The position numbers and the translations under genes are program-made. From an uncultured Oscillospiraceae bacterium (lineage in GTDB: Bacteria > Bacillota > Clostridia > Oscillospirales > Oscillospiraceae): DNA of 64,000 bases. A model generated the notes under the pieces. It was not told the DNA's origin. It made no database searches and saw only the letters and a list, made by a program, of their open reading frames with translations. Below are positions 1 through 64,000 of this stretch, piece by piece (within the stretch, counting starts at the first letter, position 1; every line of letters begins with the position of its first letter). The stretch lies in contig CANRIW010000003.1 in NCBI GenBank assembly GCA_947630785.1, forward strand, positions 1 to 64,000, given 5' to 3'.

Positions 1-1
1 C

Positions 2-43
2 ATCAACATCTACTACAATTTCGTAGGCTTTGTGGAACTGTAA
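2..43 (+). pseudogene. C-terminal tail of a serine recombinase (cut by window edge)
   Basis: The first 14 codons read INIYYNFVGFVEL and then stop. This matches the C-terminal beta-strand end of DUF4368-type large serine recombinases; the next gene has the comparable VVIYYRFVGYIEW near its own end. It is therefore the last few residues of a recombinase lying mostly to the left of the window. Whether that gene is intact cannot be seen. The assignment rests on a short motif only. Confidence 0.45.
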
Positions 44-1367
44 ACCCGTCATGCTTTATGCAAGGTTGACTAACGAGATGTACGCACGGGATATTTCCAA
101 GAAGGTGCGGTCCTCCCACCGTCTGCGAGGCAATGCGGGCGAGCCCCTGTCCCAGCCGCCCTACGGGTACAGAAAGGACCCGCAGGACAAGAAGAAGTGG
201 ATCATCGACCCGGAGGCGGCGGAGGTGGTCAAGAGCATCTTCAGGATGTGCCTGGATGGAAAGGGCAACGAAGCCATTGCAAAAGCCCTTCAGGAACAGC
301 AAGTATTAGTCCCTATGGCGTACTGGCAGAGCAAAGGGCTGCCGCGGGGCGGTAAAACGCAGCCAAATCCGTATCGGTGGAGCAATACCAGCATCCAGCA
401 GATACTGTCTCAACAGGAGTATTGCGGGGACGTCATCAACTTCAAGACTTACTCCAAGTCCTTCAAGAACAAGCGGAGGCTGAGAAATGACCCGGAGAAC
501 TGGGTGATATTCAAGGACGTCCATGAGCCGATCATCGACCGGGACACTTTTGATCGGGTGCAGGACCTCGTGGCAAAAACAAAACGCCGTGCGCCTAAGA
601 AGGCAAACGGCCCCAAGAGTATCTTCTTCGACCTTCTGTACTGCGGGGACTGCCACAAAAAGATGCACTACCACACGAACACCAAAAATAAGGACATCCA
701 CTACTTTGCCTGTTCCGATAACACCGTGGATCACCGTGGGGCTTGTCCTGGCCGCCACTATATCCGGGCGGACGCCATTGAGCAGGTGGTGACGCTGGAA
801 CTTCGGCGGATGGTCGAGATGCTGCGGAACGACGAGGCCGCCTTTGCCGAGATGCTGGCCCAAAAGACCGATCAGGAACTCCAAAAGGAGCGGAAGCGGG
901 ACGAGGAGGAACTTCAAAAGTCTATCGTCCGCAACGACACCGTCTCCAGGCTCTATGAAAAGCTCTACGAAGATAACGCCACGGGCAAGGTGAGCGACGA
1001 GTGGTTCATGCAGCTCAGCCACAAATACGAGGTGGAGCGGATGGAGCTGAAATCCAAAATATCCTCCCTCCGCAAAAAGCTGGCGGAATCGGGACAGCAC
1101 CAGCGGGAGCGGGACAGCTTCATCAAGGCTGTACGGCAATTCATGCGGATGGACCGCCTGACCTCCCCGCTGTTGCGGGAGCTCATCGACCACATCGACG
1201 TCTACGAGACCGAGGGCACAGGCAGGAACCGCACCCAGCGGGTCGTGATCTATTACCGCTTCGTGGGGTATATCGAGTGGCCGGGACGGGCAGGCGGTCA
1301 GAACTACAAGGCCGACACCCGCAAGGGCGTGGCGGTGGAATACCTCACCGATCCCATCCCGGCATAA
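30..1367 (+). pseudogene. 5'-truncated large serine recombinase
   Basis: The protein matches the middle and C-terminal part of large serine recombinases. It begins at the end of the catalytic helix (NEMYARDISKKVRS), followed by the recombinase domain (PPYGYRKDP, about residues 45-150), a zinc ribbon (CGDCHKKM...C...C, about 205-240), a long Glu/Lys/Arg-rich coiled coil (about 270-365) and the DUF4368-like tail. Family members are about 530-560 residues long and carry the catalytic Ser in the first 20. Here roughly the first 130 residues, including the nucleophile, are absent: the frame is closed by a TAG at 24-26 just before a TTG, and the preceding bases encode the tail of another recombinase. 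The first ATG is at 51. It probably cannot catalyse strand exchange and is most likely a remnant of a decayed integrative element. Confidence 0.8.
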
Positions 1368-1372
1368 GAAAT

Positions 1373-1393
1373 GAGCAGGCACCACGCCTGCTC
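1373..1393. repeat. Inverted repeat after recombinase remnant
   Basis: An 8-bp perfect stem (GAGCAGGC/GCCTGCTC) with a 5-nt loop lies just after the recombinase stop. It may be a weak terminator on the + strand, but no T-run follows directly. Confidence 0.4.
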
Positions 1394-1400
1394 TAAACAG

Positions 1401-1445
1401 AAAAAATCGAGTGTTCATAAGGTGAAATCCCTTATGAACACTCGA
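1401..1445 (-). terminator. Rho-independent terminator of the tRNA-Ser pair
   Basis: A 16-bp perfect stem (TCGAGTGTTCATAAGG and its complement) with a 7-nt loop is followed on the minus strand by TTTTTT. It sits directly downstream of the two minus-strand tRNA genes and would end their transcript. Confidence 0.85.
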
Positions 1446-1447
1446 TG

Positions 1448-1538
1448 TGGCGCGGAAGGAGGGATTTGAACCCTCGCGCGCTTTTAAACGCCTACTCCCT
1501 TAGCAGGGGAGCCCCTTCGGCCACTTGGGTACTTCCGC
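1448..1538 (-). tRNA. tRNA-Ser (anticodon GCT)
   Basis: A complete class II tRNA with acceptor stem GCGGAAG/CTTCCGC, a long variable arm and an encoded CCA. The anticodon stem-loop CTCCC CTGCTAA GGGAG gives anticodon GCT, reading AGC/AGU serine codons. The T arm contains GGTTCAAATCC. It lies 33 nt downstream of a second tRNA-Ser and shares its terminator, so the two are probably co-transcribed. Confidence 0.95.
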
Positions 1539-1571
1539 AAGCCGAACATCAGAGAACTGATGGAATTTTCA

Positions 1572-1658
1572 TGGCGGAGAGAGTGGGATTCGAACCCACG
1601 GCCCTTTCGGGTCACCGGTTTTCAAGACCGGCTCCTTAAACCACTCGGACATCTCTCC
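1572..1658 (-). tRNA. tRNA-Ser (anticodon TGA)
   Basis: A complete class II tRNA with acceptor stem GGAGAGA/TCTCTCC, encoded CCA, anticodon stem CCGGT/ACCGG and loop CTTGAAA giving anticodon TGA (UCA/UCG and related serine codons). The T arm is GGGTTCGAATCCC. It is the first gene of the minus-strand tRNA pair and is preceded by a good promoter. Confidence 0.95.
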
Positions 1659-1685
1659 CAATCGGATGGGCCAGACGCGTGAATT

Positions 1686-1714
1686 ATAGTACCATATTTG
1701 TTCCCGGATGTCAA
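1686..1714 (-). promoter_or_regulatory. Promoter of the tRNA-Ser pair
   Basis: On the minus strand, TTGACA is followed after 17 nt by TACTAT (overlapping TATAAT). It lies about 28 nt upstream of tRNA-Ser(TGA), a typical distance for a tRNA promoter. Confidence 0.65.
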
Positions 1715-1736
1715 CGGGAAAATTCCGCCGCGGGGC

Positions 1737-1765
1737 TTGACAAGCGGGGTTTTCTTCGCTAAAAT
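1737..1765 (+). promoter_or_regulatory. Promoter of leuA T-box transcript
   Basis: TTGACA, a 17-nt spacer, then TAAAAT, a close match to the sigma-A consensus. It lies immediately upstream of the T-box leader of leuA. Confidence 0.7.
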
Positions 1766-1771
1766 AAGCGT

Positions 1772-2042
1772 ACTGAAAAGGCGCAGATGGGAAGAAGACG
1801 CGGTCATCCCTCCCACAGAGAGCCGGCGGATGGTGCGAGCCGGCGGATGGACCCGCGTGGATACTGGCCCCGGAGCCGCCGCCCCCAACCGGTCACGCAG
1901 TAGGGACGGACGGGAGACCCCGTTACAGGTCATGGCCTTGTTGGAGGCCGAGAGCGCGCATCGGGTGACCGTGCGCGGAAGTAGGGTGGTACCGCGTGAT
2001 CTCTCACGCCCCTGACGAATTCTGTCCGGGGCGTTTTGTTTT
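1772..2042 (+). promoter_or_regulatory. T-box leader (leucine) upstream of leuA
   Basis: This leader senses uncharged tRNA and controls read-through into leuA. The hallmark T-box sequence AGGGTGGTACCGCG lies at about 1983-1996. The stem I element CAGAGAGCC is followed further on by CTGGCCCCGGAG, in which CTG (1864-1866) takes the specifier-codon position and specifies leucine. A terminator hairpin (CGCCCC...GGGGCG with an inner GAC/GTC) followed by TTTTGTTTT ends at 2042. The leucine specifier agrees with the downstream gene. The specifier call is inferred from alignment to the usual pattern, not from a folded model. Confidence 0.88.
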
Positions 2043-2070
2043 GCCCCAAATTCCAAAGGAGGAATTTCTT

Positions 2071-3765
2071 ATGAACCTGAAACCCGGATTTGAGAAGTAC
2101 ATCCCCTTCCAGCCCCAGCCCATTGAGAACCGCACCTGGCCGGACAAGGTCATCACCAAGGCGCCCATCTGGTGCTCCGTGGACCTGCGGGACGGCAATC
2201 AGGCCCTCATCGACCCCATGAACCTCCAGGAAAAGCTGGAGTACTTCCACACCCTGGTGGACATCGGCGTGAAGGAGATCGAGATCGGCTTCCCCTCCGC
2301 CAGCGAGACCGAGTATGAGATCTGCCGGGAGCTGATCGAGGGGAGCCATATCCCCGACGGCGTGACCATCCAGGTGCTGGTCCAGGCCCGGGAGCACCTC
2401 ATCAAAAAGACCTTTGAGGCCATCAAAGGCGCCAAGCACGTCATCTTCCACTTCTACAACTCCACCTCCACCCTCCAGCGGAAGGTGGTGTTCCACACCG
2501 ATGTGGAGGGTGTGAAGAAGATCGCCGTGGACGCCGCCGACCTGATCTACGAGATGGCCCAGCCGGTGATCGCAGAGGGGATGGACCTCCGGTTCCAGTA
2601 CTCCCCCGAGTCCTTCATGGGCACCGAGATGGACGCCGCGGTGGAGATCTGCGCGGCGGTGCTGGATCACCTCCACGCCACGGCGGACAACAGGACCATC
2701 CTCAACCTGCCCACCACCGTGGAGAACTGCATGCCCAATCAGCTGGCCGACATGCTGGAGTACTTCATCCGCAAGCTGCCGGGGCGGGAGCGGGCCATCA
2801 TCTCCCTCCACCCCCACAACGACCGGGGCACCGGCGTGGCCACCACCGAGATGGGCCTGCTGGCCGGGGCGGAGCGGGTGGAGGCCACCCTGTTCGGCAA
2901 CGGCGAGCGCACCGGCAACGTGGACATGGTGACCCTGGCCATGAACATGTACACCCAGGGGGTGGACCCCAAACTGGACCTGTCCCACATCAACAGGATC
3001 CGGGATATGTACGAGCGCTGCACCAAGATGAAGGTGCCCGAGCGGCAGCCCTATGTGGGCGAGCTGGTGTTCACCGCCTTCTCCGGCTCCCACCAGGACG
3101 CCATCAACAAGGGCTTCGACTACACCGAGAAGTCCGGCACCGGCATGTGGGAGGTCCCCTACCTGCCCATCGACCCCACCGACCTGGGCCGGGAGTACGA
3201 GCCGGTGCGGATCAACTCCCAGTCCGGCAAGGGCGGCGCCGCCTTCATCATGCACCACAAGTTCGGCTACGACATGCCAAAGGCCATGCACGCCGACTTC
3301 GGCGCCGTGGTCCAGAAGGAGTCCGACCGGGTGGGCAAGGAACTGAAGGCCGAGCAGATCTTCGAACTGTTCGACAAGGAATACCTCTCCGCCCCCAAGA
3401 CCTATCAGCTGGAGCGCCACTCCTTCCAGGAGGACGCCCGCCACGGCCAGGCCAGCCGGGTCACCTTCAACGGCGAGGTGGGCTACAAGGGCCATGTGAT
3501 GGCCGCCCGGGGCGAGGGCACCGGCCCCATCGACGCCTTCTTCAACGCCCTCCACGACCTGCCCGAGGGGGCCATCAGCGGCTATCAGTTCGTGGACTAC
3601 AAGGAGCACGCCATGTCCTCCGGCTCCGACACCCAGGCCGTCTGCTATATCCAGCTGAAGGACCCCAGGGGCCGGGACGTGTTCGGCGTGGGCAAGAGCC
3701 ACAACATCAACCGGGCCTCTCTGCGGGCCATCCTCAACGCCATCAACCGCTCCCTGCTGAGCTGA
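2071..3765 (+). CDS. leuA: 2-isopropylmalate synthase
   Basis: Condenses acetyl-CoA with 2-ketoisovalerate, the first committed step of leucine biosynthesis. The 564-residue protein has the HMGL-like TIM-barrel start with CSVDLRDGNQAL (metal and substrate loop), the HPHNDRGTGVA motif in the barrel, and a C-terminal LeuA dimer/regulatory domain from about residue 430. Its length and N-terminus fit the longer LeuA type-2 family. The ATG at 2071 is preceded by AAGGAGG; the ORF-track start at 1996 lies inside the T-box and is not used. The T-box makes expression respond to leucine starvation. Other leu genes are not in the window, and proC follows after 21 nt. Confidence 0.95.
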   Translation: MNLKPGFEKYIPFQPQPIENRTWPDKVITKAPIWCSVDLRDGNQALIDPMNLQEKLEYFHTLVDIGVKEIEIGFPSASETEYEICRELIEGSHIPDGVTIQVLVQAREHLIKKTFEAIKGAKHVIFHFYNSTSTLQRKVVFHTDVEGVKKIAVDAADLIYEMAQPVIAEGMDLRFQYSPESFMGTEMDAAVEICAAVLDHLHATADNRTILNLPTTVENCMPNQLADMLEYFIRKLPGRERAIISLHPHNDRGTGVATTEMGLLAGAERVEATLFGNGERTGNVDMVTLAMNMYTQGVDPKLDLSHINRIRDMYERCTKMKVPERQPYVGELVFTAFSGSHQDAINKGFDYTEKSGTGMWEVPYLPIDPTDLGREYEPVRINSQSGKGGAAFIMHHKFGYDMPKAMHADFGAVVQKESDRVGKELKAEQIFELFDKEYLSAPKTYQLERHSFQEDARHGQASRVTFNGEVGYKGHVMAARGEGTGPIDAFFNALHDLPEGAISGYQFVDYKEHAMSSGSDTQAVCYIQLKDPRGRDVFGVGKSHNINRASLRAILNAINRSLLS

Positions 3766-3786
3766 AAAGGAAAGTGGGTGTTCCAC

Positions 3787-4608
3787 ATGAAAAAGGCCGC
3801 ATTCATCGGCACGGGCAATATGGGCGGGGCGCTGGCCCGGGCCGCCGTCCGGGCCCTTGGGCCGGAGCAGGTGATCCTCTCCAACCGCACCGCCGCGAAG
3901 GCGGAGGCCCTGGCCGCTGAGCTGGGCTGCGCCGCGGCGGACAACGGCCGCGCCGTCCGGGAGGCGGAGTACATCTTCCTGGGGGTGAAGCCCCACCTGA
4001 TGGCCGCCCTGCTGGAGGAGCTGGCCCCGGCGCTGGCGGACTGCCATGCCGCCGGGGAGGACAAGGTCCTCGTCTCCATGGCCGCCGGGAAGCGGATCGC
4101 CGATCTGCGGCCCTTTCTGGCGGGGGTGGGGTACGACGTGCCCCTGCTCCGCATCATGCCCAACACCTGCGCGGCCATCGGCAAAGGGATGACCGCCCTG
4201 TGCGCCGCCCCCGGCACCGATGAGGCCCATCTGGCGGCGGTACGGGAAATCCTGTCCGCCTCCGGCCGTGTGGAGGTCATCGACGAGGGGCAGATGGACG
4301 CCTTCTCCGCCGTGGCGGGCTGCGGCCCCGCCTTCGTGTACCCCTATATCGAGGCTCTGGCCGACGGCGGGGTGATGGCCGGCCTGCCCCGTCAGAAAGC
4401 CCTGGAGTACGCCGCCCAGACGGCGCTGGGCGCGGCGGCCATGGTGCTGGAGACCGGCGAGCACCCCGGCGCGCTGAAGGACGCGGTGTGCTCCCCCGGC
4501 GGCTCCACCATCGCGGGGGTGGCCGCCCTGGAGCGGGCCGGCCTCCGCGCCGCCGCCATCGACGCGGTGCTCGCCGCCTGGAGGCGCAATCAGGAGCTGG
4601 GAAAGTGA
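3787..4608 (+). CDS. proC: Pyrroline-5-carboxylate reductase
   Basis: Reduces 1-pyrroline-5-carboxylate to proline with NAD(P)H in the cytoplasm. The N-terminus KKAAFIGTGNMGGA is the Rossmann dinucleotide-binding motif, and the C-terminal dimerisation domain has the family signature region (KDAVCSPGGSTIAG, about residues 230-245). The length of about 273 residues is normal. ATG 3787 is chosen from homology; an in-frame GTG at 3778 has a better-spaced AAAGGA and could be the real start. It follows leuA closely and its stop overlaps the GTG of the next gene, so it may share the leucine T-box transcript. Confidence 0.93.
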   Translation: MKKAAFIGTGNMGGALARAAVRALGPEQVILSNRTAAKAEALAAELGCAAADNGRAVREAEYIFLGVKPHLMAALLEELAPALADCHAAGEDKVLVSMAAGKRIADLRPFLAGVGYDVPLLRIMPNTCAAIGKGMTALCAAPGTDEAHLAAVREILSASGRVEVIDEGQMDAFSAVAGCGPAFVYPYIEALADGGVMAGLPRQKALEYAAQTALGAAAMVLETGEHPGALKDAVCSPGGSTIAGVAALERAGLRAAAIDAVLAAWRRNQELGK

Positions 4609-6806
4609 ACGCCGGCAGCGAGCGCCCCGGAGCGGAGCGCCTGTACCGCAAATGGTGCGGCCCGCTGTTCGGCCTGCTGGCGCTGGCCCTTATCCTGTGG
4701 ACGCTGTTCGCCGGAGACGGGATCGGCCTGTCCAACAACGGGGACTTCGGCCGGGTAATGCGGGCGGCATCCCTCTCCTTCGGACCGCGGACCCCCTCCC
4801 ACACCTATGTGGATACCTATGTCATCGACCTGAGCCACGGCTCCGCCCTGGCCAATGTGGCCTCTATCCTTTTCGGCGCCACCGGGCTGGGCTCCTATCC
4901 CTCCGTCCAGGTGGCGCTGGTCCGGCTGTCGGTGGTGGCCAATCTGGTGGTCAACAAACTCCTGGGATGGGAGATGTCCACCTATCACATCCAGGTGCTG
5001 GGAGCCATGCAGGCGGTGATGTACGCGGCGGGGATTGGCCTGCTGGCCTCCCAGATCAGGCTGCGCTGGATCTGGCAGGACGCGGCGGTGAAGCTGGCCG
5101 CCCTCCTCGTGCTGTGCGACATCGGCTATGTGGCCTATTTTAACTCCTTCTACGGGGAGGGCCTGGAGCACATCGGGCTGGTCTGGTGCGCCGCCATGCT
5201 GGTCCGGGTGCTGCGGCCGGACCGGGTCCCCACCGGCTGGGACGGGCTCTGGTGCGTCCTCTGCGCCGCCGTCTACGGCTGGGCCAAGTTCTTCAACATC
5301 CCCCTGGCCATCCTGGCGCTCATCGTGCTGGAGGGGATCGTGCTGGTCCGCTCTGGAAAACGGAGGGCGCTGGCCCTCGGCGGCGGGGCGGCCGCCCTCC
5401 TGCTGGCGGTGTGGATCGCCGTCCCCGGCTGGATGGACATCGAAACCAATTACAACGCCGTGTTTTACGGCGTTGTGCGCGGCGTGGACCGGGCCACGGC
5501 GGAGCGGTATCTGGCCGACCTCGGTCTGCCGGAGGAGCTGGCAGACTACCGGGACACCAACTACTATCTGGCCGGCGTGGTGGACTCTCTGGAGGAGCGC
5601 GGCCTGCTGGACGAGGCGGAGTCGGTGGGCAAGGCCGACTTGGTGAAATTCTACCTGACCCATCCGGGGCGGCTGTGGGAGCAGGCGGAGCTCACCGCTC
5701 TCCACTGCGGCATGGTGCGGCCCTACTATCTGGCCAACTATGGCGCGGGCCACCCGCTGATGACCTGTTCCGCCCGGATGTCCCTGTGGAGCGCGGTCCG
5801 GGACTGGCTGGCCCTGGACTCGCTGGGGGGCTGCGCCGCCGTGACGGCGGCCGCCCTGGCCATGGCGGTCTGGCTGGGGCGGAGGCGGATGAGGCCGCTC
5901 TGGCTGGCCCTTCTGCTGCTGGCCCTGCTGGGCGCTCTGTGCTATTCCTTCCTGCTGCCGGTGATCTGCAACGGCGAGGGGGATTTCGCCAAGCATATGT
6001 TCCCCTATGTCGAACTGACGGACCTTCTGCTGCTGGCCTGTCTGGCCCTGGCGCTGGACCGGGCGGAGCGCTCCCGGACGGGAGCGGTGTGCCCCCTGCT
6101 GGGCGGAGCGCTGGCCCTGGCCCTGATCCTGCCTCCCGCGTGGAGCGCCGCCGCCGGCCTCTGGCGGGACAGTCAAAGCCATCCGGCGCCTGAGGCCGGG
6201 GCCTACGTGGTCCTGGGCAGTTATGAGGGCCAGCCGCTGACCTGGCTGATCACCGGCGAGACGGAGGCGGGCTTTACCCTGCTCTGCGCGGACGAGTCCA
6301 TCTCCCTTCCCTTTGACACGGCCGACGGCAACGACTGGGCCTCCAGCACCGCCCGGGAATGGCTCAACGGAGACTTCCTGGCCGGCTTCCGAGAGGATGA
6401 GCTGGCGCTGATCCGGGAGACGGACCACCCGGTCATCCTGCCGGACGCCCTGCGGGACACGGCGGAGCGGGGCGATCTGGATTTCGCGTGCAGCCACATC
6501 GCCGTGCTGTCCGACCGGCTGTGGGAACGGGCCTGGCAGGTCTCCGCCTCCGACCGGGTGCGGCTGCCGGACATCCATCTGGCGGCCTCCCTGGCCCGGG
6601 AGGGCTATGACATCGCCGGCCGGCCCTGGTGGCTGGATACCCCCTACTGCCCCTCCGGCGTGCTGACCCGCTATGTGGGGGCGGACGGCCACGTCTACTT
6701 CGGCGAGGCCAACGTCCCCCGGGTGCTCCGCCCGGTGGTGGATATCGGAAAGACGCCCGCCCTGTCCGGCTCGGGCAGCCGGGGCGACCCCTTCATATTG
6801 GCATAG
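4605..6806 (+). CDS. Polytopic membrane protein with C-terminal DUF6273-like domain
   Basis: About 733 residues. The first ~520 form roughly ten hydrophobic segments, starting with one at about residues 17-37, and include a SNNGDFGRVM motif just after the first segment. That layout resembles membrane glycosyltransferase-like proteins, but I cannot name a substrate. The last ~200 residues look like a soluble DUF6273-type domain (YVVLGSYEG, then WASSTAREWLNGDF), often found in surface or secreted Firmicute proteins. The start is GTG 4605, whose GTGA overlaps the proC stop, with AGGAG 8 nt upstream. Upstream residues in the ORF track are a shadow of proC. Function unknown; a cell-envelope role is inferred. 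Confidence 0.75.
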   Translation: MNAGSERPGAERLYRKWCGPLFGLLALALILWTLFAGDGIGLSNNGDFGRVMRAASLSFGPRTPSHTYVDTYVIDLSHGSALANVASILFGATGLGSYPSVQVALVRLSVVANLVVNKLLGWEMSTYHIQVLGAMQAVMYAAGIGLLASQIRLRWIWQDAAVKLAALLVLCDIGYVAYFNSFYGEGLEHIGLVWCAAMLVRVLRPDRVPTGWDGLWCVLCAAVYGWAKFFNIPLAILALIVLEGIVLVRSGKRRALALGGGAAALLLAVWIAVPGWMDIETNYNAVFYGVVRGVDRATAERYLADLGLPEELADYRDTNYYLAGVVDSLEERGLLDEAESVGKADLVKFYLTHPGRLWEQAELTALHCGMVRPYYLANYGAGHPLMTCSARMSLWSAVRDWLALDSLGGCAAVTAAALAMAVWLGRRRMRPLWLALLLLALLGALCYSFLLPVICNGEGDFAKHMFPYVELTDLLLLACLALALDRAERSRTGAVCPLLGGALALALILPPAWSAAAGLWRDSQSHPAPEAGAYVVLGSYEGQPLTWLITGETEAGFTLLCADESISLPFDTADGNDWASSTAREWLNGDFLAGFREDELALIRETDHPVILPDALRDTAERGDLDFACSHIAVLSDRLWERAWQVSASDRVRLPDIHLAASLAREGYDIAGRPWWLDTPYCPSGVLTRYVGADGHVYFGEANVPRVLRPVVDIGKTPALSGSGSRGDPFILA

Positions 6807-6812
6807 AAAGCG

Positions 6813-6834
6813 GCCCCTCCCGCGCGGGAGGGGC
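6813..6834 (+). terminator. Hairpin after the membrane protein gene
   Basis: A perfect inverted repeat GCCCCTCCCGC/GCGGGAGGGGC follows the stop codon by 6 nt. The T-tract after it is poor (TTATGT), so termination strength is uncertain. Confidence 0.6.
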
Positions 6835-6859
6835 TTATGTAGGAAGTCCCGCAAAATTG

Positions 6860-7051
6860 TTACTTAGTTTTTGTGTTTGTAGGTTGCTTCGGATTGCGGC
6901 CAAAGTAAAAAGCTATGATAACGCAGAAAGTGTCTTTAAAGAAATCCGTATCAATGTTACCGGTGATTGCCAAATAAGCAAACACCACCGCCAGCATGAT
7001 GGTTACGATGGACTCGACTGTAAATAACCTGTTGAATACCTTTTCTCTCAC
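6860..7051 (-). CDS. Small single-TM protein, prophage/holin-like
   Basis: A 63-residue protein with one hydrophobic segment (IVTIMLAVVFAYLAITG, about residues 15-31) and a basic, polar C-terminus. Its N-terminus (NRLFTVESIVTI) resembles small membrane proteins found next to lysis genes in Firmicute prophages, but no endolysin is nearby. The start is GTG at 7051 with a strong GAGGAGG. The GTG overlaps the TGA of the upstream interrupted reading frame, which suggests translational coupling in the ancestral element. The surrounding DNA is more AT-rich than the flanking core genes. Role in lysis is an inference. Confidence 0.55.
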   Translation of the reverse strand: MREKVFNRLFTVESIVTIMLAVVFAYLAITGNIDTDFFKDTFCVIIAFYFGRNPKQPTNTKTK

Positions 7052-7233
7052 TGAAAATTCCTCCTCACAATAAACTTGTCATACTCATCCGAAACAGCCT
7101 CTGACCTTAGAGAGTCCGCGTAGAGTCACACGATGTGTTTGCCGTTGAACTTGTCAGGGACAACCTTGAAAGGCTCAGAGCCACGCTCAGTCAACAGGTT
7201 GTTCCTGCAAACATAAGTTTGGGATTTTTTCAT
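7048..7233 (-). pseudogene. Small phage-type ORF interrupted by TGA
   Basis: From ATG 7233 (preceded by ACAGGAGATGATAAC) the frame encodes 34 residues (MKKSQTYVCRNNLL...KHIV), then TGA at 7126-7128. The same frame then continues as LYADSLRSEAVSDEYDKFIV and ends at TGA 7048-7050, overlapping the GTG of the next gene. The continuation looks protein-like, so I read this as a 61-codon gene with one nonsense mutation. A genuine 34-residue peptide remains possible. Function unknown. Confidence 0.5.
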
Positions 7234-7627
7234 TTGTTATCATCTCCTGTAGAATATTTTTGCCCCCGGCCTTTGCCAGGAAGCTGAAAGATATGGTTTT
7301 CTTTCATTTTTAGAAATCCTGCATCCACCCCGATTCGTCAGTCAATAGACGGATGAACTGGGTGCTTTGATTTCAAACATTTGGAGAAACGAACCTGTTT
7401 GCACACTACTTCCATCCATATATACACCGGCTGTGCGTGTGTGAGTTGGCAGGGAAATCCGGGCGCTAACAAGGCACGTCTAAATCAAAAATTTTGAAAA
7501 CGTGATATTTGTATTCACTATATTTGTGCCTCAAGTGAGCCTGTAAGCCTTGAGCCTCAATGCCTACGGACCATTTCTAAATCCAAACTCAAACAATTTT
7601 AAATCCAATAATTTCTAGAACGAGTGC
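7234..7627. other. AT-rich intergenic stretch
   Basis: About 390 bases without a supported gene. Base composition is much more AT-rich than the flanking core genes, in keeping with a decayed mobile element. It contains scattered short repeats (for example TGAGCC/GAGCCT) but I see no RNA gene or clear regulatory structure, apart from the promoter-proximal part of the 7233 ORF. Confidence 0.4.
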
Positions 7628-7653
7628 AAAAAAAAGAGGGAGCCGAAGCTCCC
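7628..7653 (-). terminator. Terminator of the zinc-ribbon gene
   Basis: The minus strand reads GGGAGC-TTCG-GCTCCC followed by a run of eight T within 2 nt (A-tract 7628-7635 on the + strand). It lies just downstream of the minus-strand gene ending at 7669. Confidence 0.85.
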
Positions 7654-7668
7654 CCTTAGAGGTTTGGT

Positions 7669-8268
7669 TTACCACATATGCCCACAATTTTCGCATTTAT
7701 ACTGCTTGCCGATTTTAGACGAGGCCAACCCCCATGCGGTGACAGAAGCGGCCCGATTGAGTGTGCTGATGCGCTTTACATGAAGTTTGGAACCACATAT
7801 AGGGCAGGCAGGGAGTTTGGACAGTTCCTGCTCTTCCTCCTCACGCTTTTTCTGTTCAATTGCCTCCCATAGTTTGGCCTCTTTTTTGCTCTGTTTCTGA
7901 TAGGCTTCAAAGTCAGTATAAAAGAGTTTGCGCTTGCTATATTCATGCACAATACCAGCTGTTGCGATGAATCCAAAGAATGTTGCCGGGATTGCAAAAA
8001 TGACAGGGGCAAGCCACCCATTTCCGGGATAAATTATAATTGCCAAAATAAATGCGACGAGAGCTGCAACTACATCAAAAACGACAAGAGCTACCAACCA
8101 AAGTTCCGGTTTAGAAGGCGGAGTAATTTCGCTCTCAAAAGCGACTTCAACCTCTGGGAACTTCTCTACAAAATAATTTCTCGTTTCAAATCCGCACTCT
8201 GGACACTTTTCTTCTGTGCTTGGGATTCCCTCCTTACCACAATTCGGGCACCTGATATTGACTACCAT
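7669..8268 (-). CDS. Zinc-ribbon membrane protein
   Basis: 199 residues with two zinc ribbons: CPNCGKEG...CPECGF at residues 7-26 and CPICGS...CENCGHMW at the C-terminus. Two adjacent hydrophobic segments lie between (about 56-78 and 86-110), followed by a Lys/Glu-rich helix (about 120-150). This arrangement is seen in many uncharacterised Firmicute proteins and gives no reaction. Base composition is lower in GC than neighbouring core genes, so it may have been acquired with the adjacent prophage-like DNA. The ATG at 8268 starts directly before the first ribbon. A strong terminator follows. Confidence 0.7.
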   Translation of the reverse strand: MVVNIRCPNCGKEGIPSTEEKCPECGFETRNYFVEKFPEVEVAFESEITPPSKPELWLVALVVFDVVAALVAFILAIIIYPGNGWLAPVIFAIPATFFGFIATAGIVHEYSKRKLFYTDFEAYQKQSKKEAKLWEAIEQKKREEEEQELSKLPACPICGSKLHVKRISTLNRAASVTAWGLASSKIGKQYKCENCGHMW

Positions 8269-8377
8269 GACTGTCCCACCTTCTCGTAGGTTCGTCTTGC
8301 AACCTCGCTGTGTCCTCTCGGTGTATCATCGGATTTCGCACTCTACCAAGGAATTCTTGATTGTTTCTTCCAGAATC

Positions 8378-9103
8378 TCAGTTATCCCAGTTATGCCACA
8401 CGTTCTGCACGTCGTCGTTGTCCTCCAGCATGTCGATGAGCTTCTCCATGTTGGAGATATCCTTCTCGTCGGTGAGGGTAACGTAGTTCTGGGGCACCAT
8501 CTCCACCTTGGCGGAGAGGAAGGCGTAGCCCTTGTCCTCCATGGCGGACAGGACGGCGGGGAAGTCGTCGGGGGTGGTGTAGACAGTGAAGACCTCGTCC
8601 TCGGGCTCGAAGTCGGCGGCGCCGCACTCCAGGGCGTCCATCATGACGGTGTCCTCGTCCAGGTCCTCCTTCTCGATGACCAGCACGCCCTTCTGGTCAA
8701 AGGACCAGGACACGCAGCCGGTGGCGCCCAGGTTGCCGCCGAACTTGTCGAAGTAGTGGCGCACGTCGGAGGCGGTGCGGTTGCGGTTGTCGGTCAGCGC
8801 CTCCACGATGACGGCCACGCCGGAGGGGCCGTAGCCCTCGTAGTTGATGGCCTCGTAGCTGTCCGCGTTGCCGGAGCCCACGGCCTTGTCGATGGTGCGC
8901 TTGATGTTGTCGTTGGGCATATTGGCGGCCCTGGCCTTGGCGATGACGGTGGCCAGGCGGGAGTTATTGGCGGGGTCGCCGCTGCCGCCGGTCTTGACGG
9001 CCACGATGATCTCCCGGGCGATCTTGGTAAAGGCGGCGGAGCGCTTGGCGTCGGCCGCGCCCTTGGTCTTCTGGATGTTATGCCACTTGGAATGTCCGGA
9101 CAT
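8378..9103 (-). CDS. yebC: YebC/PmpR family protein
   Basis: The N-terminus [21 protein letters not shown] is the invariant start of the YebC/PmpR/TACO1 family. The family was first called a transcription regulator and is now linked to translation through difficult (for example proline-rich) stretches. At 241 residues the length is normal, with the family's three domains. The ORF track begins upstream, but ATG 9103 with AAGGGAAG before it is the clear start. It is monocistronic, behind its own promoter, and divergent from the lipoprotein at 9276. Confidence 0.95.
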
Positions 9104-9146
9104 ATTAAATCTTCCCTTCATTTGGATACTGGCGTACGCTTTTGTT

Positions 9147-9175
9147 ATGATATCACAATCGCGGCCCGTTTGCAA
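9147..9175 (-). promoter_or_regulatory. yebC promoter
   Basis: Minus-strand TTGCAA, 17-nt spacer, TATCAT, ending 44 nt upstream of the yebC ATG. Confidence 0.65.
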
Positions 9176-9200
9176 GTGGTGCGGGAAAGTTATGCCTGCC

Positions 9201-9230
9201 TTGACAGAGATGGGGTGGACATAGTATACT
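9201..9230 (+). promoter_or_regulatory. Promoter of lipoprotein gene
   Basis: TTGACA, an 18-nt spacer, then TATACT, 45 nt upstream of the lipoprotein ATG. It is divergent from the yebC promoter. Confidence 0.7.
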
Positions 9231-9275
9231 AAAAATAGCAAAAAGTAATAAAAATATGGGGAGGAGGTGAACGCT

Positions 9276-9626
9276 ATGAAACGGGCGATGGCATTCCTTT
9301 TGGCGGCGTGCTTGCTGCTGACCCTGGCGGGCTGCATGGCGCAGTGGGTGGATCGGCCCAGCCTCATGATATCGGGCAACTGCTATATCGACCCTTATAT
9401 GCCGGTGAAGGAACTGCCGGAGGGCTACGTATACGCGGGAGAGCTGACCGCGCGGGAGGCACATGACACGGGTCTGAAGGGCTGCACGTATTATACCAGC
9501 GACAGCGACTCCAGCATCTATGTTTACCAGGAGTGCGGCACGCCCATCAGCGCCGACACGGTGGATAACACCCATCGCCAATGGGCTTATAAGCAGTGGA
9601 TCTGCGAGGGCGCTGTTGACCGTTAA
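9276..9626 (+). CDS. Small lipoprotein, function unknown
   Basis: 116 residues. A type II signal peptide ends in the lipobox LAGC (Cys about residue 20), so the mature protein should be lipid-anchored on the outer face of the membrane. The mature part has no motif I recognise. ATG 9276 is 7-8 nt from GGAGGAGG; the GTG at 9267 in the ORF track overlaps that ribosome binding site and is unlikely. A strong terminator follows. Confidence 0.7.
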
Positions 9627-9645
9627 AAAAGCGGAATATAACCGT

Positions 9646-9681
9646 CAGGCGTCCATCCCGGAGGATGGACGCCTGTTTTTT
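9646..9681 (+). terminator. Terminator of lipoprotein gene
   Basis: A 13-bp perfect stem (CAGGCGTCCATCC and its complement) with a 4-nt loop, followed by TTTTTT. It separates the lipoprotein from the convergent pgi gene. Confidence 0.9.
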
Positions 9682-9695
9682 GCGTCTTTTTTTGC

Positions 9696-10958
9696 TCAGG
9701 GCCGGCCCAGCAGGGCGAACATGTTCTTCTTATAGGCCTCCACGCCGGGCTGGTTGAAGGGGTTGACCCCCAGCATATGGCCGCTGACGCCGCAGGACAG
9801 CTCGAAGAAATAGAACAGTTCTCCCAGCGCCCGGGGGCTCATCTTGTCCATGCGGATGACGATGGAGGGGGCTCCGCCGTCCTTGTGGGCGGCCAGAGTG
9901 CCCCGGAAGGCCATCTCCCGGACGAAGCTCAGGGGCTTGCCGGCCAGGTAGTTCAGGTTGTCGCCGTTGTCGTCGCTGTAGGGAATGGCCACGTCACAGC
10001 CGGTATCGTCCACGTAGATGACCGTTTCGAACAGGTGGCGTTCGCCGTCCTGGATGTACTGGCCCAGAGAGTGGAGGTCGGTGGTGAACTGGGCGGAGGC
10101 GGGGAAGATGCCCTTGCCGTCCTTGCCCTCGGACTCGCCGAAGAGCTGCTTCAGCCACTCGCCCACGAAGGAATAGGAGGGCTCGTAGGTGCAGAACAGC
10201 TCGATCTTCTTGCCCTGGCGGTAGAGCAGGTTCCGGGCGGCGGCGTACTGCCACACCGGGTTGCTCATGTCCCGCTTGTCGAAGACGGTCATGGCGTCGT
10301 GGGCGCCGCCCATGAGTTCAGTGATGTCGATGCCGGCGGCGGCGATGGGCAGCAGGCCCACCGCGGACAGCACGGAGTAGCGGCCGCCCACGTCGTCGGG
10401 CACCACGAAGGTCTCCCAGCCGTTGGCGTCGGCCACGCCCTTCAGGGCGCCTTTGGCCTTGTCGGTGGTGGCGTAGATGCGGCCGTTGGCCTCGGCGCCG
10501 TACTGCTTCACCAGGGCGTCCCGGAACACCCGGAAGGCCACAGCGGGCTCGGTGGTGCCGCCGGACTTGGAGATCACGTTGATGGACCAGTTTTTGCCCT
10601 TTACCTTGTCCATCACCTTTTGCAGCTCGTTGGGGCTGAGGGAGCAGCCGGCGAAGCAGATCTCGATGCCCTTGGGCGGAAAAACCTCCAGCACCGCCCG
10701 GGCCCCCAGATAGGAGCCGCCGATGCCGATGACCACCAGCACGTCGGAGTCGGAGCGGATCTTGGCCGCCGCCTTCTGGATGCGGGCAAACTCCTCTTTA
10801 TCGTAATTCTCGGGCAGGCGCACCCAGCCCACGTAGTCGGAGCCGGGGGCGGCGGGGTCGTACAGCTTGTCGTGGGCGGCGGCCACCTCGGCCGTCATGG
10901 CGGCCAGCTGCTCCTGGGACACCGCGCCCTCCAGGTTGGAAAGATCGAGTTTCAGCAT
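9696..10958 (-). CDS. pgi: Glucose-6-phosphate isomerase
   Basis: Interconverts glucose-6-phosphate and fructose-6-phosphate. The 420-residue protein shows the SIS-fold phosphosugar motifs: VVIGIGGSYLGARA (about 65-78), ISKSGGTTEP (about 125) and the C-terminal NPFNQPGVEAYK (signature Lys). It is slightly shorter than typical Firmicute enzymes of about 450 residues. ATG 10958 has AAGGAG 9 nt upstream; the ORF-track extension overlaps the glucokinase gene in another frame. It is the last gene of the glgP-glk-pgi operon, feeding glucose units from glycogen into glycolysis. Confidence 0.95.
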   Translation of the reverse strand: MLKLDLSNLEGAVSQEQLAAMTAEVAAAHDKLYDPAAPGSDYVGWVRLPENYDKEEFARIQKAAAKIRSDSDVLVVIGIGGSYLGARAVLEVFPPKGIEICFAGCSLSPNELQKVMDKVKGKNWSINVISKSGGTTEPAVAFRVFRDALVKQYGAEANGRIYATTDKAKGALKGVADANGWETFVVPDDVGGRYSVLSAVGLLPIAAAGIDITELMGGAHDAMTVFDKRDMSNPVWQYAAARNLLYRQGKKIELFCTYEPSYSFVGEWLKQLFGESEGKDGKGIFPASAQFTTDLHSLGQYIQDGERHLFETVIYVDDTGCDVAIPYSDDNGDNLNYLAGKPLSFVREMAFRGTLAAHKDGGAPSIVIRMDKMSPRALGELFYFFELSCGVSGHMLGVNPFNQPGVEAYKKNMFALLGRP

Positions 10959-10980
10959 GACAAAACATCTCCTTATCAGG

Positions 10981-11003
10981 CCGGGCCGGCGGAGACGCCG
11001 GCC
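10981..11003 (-). repeat. Intercistronic hairpin between glk and pgi
   Basis: GGGCCGGCG-GAGA-CGCCGGCCC forms a perfect stem in the 56-nt gap between the two genes, with no T-run. It is probably an RNA-processing or stability element rather than a terminator. Confidence 0.45.
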
Positions 11004-11014
11004 CGTTGTATGTA

Positions 11015-11920
11015 TTATTCGCAGAAGAACAAGGCCGCGCCGCCGAAGATGCCGGCGTCGTTGCCCAGCATGGCCCGGGCAATGCGGATATGGGAGCTGG
11101 GGCCGAAGGCCTCCTTGCGGAAGACCTCCTCGATGGGGTCCATCAGGGGCCGGCCCGCAGCGGACACGCCGCCGCCGATGAGGATGATCTCCGGGTTGAT
11201 CACACAGGCCAGGATGGCGGCGCAATGGCCCACCGCGTGGCCGGCGTCGGTGATCACCTGCCGGGCGTTCTCGTCGCCGTCCCTGGCGGCGTCGAACACG
11301 TCCTTGGCGGTGACCCGTTTCATCTCATTGAAGGGGGCGAACTGCCGGGCGGCCCGGATGATGCCGCTGGCGGAGGCGGTGGCCTCCAGGCAGCCGTACT
11401 TGCCGCAGCCGCACTGCCAGTCCGGGTGGAAGGAGGAGGGGATGTGGCCCACCTCGCCGCCGCCGCCGTTGAAGCCGGTGATCATGCGGCCGCCGCTGAT
11501 CAGGCCGCCGCCCAGACCGGTGCCCACGGTGAGCAGGACCAGATCCCTGCAGCCCCGGCCGGCGCCCTGCCACATCTCGCCCATGGCGGCCAGATTGGCG
11601 TCATTGGCGGCCCTGACGGGCAGGCCGGTGCGGCCCAGCTCGGCGGCCACGTCCACCTCACCCCAGCCCAGGTTGGCGCAGCCCCGTACCAGGCGCTGGT
11701 CCACCACGGGGCCGGGCACGCCGATGCCCGCGCCCACGCACTGGCAGTCCGGGAAGTGGCTCATGACCTCGCTCATATGCACGGCGATATTGTCGAACAT
11801 CTCCTCCACATCGTGGGCGGAGACGAATTCCTGCTTTTCCAGCAGCTCCCCGTCCTGGGCCACCAGGCCCATTTTGACGGTGGTGCCGCCCACGTCGATG
11901 CCAAAGCACACTTGACGCAT
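11015..11920 (-). CDS. glk: ROK family glucokinase
   Basis: Phosphorylates glucose with ATP. The N-terminal GIDVGGTTVKMG is the ATP phosphate-binding motif, GTGLGGGLI lies near residues 130-140, and the ROK zinc site CGCGKYGCLE follows an upstream conserved His (about 160-180). Length (301) is normal. It lies 38 nt after glgP and 56 nt before pgi, so free glucose released during glycogen breakdown can be phosphorylated and isomerised by the same operon. Glucose specificity is inferred from family and context; other ROK kinases use related sugars. Confidence 0.9.
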   Translation of the reverse strand: MRQVCFGIDVGGTTVKMGLVAQDGELLEKQEFVSAHDVEEMFDNIAVHMSEVMSHFPDCQCVGAGIGVPGPVVDQRLVRGCANLGWGEVDVAAELGRTGLPVRAANDANLAAMGEMWQGAGRGCRDLVLLTVGTGLGGGLISGGRMITGFNGGGGEVGHIPSSFHPDWQCGCGKYGCLEATASASGIIRAARQFAPFNEMKRVTAKDVFDAARDGDENARQVITDAGHAVGHCAAILACVINPEIILIGGGVSAAGRPLMDPIEEVFRKEAFGPSSHIRIARAMLGNDAGIFGGAALFFCE

Positions 11921-11958
11921 AGCAGTTCCTCCTTGACGTATGATTGCAGCCTTTCGCT

Positions 11959-14373
11959 TCAGCGGCTGACCTTGGTATGCCAGATATTCTTCATATACTC
12001 CTCCACGGCCCGGTCGGCGGAGAAGAAGCCCGCCTTGGCGGTGTTCACCAGGGACATATTGGTGAACTTCCGCTGGTCGGCGTAGACCTTGGACACCTCA
12101 CGCTGGGCGCGGACGTAGTCGTGGAAGTCGGCCAGACACATATAGGGGTCGGCGGTGCCCTTGCTGTTGGTGGTCAGGGAGCGGACGATATCGTCGAAGT
12201 GCATGCCGCCGATGCCGCCCATGAGCACGTCCATAACGGCCTTCAGCTCCGGGTCGCTGCGCACGTAGTCCAGGGGATGGTAGCCCTTCTGCCACAGCTC
12301 GTTGACCTCGTTGGTCTTCAGGCCGAAGAGGAAGATATTGTCGTCCCCCACCTGCTCGTGGATCTCCACGTTGGCGCCGTCCAGGGTGCCCAGGGTCACC
12401 GCGCCGTTGATCATCAGCTTCATGTTGCCGGTGCCGCTGGCCTCCTTGCCGGCGATGGAGATCTGCTCGGAGATCTCGGCGGCGGGGCAGATGACCTCGG
12501 CCAGGGAGACGTTGTAGTCCTCCATGAAGACCACCTTCAGCTTGTCGCGGGTGTCGGGGTCGTTGTTGGTCATCTTGGACAGGGACACGATGAGCTGGAT
12601 GATCTGCTTGGCCATGATATAGCCGGCGGAAGCCTTGGCCGCGAAGATGAAGGCCCGGGGCTGGAAGGGGGCGTTGGGGTTGGCCTTGATCTCCAGATAC
12701 ATATGGAGGATCTGGAGCACGTTGAGCAGCTGGCGCTTATACTCGTGGAGGCGCTTGATCTGCACGTCGAACAGGGAGTTGGGGTCCACGTACAGGCCGT
12801 TGCGCTTGAGGATCAGGTTGGACAGGCGCACCTTGTTGGCCAGCTTGATCTCCCGCAGCCGCTGGAGGACGGCGGGATCGTCGTGGTACTTCATCAGCTT
12901 TTCCAGCTGGGTGCTGTCGGTGGTGTAGCCGGGGCCGATGAGCTCGTTGAGCAGGTCCCGCAGCTCCGGGTTGGACTGGCACAGCCAGCGGCGGTAGGCG
13001 ATGCCGTTGGTCACGTTGGTGAACTTGTCGGGCTCCATCACATAGTAGTCGTGGAAGATGCTGTCCTTCAGGATCTCGGAGTGGAGCTTGGACACGCCGT
13101 TGACCTTGTGGCAGCAGGCCAGGCACAGGTTGGCCATGCGGATCTCGCCCTTGGCGACCACGGCCATGTAGTCCAGCTTGGCCCAGTCATTTCCGTAGAA
13201 CGCCTGCAGATCGATATACAGCCGGCGGTTGATCTCGCACACGATCTGATAGATGCGGGGCAGCTGCTCGGAGAACAGATCCTCGCTCCAGCGCTCCAGG
13301 GCCTCGCTCATGACGGTGTGGTTGGTGTAGGACAGGGTGCGGCAGGTGATGTCCCACGCCTTGTCCCAGGAGTAGTCGTACTCGTCGATGAGCAGGCGCA
13401 TCAGCTCGGGCACGCACAGGGCGGGATGGGTGTCGTTGATGTGGATGGACACCTTGTCGGGCAGGTTGTCCAGGGACTTGTACTCCCGCAGATGCTTCTT
13501 CAGGATGGTCTGCACCGAGGCGGACACCAGCAGATACTGCTGGCGCAGGCGCAGCCGCTTGCCGGCGATGTGGTCGTCGGCGGGATAGAGCACCTTGGAG
13601 ATGACCTCTGCCATGGTGTCGCCCTCCAGGGCCTTGGCGTAGTCGCCCCGGGAGAAGGCGGACATATCGAAGCTGTTGGGGGACTTGGCGCTCCACAGCA
13701 CCAGGGGGTTCACCGCGTTGCTCTGGTAGCCGGTGATGAACATTTCGTTGGGCACCGCCATGACGGACTGGTAGTTCAGGTGGGCCACCCGGAACTTGCC
13801 GTTGTCGTCCCAGGAGTGGATCTGCCCGCCGAATTTGACCTCGATGGCCTCGCTCTCGTGGGGCACCAGCCACACGTCACCCATGGACAGCCAGTCGTCG
13901 GGGAACTCCATCTGCCAGCCGTCGATGATCTTCTGCTTGAAGATGCCGAACTCATAGCGGATGGAGTACCCGGTCATGGGCAGCCCCAGGCTGGCCGCGG
14001 AATCCATATAGCAGGAGGCCAGACGGCCCAGGCCGCCGTTGCCCAGGCCCGCGTCTGGCTCCAGCTCGTACAGGTCCTGGATGTCGATGCCGAATTTGGC
14101 CAGGGCCTTGGTGAACACGTCCTGGAGCCCCAGGTTATAAAGGTTGTTCCGCAGGGAGGTGCCCACCAGGAACTCCATGGACATATAGTAGACCTTTTTA
14201 TTGTGCTCTGCCTCCTGCTTGCGGTAGTAGGCGGCGCTCTGGGTGGCCAGCATCCGGTTCACATTGTAGCACAGGGCACGGTAAATCTGCTGGGGGGAGG
14301 CGTTTTCCATCTGGCAGCCATAGCGCACCAGCAGCGTATTGTTCAAATTGGAAATGATCTGTTTCTGATCCAT
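11959..14373 (-). CDS. glgP: Glycogen/starch/alpha-glucan phosphorylase
   Basis: Releases glucose-1-phosphate from the non-reducing ends of glycogen with phosphate and PLP. The 804-residue protein is full length. It carries the N-terminal EPDAGLGNGGLGRLASC active-site segment, NDTHPAL, and the PLP-lysine motif EASGTGNMKLMINGA near residue 655. It is the first gene of a leftward operon with glk and pgi, behind a good promoter and a hairpin-containing leader. The synthesis operon glgBCDA lies immediately upstream on the same strand. Confidence 0.97.
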   Translation of the reverse strand: MDQKQIISNLNNTLLVRYGCQMENASPQQIYRALCYNVNRMLATQSAAYYRKQEAEHNKKVYYMSMEFLVGTSLRNNLYNLGLQDVFTKALAKFGIDIQDLYELEPDAGLGNGGLGRLASCYMDSAASLGLPMTGYSIRYEFGIFKQKIIDGWQMEFPDDWLSMGDVWLVPHESEAIEVKFGGQIHSWDDNGKFRVAHLNYQSVMAVPNEMFITGYQSNAVNPLVLWSAKSPNSFDMSAFSRGDYAKALEGDTMAEVISKVLYPADDHIAGKRLRLRQQYLLVSASVQTILKKHLREYKSLDNLPDKVSIHINDTHPALCVPELMRLLIDEYDYSWDKAWDITCRTLSYTNHTVMSEALERWSEDLFSEQLPRIYQIVCEINRRLYIDLQAFYGNDWAKLDYMAVVAKGEIRMANLCLACCHKVNGVSKLHSEILKDSIFHDYYVMEPDKFTNVTNGIAYRRWLCQSNPELRDLLNELIGPGYTTDSTQLEKLMKYHDDPAVLQRLREIKLANKVRLSNLILKRNGLYVDPNSLFDVQIKRLHEYKRQLLNVLQILHMYLEIKANPNAPFQPRAFIFAAKASAGYIMAKQIIQLIVSLSKMTNNDPDTRDKLKVVFMEDYNVSLAEVICPAAEISEQISIAGKEASGTGNMKLMINGAVTLGTLDGANVEIHEQVGDDNIFLFGLKTNEVNELWQKGYHPLDYVRSDPELKAVMDVLMGGIGGMHFDDIVRSLTTNSKGTADPYMCLADFHDYVRAQREVSKVYADQRKFTNMSLVNTAKAGFFSADRAVEEYMKNIWHTKVSR

Positions 14374-14464
14374 GCGCGAAACTCCTTACCGCCGGCGGCT
14401 GCCGGCATTTCTCGACGGGCTTGAGGACCTTTTCCGGGGCTGCCGCCCCATTGAAACGCCATCG

Positions 14465-14498
14465 GCGCTCACAGCCCGGCAAACCGGGCTGTGAGCGC
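14465..14498 (-). repeat. Strong hairpin in the glgP leader
   Basis: GCGCTCACAGCCCGG-CAAA-CCGGGCTGTGAGCGC is a near-perfect 15-bp stem in the untranslated leader, just after the glgP promoter. No T-run follows on the minus strand, so it is more likely an mRNA-stabilising or regulatory hairpin than a terminator. It may also limit read-through from glgA. Confidence 0.55.
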
Positions 14499-14502
14499 GG
14501 CT

Positions 14503-14530
14503 ATTATATCACACTATATCTGATTTGCAA
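14503..14530 (-). promoter_or_regulatory. glgP operon promoter
   Basis: Minus-strand TTGCAA, 16-nt spacer, TATAAT. It lies directly after the glgA stop codon, so glgP-glk-pgi can be transcribed independently of the synthesis genes. Confidence 0.65.
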
Positions 14531-14538
14531 GGTTTTTT

Positions 14539-15969
14539 TCAGAAGGAACGGTAGAGCTCCCAGTAATCCTCCACAGAGGCTTTCCAGGAGCTGTCCACCC
14601 GCATGTCGTTCTTCTGCAGGGCGGCCCAGGCATCCTTGTCATGGAACAGGGCGCAGCCCCGGCGGATGGCATCCAGCATATCGTGGGCGTTGTAGGTTTT
14701 GAAGGTGAAGCCCCTGCCCTCGCCGGTCTCGGGGTCGTAGGCGGGCACCGTGTCGAACAGGCCGCCGGTCTCCCGGACGATGGGCACCGTGCCGTACCGC
14801 ATGGCGATGAGCTGGGTCAGGCCGCAGGGCTCCTGCTTGGAGGGCATGAGCACCAGATCGCCGCCGGCGTAGGTCTGGTGGGCCAGGGTGTTGTCGAACA
14901 CGATGTTGGCCGACATCTTGTGGGGGAAGGCGTAGGCGTAGCCCCGGAACATATCCTCATACTGCGCCTCGCCGGTGCCGATGACCACCAGCTGTATCTC
15001 GTCCCACATCAAATCGTCCATGACGGCCTGGATCAGGTCCACGCCCTTGTGCCCCGCCAGGCGGGTGATCATGATGACCAGGGGCACGTCGTCCCGGACG
15101 GCAAGGCCCAGCCGCTCCTGTAGGAAGCGCTTGTTCTCCGCCTTTTTCTCCAGGGTGTCGGGGGTGTAGTTGGCGTAGATCAGCGGGTCGGAGGCGGCGT
15201 TCCACTCCTCGGTGTCGATGCCGTTGACCACGCCGGTGAGTTTCCCGCTGTTCTCCCGGAGGACGGCGTCCAGCCCGTGGGCGAAGTAGCTGTTCTGGAT
15301 CTCAAACGCGTAGGTGCGGGACACGGTGGTGATCCGGTCGGCGGCGACGATGGCGGCCTTCATGAAGTTGACGGCGCCGCTCATATCCACCACGCCGCGC
15401 CAGTCCTCGCCCAGGCCCATGACCTCGCCCAGGAAATCGTGCCCGGCCCAGCCCTGGTACTCGATGTTGTGGATGGTGTACACCGTGTGGATGCCCCGGT
15501 ACTCCTCGATGCCCTGGTACGCGGCCTTGAGGAATACGGGGATCAGGGCGGTCTGCCAGTCATTGCAGTGGATCACGTCGGGGTACCAGTTCAGATACCG
15601 CAGGGACTCCAGGATGGCCTTGGAGAAGAAGGCGAAGCGCTCCCCGTCGTCCATGTGACCGTAGATGGAGCCGTCCCGGTAGAAATAGTATTCGTTGTCG
15701 ATGAAATAATACTGGAGCTTTTTCTTCCTGCTCACCAGGCGGAACACACCGGCGTACACATTGCGCCAGGACAGGGGGACGGTGAACTCCGCCACCCGCT
15801 CCACCTGGAGCTCCGGATCGTCCTTCAGGGATTTATAATAGGGGATGAACACCGCGATCTCAGAGCCCGGCGCCTCGCTGAGCGCCTTGGGCAGTGCCGC
15901 GGCCACGTCGCCCAGTCCGCCCGTCTTGATAAAGGGGGCGCACTCGCCGGAGGCGAACAGGATCCTCAT
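14539..15969 (-). CDS. glgA: Glycogen synthase (ADP-glucose)
   Basis: A GT5 glycosyltransferase that extends alpha-1,4-glucan chains from ADP-glucose. The N-terminus reads MRILFASGECAPFIKTGGLGDVA, containing the KTGGL ADP-glucose-binding motif, and the C-terminal domain has the conserved region PSKQEPCGLTQLIAMRYG (about 375-392). The protein is 476 residues, normal for the family. ATG 15969 overlaps the glgD stop (ATGA), so the two are translationally coupled. Last gene of glgB-glgC-glgD-glgA. Confidence 0.96.
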   Translation of the reverse strand: MRILFASGECAPFIKTGGLGDVAAALPKALSEAPGSEIAVFIPYYKSLKDDPELQVERVAEFTVPLSWRNVYAGVFRLVSRKKKLQYYFIDNEYYFYRDGSIYGHMDDGERFAFFSKAILESLRYLNWYPDVIHCNDWQTALIPVFLKAAYQGIEEYRGIHTVYTIHNIEYQGWAGHDFLGEVMGLGEDWRGVVDMSGAVNFMKAAIVAADRITTVSRTYAFEIQNSYFAHGLDAVLRENSGKLTGVVNGIDTEEWNAASDPLIYANYTPDTLEKKAENKRFLQERLGLAVRDDVPLVIMITRLAGHKGVDLIQAVMDDLMWDEIQLVVIGTGEAQYEDMFRGYAYAFPHKMSANIVFDNTLAHQTYAGGDLVLMPSKQEPCGLTQLIAMRYGTVPIVRETGGLFDTVPAYDPETGEGRGFTFKTYNAHDMLDAIRRGCALFHDKDAWAALQKNDMRVDSSWKASVEDYWELYRSF

Positions 15970-17081
15970 ACGGTGGCTCCTTTCCGGATGATCACCGGGT
16001 TGGTGGTCAGGCCCTTCAGCTCCGCGCCGGCGGTGATATTGGCCCACTTGTCCACGATGACGTTCTCCAGCTCCACGTTCTCGCCGACCACGCTGCCCTC
16101 CATGATGACGCAGTTCTTCACCTTGGCGCCCTTGCAGATGCGCACGCCGCGGGAGAACACGCAGTTGTCGGCCTCGCCCTCGATGGAGCAGCCGTCGGCG
16201 ATGACGCAGGCGGACACGGAGCACTCGGGGCCGTAATAGGTGGGGACCTCGTCGGTGACGCGGGTGTAGATGGGCCGGTCGCCCCGGAACAGGGGCCCGC
16301 CGACCTCCTCATGGATGATGGCCAGGCTGTTGTTGAAGTATTCGTCCACGTCCCGGATGCGCAGGCACACGCCCTTGAACTCATACAGGTTCAGGGACAG
16401 CTGGCCCCGGTTGAACTGGTGCTGGATGAAGTCCCGCTCCAGGTGATAGATGCCCCGGGCAGTGTATTCCCGGATGGCGCTGGTGAGCAGCTGGCGGGAG
16501 ATGATGAGGCAGCCCATGCCGGCGAAATCGCCGGGGCGGGCGGTGCAGTTCAGGGCGTAGGAGGTCACCCGGCCGCTGCGGCCCGCCTGGAACACGGAGG
16601 GGAACTCGGCAGGGCTGTCCTCCACCCGGGTGGCGGCGATGGTCACGTCGGCGCCGCTGTCGATGTGGGCCTGGAGCATGGGCCGGTAATCCATGTTGTA
16701 GACCACATAGGCGTCCGCCAGCAGCACATAGGGGGTGGTGGCGTTCTCCAGATAGTTCAGGGCGTTGCGCAGCTCATCCAGCTTGCCCCGGTTGTTGTGG
16801 TTCACCGCCTCGGAGGCGAAGGGGGGCAGCAGCAGCAGGCCGCCGTTCTTCCGGTTCAGGTCCCACTCCTGGTTGTTGGCCAGGTGGTCCATCAGGGAGT
16901 GGTAGTTCTGCTTGGCCAGCACGCCCACGTTATTGATGCCGGAGTTGACCATGTTGGACAGCACGAAGTCCACCAGGCGGTACCGGCCGCCGAAGGGAAT
17001 GGCCGCCAGGTTGCGGTCATGGGTGAAGACGCTCAGGTCCTCGCCGTACATCTCGGAGAAAATGATACCAGTCATATTCAT
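15966..17081 (-). CDS. glgD: Glucose-1-phosphate adenylyltransferase subunit GlgD
   Basis: Homologous to GlgC but lacking its full catalytic and nucleotide-binding pattern: the usual GGxGxRL segment is replaced by an altered N-terminus (TGIIFSEMYGEDLSVFT). In Firmicutes GlgD is a regulatory partner that activates GlgC in a heterotetramer. 371 residues, with a nucleotidyltransferase domain (FGGRYRLVDFVLSNMVNSGI) followed by a left-handed beta-helix. ATG 17081 is chosen over the upstream ORF extension, which overlaps glgC. It lies 14 nt after glgC and overlaps glgA by 4 nt. Confidence 0.95.
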   Translation of the reverse strand: MNMTGIIFSEMYGEDLSVFTHDRNLAAIPFGGRYRLVDFVLSNMVNSGINNVGVLAKQNYHSLMDHLANNQEWDLNRKNGGLLLLPPFASEAVNHNNRGKLDELRNALNYLENATTPYVLLADAYVVYNMDYRPMLQAHIDSGADVTIAATRVEDSPAEFPSVFQAGRSGRVTSYALNCTARPGDFAGMGCLIISRQLLTSAIREYTARGIYHLERDFIQHQFNRGQLSLNLYEFKGVCLRIRDVDEYFNNSLAIIHEEVGGPLFRGDRPIYTRVTDEVPTYYGPECSVSACVIADGCSIEGEADNCVFSRGVRICKGAKVKNCVIMEGSVVGENVELENVIVDKWANITAGAELKGLTTNPVIIRKGATV

Positions 17082-17095
17082 AGTGCCGCACCCCC

Positions 17096-18289
17096 TCAAA
17101 TGATTTCCTTGGCTTTGACCACCGTACCGGAGGCGATGGTCTTTCTGTGGCCGACCACGGCGATGCCGTTGTGGGCGAAGGGATCGTCGCTCTCGGGCTT
17201 CTCGCCCACGGTGGCGTTCTCCTCGATGACGCACTGCTCGCCGATGATGGCGTAGTTCACGTCGGCGCCCTTCTTGATGACGGTGTTGGGCATGATTACG
17301 CCGCCGGTGACGCAGGCGCCCTCCTCCACCACGCAGCCGGTGTACAGCACGGAGTGGACCACCTTGCCGCGGATGATGCAGCCCTCTGCCACCAGGGAGT
17401 TGGCCACGGTGGCGCCGGGGTCGATGCGGGTGGACGGGCTGGCGTAGTTCCGGGCGTAGATCTTCCAGTTGGGGTCGTGGATGTTCAGGGGATCGTTGGG
17501 GTCCAGCAGATCCATATTGCCCTGCCACAGGCTGTCCAGGGTCCCCACGTCCTTCCAGTAGCCCTGGAAGGGATAGGCGTACATGGCCCGGCCGTCCTTC
17601 AGCATGGCGGGGATGATGTTCTTGCCGAAGTCGTTCTCGGAGTTGGGGTCCTCCTCGTCGGCGATGAGGTACTGGCGCAACACGTCCCAGGTGAACACGT
17701 ACACGCCCATGGAGGCGTGGTTGCTCTTGGGGTGCTTGGGCTTCTCCTCGAAGTCGGTGATGGCCATGTTATCGTCGGTGGACATGATGCCCATGCGGGT
17801 GGCCTCGGCGTCGCTCACGTCGATGACGGCGATGGTGCACTCGGAGCCCTTCTCCTTGTGGAACTCCAGCATCTTGTGGTAGTCCATCTTATAGATGTGG
17901 TCGCCGGACAGCAGCACCACATACTTGGGATTGTACCGGTCCACAAAGGCGATGTTCTGGTAGATGGCGCTGGCGGTGCCCTTGTACCAGTCGCTGTGCT
18001 TGGCCCGGGTGTAGGGCGGCAGCACGTGGGCGCCGCCGAAGTTCCGGTTCAGGTCCCAGGGCTGGCCGTTGCCGATGTAGTCGTTCAGCTCCAGCGGCTG
18101 ATACTGGGTCAGGATGCCCACGGTGTCGATGCCGGAGTTGACGCAGTTGGACAGGGAAAAGTCGATGATGCGGTACTTGCCCCCAAAGGGCACGGCAGGC
18201 TTGGCGGTGTCCTCCGTCAGCACGTACAGCCGGCTGCCCTGGCCGCCGGCCAGCAGCATGGCGATGCACTCTTTTTTACGCTCGATCAC
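17096..18289 (-). CDS. glgC: Glucose-1-phosphate adenylyltransferase
   Basis: Makes ADP-glucose from glucose-1-phosphate and ATP, the committed step of bacterial glycogen synthesis. The N-terminus has [14 protein letters not shown] (nucleotide-binding loop) and [20 protein letters not shown]. Substrate-binding regions and the C-terminal beta-helix repeats follow; 397 residues is normal. The start is GTG 18289 with GGGGGACG upstream. It lies 19 nt after glgB and just before its partner glgD. Flux is probably controlled by GlgC/GlgD allostery (family knowledge). Confidence 0.96.
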
Positions 18290-18308
18290 GGTTATCGTCC
18301 CCCTCTGA

Positions 18309-20432
18309 TTATTTTGTGGCTTTGGATTTCGCGGGTCTGGCTTTCGCGGCGGTCTTGCGGGTGCTGGGTTTTTTCTCTGCTTTCACGGCCTCGGCCCTGG
18401 GGGCCTCCGCCTTTTTCGCCCTGGATGCGGTCTTTTTCGCCTTGACAGGCTTTTCCCCGGCGGGAGCGGCCTCCGCCTTGGGCTTGCGGCCCCGTCTGGC
18501 GGGCTCGGCCTTGGAGGTTTCCGCCTTATCCTCTGCCTTTTCATGCCGGATGACCTTCCGCTCATAGAACACGGCGGACATGGCGGGCAGGGTCAGCTCG
18601 ATGGACCAGGGCAGCCCGTGCTGCGGGACCTTTTTGGCGGAGACGGGCGCGAGCTTCGTGCCGCGGCCGCCGTACTTGGCGTCGTCGCTGGACAGCACCG
18701 GCACATAGGTGCCCGCCTTGGGGGCGCCGATGACGTAGCCGTCACGCTGGACGGGGCAGAAGTTGCACACCACGATGACCTCTTTGCCCTTGGGGTCGAT
18801 GCGGCGGAAGGAGATGACGCTCTGGTCTGCGTCGTCGCAGGCGATCCACTGGAACCCCTGCCAGTCGGTGTCGTTGGCCCACAGGGCGGGGTGGTCCAGA
18901 TAGAACCGGTTCAGGTCCTTCACATACTCCTGGAGCTGGCGGTGCTTGTCATAGTCCAGCAGGAACCAGTCCAGGGGCCGCTTTTCGTCCCACTCGATGA
19001 ACTGGCCGAACTCGCCGCCCATGAACAGCAGCTTCTTGCCGGGGTGGGTCATCATATAGCCGTAGAAGGTGCGCAGGTTCTGGAACTTGTCGTCGTACTC
19101 GCCGGGCATCTTGTTGATGAGGGAACACTTGCCGTGGACCACCTCGTCGTGGGACAGGGGCAGGATGAAGTTCTCCGAAAACGCGTAGGTCAGGGAGAAG
19201 GTGATGTTGTTGTGGCGGCCCTTGCGGAACAGGGGGTCGGTGGACATGTAGTCCACCATGTCGTGCATCCAGCCCATGTTCCACTTGAAGTTGAAGCCCA
19301 GGCCCCCGTCATACCCCGGCTTGGTGACCATGGGGAAAGCGGTGGACTCCTCGGCGATCATCAGCACGTTGGGGTCGCGGCTGAGGGCGGCGGCGTTCAC
19401 GTCCCGCAGGAATTGGACGGCGTCCAGGTTGATGTTGCCGCCGTCCCTGTTGGGGTGCCACTCCCGGTCCCGCCGGCCGTAGTCCAGGTAGAGCATGGAG
19501 GCCACCGCGTCCACCCGGATGCCGTCGATGTGGTACTCCTCCAGCCAGTACATGGCGTTGGACATCAGGAAGGAACGGACCTCGTACCGGCTGTAGTCGA
19601 ATACCCGGGTGCCCCAGTCGGGATGGTCCCGCATGACGGGGTCGGCGGGCTCGTAGCAGCAGTCGCCGTCGTACTCGAACAGGCCCTGCTCGTCCCGGGG
19701 GAAGTGGGCGGGCACCCAGTCGATGATGACGCCGATGCCGGCGTTGTGGAGGATGTCCACGAACTTCATGAAGTCCTTGGGGGTGCCGTACCGGGAGGTG
19801 GGGGCGTAGTATCCTGTCACCTGATAGCCCCAGGAGGGGTCGTAGGGGTACTCGCTCACCGGCAGCAGCTCCACATGGGTGTAGCCCATCCCGGTGACAT
19901 AGTCCGCCACCTGGTATGCCAGATCCACGTAGTTATAGGGGTTGCCGTCGTCGTGGGTCCGCCAGGAGCCCAGGTGCATCTCATAGATGTTCACCGGGCT
20001 GTTCAGCAGCTTCTTTTTGGCCCTGGCCTTCAGATAGGCCCCGTCGGTCCAGGGAAAGCCCTGCAGATCGTATACCTTGCTGGAGTTGCCCGGCCGGGTG
20101 GCCCAGTGGCAGGCGTAGGGGTCGCCCCGGAAGACGAAGGAGCCGTCGGGCCGCTCGATGTAGTACTTATAGTCATCGAAGTCGCGCAGACCGGGCACGA
20201 AGCCCTCCCACACGCCGCCGTCCAGCGGCTCCATCGCGGGGCCGTCGGTGGCCCAGCCGTTGAAGGAACCGGCCACCCGGACGCTCCTGGCGTGGGGGGC
20301 CCACACCCGGAACGCGAAGCCCTCCTGCCCGTCTCTGATCTCCTTGTGAGAGCCCATGATCTTGTAGGCGTCGGTGCTCGTCCCCTGGCTGAACCGGCTC
20401 AGCGCCTCATTGAACTCATCGCTCTTATTCAT
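18309..20432 (-). CDS. glgB: 1,4-alpha-glucan branching enzyme with Lys/Ala-rich tail
   Basis: A GH13 enzyme that introduces alpha-1,6 branches in glycogen. It has the N-terminal CBM48 (about 20-115) and the catalytic barrel with [13 protein letters not shown] (nucleophile Asp), AEES (acid/base Glu) and the late LSHDEVVHG motif, then the C-terminal beta domain ending near residue 625. The last ~79 residues (629-707) are an extra low-complexity tail rich in Lys, Ala, Pro and Glu ([17 protein letters not shown]) resembling histone H1-like tails, which ordinary GlgB proteins lack. ATG 20432 follows CAGGAGGTACGT. First gene of the synthesis operon. Confidence 0.95.
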
Positions 20433-20479
20433 ACGTACCTCCTGTCCCTCCCATGCGGGAGGCATACTTGCGTAACCAT

Positions 20480-20508
20480 ATTATACCGTGACGGATGGGC
20501 AAAGTCAA
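20480..20508 (-). promoter_or_regulatory. glgBCDA operon promoter
   Basis: Minus-strand TTGACT, 17-nt spacer, TATAAT, 48 nt upstream of the glgB ATG. It is a near-consensus sigma-A promoter and the only obvious one for the four-gene glycogen synthesis operon. Confidence 0.8.
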
Positions 20509-20601
20509 GGCGGAGAGCGGGCAAAAGAAACTAAATTCGAACCTTTTCAGGCTGTTGGGGATCCGCCGCGGCGGGCCGCGGTTTTTCCGAAAGCGCCGGT
20601 C

Positions 20602-20648
20602 TTGTCAATTCGAAAAAAGGGGCGTATAATACTTCGAAAAAGGGGGCG
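20602..20648 (+). promoter_or_regulatory. Promoter of patatin-like gene with direct repeats
   Basis: TTGTCA, 17-nt spacer, TATAAT, close to consensus. Two copies of TTCGAAAAA(A/G)GGGGCG-type sequence lie at 20609-20624 and 20633-20648, 24 bp apart, bracketing the -10 box. Such spacing could place a regulator on one face of the DNA. The second copy also contains the ribosome binding site. Confidence 0.65.
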
Positions 20649-20653
20649 CGAGT

Positions 20654-21502
20654 ATGAAAACGGGACTGGTCCTGGAGGGCGGCGCGCTGCGCACCATCTA
20701 TTCCAGCGGTGTGCAGGACGGCTTCCTGGAGGCCGGGCTGGACTTCGACTATGTGGTGGGCGTCTCCGCCGGCATCGCCTACGGGATGAGCTTTCTCTCC
20801 CGTCAATACGGCCGCAATCTGGAGATCCTCACCCGCTTCGCGGGCGACAAGCGGTACATGGGCAAGCGCAATCTCATCGACCCCCGCAACCGCAGCTACT
20901 TCGGACTGGAGTTCTCCTTCGAGCGCATCCCCGCGGAGCTGGTGCCCTACGACTTCGCCGCCCTGGCCCGCTGGCACGGGGAGGCGGAGGCGGGTGTCAC
21001 CGACATCGAGGCGGGGGTCCCCCGCTACTTCCCCGCCACCGAGGCCGATCCCAGGTTCACCCTGATGAAGGCCACCTGCGCCATGCCGGTGCTGTTCCCC
21101 GTCATCGAGTACGGCGGGGTCAAGTGCCTGGACGGCGGCGCGTCCGACGGCATCCCCTGGAAGCGGGCGCTGGAGAAGGGCTGCGACCGGGTGGTGGTGG
21201 TCCTCACCCGGGAGCGGAGCTACGTGCGCAGGCCGGACAGCCTGCTCCCTTTCATAAAGGTGTATTACCGCAAATACCCCCGGTTCGTCGACGTGATGAA
21301 GCGCCGGGCGGAGGACTACAACCGCAGCCGGGAGGAGCTGTTCTCCGTCGAGAAGCGGGGCGACATCCTCCTGTTCTGCCCGGACAGCACCAAGGGCTTC
21401 TCCCGGGTGGAGACGGACACGGACAAGATCCGGGCCCTGTGGCAGCAGGGGCTGGACCACGCCCGCGCCCGCACTGATGAGGTGCTGGCTTATCTGAAAT
21501 AA
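20654..21502 (+). CDS. Patatin-like phospholipase family protein
   Basis: A predicted serine lipase/acyl hydrolase. The 282-residue protein has the oxyanion-hole segment LEGGALR (residues 7-13), the nucleophile elbow GVSAG (36-40, Ser38) and the catalytic Asp motif LDGGASDG near residue 160, giving the Ser-Asp dyad. The C-terminal third matches the YjjU/RssA-like bacterial patatin group. Substrate unknown. No signal peptide is visible, so it is probably cytoplasmic. It lies 52 nt before the MATE gene and may be co-transcribed with it. Confidence 0.9.
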   Translation: MKTGLVLEGGALRTIYSSGVQDGFLEAGLDFDYVVGVSAGIAYGMSFLSRQYGRNLEILTRFAGDKRYMGKRNLIDPRNRSYFGLEFSFERIPAELVPYDFAALARWHGEAEAGVTDIEAGVPRYFPATEADPRFTLMKATCAMPVLFPVIEYGGVKCLDGGASDGIPWKRALEKGCDRVVVVLTRERSYVRRPDSLLPFIKVYYRKYPRFVDVMKRRAEDYNRSREELFSVEKRGDILLFCPDSTKGFSRVETDTDKIRALWQQGLDHARARTDEVLAYLK

Positions 21503-21554
21503 CTGAAAGGCCCCGCCTCCCGGCGGCCGGCCGCTCGAGAGAAGGTCTTCCCTG

Positions 21555-22898
21555 ATGTTCACCCGCCGCCAGATCGTGAATCTGCTGATCCCCCTGGTAC
21601 TGGAGCAGATCCTGTCCGGGCTGATGGGCATCGCGGACACCATGATGGTCACCAGCGTGGGGGACGCGGCCATCTCCGCCGTGTCCAATGTGGACGCCAT
21701 CAACACCCTGGTGCTCAACCTGCTGGCGGCGCTGGCCGCCGGCGGGGTCATCGTCTGCGCCCAGCACCTGGGCCGGGACCAGCGGGCCGAGGCCAACCAG
21801 GCCGCCCGCCAGCTGCTGCTGACGGCGGTGGTCATCTCCTCCGGCATCGCGGCGCTGTGCCTGATCTTCCGGCGGCCTCTGCTGGCGCTGATCTTCGGCT
21901 CGGTGGACGCCGACGTGATGAGGCAGGCCCTGCAGTACTTTTTTATCACCGCCCTGTCCTACCCCTTCCTGGCCGCCCAACAGACGGCGGCAGCGGTGTT
22001 CCGGGCCTCCGGCCGCTCCGCCCCGCCCATGGCGGTGGCCGCCGTGGCCAACTGCGTCAATATCGCCGGCAACGCGGTGCTGATCTTCGTGTTCCATCAG
22101 GGCGTGGTGGGCGCCGCCGTCGCCACCACCCTGTCCCGGGTCCTCAGCGCGGCGCTGCTGCTGGCCCTCCTCCGCAGCCCGAAGCTGACCATCTCCATCC
22201 GGGACTACCGCCGCATCCGGCCCGATTGGACCGTCATCGGCACGGTGCTGCGGGTGGGGGTGCCCACCGGCGTGGAGAACTCCATGTTCCAGCTGGGCAA
22301 GCTGGTGGTGCAGTCCACCGTGTCCACCATGGGCCGTCCCGTCATGGCCGCCCAGGCCATGATCCAGACCCTGGACATGGTCCAGTGTATGCCGGGCCAG
22401 GCCATCGGCCTGGGGCTGCTCACCGTGGCCGGCCAGTGCATGGGCGCCGGCCGGGTGGACGAGGCCAAAAAGTACACCTGGCGGTTCTGCCTGATTTCCG
22501 AGCTGACCACTGCCGTGATGTGCGGCGCCGTGTGGGCCGCGGCCCCCTTCGTCACCCGGGTCTCCGGCATGTCGTCCGAGAGCGCCGCGCTGACCCTCCG
22601 CATCATGGCCATCATCAGCGTGATGAAGTGCATCCTGTGGGTCATCGCCTTCACTCTGCCCAACGGCATGCGGGCGGCGGGGGACGTGCGCTACTCCGCC
22701 ACCGTGTCCGCCCTTTCCATGTGGATCTTCCGCACGGGCGGCTGCCTCCTGCTGTGCCGGGTGTTCCATGTGGGCCTCATCGGCGTGTGGATCGCCTGGT
22801 TCACCGACTGGGGCGTCCGGGCCATCATCTATCTCTGCCGCTGGTTCAGTGGGAAGTGGGCCGACAAGCAGGTGTTGCGCGCCCCGCAAAAAGATTGA
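21555..22898 (+). CDS. MATE family efflux transporter
   Basis: A 447-residue multidrug/toxin extrusion family protein with about 12 hydrophobic segments in two related halves. The N-terminus (RQIVNLLIPLVLEQILSGLMGIADTMMV) and the internal repeat (VGVPTGVENSMFQLG, second half) are typical. It probably exports organic compounds with sodium or proton antiport; substrate unknown. ATG 21555 is preceded by GAGAGAAGG. The stop codon overlaps the -35 box of the host tRNA-Ser promoter. Confidence 0.92.
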   Translation: MFTRRQIVNLLIPLVLEQILSGLMGIADTMMVTSVGDAAISAVSNVDAINTLVLNLLAALAAGGVIVCAQHLGRDQRAEANQAARQLLLTAVVISSGIAALCLIFRRPLLALIFGSVDADVMRQALQYFFITALSYPFLAAQQTAAAVFRASGRSAPPMAVAAVANCVNIAGNAVLIFVFHQGVVGAAVATTLSRVLSAALLLALLRSPKLTISIRDYRRIRPDWTVIGTVLRVGVPTGVENSMFQLGKLVVQSTVSTMGRPVMAAQAMIQTLDMVQCMPGQAIGLGLLTVAGQCMGAGRVDEAKKYTWRFCLISELTTAVMCGAVWAAAPFVTRVSGMSSESAALTLRIMAIISVMKCILWVIAFTLPNGMRAAGDVRYSATVSALSMWIFRTGGCLLLCRVFHVGLIGVWIAWFTDWGVRAIIYLCRWFSGKWADKQVLRAPQKD

Positions 22899-22923
22899 CA
22901 TTCACGGCGAAATGGGGTATCCT
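22895..22923 (+). promoter_or_regulatory. Host tRNA-Ser promoter, now upstream of the mobile element
   Basis: TTGACA, 17-nt spacer, TATCCT, ending 33 nt before the 5' end of the split tRNA-Ser. It was evidently the promoter of the interrupted host tRNA gene. No terminator is visible before the complete tRNA-Ser(CGA) at 23295, so it may now drive that copy. Confidence 0.75.
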
Positions 22924-22956
22924 AATGGAGCCCCATCGGGGCAAAAAGCCAAATAC

Positions 22957-22997
22957 GCAGCGGTATCGAAGTGGTTATAACGGCCCTGACTCGAAAT
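22957..22997 (+). pseudogene. 5' half of the host tRNA-Ser(CGA), interrupted in the anticodon loop
   Basis: The sequence begins with a 5' acceptor strand GCAGCGG, U8/A9 and a D arm (TCGAAGTGGTTATAACGG), then CCTGA-CTCGAAA-T, after which tRNA similarity stops. Its anticodon stem strand CCTGA pairs exactly with TCAGG of the tRNA 3' half at 37838-37895, and six of seven acceptor pairs match. The two were therefore one tRNA gene split by the 14.8 kb element. This also defines the left attachment site, core CTCGAAAT. Confidence 0.88.
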
Positions 22998-23123
22998 GTA
23001 AGAATTTGGAGGCTGTCCTGTCCCCGGGCATTTTCCGGCATGCGGGGCAAATTGTCCCGAATGAGCGCCATCCCGCAGTTCTGCCCTGTTGTTCTGCCCA
23101 AATGAAAAAGCAAGCTAAAACAC

Positions 23124-23163
23124 GGAGATGTACCCAAGTGGTTGAAGGGTCCGCACTCGAAAT
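23124..23163 (+). pseudogene. 5'-half copy of tRNA-Ser(CGA), second attachment core
   Basis: Forty bases identical to the first forty of the complete tRNA-Ser at 23295, from acceptor GGAGATG through the anticodon loop CTCGAAAT, then abrupt divergence (CATGCC instead of GCGGTA). The break falls at the same point as in the split host tRNA. I read it as the attachment-site remnant of another integration by the same kind of integrase. Confidence 0.8.
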
Positions 23164-23251
23164 CATGCCACGACAGTGTCCCCCAAAACGCCGCAAACCC
23201 GCATAAACAGGGCGTTTGTGGGCTGTTCGGGAGGGTGCGTTTTCAGGCCGT

Positions 23252-23269
23252 GCTAACAAAATGCTAACA
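23252..23269. repeat. Left arm-type integrase sites (GCTAACA x2)
   Basis: Two GCTAACA heptamers spaced 11 bp start to start (23252 and 23263). The same pair with the same 11-bp spacing is found near the right end (37667 and 37678). Short direct repeats near both ends are what lambda-type integrases use as arm sites. Confidence 0.65.
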
Positions 23270-23294
23270 GAAATTCCAGCGACAATTCTATCAT

Positions 23295-23386
23295 GGAGAT
23301 GTACCCAAGTGGTTGAAGGGTCCGCACTCGAAATGCGGTAGGCGTCTAAAAAACGCGCGAGAGTTCGAATCTCTCCATCTCCGCCA
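23295..23386 (+). tRNA. tRNA-Ser (anticodon CGA) carried by the element
   Basis: A complete class II tRNA: acceptor GGAGATG/CATCTCC, anticodon stem CCGCA/TGCGG with loop CTCGAAA (anticodon CGA, reading UCG), long variable arm, T arm GAGAGTTCGAATCTCTC and encoded CCA. It has the same anticodon as the host gene the element destroyed, so it can restore UCG decoding. Its acceptor differs from the host tRNA, so it is a distinct gene rather than a rebuilt one. A strong terminator follows. Confidence 0.96.
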
Positions 23387-23387
23387 T

Positions 23388-23430
23388 AGCGCAAATGCCG
23401 GCCTGAGGGCCGGCATTTGCGCTATTTTTT
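23388..23430 (+). terminator. Terminator of tRNA-Ser(CGA)
   Basis: A 15-bp perfect stem AGCGCAAATGCCGGC with a 6-nt loop, followed by ATTTTTT, starting 2 nt after the tRNA CCA. Confidence 0.92.
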
Positions 23431-23439
23431 CTAAATGGC

Positions 23440-23754
23440 CTACATCTCATCCTTGCGGATATGATGCGACAAATTGGCAGCGTGATCCCTCCCCGCCCTG
23501 CTTGCCGCCTCCCGCCGTTGTTCGCTGTAAGGGGCGGTCAGCCGGAAGGAAAACCGCCCTTTTTCAATGTCAAATTCCAAACATCCCGTCTCCGGGTCTT
23601 CATCGGTCTGGCGGCATACTCCGGGGTTTCGCCGCGCATAGGCGGCAAGCCGCTTTTTCAAATCGGTGTTGTGGGTGCGGATGTGGATCCTGGGGTCTTT
23701 CTCATCGAACCAGATCTCCGTGGTCTTTTCCCGCTTTGTCAGCCCGGTGATCAT
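23440..23754 (-). CDS. Small conserved mobile-element protein
   Basis: 104 residues beginning MITGLTKREKTTEIWFDEKDP. The type is familiar from Firmicute integrative elements, where it sits near the integrase, but I know of no established function. No TM segment or catalytic motif is visible; the protein is charged, with a predicted beta-rich N-terminus and a helical, basic C-terminus. ATG 23754 is preceded by AAAGGAG; the ORF-track extension to 23838 has no ribosome binding site. It lies between the tRNA end and the HTH gene. Confidence 0.7.
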   Translation of the reverse strand: MITGLTKREKTTEIWFDEKDPRIHIRTHNTDLKKRLAAYARRNPGVCRQTDEDPETGCLEFDIEKGRFSFRLTAPYSEQRREAASRAGRDHAANLSHHIRKDEM

Positions 23755-23927
23755 AAAAACTCCTTTCCACGCCTCTGTCACTCGACAGGGACGTTTTTCA
23801 GATATTTCTCCCGGCTCTTGACCGGCAGAAAACAGCAAATGTCCGACAGGACTCCTCCGAGCGACGCACTCCCCGCTCCGAACAGCCCTGTCAGCGAATG
23901 TACGGTTTTTATCGGCTCTTGACGGTG

Positions 23928-24488
23928 CTATATAAAACGAATGGAATCATCAATTTGTCTGGGCACCCATGGCTCCTGCCTGAGAGCGCCGCCCCGTCTG
24001 ATAGCCATCCACCCAGCCAGCCCCTCCTTCGACACCAGATAGGCGCCGCGGTAAGCCACGCTTGCCACGGCACCTATCCGCGCCCACCGGTGCATCGTGT
24101 TCTCCGAGCACCCGCACAGCTCCGCCGCCTGCCGCACCGTCAGTGCGTCCGGCCAGCTTTCCCACGCGGCCAGGAGGGATGCCCGCAGTTTCTCTCGTTC
24201 CGAAGCGGTAAGAGGAACCCGTCCCGGTTTGCGGACGTGGGCCCCACTGGAGAACGCTCCCTTGGGCGCAGCCACCGCAGGATCTCCGGCGTCCCGACGT
24301 TCCAGGAAAGCAATCACATCCGCCAGCCGGATCTTGAATCGCCGGGTCTTTTTCCCTGAGTCCCGGCAGGGCACCACCCCGTGCTCCAGCAGCCACCGGG
24401 CCTTGCGTTTGCTGATATGGCAGATACGGTAGAACTGATCCATGGTGATGACGGCGGGATACTGCTCCCGCAGCTTTTGGTAGTTCAC
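23928..24488 (-). CDS. HTH-domain protein next to the integrase
   Basis: 186 residues with two likely DNA-binding regions of the MerR/excisionase type: ITMDQFYRICHISKRKARWLLEHG (about 14-37) and LTVRQAAELCGCSENTMHRWARIG (about 115-138), each followed by a wing-like segment. It starts with GTG 24488, 1 nt after the integrase stop, so it is probably translated with it. It may act as a recombination directionality factor or repressor of the element. This is inferred from position and fold; no experimental homologue is claimed. Confidence 0.65.
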   Translation of the reverse strand: MNYQKLREQYPAVITMDQFYRICHISKRKARWLLEHGVVPCRDSGKKTRRFKIRLADVIAFLERRDAGDPAVAAPKGAFSSGAHVRKPGRVPLTASEREKLRASLLAAWESWPDALTVRQAAELCGCSENTMHRWARIGAVASVAYRGAYLVSKEGLAGWMAIRRGGALRQEPWVPRQIDDSIRFI

Positions 24489-24489
24489 C

Positions 24490-25740
24490 TCACACCCCCA
24501 TGGTCATGCTGAAGCCGGGGGCCTCGTTCTGCTCCTCTACTTCCCCCAACTGTTCTTCTGCCTGTTCGGGCTCCGGCGGGGCGAAGGCCGCGGCGATGGC
24601 AGCGGCGGACTCCTGCTTGGAGCTGAAATCCAGGTGGGAATAGATGTCGGCAGTGGTGGAGAAGGTGGAGTGACCCAGCCAATCCTGTATTTGCTTCATG
24701 GGGACGTTCTGGCTGAGCAACAGGGTGGCGCAGCTGTGTCTGAGATCGTGGAATCGAATGTGCCTCAGCCCGTGCTGTTCCAGCAGGACCCGGAAATGGT
24801 TGGTGACGTAGTTTGGCTGGAACAGCTGCCCCAACTCGTCGGTGCAGACGTAGTCTATGTACTCCCGGCAATAGGATTTGCCAAACATGGCCCGGTACTG
24901 CGCCTGCTTCTCCCTCTGTTCTTCCAGCAGCTTTCGGGTGGCCGGGAACAGGGGCAGGGTGCGGAAGCTGGACTTGGTTTTGAGCTTGTCCTCGGTGTAA
25001 AGCCGGTGTTCGCCATTCTCGGTGAGTTCGGTGACCTTGTGGTTGATGGACACGGTCCCCCGCTGGAAATCCACGGCGCTCCAGCGGATGCCCAGCACCT
25101 CGCTCCGGCGCAGGCCGTAATAGGCCGCCAACTGGATGACCACTGCCATAGAGTCGTCCTTGGTGGCCTCGAACAGCGCCGCCAATTCGTCCTTGGTATA
25201 GTAGCTGGCCAGATACTTGCCCTTGCGGGGCCGGGCCACCCGGTCCGCGGGATTGCTGGGGATCATGTCGTTCTCCACGGCGTACTGAAGCGCCTTTCGA
25301 ACCAGGGCGTGGTAGTGGATGACGGTATTGGCGTTGCAGCCGTCGTCCAGGATGGATTGGTGCAGCTCCCGGATGTGCTTAGGCTCTACATCGCACAGCT
25401 TCAGCTTCCGGGAACGAAAAAACGGGTCCAGCCGAGCTTTGAACAGTTGCTCATAACTCTGCTTTGTGGTCCGCTCGATGGTGGTGGAGGCAATCTTCAG
25501 CCAATCCTTCAGATAGTCCGCGAACAGCGGAGACTCCTCCTTGGGCTTGGCGGGCTCTCTGAGGATGAACTCCCGCTTCAATTCCTCCAGCCTGGCCATC
25601 GCCTTACGCTTTCCACCCTTCACCGGGATGCCCAGCGCCACGGACTTCTGCCGCCGCTTGCCGTCCTCGTCGTAGTAGCTTAGGATGGCGGTAAATTTGC
25701 CCCGGCGCTCAAACAAGCTGCCGGTGACCTCCCCTTTCAT
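24490..25740 (-). CDS. int: Tyrosine site-specific integrase
   Basis: A 416-residue lambda-type tyrosine recombinase. It has an N-terminal arm-binding region, a SAM-like core-binding domain (about 70-165) and a catalytic domain with Arg near 211 (YYGLRRSEV), Lys near 256, HDLRH (His331, Arg334), LGHS (His357) and the nucleophile Tyr367 in DIYSH. It should catalyse insertion and excision of the element at CTCGAAAT in the tRNA-Ser anticodon loop. The gene points toward the left end, the usual arrangement. The acidic extension after the catalytic Tyr (about 45 residues) is a minor oddity. Confidence 0.96.
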   Translation of the reverse strand: MKGEVTGSLFERRGKFTAILSYYDEDGKRRQKSVALGIPVKGGKRKAMARLEELKREFILREPAKPKEESPLFADYLKDWLKIASTTIERTTKQSYEQLFKARLDPFFRSRKLKLCDVEPKHIRELHQSILDDGCNANTVIHYHALVRKALQYAVENDMIPSNPADRVARPRKGKYLASYYTKDELAALFEATKDDSMAVVIQLAAYYGLRRSEVLGIRWSAVDFQRGTVSINHKVTELTENGEHRLYTEDKLKTKSSFRTLPLFPATRKLLEEQREKQAQYRAMFGKSYCREYIDYVCTDELGQLFQPNYVTNHFRVLLEQHGLRHIRFHDLRHSCATLLLSQNVPMKQIQDWLGHSTFSTTADIYSHLDFSSKQESAAAIAAAFAPPEPEQAEEQLGEVEEQNEAPGFSMTMGV

Positions 25741-25804
25741 AACAGATACCTCCCTTCCGCGCCGCTCTAAGGTCTTGTGATGTTACCTTGGAACGGCGCG
25801 TTTT

Positions 25805-26035
25805 TCAAGTCTTTTCTGCGTTTTCCCCGGCGCAAAGATAGTCGATGACCGCCGTCTTGGGAATCCGGTAGATCCGGCCCATCCGCACGCTGGGAATGGC
25901 CCCCGTCCGCAGCAGCCGGTAGGCCGTCCGCTGGCCCACACCCAGCATCTGCCGGACCTGCTCCGGGGTCAGAGCGTCCGGGTAGCCCCGGAACATGGCC
26001 CGGTATCGGGTCAGATTTTTATCCTCTCTGCCCAT
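25805..26035 (-). CDS. xis: Excisionase-like helix-turn-helix protein
   Basis: 76 residues with one winged-helix domain of the excisionase/MerR type: LTPEQVRQMLGVGQRTAYRLLRTGAIPSVRMG followed by RIYRIPKTAVIDYL. It lies just upstream of and parallel to the integrase (64-nt gap) and is divergent from the sigma-like gene, the usual place for an excisionase that bends DNA at the element ends. The symbol reflects this inferred role. A simple regulator cannot be excluded. Confidence 0.75.
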   Translation of the reverse strand: MGREDKNLTRYRAMFRGYPDALTPEQVRQMLGVGQRTAYRLLRTGAIPSVRMGRIYRIPKTAVIDYLCAGENAEKT

Positions 26036-26053
26036 GATTTGCAGCCCTCCCTC

Positions 26054-26091
26054 TTGACAATCGAGTTGTAATTGATTACTATAATTACAAC
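26054..26091 (+). promoter_or_regulatory. Divergent control region with inverted repeat
   Basis: TTGACA, 17-nt spacer, TACTAT (overlapping TATAAT) gives a rightward promoter. Over it lies the inverted repeat GTTGTAATT (26065-26073) / AATTACAAC (26083-26091), which also contains GTAAT/ATTAC. It separates the integrase/excisionase genes from the cargo. The repeat is a good candidate operator for one of the element's HTH proteins. Confidence 0.6.
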
Positions 26092-26139
26092 AATTACTCC
26101 GTCTATAAGATAGACGGTTCGGAGGGTGAAAACGGTACC

Positions 26140-26649
26140 ATGGCAGAAAAGAATTTTAAGTGGGGGAATGAGGCCGACAAGCGGGAGGCGGAACTGGATC
26201 ATAGGCTCCGAGAACTGGCCGGCGCCGGCAACTGGGACGGCGTCCTGGCCGAGTTGGACCGCTACGACGGGAACAACGAGCGGAGACACGAAGAACACCG
26301 GGCGGACCTGGACCCCACGGTGATGGAGCGGGAGCCCAAGCCGGAAGAACTGAGAGTCCAGAGGCCGGGAGACTGGCGGAAACTGTGCCGCTGGGAGGAA
26401 TGGGATGACGTGATCTTCTCCCAACCCCCGGAGGACATCCACCAACTGGTCGCTGAGTATCCCACCAGCGCGGCGCTGAAAGAGCTGAGCGACCTCCAGC
26501 GGCTGGTGCTCTGGGAGAACGTCGTATCCCAGGTCTCCACCAAAGAGATCGCGGAGGAACTGGGATGCTCGGTCCGAAACGTGACCAAACTCCGAAAGAG
26601 GGCAATCGAGAAGGTCCGGCTGTTGGTGACCGGGTGCAAAGACCTCTAA
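26140..26649 (+). CDS. Sigma-70 region 4-like regulator
   Basis: 169 residues. The C-terminal third is a sigma region 4/LuxR-type HTH: LSDLQRLVLWENVVSQVSTKEIAEELGCSVRNVTKLRKRAI (about 112-155). The N-terminal half is highly charged and lacks a clear region 2 (-10 recognition), so it is probably not a complete sigma factor. It is the first rightward gene of the element and likely regulates the cargo or element functions. ATG 26140 has GGAGGG 11 nt upstream. Confidence 0.7.
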   Translation: MAEKNFKWGNEADKREAELDHRLRELAGAGNWDGVLAELDRYDGNNERRHEEHRADLDPTVMEREPKPEELRVQRPGDWRKLCRWEEWDDVIFSQPPEDIHQLVAEYPTSAALKELSDLQRLVLWENVVSQVSTKEIAEELGCSVRNVTKLRKRAIEKVRLLVTGCKDL

Positions 26650-26734
26650 AAATGCAAAAATAGCCAGAACCGCTCTTGCGGCTCCGGCTGAAAGATGATA
26701 TAGTGATTACAGCGATTACACAGGAGGAACTGTG

Positions 26735-27439
26735 ATGGAATTGAATGATGTCTTAGCAGGCCAGCGCATCATGTGGCCTCTGTGGCAGGGCTATACAATT
26801 AAAAAACATAGAGGCGTGCAATATCTGGTTCCGGATCTGGACGCCTCTGAGCAGCCCAGGTTGATTTGGTATAACTGCGCAGAGATGCCTGGAGAGCTGG
26901 TTGCAAATGCGTTGGAACTGGGACGCCTGATCACCATAGACGACCCGTCAAAAGACTACGCCTGTACCGATTTTGCGGCCCGTTACGGCCTCCTGGGGCT
27001 TGGGGCGGATAAGGACACCGCCCCTGTCCAGCACCCCGATTTGAGGCCGTCAAGCCGCTTGGTAAACAGCAAAGGCTATGGCGAGGAATTGGAGCGCTTT
27101 CGCAACGTGTTCAAAAGCCTGTATCAGCGGTTCAGCATTATCGGCAGACCGGAGGTTCTCCCGCTTCCAAAAGGCTCCGATCTCCTGGCTTTGTCCGGAT
27201 CGATTGGCTTTCACATGACAGGAGCGACGCGCCCGCAGTTTTCCTGGGAGTTTTCCTCGCTGGAGGCGTTTCTCCATTTCGCGTACAGCGCATTGGTCAG
27301 CAGCCCGCGAAAGACACTGAAAATCTGCAAAAACTGTGAGCAAATATATTACAATATCAATCCCAAAAGCGAGTTTTGTAGTACACGGTGCAGGAATTAC
27401 TATAACGTGAAGGTGTTTAGGGAGAAAGAGAAAATCTAA
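26735..27439 (+). CDS. CGNR-like zinc-finger protein, first gene of the restriction cassette
   Basis: 234 residues. The C-terminus has a four-Cys zinc-binding motif, CKNCEQIYYN...FCSTRCRNYYNVKVF (about 198-228), similar to CGNR-type fingers of ABATE-like putative regulators. The N-terminal 190 residues show no motif I know. ATG 26735 has AGGAGG at ideal spacing; GTG 26732 is less likely. It precedes res by 38 nt and may regulate the cassette or take part in it. Upstream lie GATTAC repeats (26705, 26714) that could be its operator. Confidence 0.55.
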   Translation: MELNDVLAGQRIMWPLWQGYTIKKHRGVQYLVPDLDASEQPRLIWYNCAEMPGELVANALELGRLITIDDPSKDYACTDFAARYGLLGLGADKDTAPVQHPDLRPSSRLVNSKGYGEELERFRNVFKSLYQRFSIIGRPEVLPLPKGSDLLALSGSIGFHMTGATRPQFSWEFSSLEAFLHFAYSALVSSPRKTLKICKNCEQIYYNINPKSEFCSTRCRNYYNVKVFREKEKI

Positions 27440-27477
27440 AGCGAAATCGCTATTATTCACAGTTGGGGGAGCAAAAG

Positions 27478-30357
27478 ATGTTCCATCAAATGATTACCAA
27501 CGCAAGAAACCAGTGGCTGGCATCTCCTGATTGCACAGTCAGGGATCTGCTCCGTTATATTGAGCGAACCGGCCAGATGCGCGACGCGCAGATCGAGGCC
27601 ATAAAAACCTATCTGTTTTTGAAGATCTGCTGTGGGTGCAGGCCCCTCTCTGCCCTGTTTGCAGAGGGCGCGTTCAACACTGCGGACATCGGAGAACTGT
27701 CCCTCCCTGACCGGGTAAAAGGGTATCTTCGGGCTGACCCCGCAGCGGCAGCGCTCCTGGAGTACGCTAACCTGAAAAACGACGAGGGTGAGCAGGTCTC
27801 CAAACGGTTGGCGGAACAGATCGCATCAGAGCCGGACAGCATCGACTATCAGAAGTTTTTTAAGGACGTTTTCTACGGCGTCTCCTATACCGACTACCTG
27901 TTCAGCCTGCCCATGGGCGCGGGAAAGACTTACCTCATGGCGGCGTTTATCTATCTTGATCTGTATTTCGCGCTGAATGAGCCGCAAAACCCTGCCTTCG
28001 CCCACAATTTCATTATCTTTGCGCCCTCTGGATTGAAGTCCTCCGTGGTTCCCAGTCTGAAGACCATCCAGAAGTTCGATCCAGCTTGGGTCATTCCGGA
28101 GCCCGCTGCGTCCCGCGTTAAGCGCATGATTTCCTTCGAGGTGCTGGATCAGGCCAAGACCGCCAATAAGTCCAACAAGACAAAGAATCCCAATGTGCAA
28201 AAAATCGCCAACCACCAGCCGCTGGACGAGCTGTTCGGTTTGGTGGCCGTGACCAACGCGGAAAAGGTCATTCTGGACCGCATCCAGGAGCGAAGCGGAC
28301 AGATCACCTTCTACGAGGAGAGTGACGACGAAAAGGACCGGCAAGCCAACGAGCTGCGCAACCTGATCGGCAAGCTGCCTGCCCTGTCCGTTTTCATCGA
28401 CGAGGTCCACCATGCGGTCAGCGACGAGATCAAACTGCGGGCCGTGGTGAATCAGTGGACGGCGAACCGCACAGTCAACTCTGTGGTGGGCTTTTCTGGC
28501 ACGCCGTACCTGGAGCGGGCGGAAAAAATCGCCGTGACGGACAGGCTGTCCGTGGCCACGGCGGAGATCACCAATATCGTCTACTACTATCCCCTTATCA
28601 GCGGCGTGGGGAACTTCCTGAAACGCCCGGTGGTGAAGATCGCAGACATAGCGGAGAGCACGCGCATCATCGAGAACGGTGTCAGGGCGTTCCTGGACAC
28701 CTATTTGGATACCGTTTATCAGGACGACACCACCGCCAAACTGGGCATCTACTGCGGCACCATTGAGAAACTGGAGGAGACGGTCTATCCCCTGGTCTCC
28801 AGGATCGCCGGGGAATACGGCCTCCCAGGGGACGCCATTCTCCGCTTCCACAAGGGCAACAAACAACACCCCCAGCCGGCGGACAGCCAAATGCAGTTCG
28901 ACAGCCTGGACAAGCCTTTTTCCAGAGTCCGCATCGTCCTGTTAGTGCAGATCGGCAAGGAGGGCTGGGACTGCCGCAGCCTCACCGGGATCATTCTCTC
29001 CCAGGAGGGGGACTGCCCCAAGAACATGGTGCTCCAAACCTCCTGCCGCTGCCTGCGTCAAGTGGACAAGGGGCAGCCGGAGACGGCGCTCATCTACCTG
29101 AACCGGGCCAACGGAGAGAAACTGGACGCCCAGCTCCAGCAGCAGCACCACATCTCCCTCAAAGAGTTCGGGGACGCCGACAATGGCAAAATCACGCTCA
29201 ACCGCTATGATCGGACGGGCTATCTCAAGCTGCCCAGGGTGGAGTTCTACCAGTTGAAGGTCAGCTATGCCACTACCATCACCAGCGAGGCGGACCCGGC
29301 GGCGGACATCCCCCAGGCCTGCGTCGGTGCAGAGGCCGCGCTGGAGAGTACGACCACCACTGATCTGACTATGAAAGCCCTGGCGACGGAGGTTCACGAC
29401 GAGGAGCAGGGCGCCGTCCCCGCCACCTTCGACGCTTGGCTGTATGGGATCGCCCGGAGCAGCATTGATACGCTGAAGCTGGAAGAACTGAATCAGCACC
29501 GTGAGGCGCTTCGGCGGGTGTTCGAGCAGATCACCTATGAGCGGGATGGCAGCCGGTATTTCAGTTCCCGGTATGACCGGGCCGCAGTGGAGGCCAACAT
29601 CCGCAAGGCGTTCTGTATCAAGCGGACCTACACCACCAAAGAGGAGCTTGTCCCGGAGGAGGCCAGTCTGCTGAACATTGCCAACTTCCAGCCGGTGATC
29701 CATGCCGATTCCGCTGACGCCTACTATCCCAAGCAGGATACGGTGGAAAACATCATCTTGGACGACCAGGGCAAGCTGAAAATGAAGCCCGATATCCAAG
29801 CGGCGATTCTGGTACTGGAGGCGGACGACAGCCCGGCCAACCGTGCGATTGCCGAAACGCTCCGTAAGCAAAATTCCTCCCACCCACAGAAGGACAAGTC
29901 TTTCCACTACCTGCCCTATCGCACGGACAGCGGGTTCGAGCGGAAGTTCATGGATGGGATGCTGCCCTTCCTGGACGATCCCGCTGTCAAGGCCATGGGG
30001 CTGGAGCTCTACTACAACGGGGACAAGGCCCTGACAGAGTTTCAGATCCGTTGCTACAAGTCCGCCGGGGGCCGGTATCGGTATATCGGGATGTACACCC
30101 CGGACTTCCTCATCCTCCAGCGCCGAGCGGGAAAGATCTACAAGGCCATCATCGTGGAGACCAAGGGCGAGCTCTACGCCAACGACCCGAAGTTCAAGGA
30201 CAAGCGGGCGTTCACAGAGTCGGAGTTCGTCCGGCAGAACAACGCGAAGTTCGGGTATGAGCGGTTCGAATACCTGTATCTGGAGGACACCATGCCGGAG
30301 GCGGAGAGATTATGGATTGTGAAAGAGAAAATTAAGAAATTCTTTGATGGAAATTAG
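27478..30357 (+). CDS. res: Type III restriction enzyme, Res (helicase-nuclease) subunit
   Basis: A 959-residue SF2 helicase with a C-terminal nuclease. Walker A is PMGAGKT (145-151), the DEAD-type motif is IDEVHHA (about 306), motif III is FSGTPY, and motif VI lies in LQTSCRCLRQ. The C-terminal PD-(D/E)xK nuclease appears as TPDFLILQR...VETKG (about residues 875-894). It uses ATP to translocate or diffuse along DNA and cuts unmodified sites together with Mod. ATG 27478 has GGGGGAG upstream; TTG 27463 is rejected. Unusually, another gene lies between it and mod. Confidence 0.92.
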   Translation: MFHQMITNARNQWLASPDCTVRDLLRYIERTGQMRDAQIEAIKTYLFLKICCGCRPLSALFAEGAFNTADIGELSLPDRVKGYLRADPAAAALLEYANLKNDEGEQVSKRLAEQIASEPDSIDYQKFFKDVFYGVSYTDYLFSLPMGAGKTYLMAAFIYLDLYFALNEPQNPAFAHNFIIFAPSGLKSSVVPSLKTIQKFDPAWVIPEPAASRVKRMISFEVLDQAKTANKSNKTKNPNVQKIANHQPLDELFGLVAVTNAEKVILDRIQERSGQITFYEESDDEKDRQANELRNLIGKLPALSVFIDEVHHAVSDEIKLRAVVNQWTANRTVNSVVGFSGTPYLERAEKIAVTDRLSVATAEITNIVYYYPLISGVGNFLKRPVVKIADIAESTRIIENGVRAFLDTYLDTVYQDDTTAKLGIYCGTIEKLEETVYPLVSRIAGEYGLPGDAILRFHKGNKQHPQPADSQMQFDSLDKPFSRVRIVLLVQIGKEGWDCRSLTGIILSQEGDCPKNMVLQTSCRCLRQVDKGQPETALIYLNRANGEKLDAQLQQQHHISLKEFGDADNGKITLNRYDRTGYLKLPRVEFYQLKVSYATTITSEADPAADIPQACVGAEAALESTTTTDLTMKALATEVHDEEQGAVPATFDAWLYGIARSSIDTLKLEELNQHREALRRVFEQITYERDGSRYFSSRYDRAAVEANIRKAFCIKRTYTTKEELVPEEASLLNIANFQPVIHADSADAYYPKQDTVENIILDDQGKLKMKPDIQAAILVLEADDSPANRAIAETLRKQNSSHPQKDKSFHYLPYRTDSGFERKFMDGMLPFLDDPAVKAMGLELYYNGDKALTEFQIRCYKSAGGRYRYIGMYTPDFLILQRRAGKIYKAIIVETKGELYANDPKFKDKRAFTESEFVRQNNAKFGYERFEYLYLEDTMPEAERLWIVKEKIKKFFDGN

Positions 30358-30412
30358 ATTTTAAACAATGGATAGGGAAGAGTGTGTTTTTCCAATCATA
30401 GGGGGTCAGATA

Positions 30413-31045
30413 ATGAGATTGCAAAGGAAAACACTATTTTGGTCTAGCTTTGTTTCGATTATTGCATTGACTATATCGTATGTAACGTATATTGCCGAGT
30501 ACGAATACATAAGCAATATCTGCGTAGGACTATTTTCAAGCGGAATCTTAATCTGTATTACTTCGGCTGTGGCTTATTATCATGAGCGAAATGCTACGAT
30601 TTTATTGCTATACAGAGGTTGCTATAAATTCATGGAATCACTTACAAATAATTTGAGGTTAGATAACATGATCGATATCTATGAATTGCGCGAAGACCTC
30701 GATATGATAATTCATGTGTATAATGAGGATGTATACTATTACATTTGTGAGTTAAAGCAAATAAATCGGCACTCTAGCATTCGTAAAATTACTGATGATA
30801 TATGGGAAAATATACGACATGTCTATTTATTTGCCGCTGATGACAGAAAGACCGTTATGAAGTGCTTGCTTGGAGACTTGGATGTAACGGAAATTAAAAA
30901 CTATCCCTGGAAGCATGTTGGCGATGAGGCCGCGGCATATTTGGAAAAGCTTCAAAAAGCATTAGACAAACTTGCCTATCAGATGAATTATTTCAATAGA
31001 AGAAAAGAAAAAAGTAGCCAGGAGGTGCCCACTGATGCCGATTAA
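30413..31045 (+). CDS. Two-TM protein embedded between res and mod
   Basis: 210 residues. Two hydrophobic segments at the N-terminus (about 10-30, WSSFVSIIALTISYVTYI, and 35-58) are followed by a ~150-residue charged, probably cytoplasmic helical domain. No enzymatic motif is visible. It is strikingly AT-rich compared with res. ATG 30413 has GGGGGTC upstream; ATG 30368 lacks a ribosome binding site. Its stop overlaps the mod start by 11 nt, so the two are translationally coupled. It could be a membrane effector of the restriction system or a passenger. Function unknown. Confidence 0.65.
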   Translation: MRLQRKTLFWSSFVSIIALTISYVTYIAEYEYISNICVGLFSSGILICITSAVAYYHERNATILLLYRGCYKFMESLTNNLRLDNMIDIYELREDLDMIIHVYNEDVYYYICELKQINRHSSIRKITDDIWENIRHVYLFAADDRKTVMKCLLGDLDVTEIKNYPWKHVGDEAAAYLEKLQKALDKLAYQMNYFNRRKEKSSQEVPTDAD

Positions 31046-33047
31046 ATACGTCCCTTTCATCCCTGAGCCCATCGAGGGCCAGGCGGTGCTGGCCAATTTC
31101 AACCGCATACTGAAATACAAGGGCGCAAACGATGTGTCCATGGTGCTCCAGCGGGGGATGCCGCTGTATGAGATGGAGAAACAGGAGACGGTGGGCGAGA
31201 ACCCGGACGGCAACATGGTCATCCGGGGCGAGTGCGTGTCGGCCTGCGCCTATCTGAAGGAGCAGGGCATCCAGGTGGATCTGGTCTACATCGACCCGCC
31301 CTTCGCCAGCGGCGCGGACTACGCCAAGAAGGTCTACATCCGCCGCAACCCCAAGGTGGCCGAGGCCATGGCCCAGGCGGAGCAGGAATTAGAAACCACT
31401 GAGGATTTCCGTAAGTTTGAAGAGAAAATGTACGGCGACGTGTGGGACAAAGAGAAATACCTGAACTGGATGTATGAGAACCTCATGGCCATCAAGAGTG
31501 TCATGAGCGAGAAGGCATCAATTTTTGTACATTTAGACTACCATATTGGGGCATATGTAAAAATCCTTATGGATGAAGTCTTTGGTGAAAGTAATTGTAT
31601 CAATGAAATTGTTTGGCGCAGAAAAGGGGGAACAGCCTTGGGATCGATGAATTCTCTTTCTGTGGCGTATGATACGATTTTTTGGTATTCCAAATCCTCC
31701 GACTATGTTATGAATCCTGTATTTTCGAAAGCCTCGAAAGAATATATCGAGCAGCAATTCAAATATAAAGATGCCGACGGCAGACGATACATGATTACAG
31801 TCATGCGGAGCCCTAACCCTCGTCCGAACTTAATGTACGATTACAAGGGATATCAAACACCGCCCAATGGGTGGGCAGTGACCCGCCATAAAATGGAGGA
31901 ACTTGATCGTTTGGGCTACTTGCATTTCCCTGATTCCAAAGATAAACAGGTTTATAGAAAGATTTATCTTGATGAGTATCAAGGTCAAGCAATCAATAAT
32001 TTATGGACAGACATTTCAACATTAAAAGGCAATAATAGTGAACTTACAGATTATGCGACCCAAAAACCTGAGGAACTTTTGGAAAGGATAGTATGCCTGG
32101 CATCAAATACATCCATGCTTGTGGCCGATTTTTTCGGCGGCAGCGGTGTCACCGCAGCGGTGGCCGCCAAGCTGGGCCGGCGCTTCATCCACTGTGACAT
32201 CGGCCTCAACTCCATCCAGACTACCCGCGACCGCCTGAAAGCGGACGGCGCGGAGTTTGACGTGCTGGAGATCAAGGACGGCGTCCAGCTCTACCGCAAC
32301 CCGGTGCAGACCATGGACAAAATCAAGTCGCTGATCCCCGGCCTGAAAAACGAGGACTTCCTGGACTCCTTCTGGGAGGGGGCCATATCCGACAGTAAGC
32401 TGGGCACCGTGCCCGTCTATGTGCCCAACCTGATGGACAGCTCCTCCAAGCTGCTGGACGAGGTAATGATGAACCGCATCCTCCACCAGGCCATCCCCGA
32501 CCTGGACAGCAGCGTGAAGAAGGTCATCGTCTACTACATCGACATCACCAGCGAGGAAGAGATCAAAAAGTTCATCAGGGACGATGACAGCACCGTGGTG
32601 GAGATCGAGCTACGGGATCTGAAGACCATCCTGGACGATGTGGTGGTGGGAGACTATGCCGAATTCCATGTGGAGGAGAGCAGGGCCGATCTGTTCGGCG
32701 GCTGGCGTGTGGTCGTGGACAAGTTCCTCAGCGACCGGGTCATGCAGAAGATCGACGAGTTCAACCAGAAGGCCCGGATGAACGCCACGGAGAAGCGGCC
32801 CTTCAAGCCCATTGAGATCAGCAAGACCGGGCTGGAGCTCATCGAGTATCTGAGCGTGGACTGCACTGCGGTGGAGGGCGAGTGGCACTCCGACAGCGAG
32901 ATCAAGATCGACAAGAACGGGTTCGTCATCCGGGACGGGGCGAAGACCAAGGAGTTCTGGGACGGGACGATCTGCTGTGACAAGCGGCCCCTGCGGGTGA
33001 AGGTGAGGAACATCTGCGGGGATGAAACGGTGTGGAACATGAAGTGA
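31035..33047 (+). CDS. mod: Type III DNA methyltransferase, Mod subunit
   Basis: A 670-residue beta-class N6-adenine methyltransferase. The catalytic motif DPPF (87-90, in VYIDPPFASG) precedes the AdoMet-binding motif FFGGSG (366-371, in ADFFGGSGVTAA), the order of type III Mod proteins. The region between, about residues 160-360, is the expected target-recognition part and is markedly AT-rich, unlike the GC-rich flanks. The C-terminal ~270 residues should contact Res. It methylates one strand of a short asymmetric site, not predictable here, and directs Res. ATG 31035 overlaps the two-TM gene. Confidence 0.93.
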   Translation: MPIKYVPFIPEPIEGQAVLANFNRILKYKGANDVSMVLQRGMPLYEMEKQETVGENPDGNMVIRGECVSACAYLKEQGIQVDLVYIDPPFASGADYAKKVYIRRNPKVAEAMAQAEQELETTEDFRKFEEKMYGDVWDKEKYLNWMYENLMAIKSVMSEKASIFVHLDYHIGAYVKILMDEVFGESNCINEIVWRRKGGTALGSMNSLSVAYDTIFWYSKSSDYVMNPVFSKASKEYIEQQFKYKDADGRRYMITVMRSPNPRPNLMYDYKGYQTPPNGWAVTRHKMEELDRLGYLHFPDSKDKQVYRKIYLDEYQGQAINNLWTDISTLKGNNSELTDYATQKPEELLERIVCLASNTSMLVADFFGGSGVTAAVAAKLGRRFIHCDIGLNSIQTTRDRLKADGAEFDVLEIKDGVQLYRNPVQTMDKIKSLIPGLKNEDFLDSFWEGAISDSKLGTVPVYVPNLMDSSSKLLDEVMMNRILHQAIPDLDSSVKKVIVYYIDITSEEEIKKFIRDDDSTVVEIELRDLKTILDDVVVGDYAEFHVEESRADLFGGWRVVVDKFLSDRVMQKIDEFNQKARMNATEKRPFKPIEISKTGLELIEYLSVDCTAVEGEWHSDSEIKIDKNGFVIRDGAKTKEFWDGTICCDKRPLRVKVRNICGDETVWNMK

Positions 33048-33099
33048 ATTGTTTGCTCACCTATACATTCATAAACTATGGACGGGATTTGAAAAGTCG

Positions 33100-34098
33100 A
33101 TGATACACGCAGACATTTTTGAGGCTATTCGTGCCATTGAGCCATCCTCTCCGGTGTTAAATCTGAAAGATAAGAATGGACAGGGGCTTCTGCGGCGACA
33201 TCTCGCATACGACATGATGACAGGCCCAAATGGGAAAACCGTGATGATCCCCCGCACAGGGATGAATATGATACTCTATCGGGGGCAGCGAAACAAAGAT
33301 TGGATTTGCGATCCCGTTATATATAGGAACGCGACAGAACAATCACTTCTGATAGATCGGCTAAAAGTAATAGATTTTTCCTTGATTGCCGAACAATTTC
33401 CTCCGGTCTATTACGCAAGGCAATGGAACGTAGATGTAGATATGCTTGCCCTTGCCCAGCACTACGAAATAAAAACAGATATGCTGGATTTGACGTCGGA
33501 TATTTCTGTGGCTGCTTTTTTTGCGGTGACAAAGTATAACGACCTAAAAGGGCGGTATGAACCGATGCACAGCGGAGTTGGGTCTATCAGCACCTTCTTC
33601 TCCTTGATGGGGATGGAAACTGATGATCTAGATTTCAGAATAGTTGGACTACAGCCCTTTGCGCGACCAGGTCAACAATGTGCTTTTGGTATAAGGCTGC
33701 CCCAGGGCGCTACGCTGGAATCTCTAAATCGCGGCAATAAAATATACTTCCAACATAACCCGAAATACAACCAGCAAATAATGGATATTTTTGGAGCAGA
33801 GAAAAATAATACGCTGTTTCCGAAAGAGCGTATTGCAGATGCTGCAAAAATCGTTCGGGATAGCACAGTAGTAACGGAACGGGCAATTGACCTGTATTGT
33901 GCTGCTCATGGGGTTGAGAAGACTGATATCAAAAACAAGCTAAAAGATTGTCATATTGACATTTCACCGAAACCGATCTTCCGACTAACGAAAAAAGAAA
34001 ACGAGGCATTGAGGCGGCAGTTCCGTAGTAATCCTTTTGGCAATGTTGAAATACCAATATTTCAAAGATTGATGTATACTCCCAGCACAAAACAGTAG
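33100..34098 (+). CDS. FRG domain-containing protein
   Basis: 332 residues. The FRG domain is recognised by LYRGQRNKDW (about 59-68) and LALAQHYEIKTDMLDLTSDISVAAFFA (about 116-142), the usual two signature blocks. FRG proteins are often found beside restriction and other phage-defence genes, but the activity is unknown. The gene is AT-rich and follows mod by 52 nt. ATG 33100 is chosen; the alternative TTG 33049 directly after the mod stop would add 17 residues and could be used by coupling. No terminator separates it from mod. Confidence 0.85.
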   Translation: MIHADIFEAIRAIEPSSPVLNLKDKNGQGLLRRHLAYDMMTGPNGKTVMIPRTGMNMILYRGQRNKDWICDPVIYRNATEQSLLIDRLKVIDFSLIAEQFPPVYYARQWNVDVDMLALAQHYEIKTDMLDLTSDISVAAFFAVTKYNDLKGRYEPMHSGVGSISTFFSLMGMETDDLDFRIVGLQPFARPGQQCAFGIRLPQGATLESLNRGNKIYFQHNPKYNQQIMDIFGAEKNNTLFPKERIADAAKIVRDSTVVTERAIDLYCAAHGVEKTDIKNKLKDCHIDISPKPIFRLTKKENEALRRQFRSNPFGNVEIPIFQRLMYTPSTKQ

Positions 34099-34149
34099 CT
34101 ATTGCGCTCAGATTGTGCTATTGTGTCTTGCTAACAGGAGGCGAGACAT

Positions 34150-34455
34150 ATGAACGAAACCCTCAAAGCCTTATACGACAGTTTCTACATCCGCCCCGAA
34201 GTCCCCGCAGCCGAAGCGGAGGCCGAGACTGCCCGTCAGGCACTCGGTGAACTGCTGGACAAGCAGGGCCGCCGATTGGTACTACGGATCATTGACGCCA
34301 AGGATGAGATCGCGGATGCCCGCTCTCTGGACAGCTTCATTAGTGGGTTCCGGCTGGCGTGGCGGCTGGCCATTGAACTGAATCGATACGACAGTGAGCG
34401 CCCGGAGTTTCTTCCGGGCGCTCACCGCGTCTATCAGGACATGGATAGTGAGTGA
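34150..34455 (+). CDS. Small helical mobile-element protein (DUF6809-like)
   Basis: 101 residues, helical and acidic (MNETLKALYDSFYIRPEV...), matching the DUF6809-type small proteins common in Firmicute mobile elements. Function unknown. ATG 34150 has AGGAGGCGAG upstream. It is the last rightward gene of the cargo block; the GAGCGCCCGGA/TCCGGGCGCTC inverted repeat within its 3' end (34398-34424) may help terminate transcription before the convergent mobilisation genes. Confidence 0.7.
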   Translation: MNETLKALYDSFYIRPEVPAAEAEAETARQALGELLDKQGRRLVLRIIDAKDEIADARSLDSFISGFRLAWRLAIELNRYDSERPEFLPGAHRVYQDMDSE

Positions 34456-34812
34456 TCACTCCGCCCGCTCCGCCGTCCGCCAGGAGAGGTACCCGTTTGC
34501 CTTTCTGCGGTAAGTACACCTCCACCGGCTCCCGTCAAAGACCTCGTCGGCAAAGTTGATGAGCGTCTCCTTGGGCGAGTAGTTCACGCCCCAACTCTGC
34601 CACCAAGCTTGGAGCATGACCTTCCGCCCATCATCCGCGTCGAAGCAGCACAGCAGCATGGGTTTATTTCTGTGCCAGCAGCGAAAGGCCAGGGTGCCGG
34701 TGAACTCTCCATCCTCGGTGGGAATACGGTACTCGCTCAGCGGCGCGGCCTCCCGATCCGCCTTGGTGCGGATGATCTGCGCCCGACAGGGATACTGTTC
34801 CTCGTAAGTCAT
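34456..34812 (-). CDS. Hypothetical protein downstream of mobV
   Basis: 118 residues beginning MTYEEQYPCRAQIIRTKADRE. It has a central FRCWHRNKPMLLCCFDADDGRKV segment and no recognised domain or TM helix. Small proteins like this commonly accompany MobV relaxases in Firmicute elements. ATG 34812 has GAGGAGG upstream, lies 13 nt after mobV, and the ORF-track extension overlaps mobV. Its end abuts the DUF6809-like gene (convergent). Function unknown. Confidence 0.65.
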   Translation of the reverse strand: MTYEEQYPCRAQIIRTKADREAAPLSEYRIPTEDGEFTGTLAFRCWHRNKPMLLCCFDADDGRKVMLQAWWQSWGVNYSPKETLINFADEVFDGSRWRCTYRRKANGYLSWRTAERAE

Positions 34813-34825
34813 TTTCGATTCCTCC

Positions 34826-35800
34826 TCATTTGTGATCAAAGTACTGGTTCTGCTGCTGGCCCAGCTCATACCGGCGCCGCAGCTCCTCGTAGATCTCCGG
34901 CGGGATGGAGTCGATGAAACTCTGGTACTCCCGAAGCTCGTAGATCAGGTTCAGCCCCTCCTGGTGCTCCTGATCCCGCTCCCACTTGGCCTGCTCCGCC
35001 TCGCCTCGCAGCGCAAGTTCCTCCTTCCGCATGACCTCGATCTGCTGGCCGTAGGGTTTCAGCTTCGCCTCAAAGGCGTTGACCTTCGGGTACCACTGGG
35101 AGAGCAGCGCCAACAATTTCTCCCTCTGTTTTGATGCGTTCAGCACTCCGATGTCCTTGACCTCCCTCCGGATCTGCTTCATCTCCTGGCTCAGCCGGTG
35201 GGATTGCTTGTACAGCCAGGTGGGGATGTGCTTCCGCTTGGTGACCGCCGCCGCCTGCCCCCGCTCCAGCTCCGGGAACTCCTCGGCCATGTAGTCGTGG
35301 AATCGGTCCTGCCACTCCACCAGCCGCGCCCGGTCCCCCATCACCTCCTTGGCGGACAACCGGTTGTCTTTGGTAAGCGGCACGAAGCACAGGTGCATGT
35401 GAGGGTTGCGCTCGTCCATGTGGACCACGGCGGAAAAGATGTTCTCCGCGCCCACCTCGCTCTGCATGAACTCCAGCGCCCGCTCGAAGTAGCGGCGGGT
35501 CTTTTTCTCGGAGAGACTCGCTAAAAATTTCGGTGTGGCGGTGATGATGGTGTCGATGAACTTCACGCTGTCCTTCCTCACCCGGCACCGGGGGTTGGCC
35601 CTCTGGGCCCGCTCGATGCGGGATTGGATCTCCGCGTAATATTTCATCTGCGGCTGGACCAGATGGTAGTTCTGAGCGGAGCGTGAGGTGTCCACGTCGG
35701 GGTTGCTGGCGTACTGTTCCTTCTTCCGCTCGTGATGTTTTTCCAGGGCGCTGGCCGGGCCGCCCTTCCGTTTCTCAAATCGCAAGATGGCAAATGGCAT
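34826..35800 (-). CDS. mobV: MobV family relaxase (Mob/Pre)
   Basis: Nicks the element at oriT and pilots the strand during mobilisation by a helper conjugation system. 324 residues. The diagnostic MobV motif is HMDERNPHMH (127-136). The N-terminus (FAILRFEKRKG) and the active-site region are present, followed by a C-terminal coiled coil (about 230-310). ATG 35800 has AAAGGAG upstream. A pMV158-type nic sequence lies 181 nt upstream of its start. No coupling protein or mating-pair genes are present. Confidence 0.93.
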   Translation of the reverse strand: MPFAILRFEKRKGGPASALEKHHERKKEQYASNPDVDTSRSAQNYHLVQPQMKYYAEIQSRIERAQRANPRCRVRKDSVKFIDTIITATPKFLASLSEKKTRRYFERALEFMQSEVGAENIFSAVVHMDERNPHMHLCFVPLTKDNRLSAKEVMGDRARLVEWQDRFHDYMAEEFPELERGQAAAVTKRKHIPTWLYKQSHRLSQEMKQIRREVKDIGVLNASKQREKLLALLSQWYPKVNAFEAKLKPYGQQIEVMRKEELALRGEAEQAKWERDQEHQEGLNLIYELREYQSFIDSIPPEIYEELRRRYELGQQQNQYFDHK

Positions 35801-36239
35801 GGTGGAAGACTCCTTTCAAAAAACAATTGTGCGGTGGACGGAGGTTTTTCACATCCCGCCCCGGCCCGCCGCCGAGAGGTCTGTGGCGAATACGGCGGTG
35901 GCGCGGCGGGCACTCCGCCTATAAAAAGTGCCCGGCTCCCAGAACGAGAGTCGGGCGCTGTGTGGCAGTGCAGCGGGGCGGTATAACGCACTATACCTTT
36001 CCGCCCGGTCGGGCGGAAAGGCGTGCGGCCGGGGACACCCCGGCACCCCGTTTTGCGGCTTCGCTCCGCCCCGGAGGGGACGGGCTTCGCCGCGCTGCCG
36101 ACGGTGGGAATGGTACGTTGACAGCGCCGGCAGCCGCCTGCGGGCGGACGAAGGACGAAAGACGGGGGACGTGGGGATCAGGGCGGCAGGGCATAAAAAC
36201 AGCGCCCGCGCTCTCGCGCGGACGCCGAAGCGGACGTGT
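35801..36239. other. Origin-of-transfer region, no genes
   Basis: About 440 GC-rich bases between the relaxase and the ATPase gene. They contain the oriT, an inverted repeat GGGCACT (35908-35914)/AGTGCCC (35927-35933), a hairpin TTTCCGCCCG-GTCGGGCGGAAA just right of oriT and CGGGGACACCCCG beyond. The ORFs listed over it have poor codon structure and no ribosome binding sites, so I regard the stretch as non-coding. Confidence 0.6.
35981..35996 (-). other. oriT: oriT with predicted nic site (MobV/pMV158 type)
   Basis: The minus strand reads GTATAGTGCGTTATAC, nearly the pMV158 oriT core (TAGTGTG/TTA nick). By that analogy the nick is after G at 35987, before T at 35986. It lies 181 nt upstream of the mobV start and is oriented with it. 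One base differs from the pMV158 core within the nick heptamer. Confidence 0.78.
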
Positions 36240-37556
36240 TCAGTTGTCCAGCAAAAAATCTGTCAGGCGGATGATCTTGATGCCGTCCTGCGTGACGGGG
36301 TTATCGCAGCTCCCCGCAACGACGATCTTCTCGTAGTTGTCCCGGATCATGCGCAGCGGTGTCAGCTCCCGTTCGCGGGTAGCGGGATCGTTCATAGACT
36401 CGGTGACCTGGATGTATCGCTTCTCCGTCGCCGTGGCGGCGATAAAGTCTACCTCCCGATTGCCCACCTTTCCGATGGCCACATCATATCCACGGCGGAG
36501 CAGTTCAAAGTACACCACGTTCTCGATCATGTGTCCCGTGTCCATATCCCGGAACCCCAGCAGGTAGTTGCGCAGGCCGACATCCACAATGTAGTACTTT
36601 CCCAGCGTCCGCAGATATTCTTTCCCCTTGACATCAAACCGCTTGATCTCGTAGAATACAAAGGACTCCAGCAGGGCCGCCACATAGGCCTGGACGGTCT
36701 GGGCTGCCGGCTTCTTGCGGTCGCCGTCTAGCAGACGCTCGTTCATCAGCGTGTTCCCGATGGTGGAGATAGAGGTGCTGTTGCCGATGTTGTCCGCCAA
36801 AAACATGATGATTTTCCGCAGCAGTTCCGGGTCGGTGAGCTGCCGCTGGCCCCGCCGCCGCTCCCGCTCTAGGATATCCCGCACCACCACGGTGGAGTAC
36901 ACCCCATCCAGCAGGGCCAGCGCCTTGTCGGTGTCCAGCCCCACGTCTGCGATGCCCGGCATCCCGCCGAATTTCAGGTATGCCTCCAGCAGTTCCTGGG
37001 GCTCATAGCTCTCGCCGTCTCCGTCATAGACGCGCCGGCGGAGCGCCCCGGCGGGGCCCCTGCTTTCCCGCACCTCATAGCCGTGGAAGTCCAAAAACTC
37101 CTTGAAGGACAACGGCAGCATCTTGATCTCCACGCTCCGCCCGGCCAGGTATGTGGCGTACTCGGAGGACAGCAGATAGGCATTGGAGCCGGTCACGTAG
37201 ATGTCGCAGTCGAAGTCCACCCGGAAGGAGTTCACGGCATCCTGCCACTGGTCCACCCGCTGGATCTCGTCCAGGAACAGGTAGGCCCGCCCAGTCTCCG
37301 GTAGCCGCTCCTTCACATGGCGGTACAGCCCCTCGGCGGTCATCCCTCGGAACTCCATGGACTCAAAATTCATCTCTATGATCTGTTCCGCCTTTACGCC
37401 GGTCTCCCGCAGATGCCGGGCCATCAGGCGGAGCAGGCTGGACTTGCCACACCGGCGGATGCCTGTGATGACCTTGACGGGCTCCGTGTCCTGGAACGCG
37501 ATCAGGCGGTTCAGGTACAGGTCCCGATTTTTCAGTTCGGACGGCTGTTTCCGCAT
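36240..37556 (-). CDS. AAA ATPase with DUF4143 domain
   Basis: 438 residues. The N-terminal AAA_14-type ATPase has Walker A GIRRCGKSS (about residues 31-39) and Walker B YLFLDEIQ (about 90-97), with sensor-like VTGSNAYLLS. The C-terminal DUF4143 domain includes a PD-(D/E)xK-like strand pattern (VGNREVDFIAAT near residue 385). Such proteins are abundant in Firmicutes and not functionally settled; nuclease-linked stress or defence roles have been suggested. It is monocistronic, with ATG 37556 after GAGGTGATCGCC, and sits at the right end of the element. Confidence 0.85.
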   Translation of the reverse strand: MRKQPSELKNRDLYLNRLIAFQDTEPVKVITGIRRCGKSSLLRLMARHLRETGVKAEQIIEMNFESMEFRGMTAEGLYRHVKERLPETGRAYLFLDEIQRVDQWQDAVNSFRVDFDCDIYVTGSNAYLLSSEYATYLAGRSVEIKMLPLSFKEFLDFHGYEVRESRGPAGALRRRVYDGDGESYEPQELLEAYLKFGGMPGIADVGLDTDKALALLDGVYSTVVVRDILERERRRGQRQLTDPELLRKIIMFLADNIGNSTSISTIGNTLMNERLLDGDRKKPAAQTVQAYVAALLESFVFYEIKRFDVKGKEYLRTLGKYYIVDVGLRNYLLGFRDMDTGHMIENVVYFELLRRGYDVAIGKVGNREVDFIAATATEKRYIQVTESMNDPATRERELTPLRMIRDNYEKIVVAGSCDNPVTQDGIKIIRLTDFLLDN

Positions 37557-37575
37557 GGCGATCACCTCTGCTGAC

Positions 37576-37604
37576 AGGATACCACACGATGAACAAAAAA
37601 TCAA
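37576..37604 (-). promoter_or_regulatory. Promoter of the DUF4143 ATPase gene
   Basis: Minus-strand TTGATT, 17-nt spacer, TATCCT. A perfect 16-bp palindrome AAAGTTTATAAACTTT (37617-37632) lies 12 bp upstream of the -35 box and may be an operator. Confidence 0.6.
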
Positions 37605-37666
37605 GTTTTTAGAATCAAAGTTTATAAACTTTCAAAATCCAAAAGTTTTTTACATGGCTCGACATT

Positions 37667-37796
37667 GCTAACAGAATGCTAACAAACTACCGCAAAACCC
37701 GCTTTTTCACCCTCTGTCTGAATCCGTTGAAATTGCCCGGAAAGTTCGCAAAACGCTTAGAAGTACAAGGGTTTCCGCCGTTTTCAGGTGCTAACA
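37667..37796. repeat. Right arm-type integrase sites (GCTAACA x3)
   Basis: GCTAACA occurs at 37667-37673 and 37678-37684 (11-bp spacing, as at the left end) and again at 37790-37796, preceded by GTTTTCAGG as on the left. The array lies 40-170 bp inside the right attachment core. Confidence 0.65.
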
Positions 37797-37837
37797 GAGG
37801 ACGGACGAGGACGCCGGAGGACGCCCGGTTTTAAGGG

Positions 37838-37895
37838 CTCGAAATCAGGTGTACCAGCAATGATACCGTGGGTTCGAATCCCACCCGCTTCGCCA
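37838..37895 (+). pseudogene. 3' half of the host tRNA-Ser(CGA), right attachment site
   Basis: Starts in the anticodon loop at the core CTCGAAAT, then stem strand CAGG, a long variable arm, T arm GTGGGTTCGAATCCCAC, acceptor strand CCGCTTC, G and encoded CCA. It completes the 5' half at 22957-22997: the anticodon stem is perfect and six of seven acceptor pairs match. Without its own promoter and 5' half it should be inactive. Confidence 0.88.
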
Positions 37896-37905
37896 CGCCG
37901 GGAAC

Positions 37906-37956
37906 GTCCTGAGGATGGCGGAAAAACGCAAGCATTTCCCCTGCCGTCCTCAGGAC
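37906..37956. repeat. Large inverted repeat between tRNA half and infC promoter
   Basis: GTCCTGAGGATGGC and GCCGTCCTCAGGAC pair over 14 bp with one G-U and a 23-nt loop. It lies 10 bp after the tRNA 3' half and may be the original terminator of the host tRNA, although no T-run follows. Confidence 0.5.
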
Positions 37957-38011
37957 GCCTCCTCTCTCCCCATACAAAACCAAAGAGGCGCAAAAATACT
38001 TATTTTTGCTA

Positions 38012-38040
38012 TTGACAATCCGAAATTTTTCTGCTATTCT
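38012..38040 (+). promoter_or_regulatory. infC-rpmI-rplT promoter
   Basis: TTGACA, 17-nt spacer, TATTCT, about 160 nt upstream of infC. Confidence 0.75.
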
Positions 38041-38180
38041 ACTTGAGCAAAACAAAGCAGGTGCAGCGCCGCTGTCCTCACCTCCCGCCGCGGGCGAAGG
38101 GGTCAACATGGTGGAACGACACGCGTGAGGCGTGCTGTTTCGTTGTGGACGTGGGCGCTCTCCGCTCACGTTTGTTTTTG
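38041..38180 (+). promoter_or_regulatory. infC leader with attenuator (L20-leader type)
   Basis: The leader ends in a hairpin ACGTGGGCG-CTCTC-CGCTCACGT (38149-38171) followed by TTTGTTTTT, directly before the infC ribosome binding site. Upstream lies a competing stem region (ACACGCGTGAGGCGTGC). In Bacillus subtilis the same operon is autoregulated by L20 at such a leader; the same control is inferred here from position and structure. Confidence 0.68.
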
Positions 38181-38201
38181 TCCTACAGGAGGTGTTTGAC
38201 C

Positions 38202-38723
38202 ATAGCTAACACGGCTCATCAGATCAACGAAGAGATCCGGGACCGGGAGGTGCGGCTCATCGGAGCCGACGGCGCTCAGCTGGGCGTCATGTCCGCCGCC
38301 GAGGCGCAGCATCACGCCGACGAGGCCGGACTGGACCTGGTGAAGATCTCTCCCACCGCCGTCCCCCCCGTGTGCAAGCTCATGGACTACGGCAAGTACC
38401 GGTTCGAGCAGTCCAAGCGGGAAAAAGAGGCCCGCAAGAACCAGCACGTGGTGGAGGTGAAGGAGATCCGCATGTCTCCCGGCATCGACAGCGGCGACTT
38501 CAACACCAAGCTGCGCAACGCCCAGAAGTTTTTGAGCGAGGGCAACCGGGTGAAGGTCACCGTGCGCTTCCGGGGCCGTGAGATGGCCCACACCGACATC
38601 GGCAAGAACCTTCTGCTGGAGTTTGCCGGACAGTGCGGCGAGGTGGCCAATCTGGACAAGGAGCCCAAGCTGGAGGGCCGGCACATGTCCATCTTCCTGT
38701 CCGCCAGGTCCGCCAAAAAGTAA
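38202..38723 (+). CDS. infC: Translation initiation factor IF-3 (apparent AUA start)
   Basis: IF-3 binds the 30S subunit, prevents premature subunit joining and checks the start codon. The N-domain reads [23 protein letters not shown] and the C-domain contains [25 protein letters not shown]. There is no ATG, GTG or TTG at the right distance: AGGAGG at 38187-38192 is 9 nt from an in-frame ATA at 38202, while the TTG at 38196 is only 3 nt away. infC of other bacteria starts with AUU and is autoregulated through it, so AUA fits. The protein from 38202 has about 173 residues, normal length. Confidence 0.93.
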
Positions 38724-38770
38724 ACCCCGCGGCCCAAAGCCGCCATCACATGACAAAGGAGAATACCGCC

Positions 38771-38974
38771 ATGCCCAAAGTCAAGACCCACAGCGGCGCC
38801 AAGAAGCGCTTCAAGCTGACCAAGAACGGCCTCGTCAAGCGCGCTCACGCCTACAAGAGCCACCTGCTGAACGGCCACGGCAAGACCCGCAAGCTCAAGA
38901 GAGGCCTCCGCAAGGGCGCCTACGCCGACGTGACCAATCAGGCCACCGTCAAGCGCATGATCCCCTATAAATAA
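38771..38974 (+). CDS. rpmI: 50S ribosomal protein L35
   Basis: 67 residues, starting [17 protein letters not shown] and ending near KRMIPYK, the full L35 family. It is basic and is assembled into the large subunit. It lies 47 nt after infC and 40 nt before rplT in the conserved IF3-L35-L20 operon, so it is under the same leader control. ATG 38771 follows AAAGGAG. Confidence 0.97.
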
Positions 38975-39014
38975 GGTTTCAACTCATTTACTCATAACAG
39001 GAGGCTGAACGACA

Positions 39015-39371
39015 ATGGCAAGAGTCAAGGGCGCGATGATGACGCGCAAGAGAAGGAATAAGATCCTCAAGCTGGCCAAGGGCTACTGGGGCGCCAAGAG
39101 CAAGCACTTCAAGATGGCCAACGAGCAGGTGATGAAGTCCCTGCAGTACGCCTACACCGGCCGCCGGCTGAAGAAGCGCGACTTCCGTCAGCTGTGGATC
39201 GCCCGGATCAGCGCCGGGTGCAAGATGAACGGCATGAACTACTCCACCTTCATGCACGGCCTGAAGCTGGCCGGCGTGGAGATCAACCGCAAGATGCTGG
39301 CTGAGATGGCCGTCAACGACAAGGCCGCCTTCGCCCAGCTCACCGGCGTGGTCAAGGAGAAGCTGGCCTGA
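39015..39371 (+). CDS. rplT: 50S ribosomal protein L20
   Basis: 118 residues, starting [23 protein letters not shown], with the family's long basic N-terminal extension and the globular RNA-binding C-domain. L20 is an early assembly protein of the 50S subunit and, in Bacillus, the repressor of its own operon through the leader. ATG 39015 has CAGGAGG upstream. Last gene of the operon; a strong terminator follows. Confidence 0.97.
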
Positions 39372-39387
39372 ACCGCATAAAGGCATG

Positions 39388-39422
39388 AAAACTCCCGGTT
39401 CCAAAAAGGACCGGGAGTTTTT
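39388..39422 (+). terminator. Terminator of infC-rpmI-rplT
   Basis: AAACTCCCGGT and ACCGGGAGTTT form an 11-bp stem with an 11-nt loop, followed by further T residues, 17 nt after the rplT stop. Confidence 0.88.
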
Positions 39423-39496
39423 GCGTAGATCGCCGTCCGACAGATGGGCGGCGGGGCCTCGACGGCGGCGCGGACCTCCCGGTCTGAAAAAAGGGA

Positions 39497-39525
39497 TTGC
39501 AATTCTCTCCCCATGCTGATACAAT
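39497..39525 (+). promoter_or_regulatory. Promoter of peptide ABC transporter operon
   Basis: TTGCAA, 17-nt spacer, TACAAT, 95 nt upstream of the binding-protein gene. Confidence 0.65.
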
Positions 39526-39620
39526 AGTCGCGCCGGAGGAACTGACCCGGACGGGCAGCCACCCCGGCGGGACAACTGAATACGATACAGTTGCGAGAAA
39601 TGCAGAAAGGAAGAAGCAAA

Positions 39621-41246
39621 ATGCCCAAGCTCTTGAAACGGGCCCTTTTGCTGCTCGTCGTCGCGGCCATGCTCGCGGCCTCACTGTGCGCCTGCACAGG
39701 AGGCACGCAGTCCGGCACCGGCCCCTCGGCGCCTGCACAATCGGGCGAGTTACCCCCCGAGTCCGCCACTCCCACTGAGGAGTCGGAAGGGAAGAACTCA
39801 GTCACGGTAGGTATCGCGCAGGACCTGGACACCCTCGATCCCCACATGGCGGTGAACGCCGGGACCAGCGAGGTGCTGTTCAACCTCTTCGAAGGACTGG
39901 TGAAGGCCAGTCCCGACGGCGGAGTGATCCCCGCTGTCGCCAGTGGCTGGGATGTGTCCCCCGACGGGCTCACCTACACCTTCACCCTGCGGGAAGGCGT
40001 CACCTTCCACAACGGGGCCCCCGTCACCGTCGAAGACGTCCTGTACTCACTGAGACGCTGCAACGGCGGGGAGAATGATGGGGTGCCCATCGTCTCCTCT
40101 TTTATTTTGGACCCCGCCACCGGGGAGAGCCTCATCAAGTCCATCGAGCCCGGTGAGGGGGACCAGGTGGTCGTCACCCTGGCGGAGCCCCGCCTGGAGT
40201 TCCCCTACTTCCTCACCGCCGCCCACATCATCCCCGCGGACTCCGGCTCCACCATCGGCTCGAACCCCATCGGCACCGGCCCCTTCTCTTTCGTCTCCTT
40301 CACCCCCCAGGAGAGCCTGACGGTGAAGCGGTACGACGGCTACTGGGGCGACCCCGCCTCCCTGGACGAGGTCACCTTCCGCATCTACACCGGGGCCTCC
40401 GCCGTCAGCTCCATGGTGATGGCCCTCCAGGCCGGCTCCCTGGACCTGGTGATCCACCTGCCCAGCACCTACGCCGACCAGGTGGGGGACTGCGCCGTCC
40501 TCCAGAGCACCATGAAGCTGGTCCAGGCCCTCTACATCAACAACGCCGTCGAGCCCTTTGACGACGTGCGGGTGCGCCAGGCCATGTACTACGCCATCGA
40601 CGTGCCCGAGATCATCGACATGGTGTGCGACGGGGCGGGGGTGCCCACCGGCACCAGCATGTATCCCGCCCAGCAGCGGTACTTCCTGCCCGAGCTGGCC
40701 GAGACCTACACCCAGGACATCGAAAAGGCGAAGCAGCTCCTGGCCGACGCCGGCTATCCCGACGGCTTCGACATGACCATCACCGTCCCCTCCAACTACG
40801 CCCAGCACGTGGACACCGGTGTGATCATCTCTGAACAGCTGGAGGCCGTGGGCATCAACGCCGAGGTGGTCTCCGTGCAGTGGGAGACCTGGGTCAGCGA
40901 CGTATACAAGGGCCGGAACTTTGAGACCACCGTGTCCGGCATCTCCGCCAGCGACATGACCGCCCGGGAGATGCTGGTGCGCTACGCCTCCGACCACAGC
41001 AAGAACTTCATCAACTTCTCCGACGCGGAGTATGACGAGGTCACCGCCAAGGCCCAGACCACCCTGGATGAGAGCGAGCAGATGGCCCTCTACAAGCGGG
41101 CGGAGCAGATCCTGAACGAGCAGGCCGCCTCCCTGTGGCTCCAGGACCTGTGCGAGCTGGTGGCCATCTCCCCGGAGCTGGACCCCGACAGCTTCACGTT
41201 CTACTGCACCTATGTGCTGGATATGTCCAGCGTCAGATTCAAATAA
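39621..41246 (+). CDS. Peptide/nickel-type ABC transporter substrate-binding lipoprotein
   Basis: 541 residues of the SBP family 5 (DppA/OppA/NikA). A type II signal peptide ends at a lipobox LCAC (Cys about residue 25), then an acidic linker, then the family start VGIAQDLDTLDPHMAVN. Typical later features are PYFLTAAHIIP and RVRQAMYYAIDVPEIIDMV. It captures peptides or a similar ligand outside the membrane and delivers it to the permeases encoded downstream. Ligand unknown. ATG 39621 has AGAAAGGAAG upstream; the ORF-track N-terminus has no signal. Confidence 0.92.
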   Translation: MPKLLKRALLLLVVAAMLAASLCACTGGTQSGTGPSAPAQSGELPPESATPTEESEGKNSVTVGIAQDLDTLDPHMAVNAGTSEVLFNLFEGLVKASPDGGVIPAVASGWDVSPDGLTYTFTLREGVTFHNGAPVTVEDVLYSLRRCNGGENDGVPIVSSFILDPATGESLIKSIEPGEGDQVVVTLAEPRLEFPYFLTAAHIIPADSGSTIGSNPIGTGPFSFVSFTPQESLTVKRYDGYWGDPASLDEVTFRIYTGASAVSSMVMALQAGSLDLVIHLPSTYADQVGDCAVLQSTMKLVQALYINNAVEPFDDVRVRQAMYYAIDVPEIIDMVCDGAGVPTGTSMYPAQQRYFLPELAETYTQDIEKAKQLLADAGYPDGFDMTITVPSNYAQHVDTGVIISEQLEAVGINAEVVSVQWETWVSDVYKGRNFETTVSGISASDMTAREMLVRYASDHSKNFINFSDAEYDEVTAKAQTTLDESEQMALYKRAEQILNEQAASLWLQDLCELVAISPELDPDSFTFYCTYVLDMSSVRFK

Positions 41247-41255
41247 CGGCAAAAC

Positions 41256-41286
41256 ACCCCCACGGGAGTTCTTTTCCCGTGGGGGT
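41256..41286 (+). repeat. Strong hairpin between binding protein and permease genes
   Basis: ACCCCCACGGGA/TCCCGTGGGGGT form a perfect 12-bp stem with a 7-nt loop, with no T-run after it. Such hairpins usually protect the upstream mRNA, giving excess binding protein over permease. Confidence 0.6.
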
Positions 41287-41351
41287 AAGCCCCTTTCCGG
41301 CTTTATGGAAGGAAATGGGCCGCATTTTCTGATTGAAAGGGGGCCGTCCCC

Positions 41352-42293
41352 TTGGCAAAAGCGATCATAAAACGGGTGCTGCTGCTCATCGGCACCCTGC
41401 TGCTGGTGACGCTGCTGGCCTTTTTCGCCTTCTCCGTCATCCCCGGCGACCCCACCGAGGCCGTCCTGGGCATGGACGCCACCGACGCCCAGATCGCCGC
41501 CTTCCGGGAGCGGATGGGCCTGGACCTGCCCCTGTGGCAGCGGTACCTGAAATGGCTGGGGGAGTTCGTCACCGGCGACTTTGGGGACTCCTTCAACTTT
41601 CACATGCCGGTGGCCCAGCTGCTGCTGCCCAAGGTGGGGGCCACCCTGACCCTGGCGGCCCTGGCCTTCGTCCTCATCGTGGTCCTCTCCATCCCCCTGG
41701 GGCTGCTGTGCGCCCGGTTCGCCGGCAGCTGGCCCGACAAGGTCCTCACCGTGCTGGACCAGCTGGCCATGTCGGTGCCCGGCTTCGTGCTGGGCATCGG
41801 CATCATGTACCTGTTCGCCCTGGTGCTCCGCTGGTTCCGGCCGGAGTACGTCCCCCTGTCGGCGGGGCTGCTGCCCCACCTGTGGTATATGCTCTTCCCC
41901 GCCCTGGCGGTGGCCATCCCCAAAAGCGCCATGACGGTGCGGCTGCTCCGGGGCTCGGTGCTGGGGGAGCTGGGCCAGGACTACGTCCGCACGGCGTACA
42001 GCAAGGGCCGGTCCCGGTCCTCGGTGCTGTGGGGCCATGTGCTGCGCAACGCCATGATCCCGGTGGTCACCTTCCTGGCCATGACCATCGCCGAGATATT
42101 GACCGGCTCCATCGTGGTGGAGCAGGTGTTCGGCGTGGCGGGGGTGGGCCGCATCCTGGTCACCTCCATCGGCAACCGGGACTATCCGGTGGTCCAGGCC
42201 ATCGTGGCCCTGGTGGCCATCGTGGTGGTGTGCTGCAATTTCCTGGCCGACATCCTCTACCGGGTGATGGACCCCCGGATCGACGGGAGGTGA
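41352..42293 (+). CDS. ABC transporter permease (DppB/OppB family)
   Basis: 313 residues with six hydrophobic segments. It has the family's long first periplasmic region after helix 1 (SVIPGDPTEAVLGMDATDAQ) and the EAA-like loop near the end (VRTAYSKGRSRSSVLWGHVLRNAMIP) that docks the ATPase. Together with the next gene it forms the membrane channel. The start is TTG 41352 with AAAGGGGG upstream; no ATG is available. It ends 4 nt before the second permease. Confidence 0.93.
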   Translation: MAKAIIKRVLLLIGTLLLVTLLAFFAFSVIPGDPTEAVLGMDATDAQIAAFRERMGLDLPLWQRYLKWLGEFVTGDFGDSFNFHMPVAQLLLPKVGATLTLAALAFVLIVVLSIPLGLLCARFAGSWPDKVLTVLDQLAMSVPGFVLGIGIMYLFALVLRWFRPEYVPLSAGLLPHLWYMLFPALAVAIPKSAMTVRLLRGSVLGELGQDYVRTAYSKGRSRSSVLWGHVLRNAMIPVVTFLAMTIAEILTGSIVVEQVFGVAGVGRILVTSIGNRDYPVVQAIVALVAIVVVCCNFLADILYRVMDPRIDGR

Positions 42294-42297
42294 GGGC

Positions 42298-43104
42298 GTG
42301 AAGCGGAAGAACTGGTATCTGGCCGCGGGGACCGCCCTCACGGTCATCATGACAGCCTGGACCGTCCTGGGCTTTTTCTGGACCCCCTACGACCCCTCCG
42401 CCCGCAGCTCGGCGGACAAGTACGCCCTGCCCTCCCTGGCTCACCCCTTCGGGTGCGACTATATGGGCCGGGACATCTTCTCCCGCGCCCTGGAGGGGGC
42501 GGGCACCACGCTCACCATCGCGGCGGCGGTGCTGGTCATCGGCTTCGTGTTCGGGCTGCTCATCGGGGCCCTCTGCGGGTACTACGGCGGCGCGGCCGAC
42601 GCCCTCATCATGCGCCTGTGCGACGCGGTCTCCGCCTTCCCCAGCATCCTGCTGGCCCTGGTGGCCATCGCCCTGCTGGGCCGGGGCAAGTACAATATCA
42701 TCGCCGCCCTGGGGGTGCTGTTCGTCCCCAGCTTCGCCCGGCTGGTGCGGGGGGAATTCCTCAAGCAGCGGGACCGGGACTATGTGAAGTCCGCCAAGCT
42801 GATGGGGGTGTCCGACCTCCGCATCATCTTCGTCCACATCCTGCCCAACACCTGGCCGGTGCTGCTGTCGGGGCTCACCATCGGCTTCAACAACGCCGTC
42901 CTGGCCGAGGCGTCCATGAGCTACCTGGGCGTGGGCGTCAGCCCCACCGAGCCCAGCCTGGGCTATATGCTCAGCGAGTCCCAGGCCTATCTGCTGAAGG
43001 CCCCCTGGTTCACCGCCTTCCCCGCCCTGGTCATCATCCTGCTGATTTTGGGCGTGGGCCTGGTGGGCGAGGGCGTCCGCGGGGAACTGGGGGTGGAACC
43101 ATGA
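42298..43104 (+). CDS. ABC transporter permease (DppC/OppC family)
   Basis: 268 residues, second permease of the importer. The N-terminus (helix 1, then WTPYDPSARS) and LAHPFGCDYMGRDIFSRALEG are diagnostic of OppC/DppC proteins, and the EAA loop reads VKSAKLMGVSDLRIIFVHILPNTWP. It starts with GTG 42298 after GGAGGTGAG and its stop overlaps the start of the ATPase gene (ATGA). It pairs with the DppB-type permease. Confidence 0.93.
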   Translation: MKRKNWYLAAGTALTVIMTAWTVLGFFWTPYDPSARSSADKYALPSLAHPFGCDYMGRDIFSRALEGAGTTLTIAAAVLVIGFVFGLLIGALCGYYGGAADALIMRLCDAVSAFPSILLALVAIALLGRGKYNIIAALGVLFVPSFARLVRGEFLKQRDRDYVKSAKLMGVSDLRIIFVHILPNTWPVLLSGLTIGFNNAVLAEASMSYLGVGVSPTEPSLGYMLSESQAYLLKAPWFTAFPALVIILLILGVGLVGEGVRGELGVEP

Positions 43105-43910
43105 TGCTGGATATCCGGGACCTGTCCGTGGTCTTTCACGACGGGCCCCAGCCCTTCACCGCCGTGGACCGCTTCAACCTCCAGATGGACGCGGGGGAGG
43201 TGGTGGGCATCGTGGGCGAGTCCGGCTCCGGCAAGTCCATGACCGCCCACGCCCTCATGGGCATCATCCAAAGCCCCTATGCCGAAGTCACCGGCAAGGC
43301 CCTGTTCGACGGGACCGACCTGCTCTCCCTCTCCCCCCGGCAGCTCCGGGAGTACCAGGGGGACGAGCTGTCCATCATCTTCCAGGAGCCCATGACCAGC
43401 CTGGACCCCACCATGCGGGTGGGCAGACAGGTGGAGGAGGCCCTGCGGGTCCACGGCAAGCTGCCCCCGGCGGAGCGGAAGGCCCGCTCCCTGGCGGCCA
43501 TGCGCCTGGCCGGCCTGCCCGACCCGGAAAACCTTTGGGACGCCTGGCCCCACGAGCTGTCCGGCGGCATGCGCCAGCGGGTGATGATCGCCGCCGCCCT
43601 GGTGCTGCGGCCCAAGCTGCTCATCGCCGACGAGCCCACCACCGCCCTGGACGTGACCATCCAGGCCCAGATCCTGGAGACCTTGAAGGACATCAACCGC
43701 ACCGAAGGGGTGGCCATCCTGTTCATCTCCCACGACCTGGCGGTGGTCCGGGCCCTTTGCCCCCGTGTCCTGGTGATGAAGGAGGGCAGGATCGTGGAGT
43801 CCGGCCCCACCGAGGACATCTTCCGAACCCCCAGGGAGGACTACACCAGGCTGCTCATCTCCTCCCGGCCCACCCGGACCAAGCTGAAAGGGGGCGGCGT
43901 CCATGGCTGA
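43101..43910 (+). CDS. ABC transporter ATP-binding protein (DppD/OppD family)
   Basis: 269 residues. Walker A is [10 protein letters not shown] (about 37-46), the Q-loop region [10 protein letters not shown] is typical of DppD, the signature is [10 protein letters not shown], and Walker B is [12 protein letters not shown], followed by H-loop SHD. It powers uptake together with the next ATPase. ATG 43101 overlaps the permease stop; a second ATG at 43104 is also possible. It is shorter than many DppD proteins (about 320 residues), mainly missing the C-terminal iron-sulfur or peptide-ABC extension. Confidence 0.93.
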
Positions 43911-44631
43911 GCCCATCTTCACCGTCTCCCACTTAAACAGCTTCTACGGCCGTGGGAAGGAACGCAAACAGGTCCTCCGGGACGTGTCGCTCACACTCTC
44001 CCCCGGCGAGGCCCTGGGCGTGGTGGGCGAGTCCGGCTCCGGCAAGTCCACCCTGGCCAAATCCCTGCTGGGCCTGGTCACCGACATCCAGGGGGAACTG
44101 GTGGTGAACAGCCCCCGGCCCCAGATGGTGTTTCAGGACCCCTACGGCTCCCTGAACCCCGCCAAAACGGTGGGCTGGATCCTGGAGGAGCCCCTCCGGG
44201 CCGCCGGGGTGAAGGATAAGGCGGAGCGCCGCCGCCGGGTGGAGGAGATGATCGCCCTGGTGGGCCTCTCCCCCGAACATCTGGCCCGCCGGCCCGCCAG
44301 ACTGTCCGGCGGCCAGCGCCAGCGGGTGGCCATCGCCGCCGCCCTGATCCAGGGCAGCCGCTTCCTGGTGCTGGACGAGCCCGTCTCCGCCCTGGACGTG
44401 ACCCTGCAGGCCCAGATCATGCGCCTGCTGGCCGACCTGAAGGAGCGGCTGGGGCTGTCTTACCTGTTTATCTCCCATGATCTGGCAGTGGTCTATCAGC
44501 TGTGCGACCGGGTGGCCGTCATGACCGGCGGTGAGATCGTGGAGCAGGGGGACGTGGACTACATCTATGACCACCCCCAGCACGAGTACACCAAAAAACT
44601 GCTGGCCGCCTCCCTGGCTCTGGACGGCTGA
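43903..44631 (+). CDS. ABC transporter ATP-binding protein (DppF/OppF family)
   Basis: 242 residues. Walker [15 protein letters not shown]-loop [10 protein letters not shown], signature LSGGQRQRV and Walker [13 protein letters not shown] are all intact. The second ATPase forms a heterodimer with the upstream one. It overlaps that gene by 8 nt. Also shorter than classical DppF, lacking most of the C-terminal extension. Last gene of the operon; a bidirectional terminator follows. Confidence 0.93.
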
Positions 44632-44680
44632 TTTACCAGAAAATCCCTGGAAATTCCGGCCCCGCGTGCAACACAGTGAC

Positions 44681-44721
44681 GCAAAAAGAGTGGTTTTCTC
44701 TCCGAAAACCACTCTTTTTGC
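44681..44721. terminator. Bidirectional terminator between transporter and gltX
   Basis: GCAAAAAGAGTGGTTTT and its exact complement form a 17-bp stem with a 7-nt loop. A- and T-runs on both sides let it serve both convergent operons. Confidence 0.88.
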
Positions 44722-44758
44722 GCTTAAAACGCCCTTTGTGACAGGGCCAAAAACGGCC

Positions 44759-46255
44759 TCAGGCCAGTTTTTCCAGTCCCAGCCGCAGCCGGCGGAGGGT
44801 CTCCTCTTTGCCCAGGATGCGGCAGATCTCCACCGCGCCGCCGGGGGTGACCGCCTTGCCGGCGGCGGCGATGCGCACCGGCCACATGAGGGTGGCGTTC
44901 TTCACCCCCAGGGACTCGGCCAGGGCGATCAGCCCGTCGTGGATGTCGTCCTGAGCCCAGTTTTGCAGCCCCTCCAGCATGGGGATGGCGGCCTCCAGCA
45001 TGGCCCTGGACACCTGGGCGTCGGTCTTGGACTTCTTGTTGGTGAACAATTCCGTGTCATACTCCGGCAGCGCGTCAAAGAAGTCCACCTTGTCCGGGAT
45101 ATCGGACAGCTTCTCGCACCGGGCCTGGAGCAGGGCGGCGATGTCCGCCGCGTCGTAGGCGGGGTTCTTCACGCTCTGCCGGATCCAGGGCTCGGCGGCG
45201 GCGGCGAAGTCCTCCGGGGCCATGGCCCGCAGATAAGAGGCGTTGAAGTAGGTGAGCTTGGCCATGTCGAAGGCGGCGGGGGACTTGGAAACCCCCTCGA
45301 TGTCGAACACGGCGGCCAGCTCGTCCAGGGTGAAGAACTCCCGCTCGGCCAGCTCCCCCCGGGGGGCCCAGCCCAGCAGGGCCACGTAGTTCACCACCGC
45401 CTCGTTGAGGTACCCCTGGGCCATCAGGTCCTCGTAGGAGGGGTCCCCGTGGCGCTTGGACATCTTGCGGACGGCTCCCGTCTCGGGGTCGTTGATCATG
45501 ATGGAGGAGCAGTGGACGTAGGTGGGGATCTCCCAGCCGAAGGCCTTGTAGAGCAGGTCATACTTGGGCGCCGAGGACAAGTACTCCGCGCCCCGCACCA
45601 CATGGGTGATGCCCATGAGATGGTCGTCCACCACGTTGGCGAAGTTGTAGGTGGGCAGGCCGTCCCGCTTCAGCAGGATCTGGTCGTCCAGTTCCCCGTT
45701 CTCCACGGTGATGTCGCCGTAGACCGCGTCGTGGAAGGTGGTGCTGCCCTCGTGGGGGATGCGCTGGCGGATGACGTAAGGCTCGCCGGCCTCCACCCGG
45801 GCCTTGGCCTCGGCGGGGTCCAGGTCCCGGCAGGGGTCGTCGGAGCGCTCAAACTGGCCGCTGTCCTCCTTGGATTCGGCCTTTTCGCAGAAGCAGTAGT
45901 AGGCCGCCCCCTTCTCCACCAGCAGCTCCGCGTACTTTTTATAGAGGGGCCGCCGCTCAGTCTGGATGTAGGGGCCCACCGGGCCGCCCAGGTCGGGGCC
46001 CTCGTCCCAGGTAAGGCCGCAGCGGCGCATGGTGGCGTAGATCACGTCCACCGCGCCCTCCACCAGCCGGCCCTGGTCGGTGTCCTCGATGCGGAGGAGG
46101 AACCTGCCTCCCGCGTGCCGGGCGATGAGCCAGGTATACAGCGCCGTGCGCAGGTTCCCCACGTGCATATACCCCGTGGGGGAGGGGGCGAACCGGGTGC
46201 GCACCTCCCCGTGGGGGATGCGGGCCTCCATGTCGTCGAACCACTGCTTGTCCAT
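44759..46255 (-). CDS. gltX: Glutamyl-tRNA synthetase
   Basis: Charges tRNA-Glu with glutamate (and in many Firmicutes also tRNA-Gln, later amidated). Class I motifs: APSPTGYMHVGNLR (HIGH-type) near residue 25 and KMSKRHGD (KMSKS) near residue 240, followed by the helical anticodon-binding domain. 498 residues, a normal length. ATG 46255 has GGAGGT at ideal spacing; ATG 46270 in the ORF track contains that ribosome binding site and has none of its own. The specificity for glutamate is by family similarity. Confidence 0.94.
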   Translation of the reverse strand: MDKQWFDDMEARIPHGEVRTRFAPSPTGYMHVGNLRTALYTWLIARHAGGRFLLRIEDTDQGRLVEGAVDVIYATMRRCGLTWDEGPDLGGPVGPYIQTERRPLYKKYAELLVEKGAAYYCFCEKAESKEDSGQFERSDDPCRDLDPAEAKARVEAGEPYVIRQRIPHEGSTTFHDAVYGDITVENGELDDQILLKRDGLPTYNFANVVDDHLMGITHVVRGAEYLSSAPKYDLLYKAFGWEIPTYVHCSSIMINDPETGAVRKMSKRHGDPSYEDLMAQGYLNEAVVNYVALLGWAPRGELAEREFFTLDELAAVFDIEGVSKSPAAFDMAKLTYFNASYLRAMAPEDFAAAAEPWIRQSVKNPAYDAADIAALLQARCEKLSDIPDKVDFFDALPEYDTELFTNKKSKTDAQVSRAMLEAAIPMLEGLQNWAQDDIHDGLIALAESLGVKNATLMWPVRIAAAGKAVTPGGAVEICRILGKEETLRRLRLGLEKLA

Positions 46256-46321
46256 TGAAACGACCTCCATGTCGCGTTTTTTCGGGAATTATTGTACCAA
46301 ACCCCGCTCCGTTTGTAAAGC

Positions 46322-46349
46322 AAAAACAAAACCGCCTTCCGGCGGTTTT
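46322..46349 (-). terminator. Terminator of the secreted-protein gene
   Basis: AAAACCGCC-GGAA-GGCGGTTTT on the minus strand, followed by GTTTTTG. It lies 20 nt after the gene ending at 46369. Confidence 0.85.
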
Positions 46350-46368
46350 GCCCTTTGCGGGGATGGGG

Positions 46369-46863
46369 TCACTTCACCGTGTAGGGCCCCCGCACCAGCA
46401 GCTTGACGGTGCCGGCGGTGGCGGTGACGGTGCGGGGTTCGATGGTGACCATGTACAGGTGGTTGGTGACCAGCTCGCCGCCGCTGTTAAGGGTGGAGCC
46501 GTCGGTGGTGTCGATGAGAGCGGGGCTGCCGCCCGACGCCGTGGCGGTGCCGATGCGGAGCATGACCTCGCAGCCCACCTTGCCGGTGATGGTCTGGCCT
46601 CTGCTCAGAGTGACCACCGCAAAGGTGGAGGTCCCGGCGCGCTCATCGACGGCGTCGTTCAGGGCGCCCTGGAGCTCGTCCTTGTGGGCGCTGACAGCGT
46701 CCTCCGCCATCTTCTCCACCTGGGGCTTAAAGATGCTTTCCAGGTAGCTGAGGGTGACCAGGGGGTCCCCCTGACTGCCCGCGGCGGCGGTGGCGGCGTA
46801 GGCCGCGGTGGCGCCCAGCAACAGCGCGGCCAGCACGGCGCAGACGATCTTCCACTTTTTCAT
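46369..46863 (-). CDS. Secreted protein with signal peptide, function unknown
   Basis: 164 residues. A Sec signal peptide (KKWKIVCAVLAALLLGATAAYAATAAAG) is followed by a mature part starting near GSQGDPLVTLSYLES, a pattern common in hypothetical proteins of this bacterial group. The rest is a predicted helix then beta-rich domain. No catalytic motif is seen. ATG 46863 has CGGAGGGATAC upstream; the ORF-track extension is rejected. It is downstream of mazF by 65 nt and may be part of that operon. Confidence 0.75.
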   Translation of the reverse strand: MKKWKIVCAVLAALLLGATAAYAATAAAGSQGDPLVTLSYLESIFKPQVEKMAEDAVSAHKDELQGALNDAVDERAGTSTFAVVTLSRGQTITGKVGCEVMLRIGTATASGGSPALIDTTDGSTLNSGGELVTNHLYMVTIEPRTVTATAGTVKLLVRGPYTVK

Positions 46864-46928
46864 ATGTATCCCTCCGTTGCGGGGGGAGCGCCGGCCGCTG
46901 ACCGGCGCTCCGTCTCTCTTGGGCAAAT

Positions 46929-47294
46929 TCAGACCAATCGCTCGGGGCTGAGGCCGAAGCTGACGGCGATGGCGCTGTCCACCCGCCGCATGACCTGGTC
47001 GTCCACCCGGCCCATGTGCTCCCGCAGCCGCTTTTTGTCCAGGGTCCTGATCTGCTCCAGCAGGACCACCGAGTCCTTGGGCAGGCCGGAGCTGTGGGCG
47101 GCCAGGGTAATATGGGTGGGCAGACGGGCCTTCCCCATCTGAGAGGTGATGGCCGCGGCGATCACCGTGGGGCTGTGCTTGTTGCCGGTGTCGTTCTGCA
47201 CGATGAGCACCGGGCGGACGCCGCCCTGCTCGCTGCCCACCACCGGGCTCAGGTCCGCGTAAAAGATGTCGCCTCGCTTGACGCTGTTGTCCAC
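46929..47294 (-). CDS. mazF: MazF/PemK family endoribonuclease toxin
   Basis: About 121 residues with the MazF core: [30 protein letters not shown], a conserved T/S-x-K-x-R-L-type strand (GKARLPTHI), and [13 protein letters not shown]. It matches NdoA/MazF of Bacillus, an mRNA interferase that cuts at specific short sites. The start is taken as GTG 47294. In Bacillus the antitoxin gene lies directly upstream between alr and ndoA, but the 170-nt gap here holds no ORF long enough for MazE. So this is an orphan toxin or its antitoxin is elsewhere. Confidence 0.88.
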
Positions 47295-47368
47295 AGGAAC
47301 TTCACACTCCGCCGGATATAGTGCCCGGCTACGCCTATGTAGACCGGGTACTATCATTCTCCCACGGG

Positions 47369-47404
47369 GCGGAGGTTTTTATACCGCAAAGGGAAAACCT
47401 CCGC
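47369..47404. repeat. Inverted repeat in the alr-mazF gap
   Basis: GCGGAGGTTTT and AAAACCTCCGC form an 11-bp perfect stem with a 14-nt loop in the 170-nt gap. No T-run follows on the minus strand. It may be an attenuator or processing site affecting mazF expression. Confidence 0.5.
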
Positions 47405-47467
47405 GGCTCGCCGTTGGGCGGTTCCAACGGGCTCCCCTGTTCATCCTATGCGGCGGGGCGAAAAAGG

Positions 47468-48604
47468 TCAATCCAGATAGAGGCGGGGCACACGGGGGGC
47501 CACCGCGCACAGCAGCTCGTAGGAGATGGTGCCGGCGATGCCGGCGTTCACCTCGATGGACAGGTGCTCGCCGAAGATCTCGGCCACGTCGCCGGGTCTC
47601 ACATTGGCGGCGTCCAGGCCGATCATGCACATATCCATACACACCCGGCCCATGATGGGGCGGGGCTGTCCGCCCAGCCACACGGAGCCGGCGTTGGACA
47701 GGGCCCGGTGGAGGCCGTCGGCGTAGCCGATGGGCAGCACCGCCGTCCGCCCGCCTCCGCAGCCGAACCGGGCGGTGCGGCCGTAGCTCACCGGGGTGTC
47801 CTCCGGGAAGTCCCGGACGGCGGCCACCCGGCTTTTCAGCGTCATCACGGGCCGCAGGCCGGGGCCGTCCAGCCCCTGACAGCAGGGGTCGGGGTAGCAG
47901 CCGTAGAGGGCGATGCCCGGGCGGACCATGTCCAGATGGGTACAGGGATATTGTAGCACAGCGCCGCTGTTGGCGCAATGGCGGATTTTGAATTCCAGGC
48001 CGTGGTCCGACCGGCACCGGTCCAGGGTATCCAGAAACCGGGTGAACTGGAGCATGGTGTACCCCTCGCTGTCCTCCCCCGGCTCGTCGGACACGGCGAA
48101 GTGGGTGAACACCCCCTCCACATCCAGGTGGGGCCAGGCGGCCAGAGCGGCCAGCTCACCGGCGGCGCGGATGGGGTCCCGACAGAGGACCCCCAGGCGG
48201 CTCATGCCGGTGTCGCATTTCAGGTGGACCTTGGCGGTCTTGCCCCGCGCCCCGGCGGCCTCGGACAGGGCCCTGGCCAGCTCCGGGGTGGATACGCTCT
48301 GGGTGATGTCCAGGTCCACCAGCTCCCCGGCCAGCTCCGGGGGGGTCGTCCCCAAAATCAGGATGGGGGCGGAGATCTCCGCCGCCCGCAGCTCTCTCGC
48401 CTCGCTGAGGCAGGCCACCGCCAGGTAGTCCGCCCCCAGCGCCTCCAGCTTCCTCGCCACAGGGACCGCCCCGTGGCCGTAGGCGTTGGCCTTCACCGTG
48501 CCCAGGAACTTGCTGTCCGGGGCGCAGGCCCGCAGGGCGCGGTAGTTGTGCTCCAAATTTGAAAGACTGATCTCAGCCCAGGTCCGGGCCGTCTCCTGTG
48601 TCAT
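47468..48604 (-). CDS. alr: Alanine racemase
   Basis: A PLP enzyme that makes D-alanine for peptidoglycan. The PLP-binding motif is VKANAYGHGA (Lys near residue 38), the second catalytic Tyr lies in the C-terminal domain near GRVCMDMCMI, and the family end PRVPRLYL is present. 378 residues. It starts with ATG 48604, overlapping the lipoprotein gene by 32 nt, and lies in the nnr-lipoprotein-alr-mazF order conserved in Firmicutes. Confidence 0.96.
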   Translation of the reverse strand: MTQETARTWAEISLSNLEHNYRALRACAPDSKFLGTVKANAYGHGAVPVARKLEALGADYLAVACLSEARELRAAEISAPILILGTTPPELAGELVDLDITQSVSTPELARALSEAAGARGKTAKVHLKCDTGMSRLGVLCRDPIRAAGELAALAAWPHLDVEGVFTHFAVSDEPGEDSEGYTMLQFTRFLDTLDRCRSDHGLEFKIRHCANSGAVLQYPCTHLDMVRPGIALYGCYPDPCCQGLDGPGLRPVMTLKSRVAAVRDFPEDTPVSYGRTARFGCGGGRTAVLPIGYADGLHRALSNAGSVWLGGQPRPIMGRVCMDMCMIGLDAANVRPGDVAEIFGEHLSIEVNAGIAGTISYELLCAVAPRVPRLYLD

Positions 48605-49196
48605 CGTCGGTCATCTCCAAAAAGGTAAAATCGCTGAACTGGGCGGTGAGCACCCGCGTCCCGTCCCGGCTCACCTCCGTCCGGACGGGGGAAAAGGTCT
48701 CCCGGTCAAAGAGGATCAGAAATTCCGTCCCGGTGCCCTCCTCGGCCTCCGGATCCCGGCAGAGGGCCTGCAACTGGGTCTGCCCCTCGTCCGCCCAGGC
48801 GCACCGGGCCATCCAGCCCATGGCCGCCTGCCGGAACAGCTCGGGGACGGCGGACACGGGGGTGAGCCCCTCCCCGTCCAGGTCCCCCAGGGAGAGGGCG
48901 GCCCCGTCGTACTCCAGCACGGTCTCCCCCTCGGCCAGCCGGGCGGTGATGCCGGCGATGAGCTCCGGGGCGGTGACGGTGAGGACCGACTCGCCGTCCC
49001 GCCGGCAGAGGGCGTCCACCGTGAAGTCGTAGACTTTGTTTCCGTACTCCGCCGTCAGGTCCACCGTGGCGGAAAAGCCCGCCATGCCGCGGTAATGCTC
49101 CTGCAAGTGAAAGGCGGCGTCCTCCGGGGTCTCTCCCGCCGGGGCGCAGGCCGCCAGCAGGGTCATCATCAGTACACAGGCGAACAGTCTGCGCAC
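48573..49196 (-). CDS. LolA/YdcC-like lipoprotein
   Basis: 207 residues. A lipoprotein signal peptide with lipobox LAAC (Cys about residue 17) precedes a beta-rich domain of the LolA/YdcC type (HYRGMAGFSATVDLTAEYG). The same gene neighbours alr in Bacillus (ydcC). The role is not settled; related proteins are envelope or sporulation factors. It starts with GTG 49196 after GGAGGAACG and overlaps alr, showing coupling. Confidence 0.75.
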   Translation of the reverse strand: MRRLFACVLMMTLLAACAPAGETPEDAAFHLQEHYRGMAGFSATVDLTAEYGNKVYDFTVDALCRRDGESVLTVTAPELIAGITARLAEGETVLEYDGAALSLGDLDGEGLTPVSAVPELFRQAAMGWMARCAWADEGQTQLQALCRDPEAEEGTGTEFLILFDRETFSPVRTEVSRDGTRVLTAQFSDFTFLEMTDDDTGDGPDLG

Positions 49197-49217
49197 TTAT
49201 TCTCGTTCCTCCGTTTT

Positions 49218-50951
49218 TCAGATGATCCGGTCCCGCTCCGTGTGATCCCGCAGCACCCCCGGCAGCTCGGTGAGCAGGTCGGACGGGGTCATGCCGTACT
49301 CCCCCAGCTTTTCCGCCGCCCGGTCCCCGGCCTCGCCGTGGTAACACACCCCGGCGGCGGCCAGATCCGCCGCGCCGGCCCCGGGGCCGTTCAGGGGCTT
49401 CTGGGCCAGCAGGGCGGCCAGAATCCCCGCCAGCACGTCCCCGGAGCCCCCTTTCGCCATACCGGGGTTGCCGGTGGTGTTGATGCGGCAGAGGCCGTCG
49501 GGGGCGGCAGTCACCGTCCCGTGCCCCTTGAGGACCAGCACGCAGTTGTGGGCCTTTGCAAAGCTCTGGGCGGCGGCGACGCGGTCAGCGATGGGCAGGG
49601 CGGCCCCCGTCAGCCGGGAGAACTCCCCGTCGTGGGGGGTGAGCACCGTGGGGGCGGAGCGTTTGTCCAACACATCTATATGCCCGGACACTGCGTTTAT
49701 GCCGTCGGCGTCCAGCACCACGGGGATGGACAGGTCGGCCAGCAGACGGAGGACCAGCTGTTCCGTCTCAGGGGCGCGGCCCAGGCCGGGGCCGATGAGG
49801 GCCACGTCGCAGGAGTGGGCCTTCTCCAGGAGGTCGGCGTAGTCAACCGGCAGGGGGAAGGGCATGGCCTCGGTACATTTCACGGCCACGATGGGGTAGA
49901 TGTCCTTCGGTACGCCCAGATACACCAGTCCGGCCCCCGCCCGGACGGCGGCATTGGCCGCCAGCACCGGGGCGCCGGTGTAGCCCACGCTGCCCGCCAG
50001 AACGAACACCTTGCCGAAGTCCCCCTTGTGGGCGGCCCGGGGGCGGCAGGGGAGCCGGAACTCGCCCGCCTGGACGGCCTCCACCCGCTGGGGTGCCCGG
50101 TGGATGAGGCGGAACTCCAAATCGTGGGGGATGCCGATGTCCACCACCCGCACCTCTCCCGCGTGGGCGGCCCCCTCGCCCAGATAGAGCCCCGGCTTGC
50201 CGCAGGTAAAGGTGACGGTGACGGCGGCGTTCACCGCCTCCCCCAGCACCTCCCCGGTGTCGGTGTGGACGCCGGATGGGATGTCGCAGGCCACCACGGG
50301 GAACCGGGGGCCCATGCGGTTCAGGTACTGGATGGCGGAGCGGAAGGTCCCCTCCACCGGCCGGGACAGGCCAACGCCGAACAGGGCGTCCACCGCGCAG
50401 TCGCAGGTGGACAGCCACGCCAGCTGGAGCTGGGTCTCATTGTCCAGGGCCTCCGGGTGGTCCAGGTCCAGGCGGAAGGGCTCGATCTTTGAATCGCCGC
50501 CGCAGCACTCCAGCCGCTGGGCGTTGACGTTGGCGTCGCGGGTCATTTTGGCCCGGTCGCCGAGGAAGTAGGTGTGGACCTGATAGCCCTCCCGGAGCAG
50601 CAGCCGGGCGGCGGCGAAGCCGTCCCCGCCGTTGTTGCCGGGGCCGCAGAACACGGCGATCCGGGGGGTGGGGTCGGTGTTTTTGGACTCCACGATGGCC
50701 CGGATGGCCTCCGCCTGCCGTTTGTCCGCGTCAGAGGGCTCCCCCTCCCCGGTGGCGAAGGCCACGGTGGTGAAGCGGCTGGGGTTGGGGCCGTCACTCC
50801 CCGCCCGGGCGGGCAGGGGGACCAGGTCCATCACCGCCCCGGCCACGGCCCGGGCGGCGCGCTCCATCAGGTCCAGGGAGGGGACGCCTCTCTCCTGGAT
50901 GGCGGCGCGGTCCAGCTCTCTCATCTGGGCGGCTGTGGCGACGGGCTGCAT
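49218..50951 (-). CDS. nnr: Bifunctional NAD(P)H-hydrate epimerase/dehydratase
   Basis: Repairs damaged NAD(P)H hydrates. The N-terminal YjeF_N epimerase domain (to about 215) has the CGPGNNGGDGFAAARLL motif near residue 105. The C-terminal ADP-dependent dehydratase domain (YjeF_C, about 225-577) has LTPHDGEFSRLTG, LKGHGT and GNPGMAKGGSGDVLAG. 577 residues. ATG 50951 follows AAAGGAGG. First gene of the operon that includes alr and mazF. Confidence 0.95.
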   Translation of the reverse strand: MQPVATAAQMRELDRAAIQERGVPSLDLMERAARAVAGAVMDLVPLPARAGSDGPNPSRFTTVAFATGEGEPSDADKRQAEAIRAIVESKNTDPTPRIAVFCGPGNNGGDGFAAARLLLREGYQVHTYFLGDRAKMTRDANVNAQRLECCGGDSKIEPFRLDLDHPEALDNETQLQLAWLSTCDCAVDALFGVGLSRPVEGTFRSAIQYLNRMGPRFPVVACDIPSGVHTDTGEVLGEAVNAAVTVTFTCGKPGLYLGEGAAHAGEVRVVDIGIPHDLEFRLIHRAPQRVEAVQAGEFRLPCRPRAAHKGDFGKVFVLAGSVGYTGAPVLAANAAVRAGAGLVYLGVPKDIYPIVAVKCTEAMPFPLPVDYADLLEKAHSCDVALIGPGLGRAPETEQLVLRLLADLSIPVVLDADGINAVSGHIDVLDKRSAPTVLTPHDGEFSRLTGAALPIADRVAAAQSFAKAHNCVLVLKGHGTVTAAPDGLCRINTTGNPGMAKGGSGDVLAGILAALLAQKPLNGPGAGAADLAAAGVCYHGEAGDRAAEKLGEYGMTPSDLLTELPGVLRDHTERDRII

Positions 50952-50980
50952 AGGCGGGACCTCCTTTCAATATCCCTCTC

Positions 50981-51009
50981 ATTATAATGAAATCCCCCTT
51001 GCATTTCAA
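50981..51009 (-). promoter_or_regulatory. nnr operon promoter
   Basis: Minus-strand TTGAAA, 17-nt spacer, TATAAT, 29 nt upstream of nnr. Its -35 region overlaps that of the divergent T-box promoter. Confidence 0.72.
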
Positions 51010-51027
51010 CTCCTTTTGTGATATAAA
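50999..51027 (+). promoter_or_regulatory. Promoter of the pheS T-box transcript
   Basis: TTGCAT, 17-nt spacer, TATAAA on the + strand, overlapping the -35 box of the divergent nnr promoter. Confidence 0.65.
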
Positions 51028-51039
51028 GGTTGGGTGCAA

Positions 51040-51267
51040 ATGTGAGGAACGGGAAAATAGCGAGTTTGCCTTGCGCAGAGAGGGCGGGTCACCGGCTGAA
51101 AGCCTGCCTGTGGGGTGTCGCTTGGTTCGCCCGGGAGCGGCCCGCGAGAGCGGGACGGCGGCCCGCCGTTACGGGGCTTTGAGCGCGCGCCTTGGGGCGC
51201 GAACGCGGGTGGTACCGCGGAAGGGTTGCCTTTCGTCCCGGTTGTCCGGGGGGAAGGGCGTTTTTTA
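51040..51267 (+). promoter_or_regulatory. T-box leader (phenylalanine)
   Basis: The T-box motif CGGGTGGTACCGCGG lies at 51206-51220. Stem I shows CAGAGAGG and GGCTGAAAGCC, and TTCGCCCGGGAG places TTC (51126-51128, Phe) at the specifier position. A terminator hairpin (CCTTTCGTCCCGG/CCGGGGGGAAGG) followed by TTTTTT ends at about 51267. The first genes after it are a DUF2500 and a PNPOx-like gene, then pheS-pheT, which explains the Phe specifier. The specifier assignment is by pattern, not a computed fold. Confidence 0.88.
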
Positions 51268-51288
51268 TTGCCGAGGGGAGTGAGTTCG

Positions 51289-51606
51289 ATGCCCGGCTGG
51301 GCCGTCATCCTGATCATGTTCGCCCTGGTGGTGATCGCCCTGGGGGCGGTGCGGCTGCTGGGCCGGTCCGGGGAGAAAACGGAGACCGCCTCCGCCCGGG
51401 TGGTCTCCAAGCGGTCCGGCACCGAGCCGCGCAGCCGCATCTACCGGACCCCGGCCACGGTGTACTTCGCCGTCTTCCGGCTGGACGACGGCCGGGAGCT
51501 GGAACTGTCCCTGGAGGGGGCCGACTTTGCCGCGCTGAGAGAGGGCGCACGGGGGACGCTCACCTGGCGGGGAAAGGAGTTCCTCCGGTTCAAGCCGGAG
51601 GACTAA
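51289..51606 (+). CDS. DUF2500 family membrane protein
   Basis: 105 residues. One N-terminal TM helix (VILIMFALVVIALGAVRLL, about 6-24) precedes a small beta domain (TPATVYFAVFRLDDGRELELSL) matching DUF2500. The family's function is unknown. ATG 51289 has GAGGGGAG upstream. It is the first gene after the phenylalanine T-box, so its expression may follow Phe-tRNA charging; a role in that pathway is not known. Confidence 0.78.
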   Translation: MPGWAVILIMFALVVIALGAVRLLGRSGEKTETASARVVSKRSGTEPRSRIYRTPATVYFAVFRLDDGRELELSLEGADFAALREGARGTLTWRGKEFLRFKPED

Positions 51607-51636
51607 AGCAAAAATCGCGTTTTTGGAGGGAAACCG

Positions 51637-52107
51637 ATGAGACGAAAGGACCGGGAAGTGACCGATTTCGACGGCATCGTGGCCATCATGGAGCGGTGCG
51701 ACGTGTGCCGGCTGGCCCTGAACGGCGACGGATACCCCTATATCCTGCCGCTGAACTTTGGTATGCGCGTGGAGGACGGACAGGTCACGCTGTACTTCCA
51801 CGGCGCCACGGAGGGCACCAAATATACCCTGATGGAGCGGGACAGCCGGGCCAGCTTCGAGATGGACTGCGCCCACGAGCTGATCCTGGACGACGAACAT
51901 GGGAGCTGCACCATGGCGTATCAAAGCGTCGTGGGCCAGGGGCACATCGAGCCGGTACCCGACGGGGAAAAGGAGGACGCCCTGCGCCTGATCGTGGCCC
52001 ACTACCGCCGGGAGGACTTCCCCTATGGCCGGGCGGTCGTGCCCCGCACCAGAGTGTTCAAGCTGGCGGTGGAGTCCATGACCGGCAAGATCAGGCCGAA
52101 AAAGTGA
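51637..52107 (+). CDS. Pyridoxamine 5'-phosphate oxidase family protein
   Basis: 156 residues of the flavin-binding split-barrel (PNPOx-like, NimA-type) superfamily: RLALNGDGYPYILPLNFGM (about 27-46) and LYFHGATEGTKYTLM are typical of this group. It probably binds FMN and reduces small molecules; the substrate is unknown. It lies 30 nt after the DUF2500 gene and 33 nt before pheS and is probably in the T-box transcript. ATG 51637 follows TTGGAGGG. Confidence 0.85.
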   Translation: MRRKDREVTDFDGIVAIMERCDVCRLALNGDGYPYILPLNFGMRVEDGQVTLYFHGATEGTKYTLMERDSRASFEMDCAHELILDDEHGSCTMAYQSVVGQGHIEPVPDGEKEDALRLIVAHYRREDFPYGRAVVPRTRVFKLAVESMTGKIRPKK

Positions 52108-52140
52108 AAAATCCACTCAACAAAAAAGGAGTTTTTGTGT

Positions 52141-53166
52141 ATGAAAGAACAACTGGCAAACATCCGCGCGGCGGCCCTGTCCGCCTTTGAGGGGGCCAAG
52201 TCCAAGGTGGACCTGGACGCCCTGCGGGTCCAGTACCTGGGCAAAAAGGGCGAGCTGACGGCGGTGCTCAAGCAGATGGGCGGGCTGTCCGCCGAGGAGC
52301 GCCCCGCCATGGGCCAGCTGGCCAATGAGGTCCGCTCTGCCCTGGAAAACGCCCTGGACACCGCCTCCAAAAAGCTGGAGGCGGCCGCCCTGGAGCATAA
52401 GCTGAAGGCCGAGACGGTGGATGTGACCATCCCCGGCAAGGCGGTCACCATGGGCCACCGGCACCCCATGTATATCGCCCTGGACGAGATGAAGGAGATC
52501 TTCATCGGCATGGGCTTCACCGTGCTGGACGGGCCGGAGATCGAGCTGGGCGAGCTGAACTTCGACCGGCTCAACGCCGAGCCGGGCCACCCCTCCCGGG
52601 ACTGGTCGGACACCTTCTACTTCGACACAGACGAGAAGGTGATGCTCCGCTCCCAGACCTCCCCCATGCAGGTGCGGGCCATGGACTCCATGCCCCTGCC
52701 CATCCGCATCATCGCCCCCGGCCGGGTGTACCGCAAGGACGAGGTGGACGCCACCCACTCCCCCATGTTCCACCAGGTAGAGGGCATGGTCATCGACAAG
52801 GGCGTCACCATGGCGGACCTGAAGGGCACCCTCAACGCCGTCATCAAAAAGCTGTACGGGGAGAACACCCAGACCCGCTTCCGCCCCCACCACTTCCCCT
52901 TCACCGAGCCCTCCTGCGAGGTGGACGTCCAGTGCCACAAGTGCGGCGGCGTTGGCTGCCCCACCTGCAAGGGCGAGGGCTGGATCGAGCTGCTGGGCGC
53001 CGGGATGATCCACCCCCATGTGCTGGAGATGGCGGGCATCGACCCGGAGGTGTACTCCGGCTGGGCCTTCGGCTTCGGTCTGGAGCGCACCGCCATGCGC
53101 CGGTTCAAGATCGACGATCTGCGGCTGATCTTCGAGAACGACGTGCGGTTCCTGGAGCAGTTCTGA
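52141..53166 (+). CDS. pheS: Phenylalanyl-tRNA synthetase alpha subunit
   Basis: A 341-residue class II catalytic subunit. The N-terminal coiled coil (about 1-85) is followed by motif 1 (GHRHPMYIALDEMKEIF), motif 2 (GRVYRKDEVDATHSPMFHQVEG) and motif 3 (FGFGLERTAMRR). It also has a CHKCGGVGCPTCKGEGW segment, a zinc-like insertion common in Gram-positive PheS. ATG 52141 has AAGGAG upstream; the TTG at 52135 is rejected. It assembles with PheT as an alpha2-beta2 enzyme. Confidence 0.97.
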   Translation: MKEQLANIRAAALSAFEGAKSKVDLDALRVQYLGKKGELTAVLKQMGGLSAEERPAMGQLANEVRSALENALDTASKKLEAAALEHKLKAETVDVTIPGKAVTMGHRHPMYIALDEMKEIFIGMGFTVLDGPEIELGELNFDRLNAEPGHPSRDWSDTFYFDTDEKVMLRSQTSPMQVRAMDSMPLPIRIIAPGRVYRKDEVDATHSPMFHQVEGMVIDKGVTMADLKGTLNAVIKKLYGENTQTRFRPHHFPFTEPSCEVDVQCHKCGGVGCPTCKGEGWIELLGAGMIHPHVLEMAGIDPEVYSGWAFGFGLERTAMRRFKIDDLRLIFENDVRFLEQF

Positions 53167-53182
53167 GAGGGAGGAAAACACC

Positions 53183-55903
53183 ATGAATTTGAGCAGAAAA
53201 TGGTTGAATGAATTCGCCCGGGTGGACGTCCCCGACCGGGAGTTTGCCGAGGCCATGACCCTCTCCGGCTCCAAGGTGGAGGGCACCACCGACCTGGGCG
53301 CTGAGATCTCCAACGTAGTCGTCGGCAAAATTTTGTCCATGGAGCGGCACCCCAACTCCGACCACATGTGGGTGTGCCAGGTGGACGTGGGGGCCGGCGA
53401 ACCGGTGCAGATCGTCACCGGGGCCTGGAACATCCACGAGGGAGACCTGGTCCCCGTGGCCAAGGACAACTCGTATCTCCCCGGCGGGGTCCACATCACA
53501 AGGGGCAACCTGCGGGGGGTCAAGTCCAAGGGGATGCTGTGCTCCCTCAAGGAGCTGAACCTGGACGAGCGGGACTTCCCCTACGGGGTCATCACCGCCG
53601 CCGCCCTGCTGAACGACTACCACCCCATCGACCCGGACAAGCCCTCCATCCCCGCCGACGTGCAGCCGGGCCATAAGATCTACGGCCCCGTGGTGGCCGC
53701 CTCCGTGGAGGGGGTCAAGCCCGCCGGGAACGGTCTCTGGACCTGCGTGCTCACTTACTCCGACAAGGACGGCCCCACCGGCGCCATCGTCACCACCCCC
53801 TGCCAGAACATCCACGCCGGCGACATGGTGGCCTTCAACACCTCCACCGCCGCCATCTGCACCTTAGTGGACCTCCACGCGGAGCAGCGGGAGTTCCCCC
53901 ACTGCATCCCCGACGGCATCTTCGTCCTCCAGGAGGACGGCATCGCCCCCGGCGACGACATCAAACCCGTCATCAACGCCGACGACCGCGTTGTCGAGTT
54001 CGAGATCACCCCCAACCGGCCCGACTGCCTGTCCGTCATCGGTCTGGCCAGAGAGGCGGCCGCCACCTTCGACAAGCCCCTGCGGCTCCATGAGCCCGTC
54101 GTCCAGGGCGGGGCCCAGGGCTCCCTGGTGGAGCTGCTGGACGTGGAGACCCCCGACGCGGACCTGGTGCCCCGGTACACCGCCCGGATGGTGCGGAACG
54201 TGAAGATCGCCCCGTCCCCCAAGTGGATGCGGGAGCGGCTGCGGGCCATGGGAGTGCGGCCCATCAATAACATCGTGGACATCACCAACTACGTGATGCT
54301 GGAGTACGGCCAGCCCATGCACGCCTTTGATTACCGGTACGTCAACGGCGGGAAGATCATCGTCCGCCGGGCCGCCGAGGGGGAGGAGCTGACCACTCTG
54401 GACGGGCAGGTCCACACCCTCAACCACAACCACCTGGTCATCGCCGACGAGGGCCGGGCCGTGGGCCTGGCGGGCATCATGGGCGGCCTGAACTCGGAGA
54501 TCGTGGCCGACACCGCCGATGTGGTGTTCGAGTCCGCCTGCTTCGACGGCGCCTGCATCCGCAAGGGCGCTCTGGCTCTGGGCATGCGCACCGAGGCCAG
54601 CGCCAAGTTCGAGAAGGGCCTGGACCCGCTGAACACCCTCCCCGCCGTCAACCGGGCCTGCGAGCTCGTTGAAATGCTGGGGGCCGGCGAGGTCGTCGAT
54701 GGGGTCATCGACATCCTGAACAACGTGCCCCAGCCCACCGTGCTCAAGCTGGAACCGGACAAGATCAACGCCCTGCTGGGCACCGATGTGCCCGAGGACG
54801 AGATGGTCCGCATCCTGGAGAAGCTGGACTTCCAGGTGGACGGCGACCGGGTCACCGTACCCTCCTGGCGGGGGGACGTGCGCCGGATGGCCGATCTGGC
54901 GGAGGAGGTGGCCCGGTTCCACGGGTACAACAACATTCCCGTCACCCTCATGCGGGGCCAGACCACCCAGGGGGGCTACTCCGACGCCCAGAAGCTGGAG
55001 AACAAGCTGGGCGAGCTGTGCCGCGCCTGCGGGTACGACGAGATCATCACCTACTCCTTCATCTCCCCCACGGCCTATGACAAGATCGGCTGGTCGAAGA
55101 ACTTCCCCCAGCGCCGCTCCTTCAAGATTTTGAATCCCCTGGGGGAGGACACCTCCATCATGCGGACCACCACCCTGCCCTCCATGCTGGAAATTTTGGC
55201 CCGGAACTGGAGCTACCGCAACAAAAACGTGAAGCTCTATGAGCTGGGCCGCATCTACCTCCCCGGCCGGGAGGACGGCCTGGCGAGCGAGGGCAAGATG
55301 CTCACCCTGGGGGCCTACGGGGAGGACATGGACTTCTTCGCCTTCAAGGGGACGGTGGAGGCCGTGCTGCGGGGCATCCGGGCGGTGGACGTGAGCTTTG
55401 AGGCCGCCGATCCCCACATCTGGGGGGACAGCGTGGCCCCGTACCACCCGGGCCGGGTGGCGGCGGTGCTGAGCGACAGCGACTGTCTGGGCTTCATCGG
55501 CCAGATCCACCCCAACGTGGCCAAGAACTACGGCGTGGACGGCGAGCTCTACTGCGCGGAGCTGTCCTTCGACGAGCTGGCCCTGGCCCAGGGGCCTGAC
55601 GCGGAGTATACGTCCCTGCCCAAGTACCCCAGCGTGGACCGGGACATCGCCGTGGTGTGCGACGAGGCTGTCACCGTGGGCCGGCTGGAGGAGACCATCA
55701 AAAAGGGCGCCAAGGGGCTTTTGAAGCACGTGGAGCTGTTCGATATCTACCGGGGCCCCGGCATCGCCCCCGGCAAGAAGTCGGTGGCCTTCAGTCTGAC
55801 CCTCCGCTCCGACGACCGGTCGCTGACCGGCGAGGAGGCCGACCAGGATGTGAAGTCCATCCTGGAGGCGCTGGAGAAGGACTGCGGCGCCGTTCTGCGG
55901 TGA
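53183..55903 (+). CDS. pheT: Phenylalanyl-tRNA synthetase beta subunit with duplicated OB-like domain
   Basis: 906 residues, about 100 more than usual PheT. The tRNA-binding OB domain is at about 45-125 (MWVCQVDVG...QIVTGAWNIHEGDLV). An inserted segment at about 168-225 looks like a second copy (LWTCVLTYS...AIVTTPCQNIHAGDMV). The B3/B4 domain (EITPNRPDCLSVIG), B5 domain and the C-terminal anticodon-binding FDX-ACB domain (SVDRDIAVVCDEAVTV) follow in normal order. ATG 53183 has GAGGGAGG upstream, 16 nt after pheS. Editing of misacylated Tyr-tRNA is expected in B3/B4. Confidence 0.95.
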   Translation: MNLSRKWLNEFARVDVPDREFAEAMTLSGSKVEGTTDLGAEISNVVVGKILSMERHPNSDHMWVCQVDVGAGEPVQIVTGAWNIHEGDLVPVAKDNSYLPGGVHITRGNLRGVKSKGMLCSLKELNLDERDFPYGVITAAALLNDYHPIDPDKPSIPADVQPGHKIYGPVVAASVEGVKPAGNGLWTCVLTYSDKDGPTGAIVTTPCQNIHAGDMVAFNTSTAAICTLVDLHAEQREFPHCIPDGIFVLQEDGIAPGDDIKPVINADDRVVEFEITPNRPDCLSVIGLAREAAATFDKPLRLHEPVVQGGAQGSLVELLDVETPDADLVPRYTARMVRNVKIAPSPKWMRERLRAMGVRPINNIVDITNYVMLEYGQPMHAFDYRYVNGGKIIVRRAAEGEELTTLDGQVHTLNHNHLVIADEGRAVGLAGIMGGLNSEIVADTADVVFESACFDGACIRKGALALGMRTEASAKFEKGLDPLNTLPAVNRACELVEMLGAGEVVDGVIDILNNVPQPTVLKLEPDKINALLGTDVPEDEMVRILEKLDFQVDGDRVTVPSWRGDVRRMADLAEEVARFHGYNNIPVTLMRGQTTQGGYSDAQKLENKLGELCRACGYDEIITYSFISPTAYDKIGWSKNFPQRRSFKILNPLGEDTSIMRTTTLPSMLEILARNWSYRNKNVKLYELGRIYLPGREDGLASEGKMLTLGAYGEDMDFFAFKGTVEAVLRGIRAVDVSFEAADPHIWGDSVAPYHPGRVAAVLSDSDCLGFIGQIHPNVAKNYGVDGELYCAELSFDELALAQGPDAEYTSLPKYPSVDRDIAVVCDEAVTVGRLEETIKKGAKGLLKHVELFDIYRGPGIAPGKKSVAFSLTLRSDDRSLTGEEADQDVKSILEALEKDCGAVLR

Positions 55904-55918
55904 TAGGAGGGACCGATC

Positions 55919-56284
55919 ATGACCAACAAGGAGATCGTGCTGAAGTTTTACGAAGAGGTCTTCAACGGCTGGGACGTGTCCAACCTGGACGCCTATATGA
56001 GGGACGACTATATCCAGCACAACCCCGGCTGTGAGACGGGGAAGGCCGGCTTTCTGAAATTCGCCCAGGGCTTTCTGGCCATGAAGCCCCACATGGACAT
56101 CGTGAAGATCGGCGCGGACGGGGACATGGTATACGTCTTCTTCAAGTGTACGATGGCGGACGGCTCCGTCAACAAGGTGTGCGACATCTACCGCCTGGAG
56201 GGCGGCAAGCTGGCGGAGCACTGGGACGTGGTGGACCACAACGTGGAGAAGATCACCCCCGTAAACGCCAACGGTCTGTTTTAA
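55919..56284 (+). CDS. SnoaL-like / NTF2-fold protein
   Basis: 121 residues of the nuclear-transport-factor-2-like superfamily. The N-terminal helix (KEIVLKFYEEVFNGWDVSNLDAYM), the following DDYIQHNPG, and the C-terminal YRLEGGKLAEHWDVVD match SnoaL-type proteins. These act as cyclases or isomerases in other systems, but the substrate cannot be predicted. ATG 55919 has TAGGAGGG upstream, 15 nt after pheT, so it may be the last gene of the T-box operon. Confidence 0.85.
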   Translation: MTNKEIVLKFYEEVFNGWDVSNLDAYMRDDYIQHNPGCETGKAGFLKFAQGFLAMKPHMDIVKIGADGDMVYVFFKCTMADGSVNKVCDIYRLEGGKLAEHWDVVDHNVEKITPVNANGLF

Positions 56285-56388
56285 CAAAAACCGGCGGCAG
56301 ATCCCCCCTCTGTCTGGACAGACGCCGGCCGAATAATCCCCCTCCCCCCGCGGCATACTAAGGGCAGAAACGACGGGAGGGGACGGCT

Positions 56389-56754
56389 GTGCGGGAAAGC
56401 AGGTCCAGGACCGGGTGGTTTGCCCTGGCGGGGGCCGCCGCCGGACTGGTGAACGGATTTTTCGGCGGGGGCGGCGGCATGGCGCTGGTGCCCATGCTGG
56501 CGGGCAAGTGCGGCCTGGATCAGAGAAAGGCATTTGCCACGTCGGTGGCGGTCATCGCGCCGCTGTGCGCCCTGTCGGCCGGCATCTACTGGTACCGGGG
56601 GAACATGGACGTCCAGCTGGCGCTGCCCTATCTGGCGGGAGGGCTCATCGGCGGTCTTGTCGGCGGAAAAGTCTACCGGCAGATGTCCATGAAGCTGCTC
56701 CGCCGGGCCTTCGCCCTGCTGATTCTCTACGGCGGAGTGAGGGCGCTGCTGTGA
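56389..56754 (+). CDS. TSUP family transporter, first half-size subunit
   Basis: 121 residues with four hydrophobic segments, corresponding to one repeat of TauE/SafE (TSUP) sulfite/sulfur-compound permeases, which normally have about 250 residues and two repeats. The motif GLVNGFFGGGGGMALVPML (about 19-37) is the repeat signature. It starts with GTG 56389 after GGAGGGG; its stop overlaps the next gene, a second half-size TSUP protein. The two probably form one transporter. Substrate unknown. Confidence 0.85.
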   Translation: MRESRSRTGWFALAGAAAGLVNGFFGGGGGMALVPMLAGKCGLDQRKAFATSVAVIAPLCALSAGIYWYRGNMDVQLALPYLAGGLIGGLVGGKVYRQMSMKLLRRAFALLILYGGVRALL

Positions 56755-57107
56755 CGGACTGGCTCATCCCCCTGCTGGCCGGGGCGGTCACCGGGGTGCT
56801 GTCCGGGTTCGGCGTCGGGGGCGGGTCCCTGCTGCTGATCTATATGACCGGCTTCGCCGGGGTGCCCCAGAACCTGGCCCAGGGGGTCAATCTGCTGTAC
56901 TTCCTGCCCGCCGCCGCCACCGCCCTGCCCGCCCATGTCAAAAACGGGTATATCGAGAAAAAGGCGCTGGTTCCCGCCATTCTGGCCGGGCTCGCCGGGA
57001 CCGCCCTGGCGGCCTGGCTGGCCACCGGGCTGGACGTGGGTATCCTGCGGAAGTGCTTTGGGGTATTCCTGCTGGCGGTGGGGACCCGGGAGCTGTTTTG
57101 CAAATAG
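56751..57107 (+). CDS. TSUP family transporter, second half-size subunit
   Basis: 118 residues with four hydrophobic segments and the repeat signature GVLSGFGVGGGSLLLIYM (about 14-31). It starts with GTG 56751, whose GTGA overlaps the previous stop, showing strict translational coupling. The ORF-track start upstream is in the wrong frame for most of its length. It pairs with the preceding gene to give the two-repeat TSUP architecture. A bidirectional terminator follows. Confidence 0.85.
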   Translation: MTDWLIPLLAGAVTGVLSGFGVGGGSLLLIYMTGFAGVPQNLAQGVNLLYFLPAAATALPAHVKNGYIEKKALVPAILAGLAGTALAAWLATGLDVGILRKCFGVFLLAVGTRELFCK

Positions 57108-57110
57108 CAA

Positions 57111-57146
57111 AAAAAGTTCCGGCGGAATGATCCGCCGGAACTTTTT
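57111..57146. terminator. Bidirectional terminator
   Basis: AAAAAGTTCCGGCGGA-ATGA-TCCGCCGGAACTTTTT is a 16-bp perfect stem with A/T runs on both ends, between the TSUP genes and eno. Confidence 0.92.
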
Positions 57147-57161
57147 GCGTCTGTCGGGAGC

Positions 57162-58481
<1,320 letters not shown>

Positions 58482-58505
58482 TCAAATAAATGATTTGATG
58501 TTATC

Positions 58506-60029
58506 TCAGTGTACGATCAGGGACTTACCCGTCATCTCGGCGGGCTGTTCCAGACCCATCAGGTCCAGCATGGTGGGGCACAGGTCGGCCAGGCGGCCGT
58601 CCCGCAGCTTCACCTGGCCGGCGCCCACCACACAGCAGGGCACCAGGTTGGTGGTGTGGGCGGTGAAGGGGGAGCCGTCGGCGTCCACCATGTGCTCGGC
58701 GTTGCCGTGGTCGGCGGTGATGATGACCTTGCCACCCAGCTTCAGGGTGGCGGCCACCACCTGGGACACGCCGTCATCCACCGCCTCGGCGGCCTTGACA
58801 GCGGCCTCGAACACGCCGGTGTGGCCCACCATGTCGCAGTTGGCGAAGTTCAGGATGACCACGTCGTACTTCCCGCTCTCGATGCGGCGTACGCACTCCT
58901 CCGTGACCAGGGGCTCGGACATCTCCGGCTGGAGGTCGTAGGTGGCCACCTTGGGGGAGGGGATCAGGCACCGGTCCTCGCCGGGGAAGACCTGCTCTAC
59001 GCCGCCGTTGAAGAAGAAGGTGACGTGGGCGTACTTCTCGGTCTCGGCGATGCGCAGCTGGGTCATGCCCAGCCTGGAGATATACTCCCCGAAGATGTTG
59101 TGCAGCGTCTCCTTGGGGTAGGCGATGACCACATTGGGCATGGTGGCGTCGTAAGAGGTGGTGCAGACGTAGTGGAGGGGGAAGAAGCCCTTTTTCCGCT
59201 CAAACCCCTTGAAGTCGGGGTCCACCAGGGAACGGGTGATCTCCCGGGCCCGGTCGGGCCGGAAGTTCATGAACAGGATGGCGTCCCCGGCGCCGATCTC
59301 GGCGTTTTTGCAGGTGACCACGGGGACCATGAACTCGTCGGTGACGCCGGCGTCATAGGACTTCTGCACCGCATCCACCGGGTCGGCGTTGAACTCTACG
59401 CTCTCGCCGTAGGCCATGGCGGCGTATGCCTTCTCCACCCGGTCCCAGTTGGTGTCACGGTCCATGGCGTAGTACCGGCCCTCCACGGTGGCGATCTTCG
59501 CGCCGTATTTGTCGCAGGTCTCCTTCATCCGGGCCACGAAGCCCTTGCCGGAGGTGGGGGGCACGTCCCGGCCGTCCAGGAAGCAGTGGACGAAGATCCT
59601 CTCCGCCCCCAGGTCGTGGGCCAGCTTGACGGCGGCCTCGATATGGGTGATGTGGGAGTGGACCCCGCCGTCGGACATTAGGCCGTAGATGTGGACGGCC
59701 CGGCCGGCGGCCTTGGCGGCGTTGATGGCGTCCACGTAGGCTTTGTTCTGGAAGAAGGTGCCCTCGTCGATGGCCTTGGAGATCTTGGGCAGGTCCTGGA
59801 ACACCACCCGGCCGGCGCCGATGTTGGTGTGGCCCACCTCGCTGTTGCCCATCTGGCCGTCGGGCAGCCCCACGTCCAGCCCGGAGGCGGACAGGCGGCA
59901 TACGGGATTTTCGGCGAACAGTTTATCCAGATTGGGGGTCTTCGCGGCGGCGATGGCGTTGTCCCCCCGCAGGGTGGAGTGGGAGATGCCGAAGCCGTCC
60001 ATGATAATGAGGGTAGTAGGTGTTTTCAT
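58506..60029 (-). CDS. gpmI: 2,3-bisphosphoglycerate-independent phosphoglycerate mutase
   Basis: Interconverts 3- and 2-phosphoglycerate using two Mn ions. 507 residues. The N-terminus LIIMDGFGISHS has the first metal-binding Asp, GQMGNSEVGH contains the phosphorylated Ser (about residue 62), and the late motif TADHGNAEHM binds the second metal. The middle phosphotransferase domain is present. It lies 18 nt after tpiA. Confidence 0.97.
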   Translation of the reverse strand: MKTPTTLIIMDGFGISHSTLRGDNAIAAAKTPNLDKLFAENPVCRLSASGLDVGLPDGQMGNSEVGHTNIGAGRVVFQDLPKISKAIDEGTFFQNKAYVDAINAAKAAGRAVHIYGLMSDGGVHSHITHIEAAVKLAHDLGAERIFVHCFLDGRDVPPTSGKGFVARMKETCDKYGAKIATVEGRYYAMDRDTNWDRVEKAYAAMAYGESVEFNADPVDAVQKSYDAGVTDEFMVPVVTCKNAEIGAGDAILFMNFRPDRAREITRSLVDPDFKGFERKKGFFPLHYVCTTSYDATMPNVVIAYPKETLHNIFGEYISRLGMTQLRIAETEKYAHVTFFFNGGVEQVFPGEDRCLIPSPKVATYDLQPEMSEPLVTEECVRRIESGKYDVVILNFANCDMVGHTGVFEAAVKAAEAVDDGVSQVVAATLKLGGKVIITADHGNAEHMVDADGSPFTAHTTNLVPCCVVGAGQVKLRDGRLADLCPTMLDLMGLEQPAEMTGKSLIVH

Positions 60030-60047
60030 AGAAACCCCTTCGCACTT

Positions 60048-60818
60048 TTACTGGTTGGCCGCGTTGATGATGGCCACGAAATCGTCGGGCTTCAGGGAGG
60101 CGCCGCCGATGAGGCCGCCGTCGATGTCGGGCTGGGCCAGCAGCTCGGCGGCGTTCTTGGCGTTCATGGAGCCGCCGTACTGGATGGTGACGGCCCGGGC
60201 CACCCGGGCGCCGAACTGCTTGCGGATGATGGAGCGGATGTGGGTGCAGACCTCGCCGGCCTGCTGGGCGGTGGCGGTCTTGCCGGTGCCGATGGCCCAG
60301 ATGGGCTCATAGGCGATGACCACGCGGCGCACCTGGTTCTCGTTCAGGCCGGACAGGGCGGTCTTCACCTGGTAGGAGATCAGCTCCTCGGTGACGCCCA
60401 GCTCCCGCTGCTCCAGGCTCTCGCCCACGCAGATGATGGGCTTCAGGCCCGCCGCCAGGGCGGCCTTGGCCTTCTTGTTGACGGTGAAGTCGGTCTCGTT
60501 GTAGTACTGGCGGCGCTCGGAGTGGCCGATGATGACATACTTGGCGCCCACGTCCTTGAGCATCTCGGCGGTGACCTCGCCGGTAAAGGCGCCGGAGGCC
60601 TCGTAGTGGCAGGTCTCGCCGCCGATGGCGACCCGGGTGTCCTTGAACGCCTTGACGGCGCCGGGGATGTTGACGCCGGGCACGCACAGCACCACCTCGC
60701 ACCACTTGTGGCGGCCCAGGTTGGGCTTGATGGCCTCGGCGAAGGCCTTGGTCTCGGTGAGGGTCTTGTTCATCTTCCAGTTGCCGGCGATGATAGTCTT
60801 GCGGTATTTCAGATTCAT
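60048..60818 (-). CDS. tpiA: Triosephosphate isomerase
   Basis: Interconverts dihydroxyacetone phosphate and glyceraldehyde-3-phosphate. 256 residues. GNWKMNKT (Lys13-type), GHSERRQYY (His95-type) and the catalytic Glu in [11 protein letters not shown] are all present, with the C-terminal phosphate-binding GGASL. ATG 60818 has AAAGGAG upstream. It lies 42 nt after pgk and 18 nt before gpmI. Confidence 0.98.
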
Positions 60819-60860
60819 GAGTAGTCGAGCTCCTTTGTTCGTATATGATTAAATTTCAGA

Positions 60861-62141
60861 TCAGGCGTCAAGCAGGCACGCCACGCCGGGCAGCTCCTTG
60901 CCCTCCATGAACTCCAGGGAGGCGCCGCCGCCGGTGGAGATGTGGGTCATCTTGTCGGCGTAGCCCAGCTGCTGCACTGCGGCCGCGCTGTCGCCGCCGC
61001 CGATGATGGTGATGGCGCTGGTCTTGGAGAGGGCCTCGGCCACGGCCTTGGTGCCCGCCGCGAACTTCTCGAACTCGAACACGCCCATGGGGCCGTTCCA
61101 GATGACGGTGCCCGCGTCGGCCACCGCCTTGCAGTACAGCTCCACGGTGGCGGGGCCGATATCCAGGCCCTGCCAGCCCGCGGGGATCTCGCCGGCTTTG
61201 ACCACCTGGGAATTGGCGTCGGCGGAGAAGGCGTCAGCCGCCACGGTGTCCACGGGCAGGAGGAGCTTCACGCCCTTCTCGGCGGCCTTCTTCACCATGT
61301 CGTTGGCGTAGTCCTCCCAGTCGGCCTCCAGCAGGGAGTCGCCCACCTGGCCGCCCTGGGCGGCGGAGAAGGTGTAGGCCATGCCGCCGCCGATGATGAC
61401 GGTGTCGGCGATCTCCAGCAGGTTGTTGATAACGCCGATCTTGGAGCTCACCTTGGAGCCGCCCAGGATGGCGACGAGGGGACGCTTGGGGTTGGCCAGG
61501 GCGCCGCCGATGACCTCCAGCTCCTTCTGGATCAGGAAACCGGAGACGGCGGGCAGATAGTCGGCCACGCCGGCGGTGGAGGCGTGGGCGCGGTGGACGG
61601 CGCCGAAGGCGTCGGACACGTACACGCCGTTCTCCCCGGCCAGAGCGGCCATGGCCTTGGCGGTGGCGGGGTCGTTCTTGGTCTCGCCCTTCTCAAAGCG
61701 GGTGTTCTGGAGCAGCATGATCTCCCCGCCCTTGAGGGCGGCGGCCTTGGCCTGGGCGTCGGGTCCGATCACGTCGTCCGCCAGGATGACCGGCTTGCCC
61801 AGCAGCTCGCTGAGGCGGGCGGCCACGGGCTCCATGCGCAGGGCGTTCAGGGACTTCTTCCACTTCTCCTCGGTGAGGGTGGCGGGGTCCTTGCCCTTCT
61901 CGGTCTGCTTCTTCACCCACTTCTCGAAGCTGGCCTCGGGCTTGCCCAGGTGGGAGCAGGCGATGACCGCCGCGCCCTGGTCCAGCAGATACTGGATGGT
62001 GGGCAGAGCGGCCCGGATGCGCTTGTCGTCGGTGATGGCGCCGCTGCCGTCCTTGGCCTGGGGCACGTTGAAATCGCACCGCAGCAGGACCTTCCTGCCG
62101 GCGACGTCGATGTCTTTGACGGTCTTCTTGTTGTAATTCAT
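60861..62141 (-). CDS. pgk: Phosphoglycerate kinase
   Basis: Makes 3-phosphoglycerate and ATP from 1,3-bisphosphoglycerate. 426 residues. The N-domain has [11 protein letters not shown] and SHLGKP motifs, and the C-domain has the ATP-binding [15 protein letters not shown] and GGGDSAAAV near the end. A short insertion near residues 70-95 ([20 protein letters not shown]) is a modest extension. ATG 62141 with AAAGGAG is chosen over the TTG at 62147. No gap gene is visible in this cluster. Confidence 0.97.
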
Positions 62142-62204
62142 GTTCAAGCTCCTTTCGTCAAGTCAAAGTGATAGGGGCAGATCCTGCCGGATCGGGGAAA
62201 CAGA

Positions 62205-62696
62205 TCACAGACCGGCCATCTCGCCCTCGCCGGACAGGCCGGGGAAGCCCTGCTGTTTCAGCGCCTCGTAGGCGAGTACGGCGACCGAGTTGGCCAGGTT
62301 GAGGCTCCGGGCGTCCGGCCGCATGGGGATGCGGACGCACCGGTCGTAGTGGGCCATGCGGAACCACTCGGGCAGACCGGCGGTCTCCTTGCCGAAGAAC
62401 AGCCAGCAGCCGTCCCGAAACCGCGCCCGGGAGTAGTCCCGGGGGGCCTTGGTGGTGGCCAGCCACAGGTCGTCCGCCGCCTCGGGGTGCCGCGCAAACA
62501 GCTCCTCCAGGCCGGGGTAGACGTGCAGATCCACCATGGGCCAGTAGTCCAGGCCCGCCCGCTTCACCGCCTTGTCGCTGATGTCGAAGCCCAGAGGCTC
62601 CACCAGGTGGAGGCGGCTGCGGGTGGCGGCGCAGGTCCGGGCGATGTTGCCGGTGTTCATGGGGATCTCCGGCTCCACTAACACGATATTGACCAT
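62205..62696 (-). CDS. trmL: tRNA (cytidine/uridine-34-2'-O)-methyltransferase
   Basis: 163 residues of the SPOUT methyltransferase family. VLVEPEIPMNTGNIARTC (residues 5-22) is the usual start, LFFGKETAGLP (about 99-109) forms part of the AdoMet-binding trefoil knot, and RIPM...SLNLANSVAVLAYE is the C-terminal signature. It methylates the ribose of wobble nucleotide 34 in specific tRNA-Leu species. First gene of the operon leading into pgk, with its own promoter. Confidence 0.95.
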   Translation of the reverse strand: MVNIVLVEPEIPMNTGNIARTCAATRSRLHLVEPLGFDISDKAVKRAGLDYWPMVDLHVYPGLEELFARHPEAADDLWLATTKAPRDYSRARFRDGCWLFFGKETAGLPEWFRMAHYDRCVRIPMRPDARSLNLANSVAVLAYEALKQQGFPGLSGEGEMAGL

Positions 62697-62720
62697 GATA
62701 TCCTCCCTCAGCCACGGAAC

Positions 62721-62749
62721 ATTATATCGGCTCTACCCGCAAATGGCAA
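62721..62749 (-). promoter_or_regulatory. Promoter of trmL and possibly the glycolysis genes
   Basis: Minus-strand TTGCCA, 17-nt spacer, TATAAT, 25 nt upstream of trmL. With no terminator before pgk, it may also drive pgk-tpiA-gpmI-eno. Confidence 0.7.
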
Positions 62750-62850
62750 GAGAAAAAGTGGCGAAACTGTCCAAATATTCACCTTTTTTGCTGTCACTTT
62801 GCCGAAGTTGGGCCCACATGACAGTTTTTTCCCTTTTTCTCCGGGGGAGG

Positions 62851-62879
62851 TTGTCTTTTCCGCGCCGGTGTGGTACACT
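62851..62879 (+). promoter_or_regulatory. Promoter of the DUF4358 lipoprotein gene
   Basis: TTGTCT, 17-nt spacer, TACACT, 117 nt upstream of the lipoprotein ATG. Confidence 0.6.
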
Positions 62880-62996
62880 GTTCCGGCGGGGCGGAAAAAG
62901 TTTTCCCTGATCATGGGAACCTTTTCCCCTCTCCCCCGTCTAAGCGTTCGACGGCGGAGACCGCCGTCCAATCCCCAATGATAAGGAGAATACGAA

Positions 62997-63536
62997 ATGA
63001 AAAAGGTCATTGCTCTTGCGCTCGCCCTGATGATGGTATTTGCCCTGTGCGCCTGCGGGGACACCGTGACCGGTCCCGGCCCCGCTCAGGAGCCCTCCGA
63101 CGCCCCTGAGCAGCCCTCTGAGCCCGCCGGGCCCGCCGAGGGCGGCAGCCTGACCGTCTTCTACGACGACACCGTCGGCAAGTACGAGTTCCCCGCCATG
63201 GTGCTGGCCGAGGGCGATATGCTGGAGATGTTCTATCCCGGCCTGTCCGCTCTGGAGGGCGTGGAGGAGTTCCAGGTCTATACCCCCATGATGACCGGCG
63301 CCGCCGCTGAGCTGACCCTGGTGAAGCTGGCCGACGGGGGCGACCCCGCCGCCGTCAAGGCCATCTTTGACGCCCGGGTGGCCGCCTGCACCAAGGACGG
63401 CGAGAACTACCCCGAGACCATCGACGCCTGGGTGAACAATTGCCGCCAGGTCACCGCCGGCAGCTATATGATGCTGGTGGTCCACACCGACTGCGACGCC
63501 ATCGAGGCCGACTTCAACGCGGCCTTCGGAGGCTGA
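62997..63536 (+). CDS. DUF4358 domain lipoprotein
   Basis: 179 residues. A lipoprotein signal peptide ends at the lipobox LCAC (Cys about residue 20), followed by a Pro/Glu-rich linker and a DUF4358-type domain: YTPMMTGAAAELTLVKLADGGDPAAVKAIFDARV (about 99-132) and SYMMLVV near the end. The family is widespread in gut Firmicutes; function unknown. ATG 62997 has AAGGAGAATACGAA upstream. The next lipoprotein gene starts 2 nt after its stop. Confidence 0.85.
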   Translation: MKKVIALALALMMVFALCACGDTVTGPGPAQEPSDAPEQPSEPAGPAEGGSLTVFYDDTVGKYEFPAMVLAEGDMLEMFYPGLSALEGVEEFQVYTPMMTGAAAELTLVKLADGGDPAAVKAIFDARVAACTKDGENYPETIDAWVNNCRQVTAGSYMMLVVHTDCDAIEADFNAAFGG

Positions 63537-63538
63537 CC

Positions 63539-64000
63539 ATGAGACGGACGCTCGTTTTGTTTCTGGCTCTGGCGCTGGCGCTGAGCCTGTGCGCCTGCGC
63601 CCGTCCCGCGGCGGAAACCACTCAGCCGCCCGATAGCGAGGCCCCCTCGGAAGCACCTTCCGCGCCGCCCAGCGAAACTCCCTCGGAGGAGCCCGGCGCG
63701 GCGCCCACCGAAGGGCCCACGGCGCCTCCCACCGAGGAGCCCTCAGAGGAGCCCACAACAGAGCCCACCGAGTCCCCCACGGAGGCTCCAAAGCCCACGG
63801 CGACCCCGAAGCCCACCGAGAAGCCCAAGCCCGCGGAGACCCCGAAACCCACCGAGCCCGAACCGGCGGAAACCCCAATGCCGGCCGAGACGCCCGCGCC
63901 CACCGAGGAACCCAGGCCCTCCGCCCCGCCGATCCACCCCGGCGGTATCGGCGGCAATACCCAGCCCCCCGAGACCCAGCCCCCGGAGAGCGAGGCGCCC
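63539..64000 (+). CDS. Lipoprotein with long Pro/Thr/Glu-rich linker (runs off window)
   Basis: Not in the ORF track because it is open at the window edge. The start ATG 63539 lies 2 nt after the DUF4358 stop. A signal peptide (RRTLVLFLALALALSLCAC) has lipobox LCAC, Cys about residue 19. The visible 154 residues are then mostly repeats built on PTEEPSEEP and PKPTEKPKP, a wall-spanning or extended linker. A C-terminal folded domain probably follows outside the window. The gene is probably in one operon with the DUF4358 lipoprotein. Confidence 0.8.
   Translation, partial: MRRTLVLFLALALALSLCACARPAAETTQPPDSEAPSEAPSAPPSETPSEEPGAAPTEGPTAPPTEEPSEEPTTEPTESPTEAPKPTATPKPTEKPKPAETPKPTEPEPAETPMPAETPAPTEEPRPSAPPIHPGGIGGNTQPPETQPPESEAP

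Follow-up and report, generated by a model that had tools for sequence, protein, structure and literature searches.

A split tRNA-Ser(CGA) gene and a probably mobilizable element that may replace it by promoter capture in an uncultured Oscillospiraceae bacterium, with related loci across Bacillota

RESULTS

Organization of the tRNA-Ser(CGA) locus

The window, that is, the whole stretch of 64,000 nucleotides analysed here, belongs like many of its relatives described below to a metagenome assembly, in this case of an uncultured Oscillospiraceae bacterium, and carries on its + strand an array of whole and broken tRNA-Ser(CGA) sequences. Upstream of the whole array lies the promoter of the original host tRNA-Ser(CGA) gene (22895-22923; TTGACA-17-TATCCT, 10/12), which is the only promoter-like site in 22500-24300. 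It is followed by the 5' half of the host gene ('a', 22957-22997), cut in the anticodon loop and ending in the core CTCGAAAT (22990-22997); by the left end of an earlier element, E1 (22998-23123; arm-type pair GTTCTGCCC at 23078-23086 and 23091-23099); by a second 5' half ('b', 23124-23163), which is assigned to the tRNA-Ser(CGA) of E1 and matches bases 1-40 of the complete tRNA exactly; and by the left end of the resident element, E2 (23164-23294), which has arm-type repeats TGCTAACA at 23251 and 23262 and is without a promoter-like site. Next come the complete element-borne tRNA-Ser(CGA) ('c', 23295-23386), the one tRNA-Ser(CGA) given by ARAGORN, with an intact CTCGAAAT target at 23327-23334, and an intrinsic terminator (23386-23425) with an 18-bp perfect stem and a T run. 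The intervals between the halves and the next tRNA start are 126 and 131 bp and hold arm-type repeats but no gene. No terminator-like site was found on the + strand between the promoter and the 23386-23425 terminator, and the broken halves showed no stable structure better than shuffles. A preliminary description of this DNA had reported a near-consensus promoter, a broken host 5' half, a complete tRNA-Ser with the same anticodon at 23295 and a strong terminator with none before it, all of which were recovered here; absent from it were the second 5' half (23124-23163) and the lost host 3' half (37838-37895).

This 3' half, also on the + strand, begins with the core (37838-37845) and has one acceptor mismatch. 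Joined at CTCGAAAT, 22957-22997 and the stretch from 37846 fold as a tRNA-Ser(CGA) with that single mismatch (ARAGORN). Rejoining works only between 22990 and 37838, and hybrids of the host 3' half with 'b' or with the 5' part of 'c' do not fold as a tRNA. Because the 3' half rejoins 'a' only, the host tRNA-Ser(CGA) gene is, as we read the sequence, split in its anticodon loop by an element of about 15 kb that spans approximately 22990-37845, and the complete tRNA is cargo of that element. All four occurrences of the core in the window fall within a tRNA or a tRNA half, and since the layout also recurs in dozens of genomes, chance is excluded. The 8-bp core is all that the element ends and the target have in common; the carried complete tRNA, which sits 14.5 kb from the host 3' half, shows 62% identity to the split host gene. 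Moreover, the element end next to the host 3' half contained no tRNA-like sequence, and thus the target is not restored by a homologous fragment. The idea that the 131-bp interval is itself a tiny element was rejected, the host 3' half having been found at 37838.

Genes of the element

The carried tRNA is convergent with a tyrosine integrase gene (24490-25740, - strand; PF00589, E=1.7e-24), whose product was placed in an integrase tree. Between the two is the gene of an HTH_17 protein (23928-24488, - strand; domain match), a possible directionality factor or regulator that is also present in the minimal relative L184. The other genes encode a sigma-70 region 4-like protein (26140-26649, + strand; domain match), a Mob_Pre (MobV) relaxase (34826-35800, - strand; PF01076, 4.8e-54), an AAA_14/DUF4143 ATPase (36240-37604, - strand; PADLOC candidate PDC-S01) and, as cargo, a type III restriction-like Res subunit (27463-30357, + strand; PF04851), an N6/N4 DNA methyltransferase resembling type II/III Mod subunits (31035-33047, + strand; domain match and PADLOC) and an FRG-domain protein (33049-34098, + strand; PADLOC candidate PDC-S15). 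PADLOC reported the methyltransferase and candidate families only on the element; the FRG and DUF4143/AAA_14 proteins beside the type III-like pair belong to these candidate defence families. No type IV secretion or conjugation genes were found among the large ORFs scanned in the element, and no phage genes among its scanned ORFs. Because a relaxase is present without conjugation genes among the scanned ORFs, the element has a mobilizable look, and it is probably mobilizable. The L184 relative measures 5.4 kb and contains the tRNA, the HTH gene, the integrase and a Mob_Pre relaxase, with both host tRNA halves in place, and the other elements of the family range from 15 to 66 kb. The inner element of G154 carries ArdA, ArdC and NlpC/P60 genes, typical of ICEs, and the G132 element has a type I restriction system as cargo.

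Left ends, right end and nested elements

The E1 and E2 left ends differ, with GTTCTGCCC twice in 22998-23123 and TGCTAACA twice in 23164-23294. The motif TGCTAACA is found three times at the right end (37666, 37677 and 37789, within 37666-37796, + strand) and only once elsewhere in the window besides the E2 left end, and the E1 left end has no direct 8-mer in common with the right end. Because TGCTAACA links the right end to the E2 left end, the right end is attributed to E2, and E1 is represented by a footprint only. As the two left ends differ and have different arm motifs, 'b' was rejected as a tandem duplication.

Nested elements are preserved in related genomes. In G154, the tRNA of an outer element is split by an inner one, and its 3' half immediately precedes the outer integrase; in G217, the outer left end is as in G154 (98% identical over 149 bp) and the tRNA is whole. 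A sister genome of the window (L183/L273) reads on its left side 5'a, left end 1, 5'c, left end 1, 5'c, left end 2 and complete c, its oldest core being already mutated; the E1 left end of the window is among the left ends of L183. On its other side, the same E2 right end leads into a c-type 3' half, after which come a terminator and a further integrase. We read this genome as a retained nested intermediate. Three more integrases (L210, L212 and L216) are preceded by a 3' half only, as expected for split resident tRNAs, and in L212, which comes from an isolate, the rest of the array lies 17.9 kb away. In L273 (3361-4911 and 4873-8632, reverse complement), a large ORF that by eye resembles a serine recombinase comes after the E1 remnant and precedes DNA matching 2-3765 of the window, which suggests that L273 is rearranged relative to the window.

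A family of related loci

The search covered 250 genomes of the same family and the GTDB genome collection. A common layout, consisting of a 5' half, a left end of about 130-150 bp with integrase arm sites, a complete tRNA with the same anticodon and a convergent integrase, was seen in about 70 related integrase loci at Ser(CGA), Leu(CAA), Leu(TAA) and Ser(TGA). Eighty integrase loci have a complete convergent tRNA (51 Ser(CGA), 14 Leu(CAA), 6 Leu(TAA) and a few other isotypes); an automatic search that demanded an exact core match found a 5' half upstream with an identical anticodon core in 64 of the 80, with 57 at a distance of 130-175 bp versus 0.16 expected, in counts that treat related, and hence not independent, loci as separate. 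Inspected by eye, about seven of the remaining 16 loci have a 5' half, and the other nine show ordinary attachment sites or nothing recognisable. The carried anticodon equals the broken anticodon wherever a half was recognised, and the extra cases found by eye agree. A split tRNA that can be rejoined is present in the eight elements with both ends located (the window, G200, G154, G132, G219, G029, L184 and G255). The family is distributed over Oscillospiraceae, Lachnospiraceae, Christensenellaceae, Clostridiaceae, Peptococcaceae and Paenibacillaceae, and isolates are included, the same layout being present in L187, L193, L194, L198 and L212/G255. Caproiciproducens galactitolivorans and Clostridium sporosphaeroides are two of the isolates that have it. 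In the integrase tree, the target isoacceptor is strongly clustered, with several switches.

Several observations concern the margins of this family. Loci with the same layout at Leu(TAA), Leu(CAA) or Ser(TGA) are L072, L074, L075, L078, L079, L082, L085, L086, L202, L205, L206, L252-L254 and L258. As no other tRNA is expected to read the codons served by the TAA and TGA anticodons, tRNA replacement at the TAA and TGA loci should be essential. Related integrases at L221, L227, L232, L239 and L242 have Tyr, Gln or Leu tRNAs as neighbours; the tRNA clusters there are ordinary and lack a broken half, and a switch between rebuilding and replacing the target within one integrase family is possible at these loci. 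Others (L189, L207, L219, L222, L224, L226, L233 and L248) have no tRNA or half within 1.1-5 kb upstream. Another kind of footprint, in which a 5' half is followed by only about 45 bp to the next tRNA start, was seen at L035 (core 1460), L095, L101 (core 1463), L172 and L184 (oldest half). At least some of these loci have no integrase in the vicinity, and the footprint probably belongs to a different element family with the same target. In a phage collection, the nearest matches were unannotated faecal contigs, of which L305 and L306 carry a tRNA-Ser(CGA), the latter with two upstream 5' halves.

Promoters and terminators across the family

A promoter scoring at least 9/12 is located upstream of the outermost broken half in 41 of 59 loci, versus 8.5 expected from dinucleotide shuffles, whereas such a promoter falls within the left end in 6 of the 59, versus 5.2 expected from shuffles; host-side scores differ from left-end scores over these 59 loci (Wilcoxon p=2e-6). 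Promoter-like sites are a feature of a minority of left ends, and the best score in the E2 left end is 7/12, at a site whose -10 hexamer touches the tRNA. Terminators are found at most 60 bp after the carried tRNA in 55 of 80 loci (2.8 expected), and terminator-like sites within left ends are only mildly above expectation (10/64 versus 4.6); the promoter and terminator counts, too, take related loci as separate. Promoter capture is supported because left ends are without promoters and promoters lie upstream of the broken half; the simplest reading is an element built for read-through from the promoter of the gene that it breaks. The proposal made earlier, that the element destroys an isoacceptor and brings a replacement for it downstream of the captured promoter, finds support in this pattern, with which the promoter statistics of the family agree.

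Serine tRNA genes of the host

The genome of the window (98.5% complete, 72 contigs) has one gene for each serine anticodon (CGA, GCT, GGA and TGA). A second CGA gene, which would have spoken against the earlier proposal, was not found besides 'c' among the tRNA genes of this 98.5%-complete genome. UCG makes up about 15% of the serine codons in a sample of host ORFs. By wobble, tRNA-Ser(UGA) may read UCG, and as this tRNA is present, the CGA gene may be dispensable. Among 12 genomes, namely those with all three genes, median pairwise identity is 73% for Ser(CGA) versus 92% for Ser(TGA) and 90% for Ser(GCT), with an effect size that is uncertain because the genomes were partly picked by matches to the two tRNA types. 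Comparison of the window with its congener G247 is unaffected by this choice and gives 65% identity for Ser(CGA), 99% for Ser(TGA) and 95% for Ser(GCT). In G029:C23 (L124, 2547 and 17851), which belongs to another genus, the split and the carried tRNA have one and the same sequence, close to that of 'a' of the window, whose host gene may itself be descended from an element.

DISCUSSION

In this report, we describe an integrative, probably mobilizable element whose carried tRNA would capture the promoter of the gene that the element breaks, at a site invaded serially by E1 and then E2, a reading that we hold with high confidence. It is built on what the sequence itself contains, namely the split host gene, the carried tRNA, the shared layout, the nested intermediate and left ends without promoters. 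According to this model, the tyrosine integrase would recombine at CTCGAAAT, the 8-bp core that lies within the anticodon loop of tRNA-Ser(CGA), and integration would cut the host gene without rebuilding it. The carried tRNA-Ser(CGA), placed just inside the left end with its own terminator, would take its promoter from the broken gene. A transcript started there would cross the broken half and then the left end before it reached the carried tRNA, and this would be processed out as a functional tRNA. Since the carried tRNA keeps the target core, it would offer a fresh target under the same promoter, and elements can nest or reinvade; a newcomer would enter the carried tRNA, bring its own and leave as a footprint a 5' half and a left end of about 130 bp. 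In the window, the predicted order of recombination is that E1 entered host gene 'a' and E2 then entered 'b', the tRNA of E1. The body of E1 would have been lost, most simply by recombination between two cores, so that the right end of E2 now abuts the host 3' half.

Other explanations of this arrangement deserve consideration. A complete tRNA beside an integrase is what ordinary attachment sites display, and some related integrases at Tyr, Gln and some Leu loci look so; the element might accordingly be an ordinary tRNA-targeting island, with a homologous end fragment that rebuilds the host tRNA and upstream halves that are leftovers. However, the complete tRNA is inside the element, distant from the host 3' half and divergent from the split gene, the element ends and target have only the core in common, and the 3' half at 37838 pairs with 'a' and not with 'b' or 'c', which refutes an ordinary island here and makes it very improbable. 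Broken 5' halves upstream of an intact tRNA also call to mind a reverse-orientation island that restores the tRNA 5' half, of the 5'-fragment kind known to fragment-based finders (159/3919 in Islander), the element then being the short stretch from broken half to complete tRNA; yet those intervals are just 126 and 131 bp long and contain arm-type repeats rather than a gene, and the distal 3' halves in eight elements put the tRNA inside the element, so this explanation is refuted and almost certainly wrong.

Serial integration itself might be questioned, as 'b' matches 'c' without a difference over 40 nt, and L065 and L186 repeat the same left end, which would suit extra 5' halves formed by local tandem duplication or assembly collapse. 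But the intervals between the halves differ and have different arm motifs, G154 and the sister genome still have the nested element together with the integrase and 3' half of the outer one, and isolate genomes show the same arrangement, and we give duplication or collapse very little credence. An expression of the carried tRNA mainly from a left-end or non-consensus promoter, with the captured promoter incidental, is unlikely. The carried tRNA of phage Fionnbharth does have its own strong promoter (PMC10865867) and a few left ends of the family score at least 9/12, but the E2 left end, with its weak site touching the tRNA, is a poor candidate, and, taken together, left ends score no higher than shuffles, with clear enrichment on the host side.

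Returning to the model of serial invasion with promoter capture, we consider what would retain such an element. The earlier proposal was that the replacement could select for retention. When un-nested, the carried tRNA would make integration survivable but loss would go unpunished, because precise excision would rejoin the host tRNA. In the window, excision between the ends of E2 (23156 x 37838) would leave a b/a hybrid that, when the sequence was joined and tested, was not a tRNA. As the host 3' half in addition has an acceptor mismatch, retention is plausible here; the element's own past may have locked it in, provided that tRNA-Ser(CGA) is of consequence to the cell, and retention by addiction is possible in this strain.

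The nearest known system is the tRNA-dependent lysogeny of actinophages, shown by genetics for the actinobacteriophages Fionnbharth, LeBron, Gaia and others (PMC10865867). The two are alike in having an element-encoded tyrosine integrase, an attB with a short core in a host tRNA gene (CTCGAAAT in the window) from which no functional tRNA is rebuilt, and a carried tRNA of matching isotype, here Ser(CGA) in the window and the same anticodon in all family loci with a recognised half. They are unlike in their carriers, which are temperate phages of Actinobacteria there and IME- or ICE-like elements of Bacillota here; our element does not qualify as a temperate phage because it has Mob_Pre and restriction-modification cargo and no phage genes among its scanned ORFs, and relatives have ArdA/ArdC/NlpC-type ICE genes. 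Furthermore, the tested phage tRNA has its own promoter whereas the host promoter is apparently used here, and in our family the tRNA lies just inside the left attachment end, the target core is preserved and nested footprints pile up. The authors of the phage study suggest that the phenomenon reaches beyond actinophages and cite prophage Lj965 of Lactobacillus johnsonii (PMC10865867).

Canonical tRNA-targeting islands, as Williams 2002 is cited in PMC8371274 and as represented in Islander, resemble our elements in their tyrosine integrase, their anticodon-loop sub-site and the expectation that the gene is still expressed from its original promoter. They differ in that the gene is rebuilt there with a homologous fragment, whereas here a whole divergent gene replaces it, and these elements would probably escape fragment-based finders or be assigned a wrong size by them. 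Integrative and mobilizable elements (PMC5704250) likewise combine an integrase and a Mob relaxase with no visible conjugation genes. In tandem accretion (PMC5704250), newcomers also use the attachment sites of residents, but there attR carries the end of the restored gene, whereas here the cargo tRNA of the resident is the new attB. In the open-access literature, we found no report of a non-phage family carrying a promoterless tRNA as its own renewable target, nor of the same arrangement in IMEs. What is new here, as far as sequence can tell, is a non-phage, promoter-capturing tRNA replacement with a self-renewing target.

Across Bacillota, tRNA replacement by such elements seems to have affected serine and leucine genes. 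We lean towards, without being sure of, a Bacillota-wide lineage whose attachment site is a functional promoterless tRNA, which captures the host promoter and renews the target at each integration, so that elements succeed one another and leave footprints, foreign class II (Ser, Leu) tRNAs replace native ones and, where ends have been shuffled as in the window, an element becomes locked in. A large non-phage family in another phylum bears on the question of how far tRNA-dependent integration extends, and promoter capture would give the carried tRNA a simple expression route while its target renews itself. The family also offers a possible mechanism for the foreign replacement of core tRNA genes, congeners sharing 95-99% identity in Ser(GCT/UGA) versus 65% in Ser(CGA), and a fossil record of repeated invasions at a single site. 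Fragment-based island finders would be likely to pass over this element class, and with it the essentiality of the tRNA and the lock-in of the element become directly testable.
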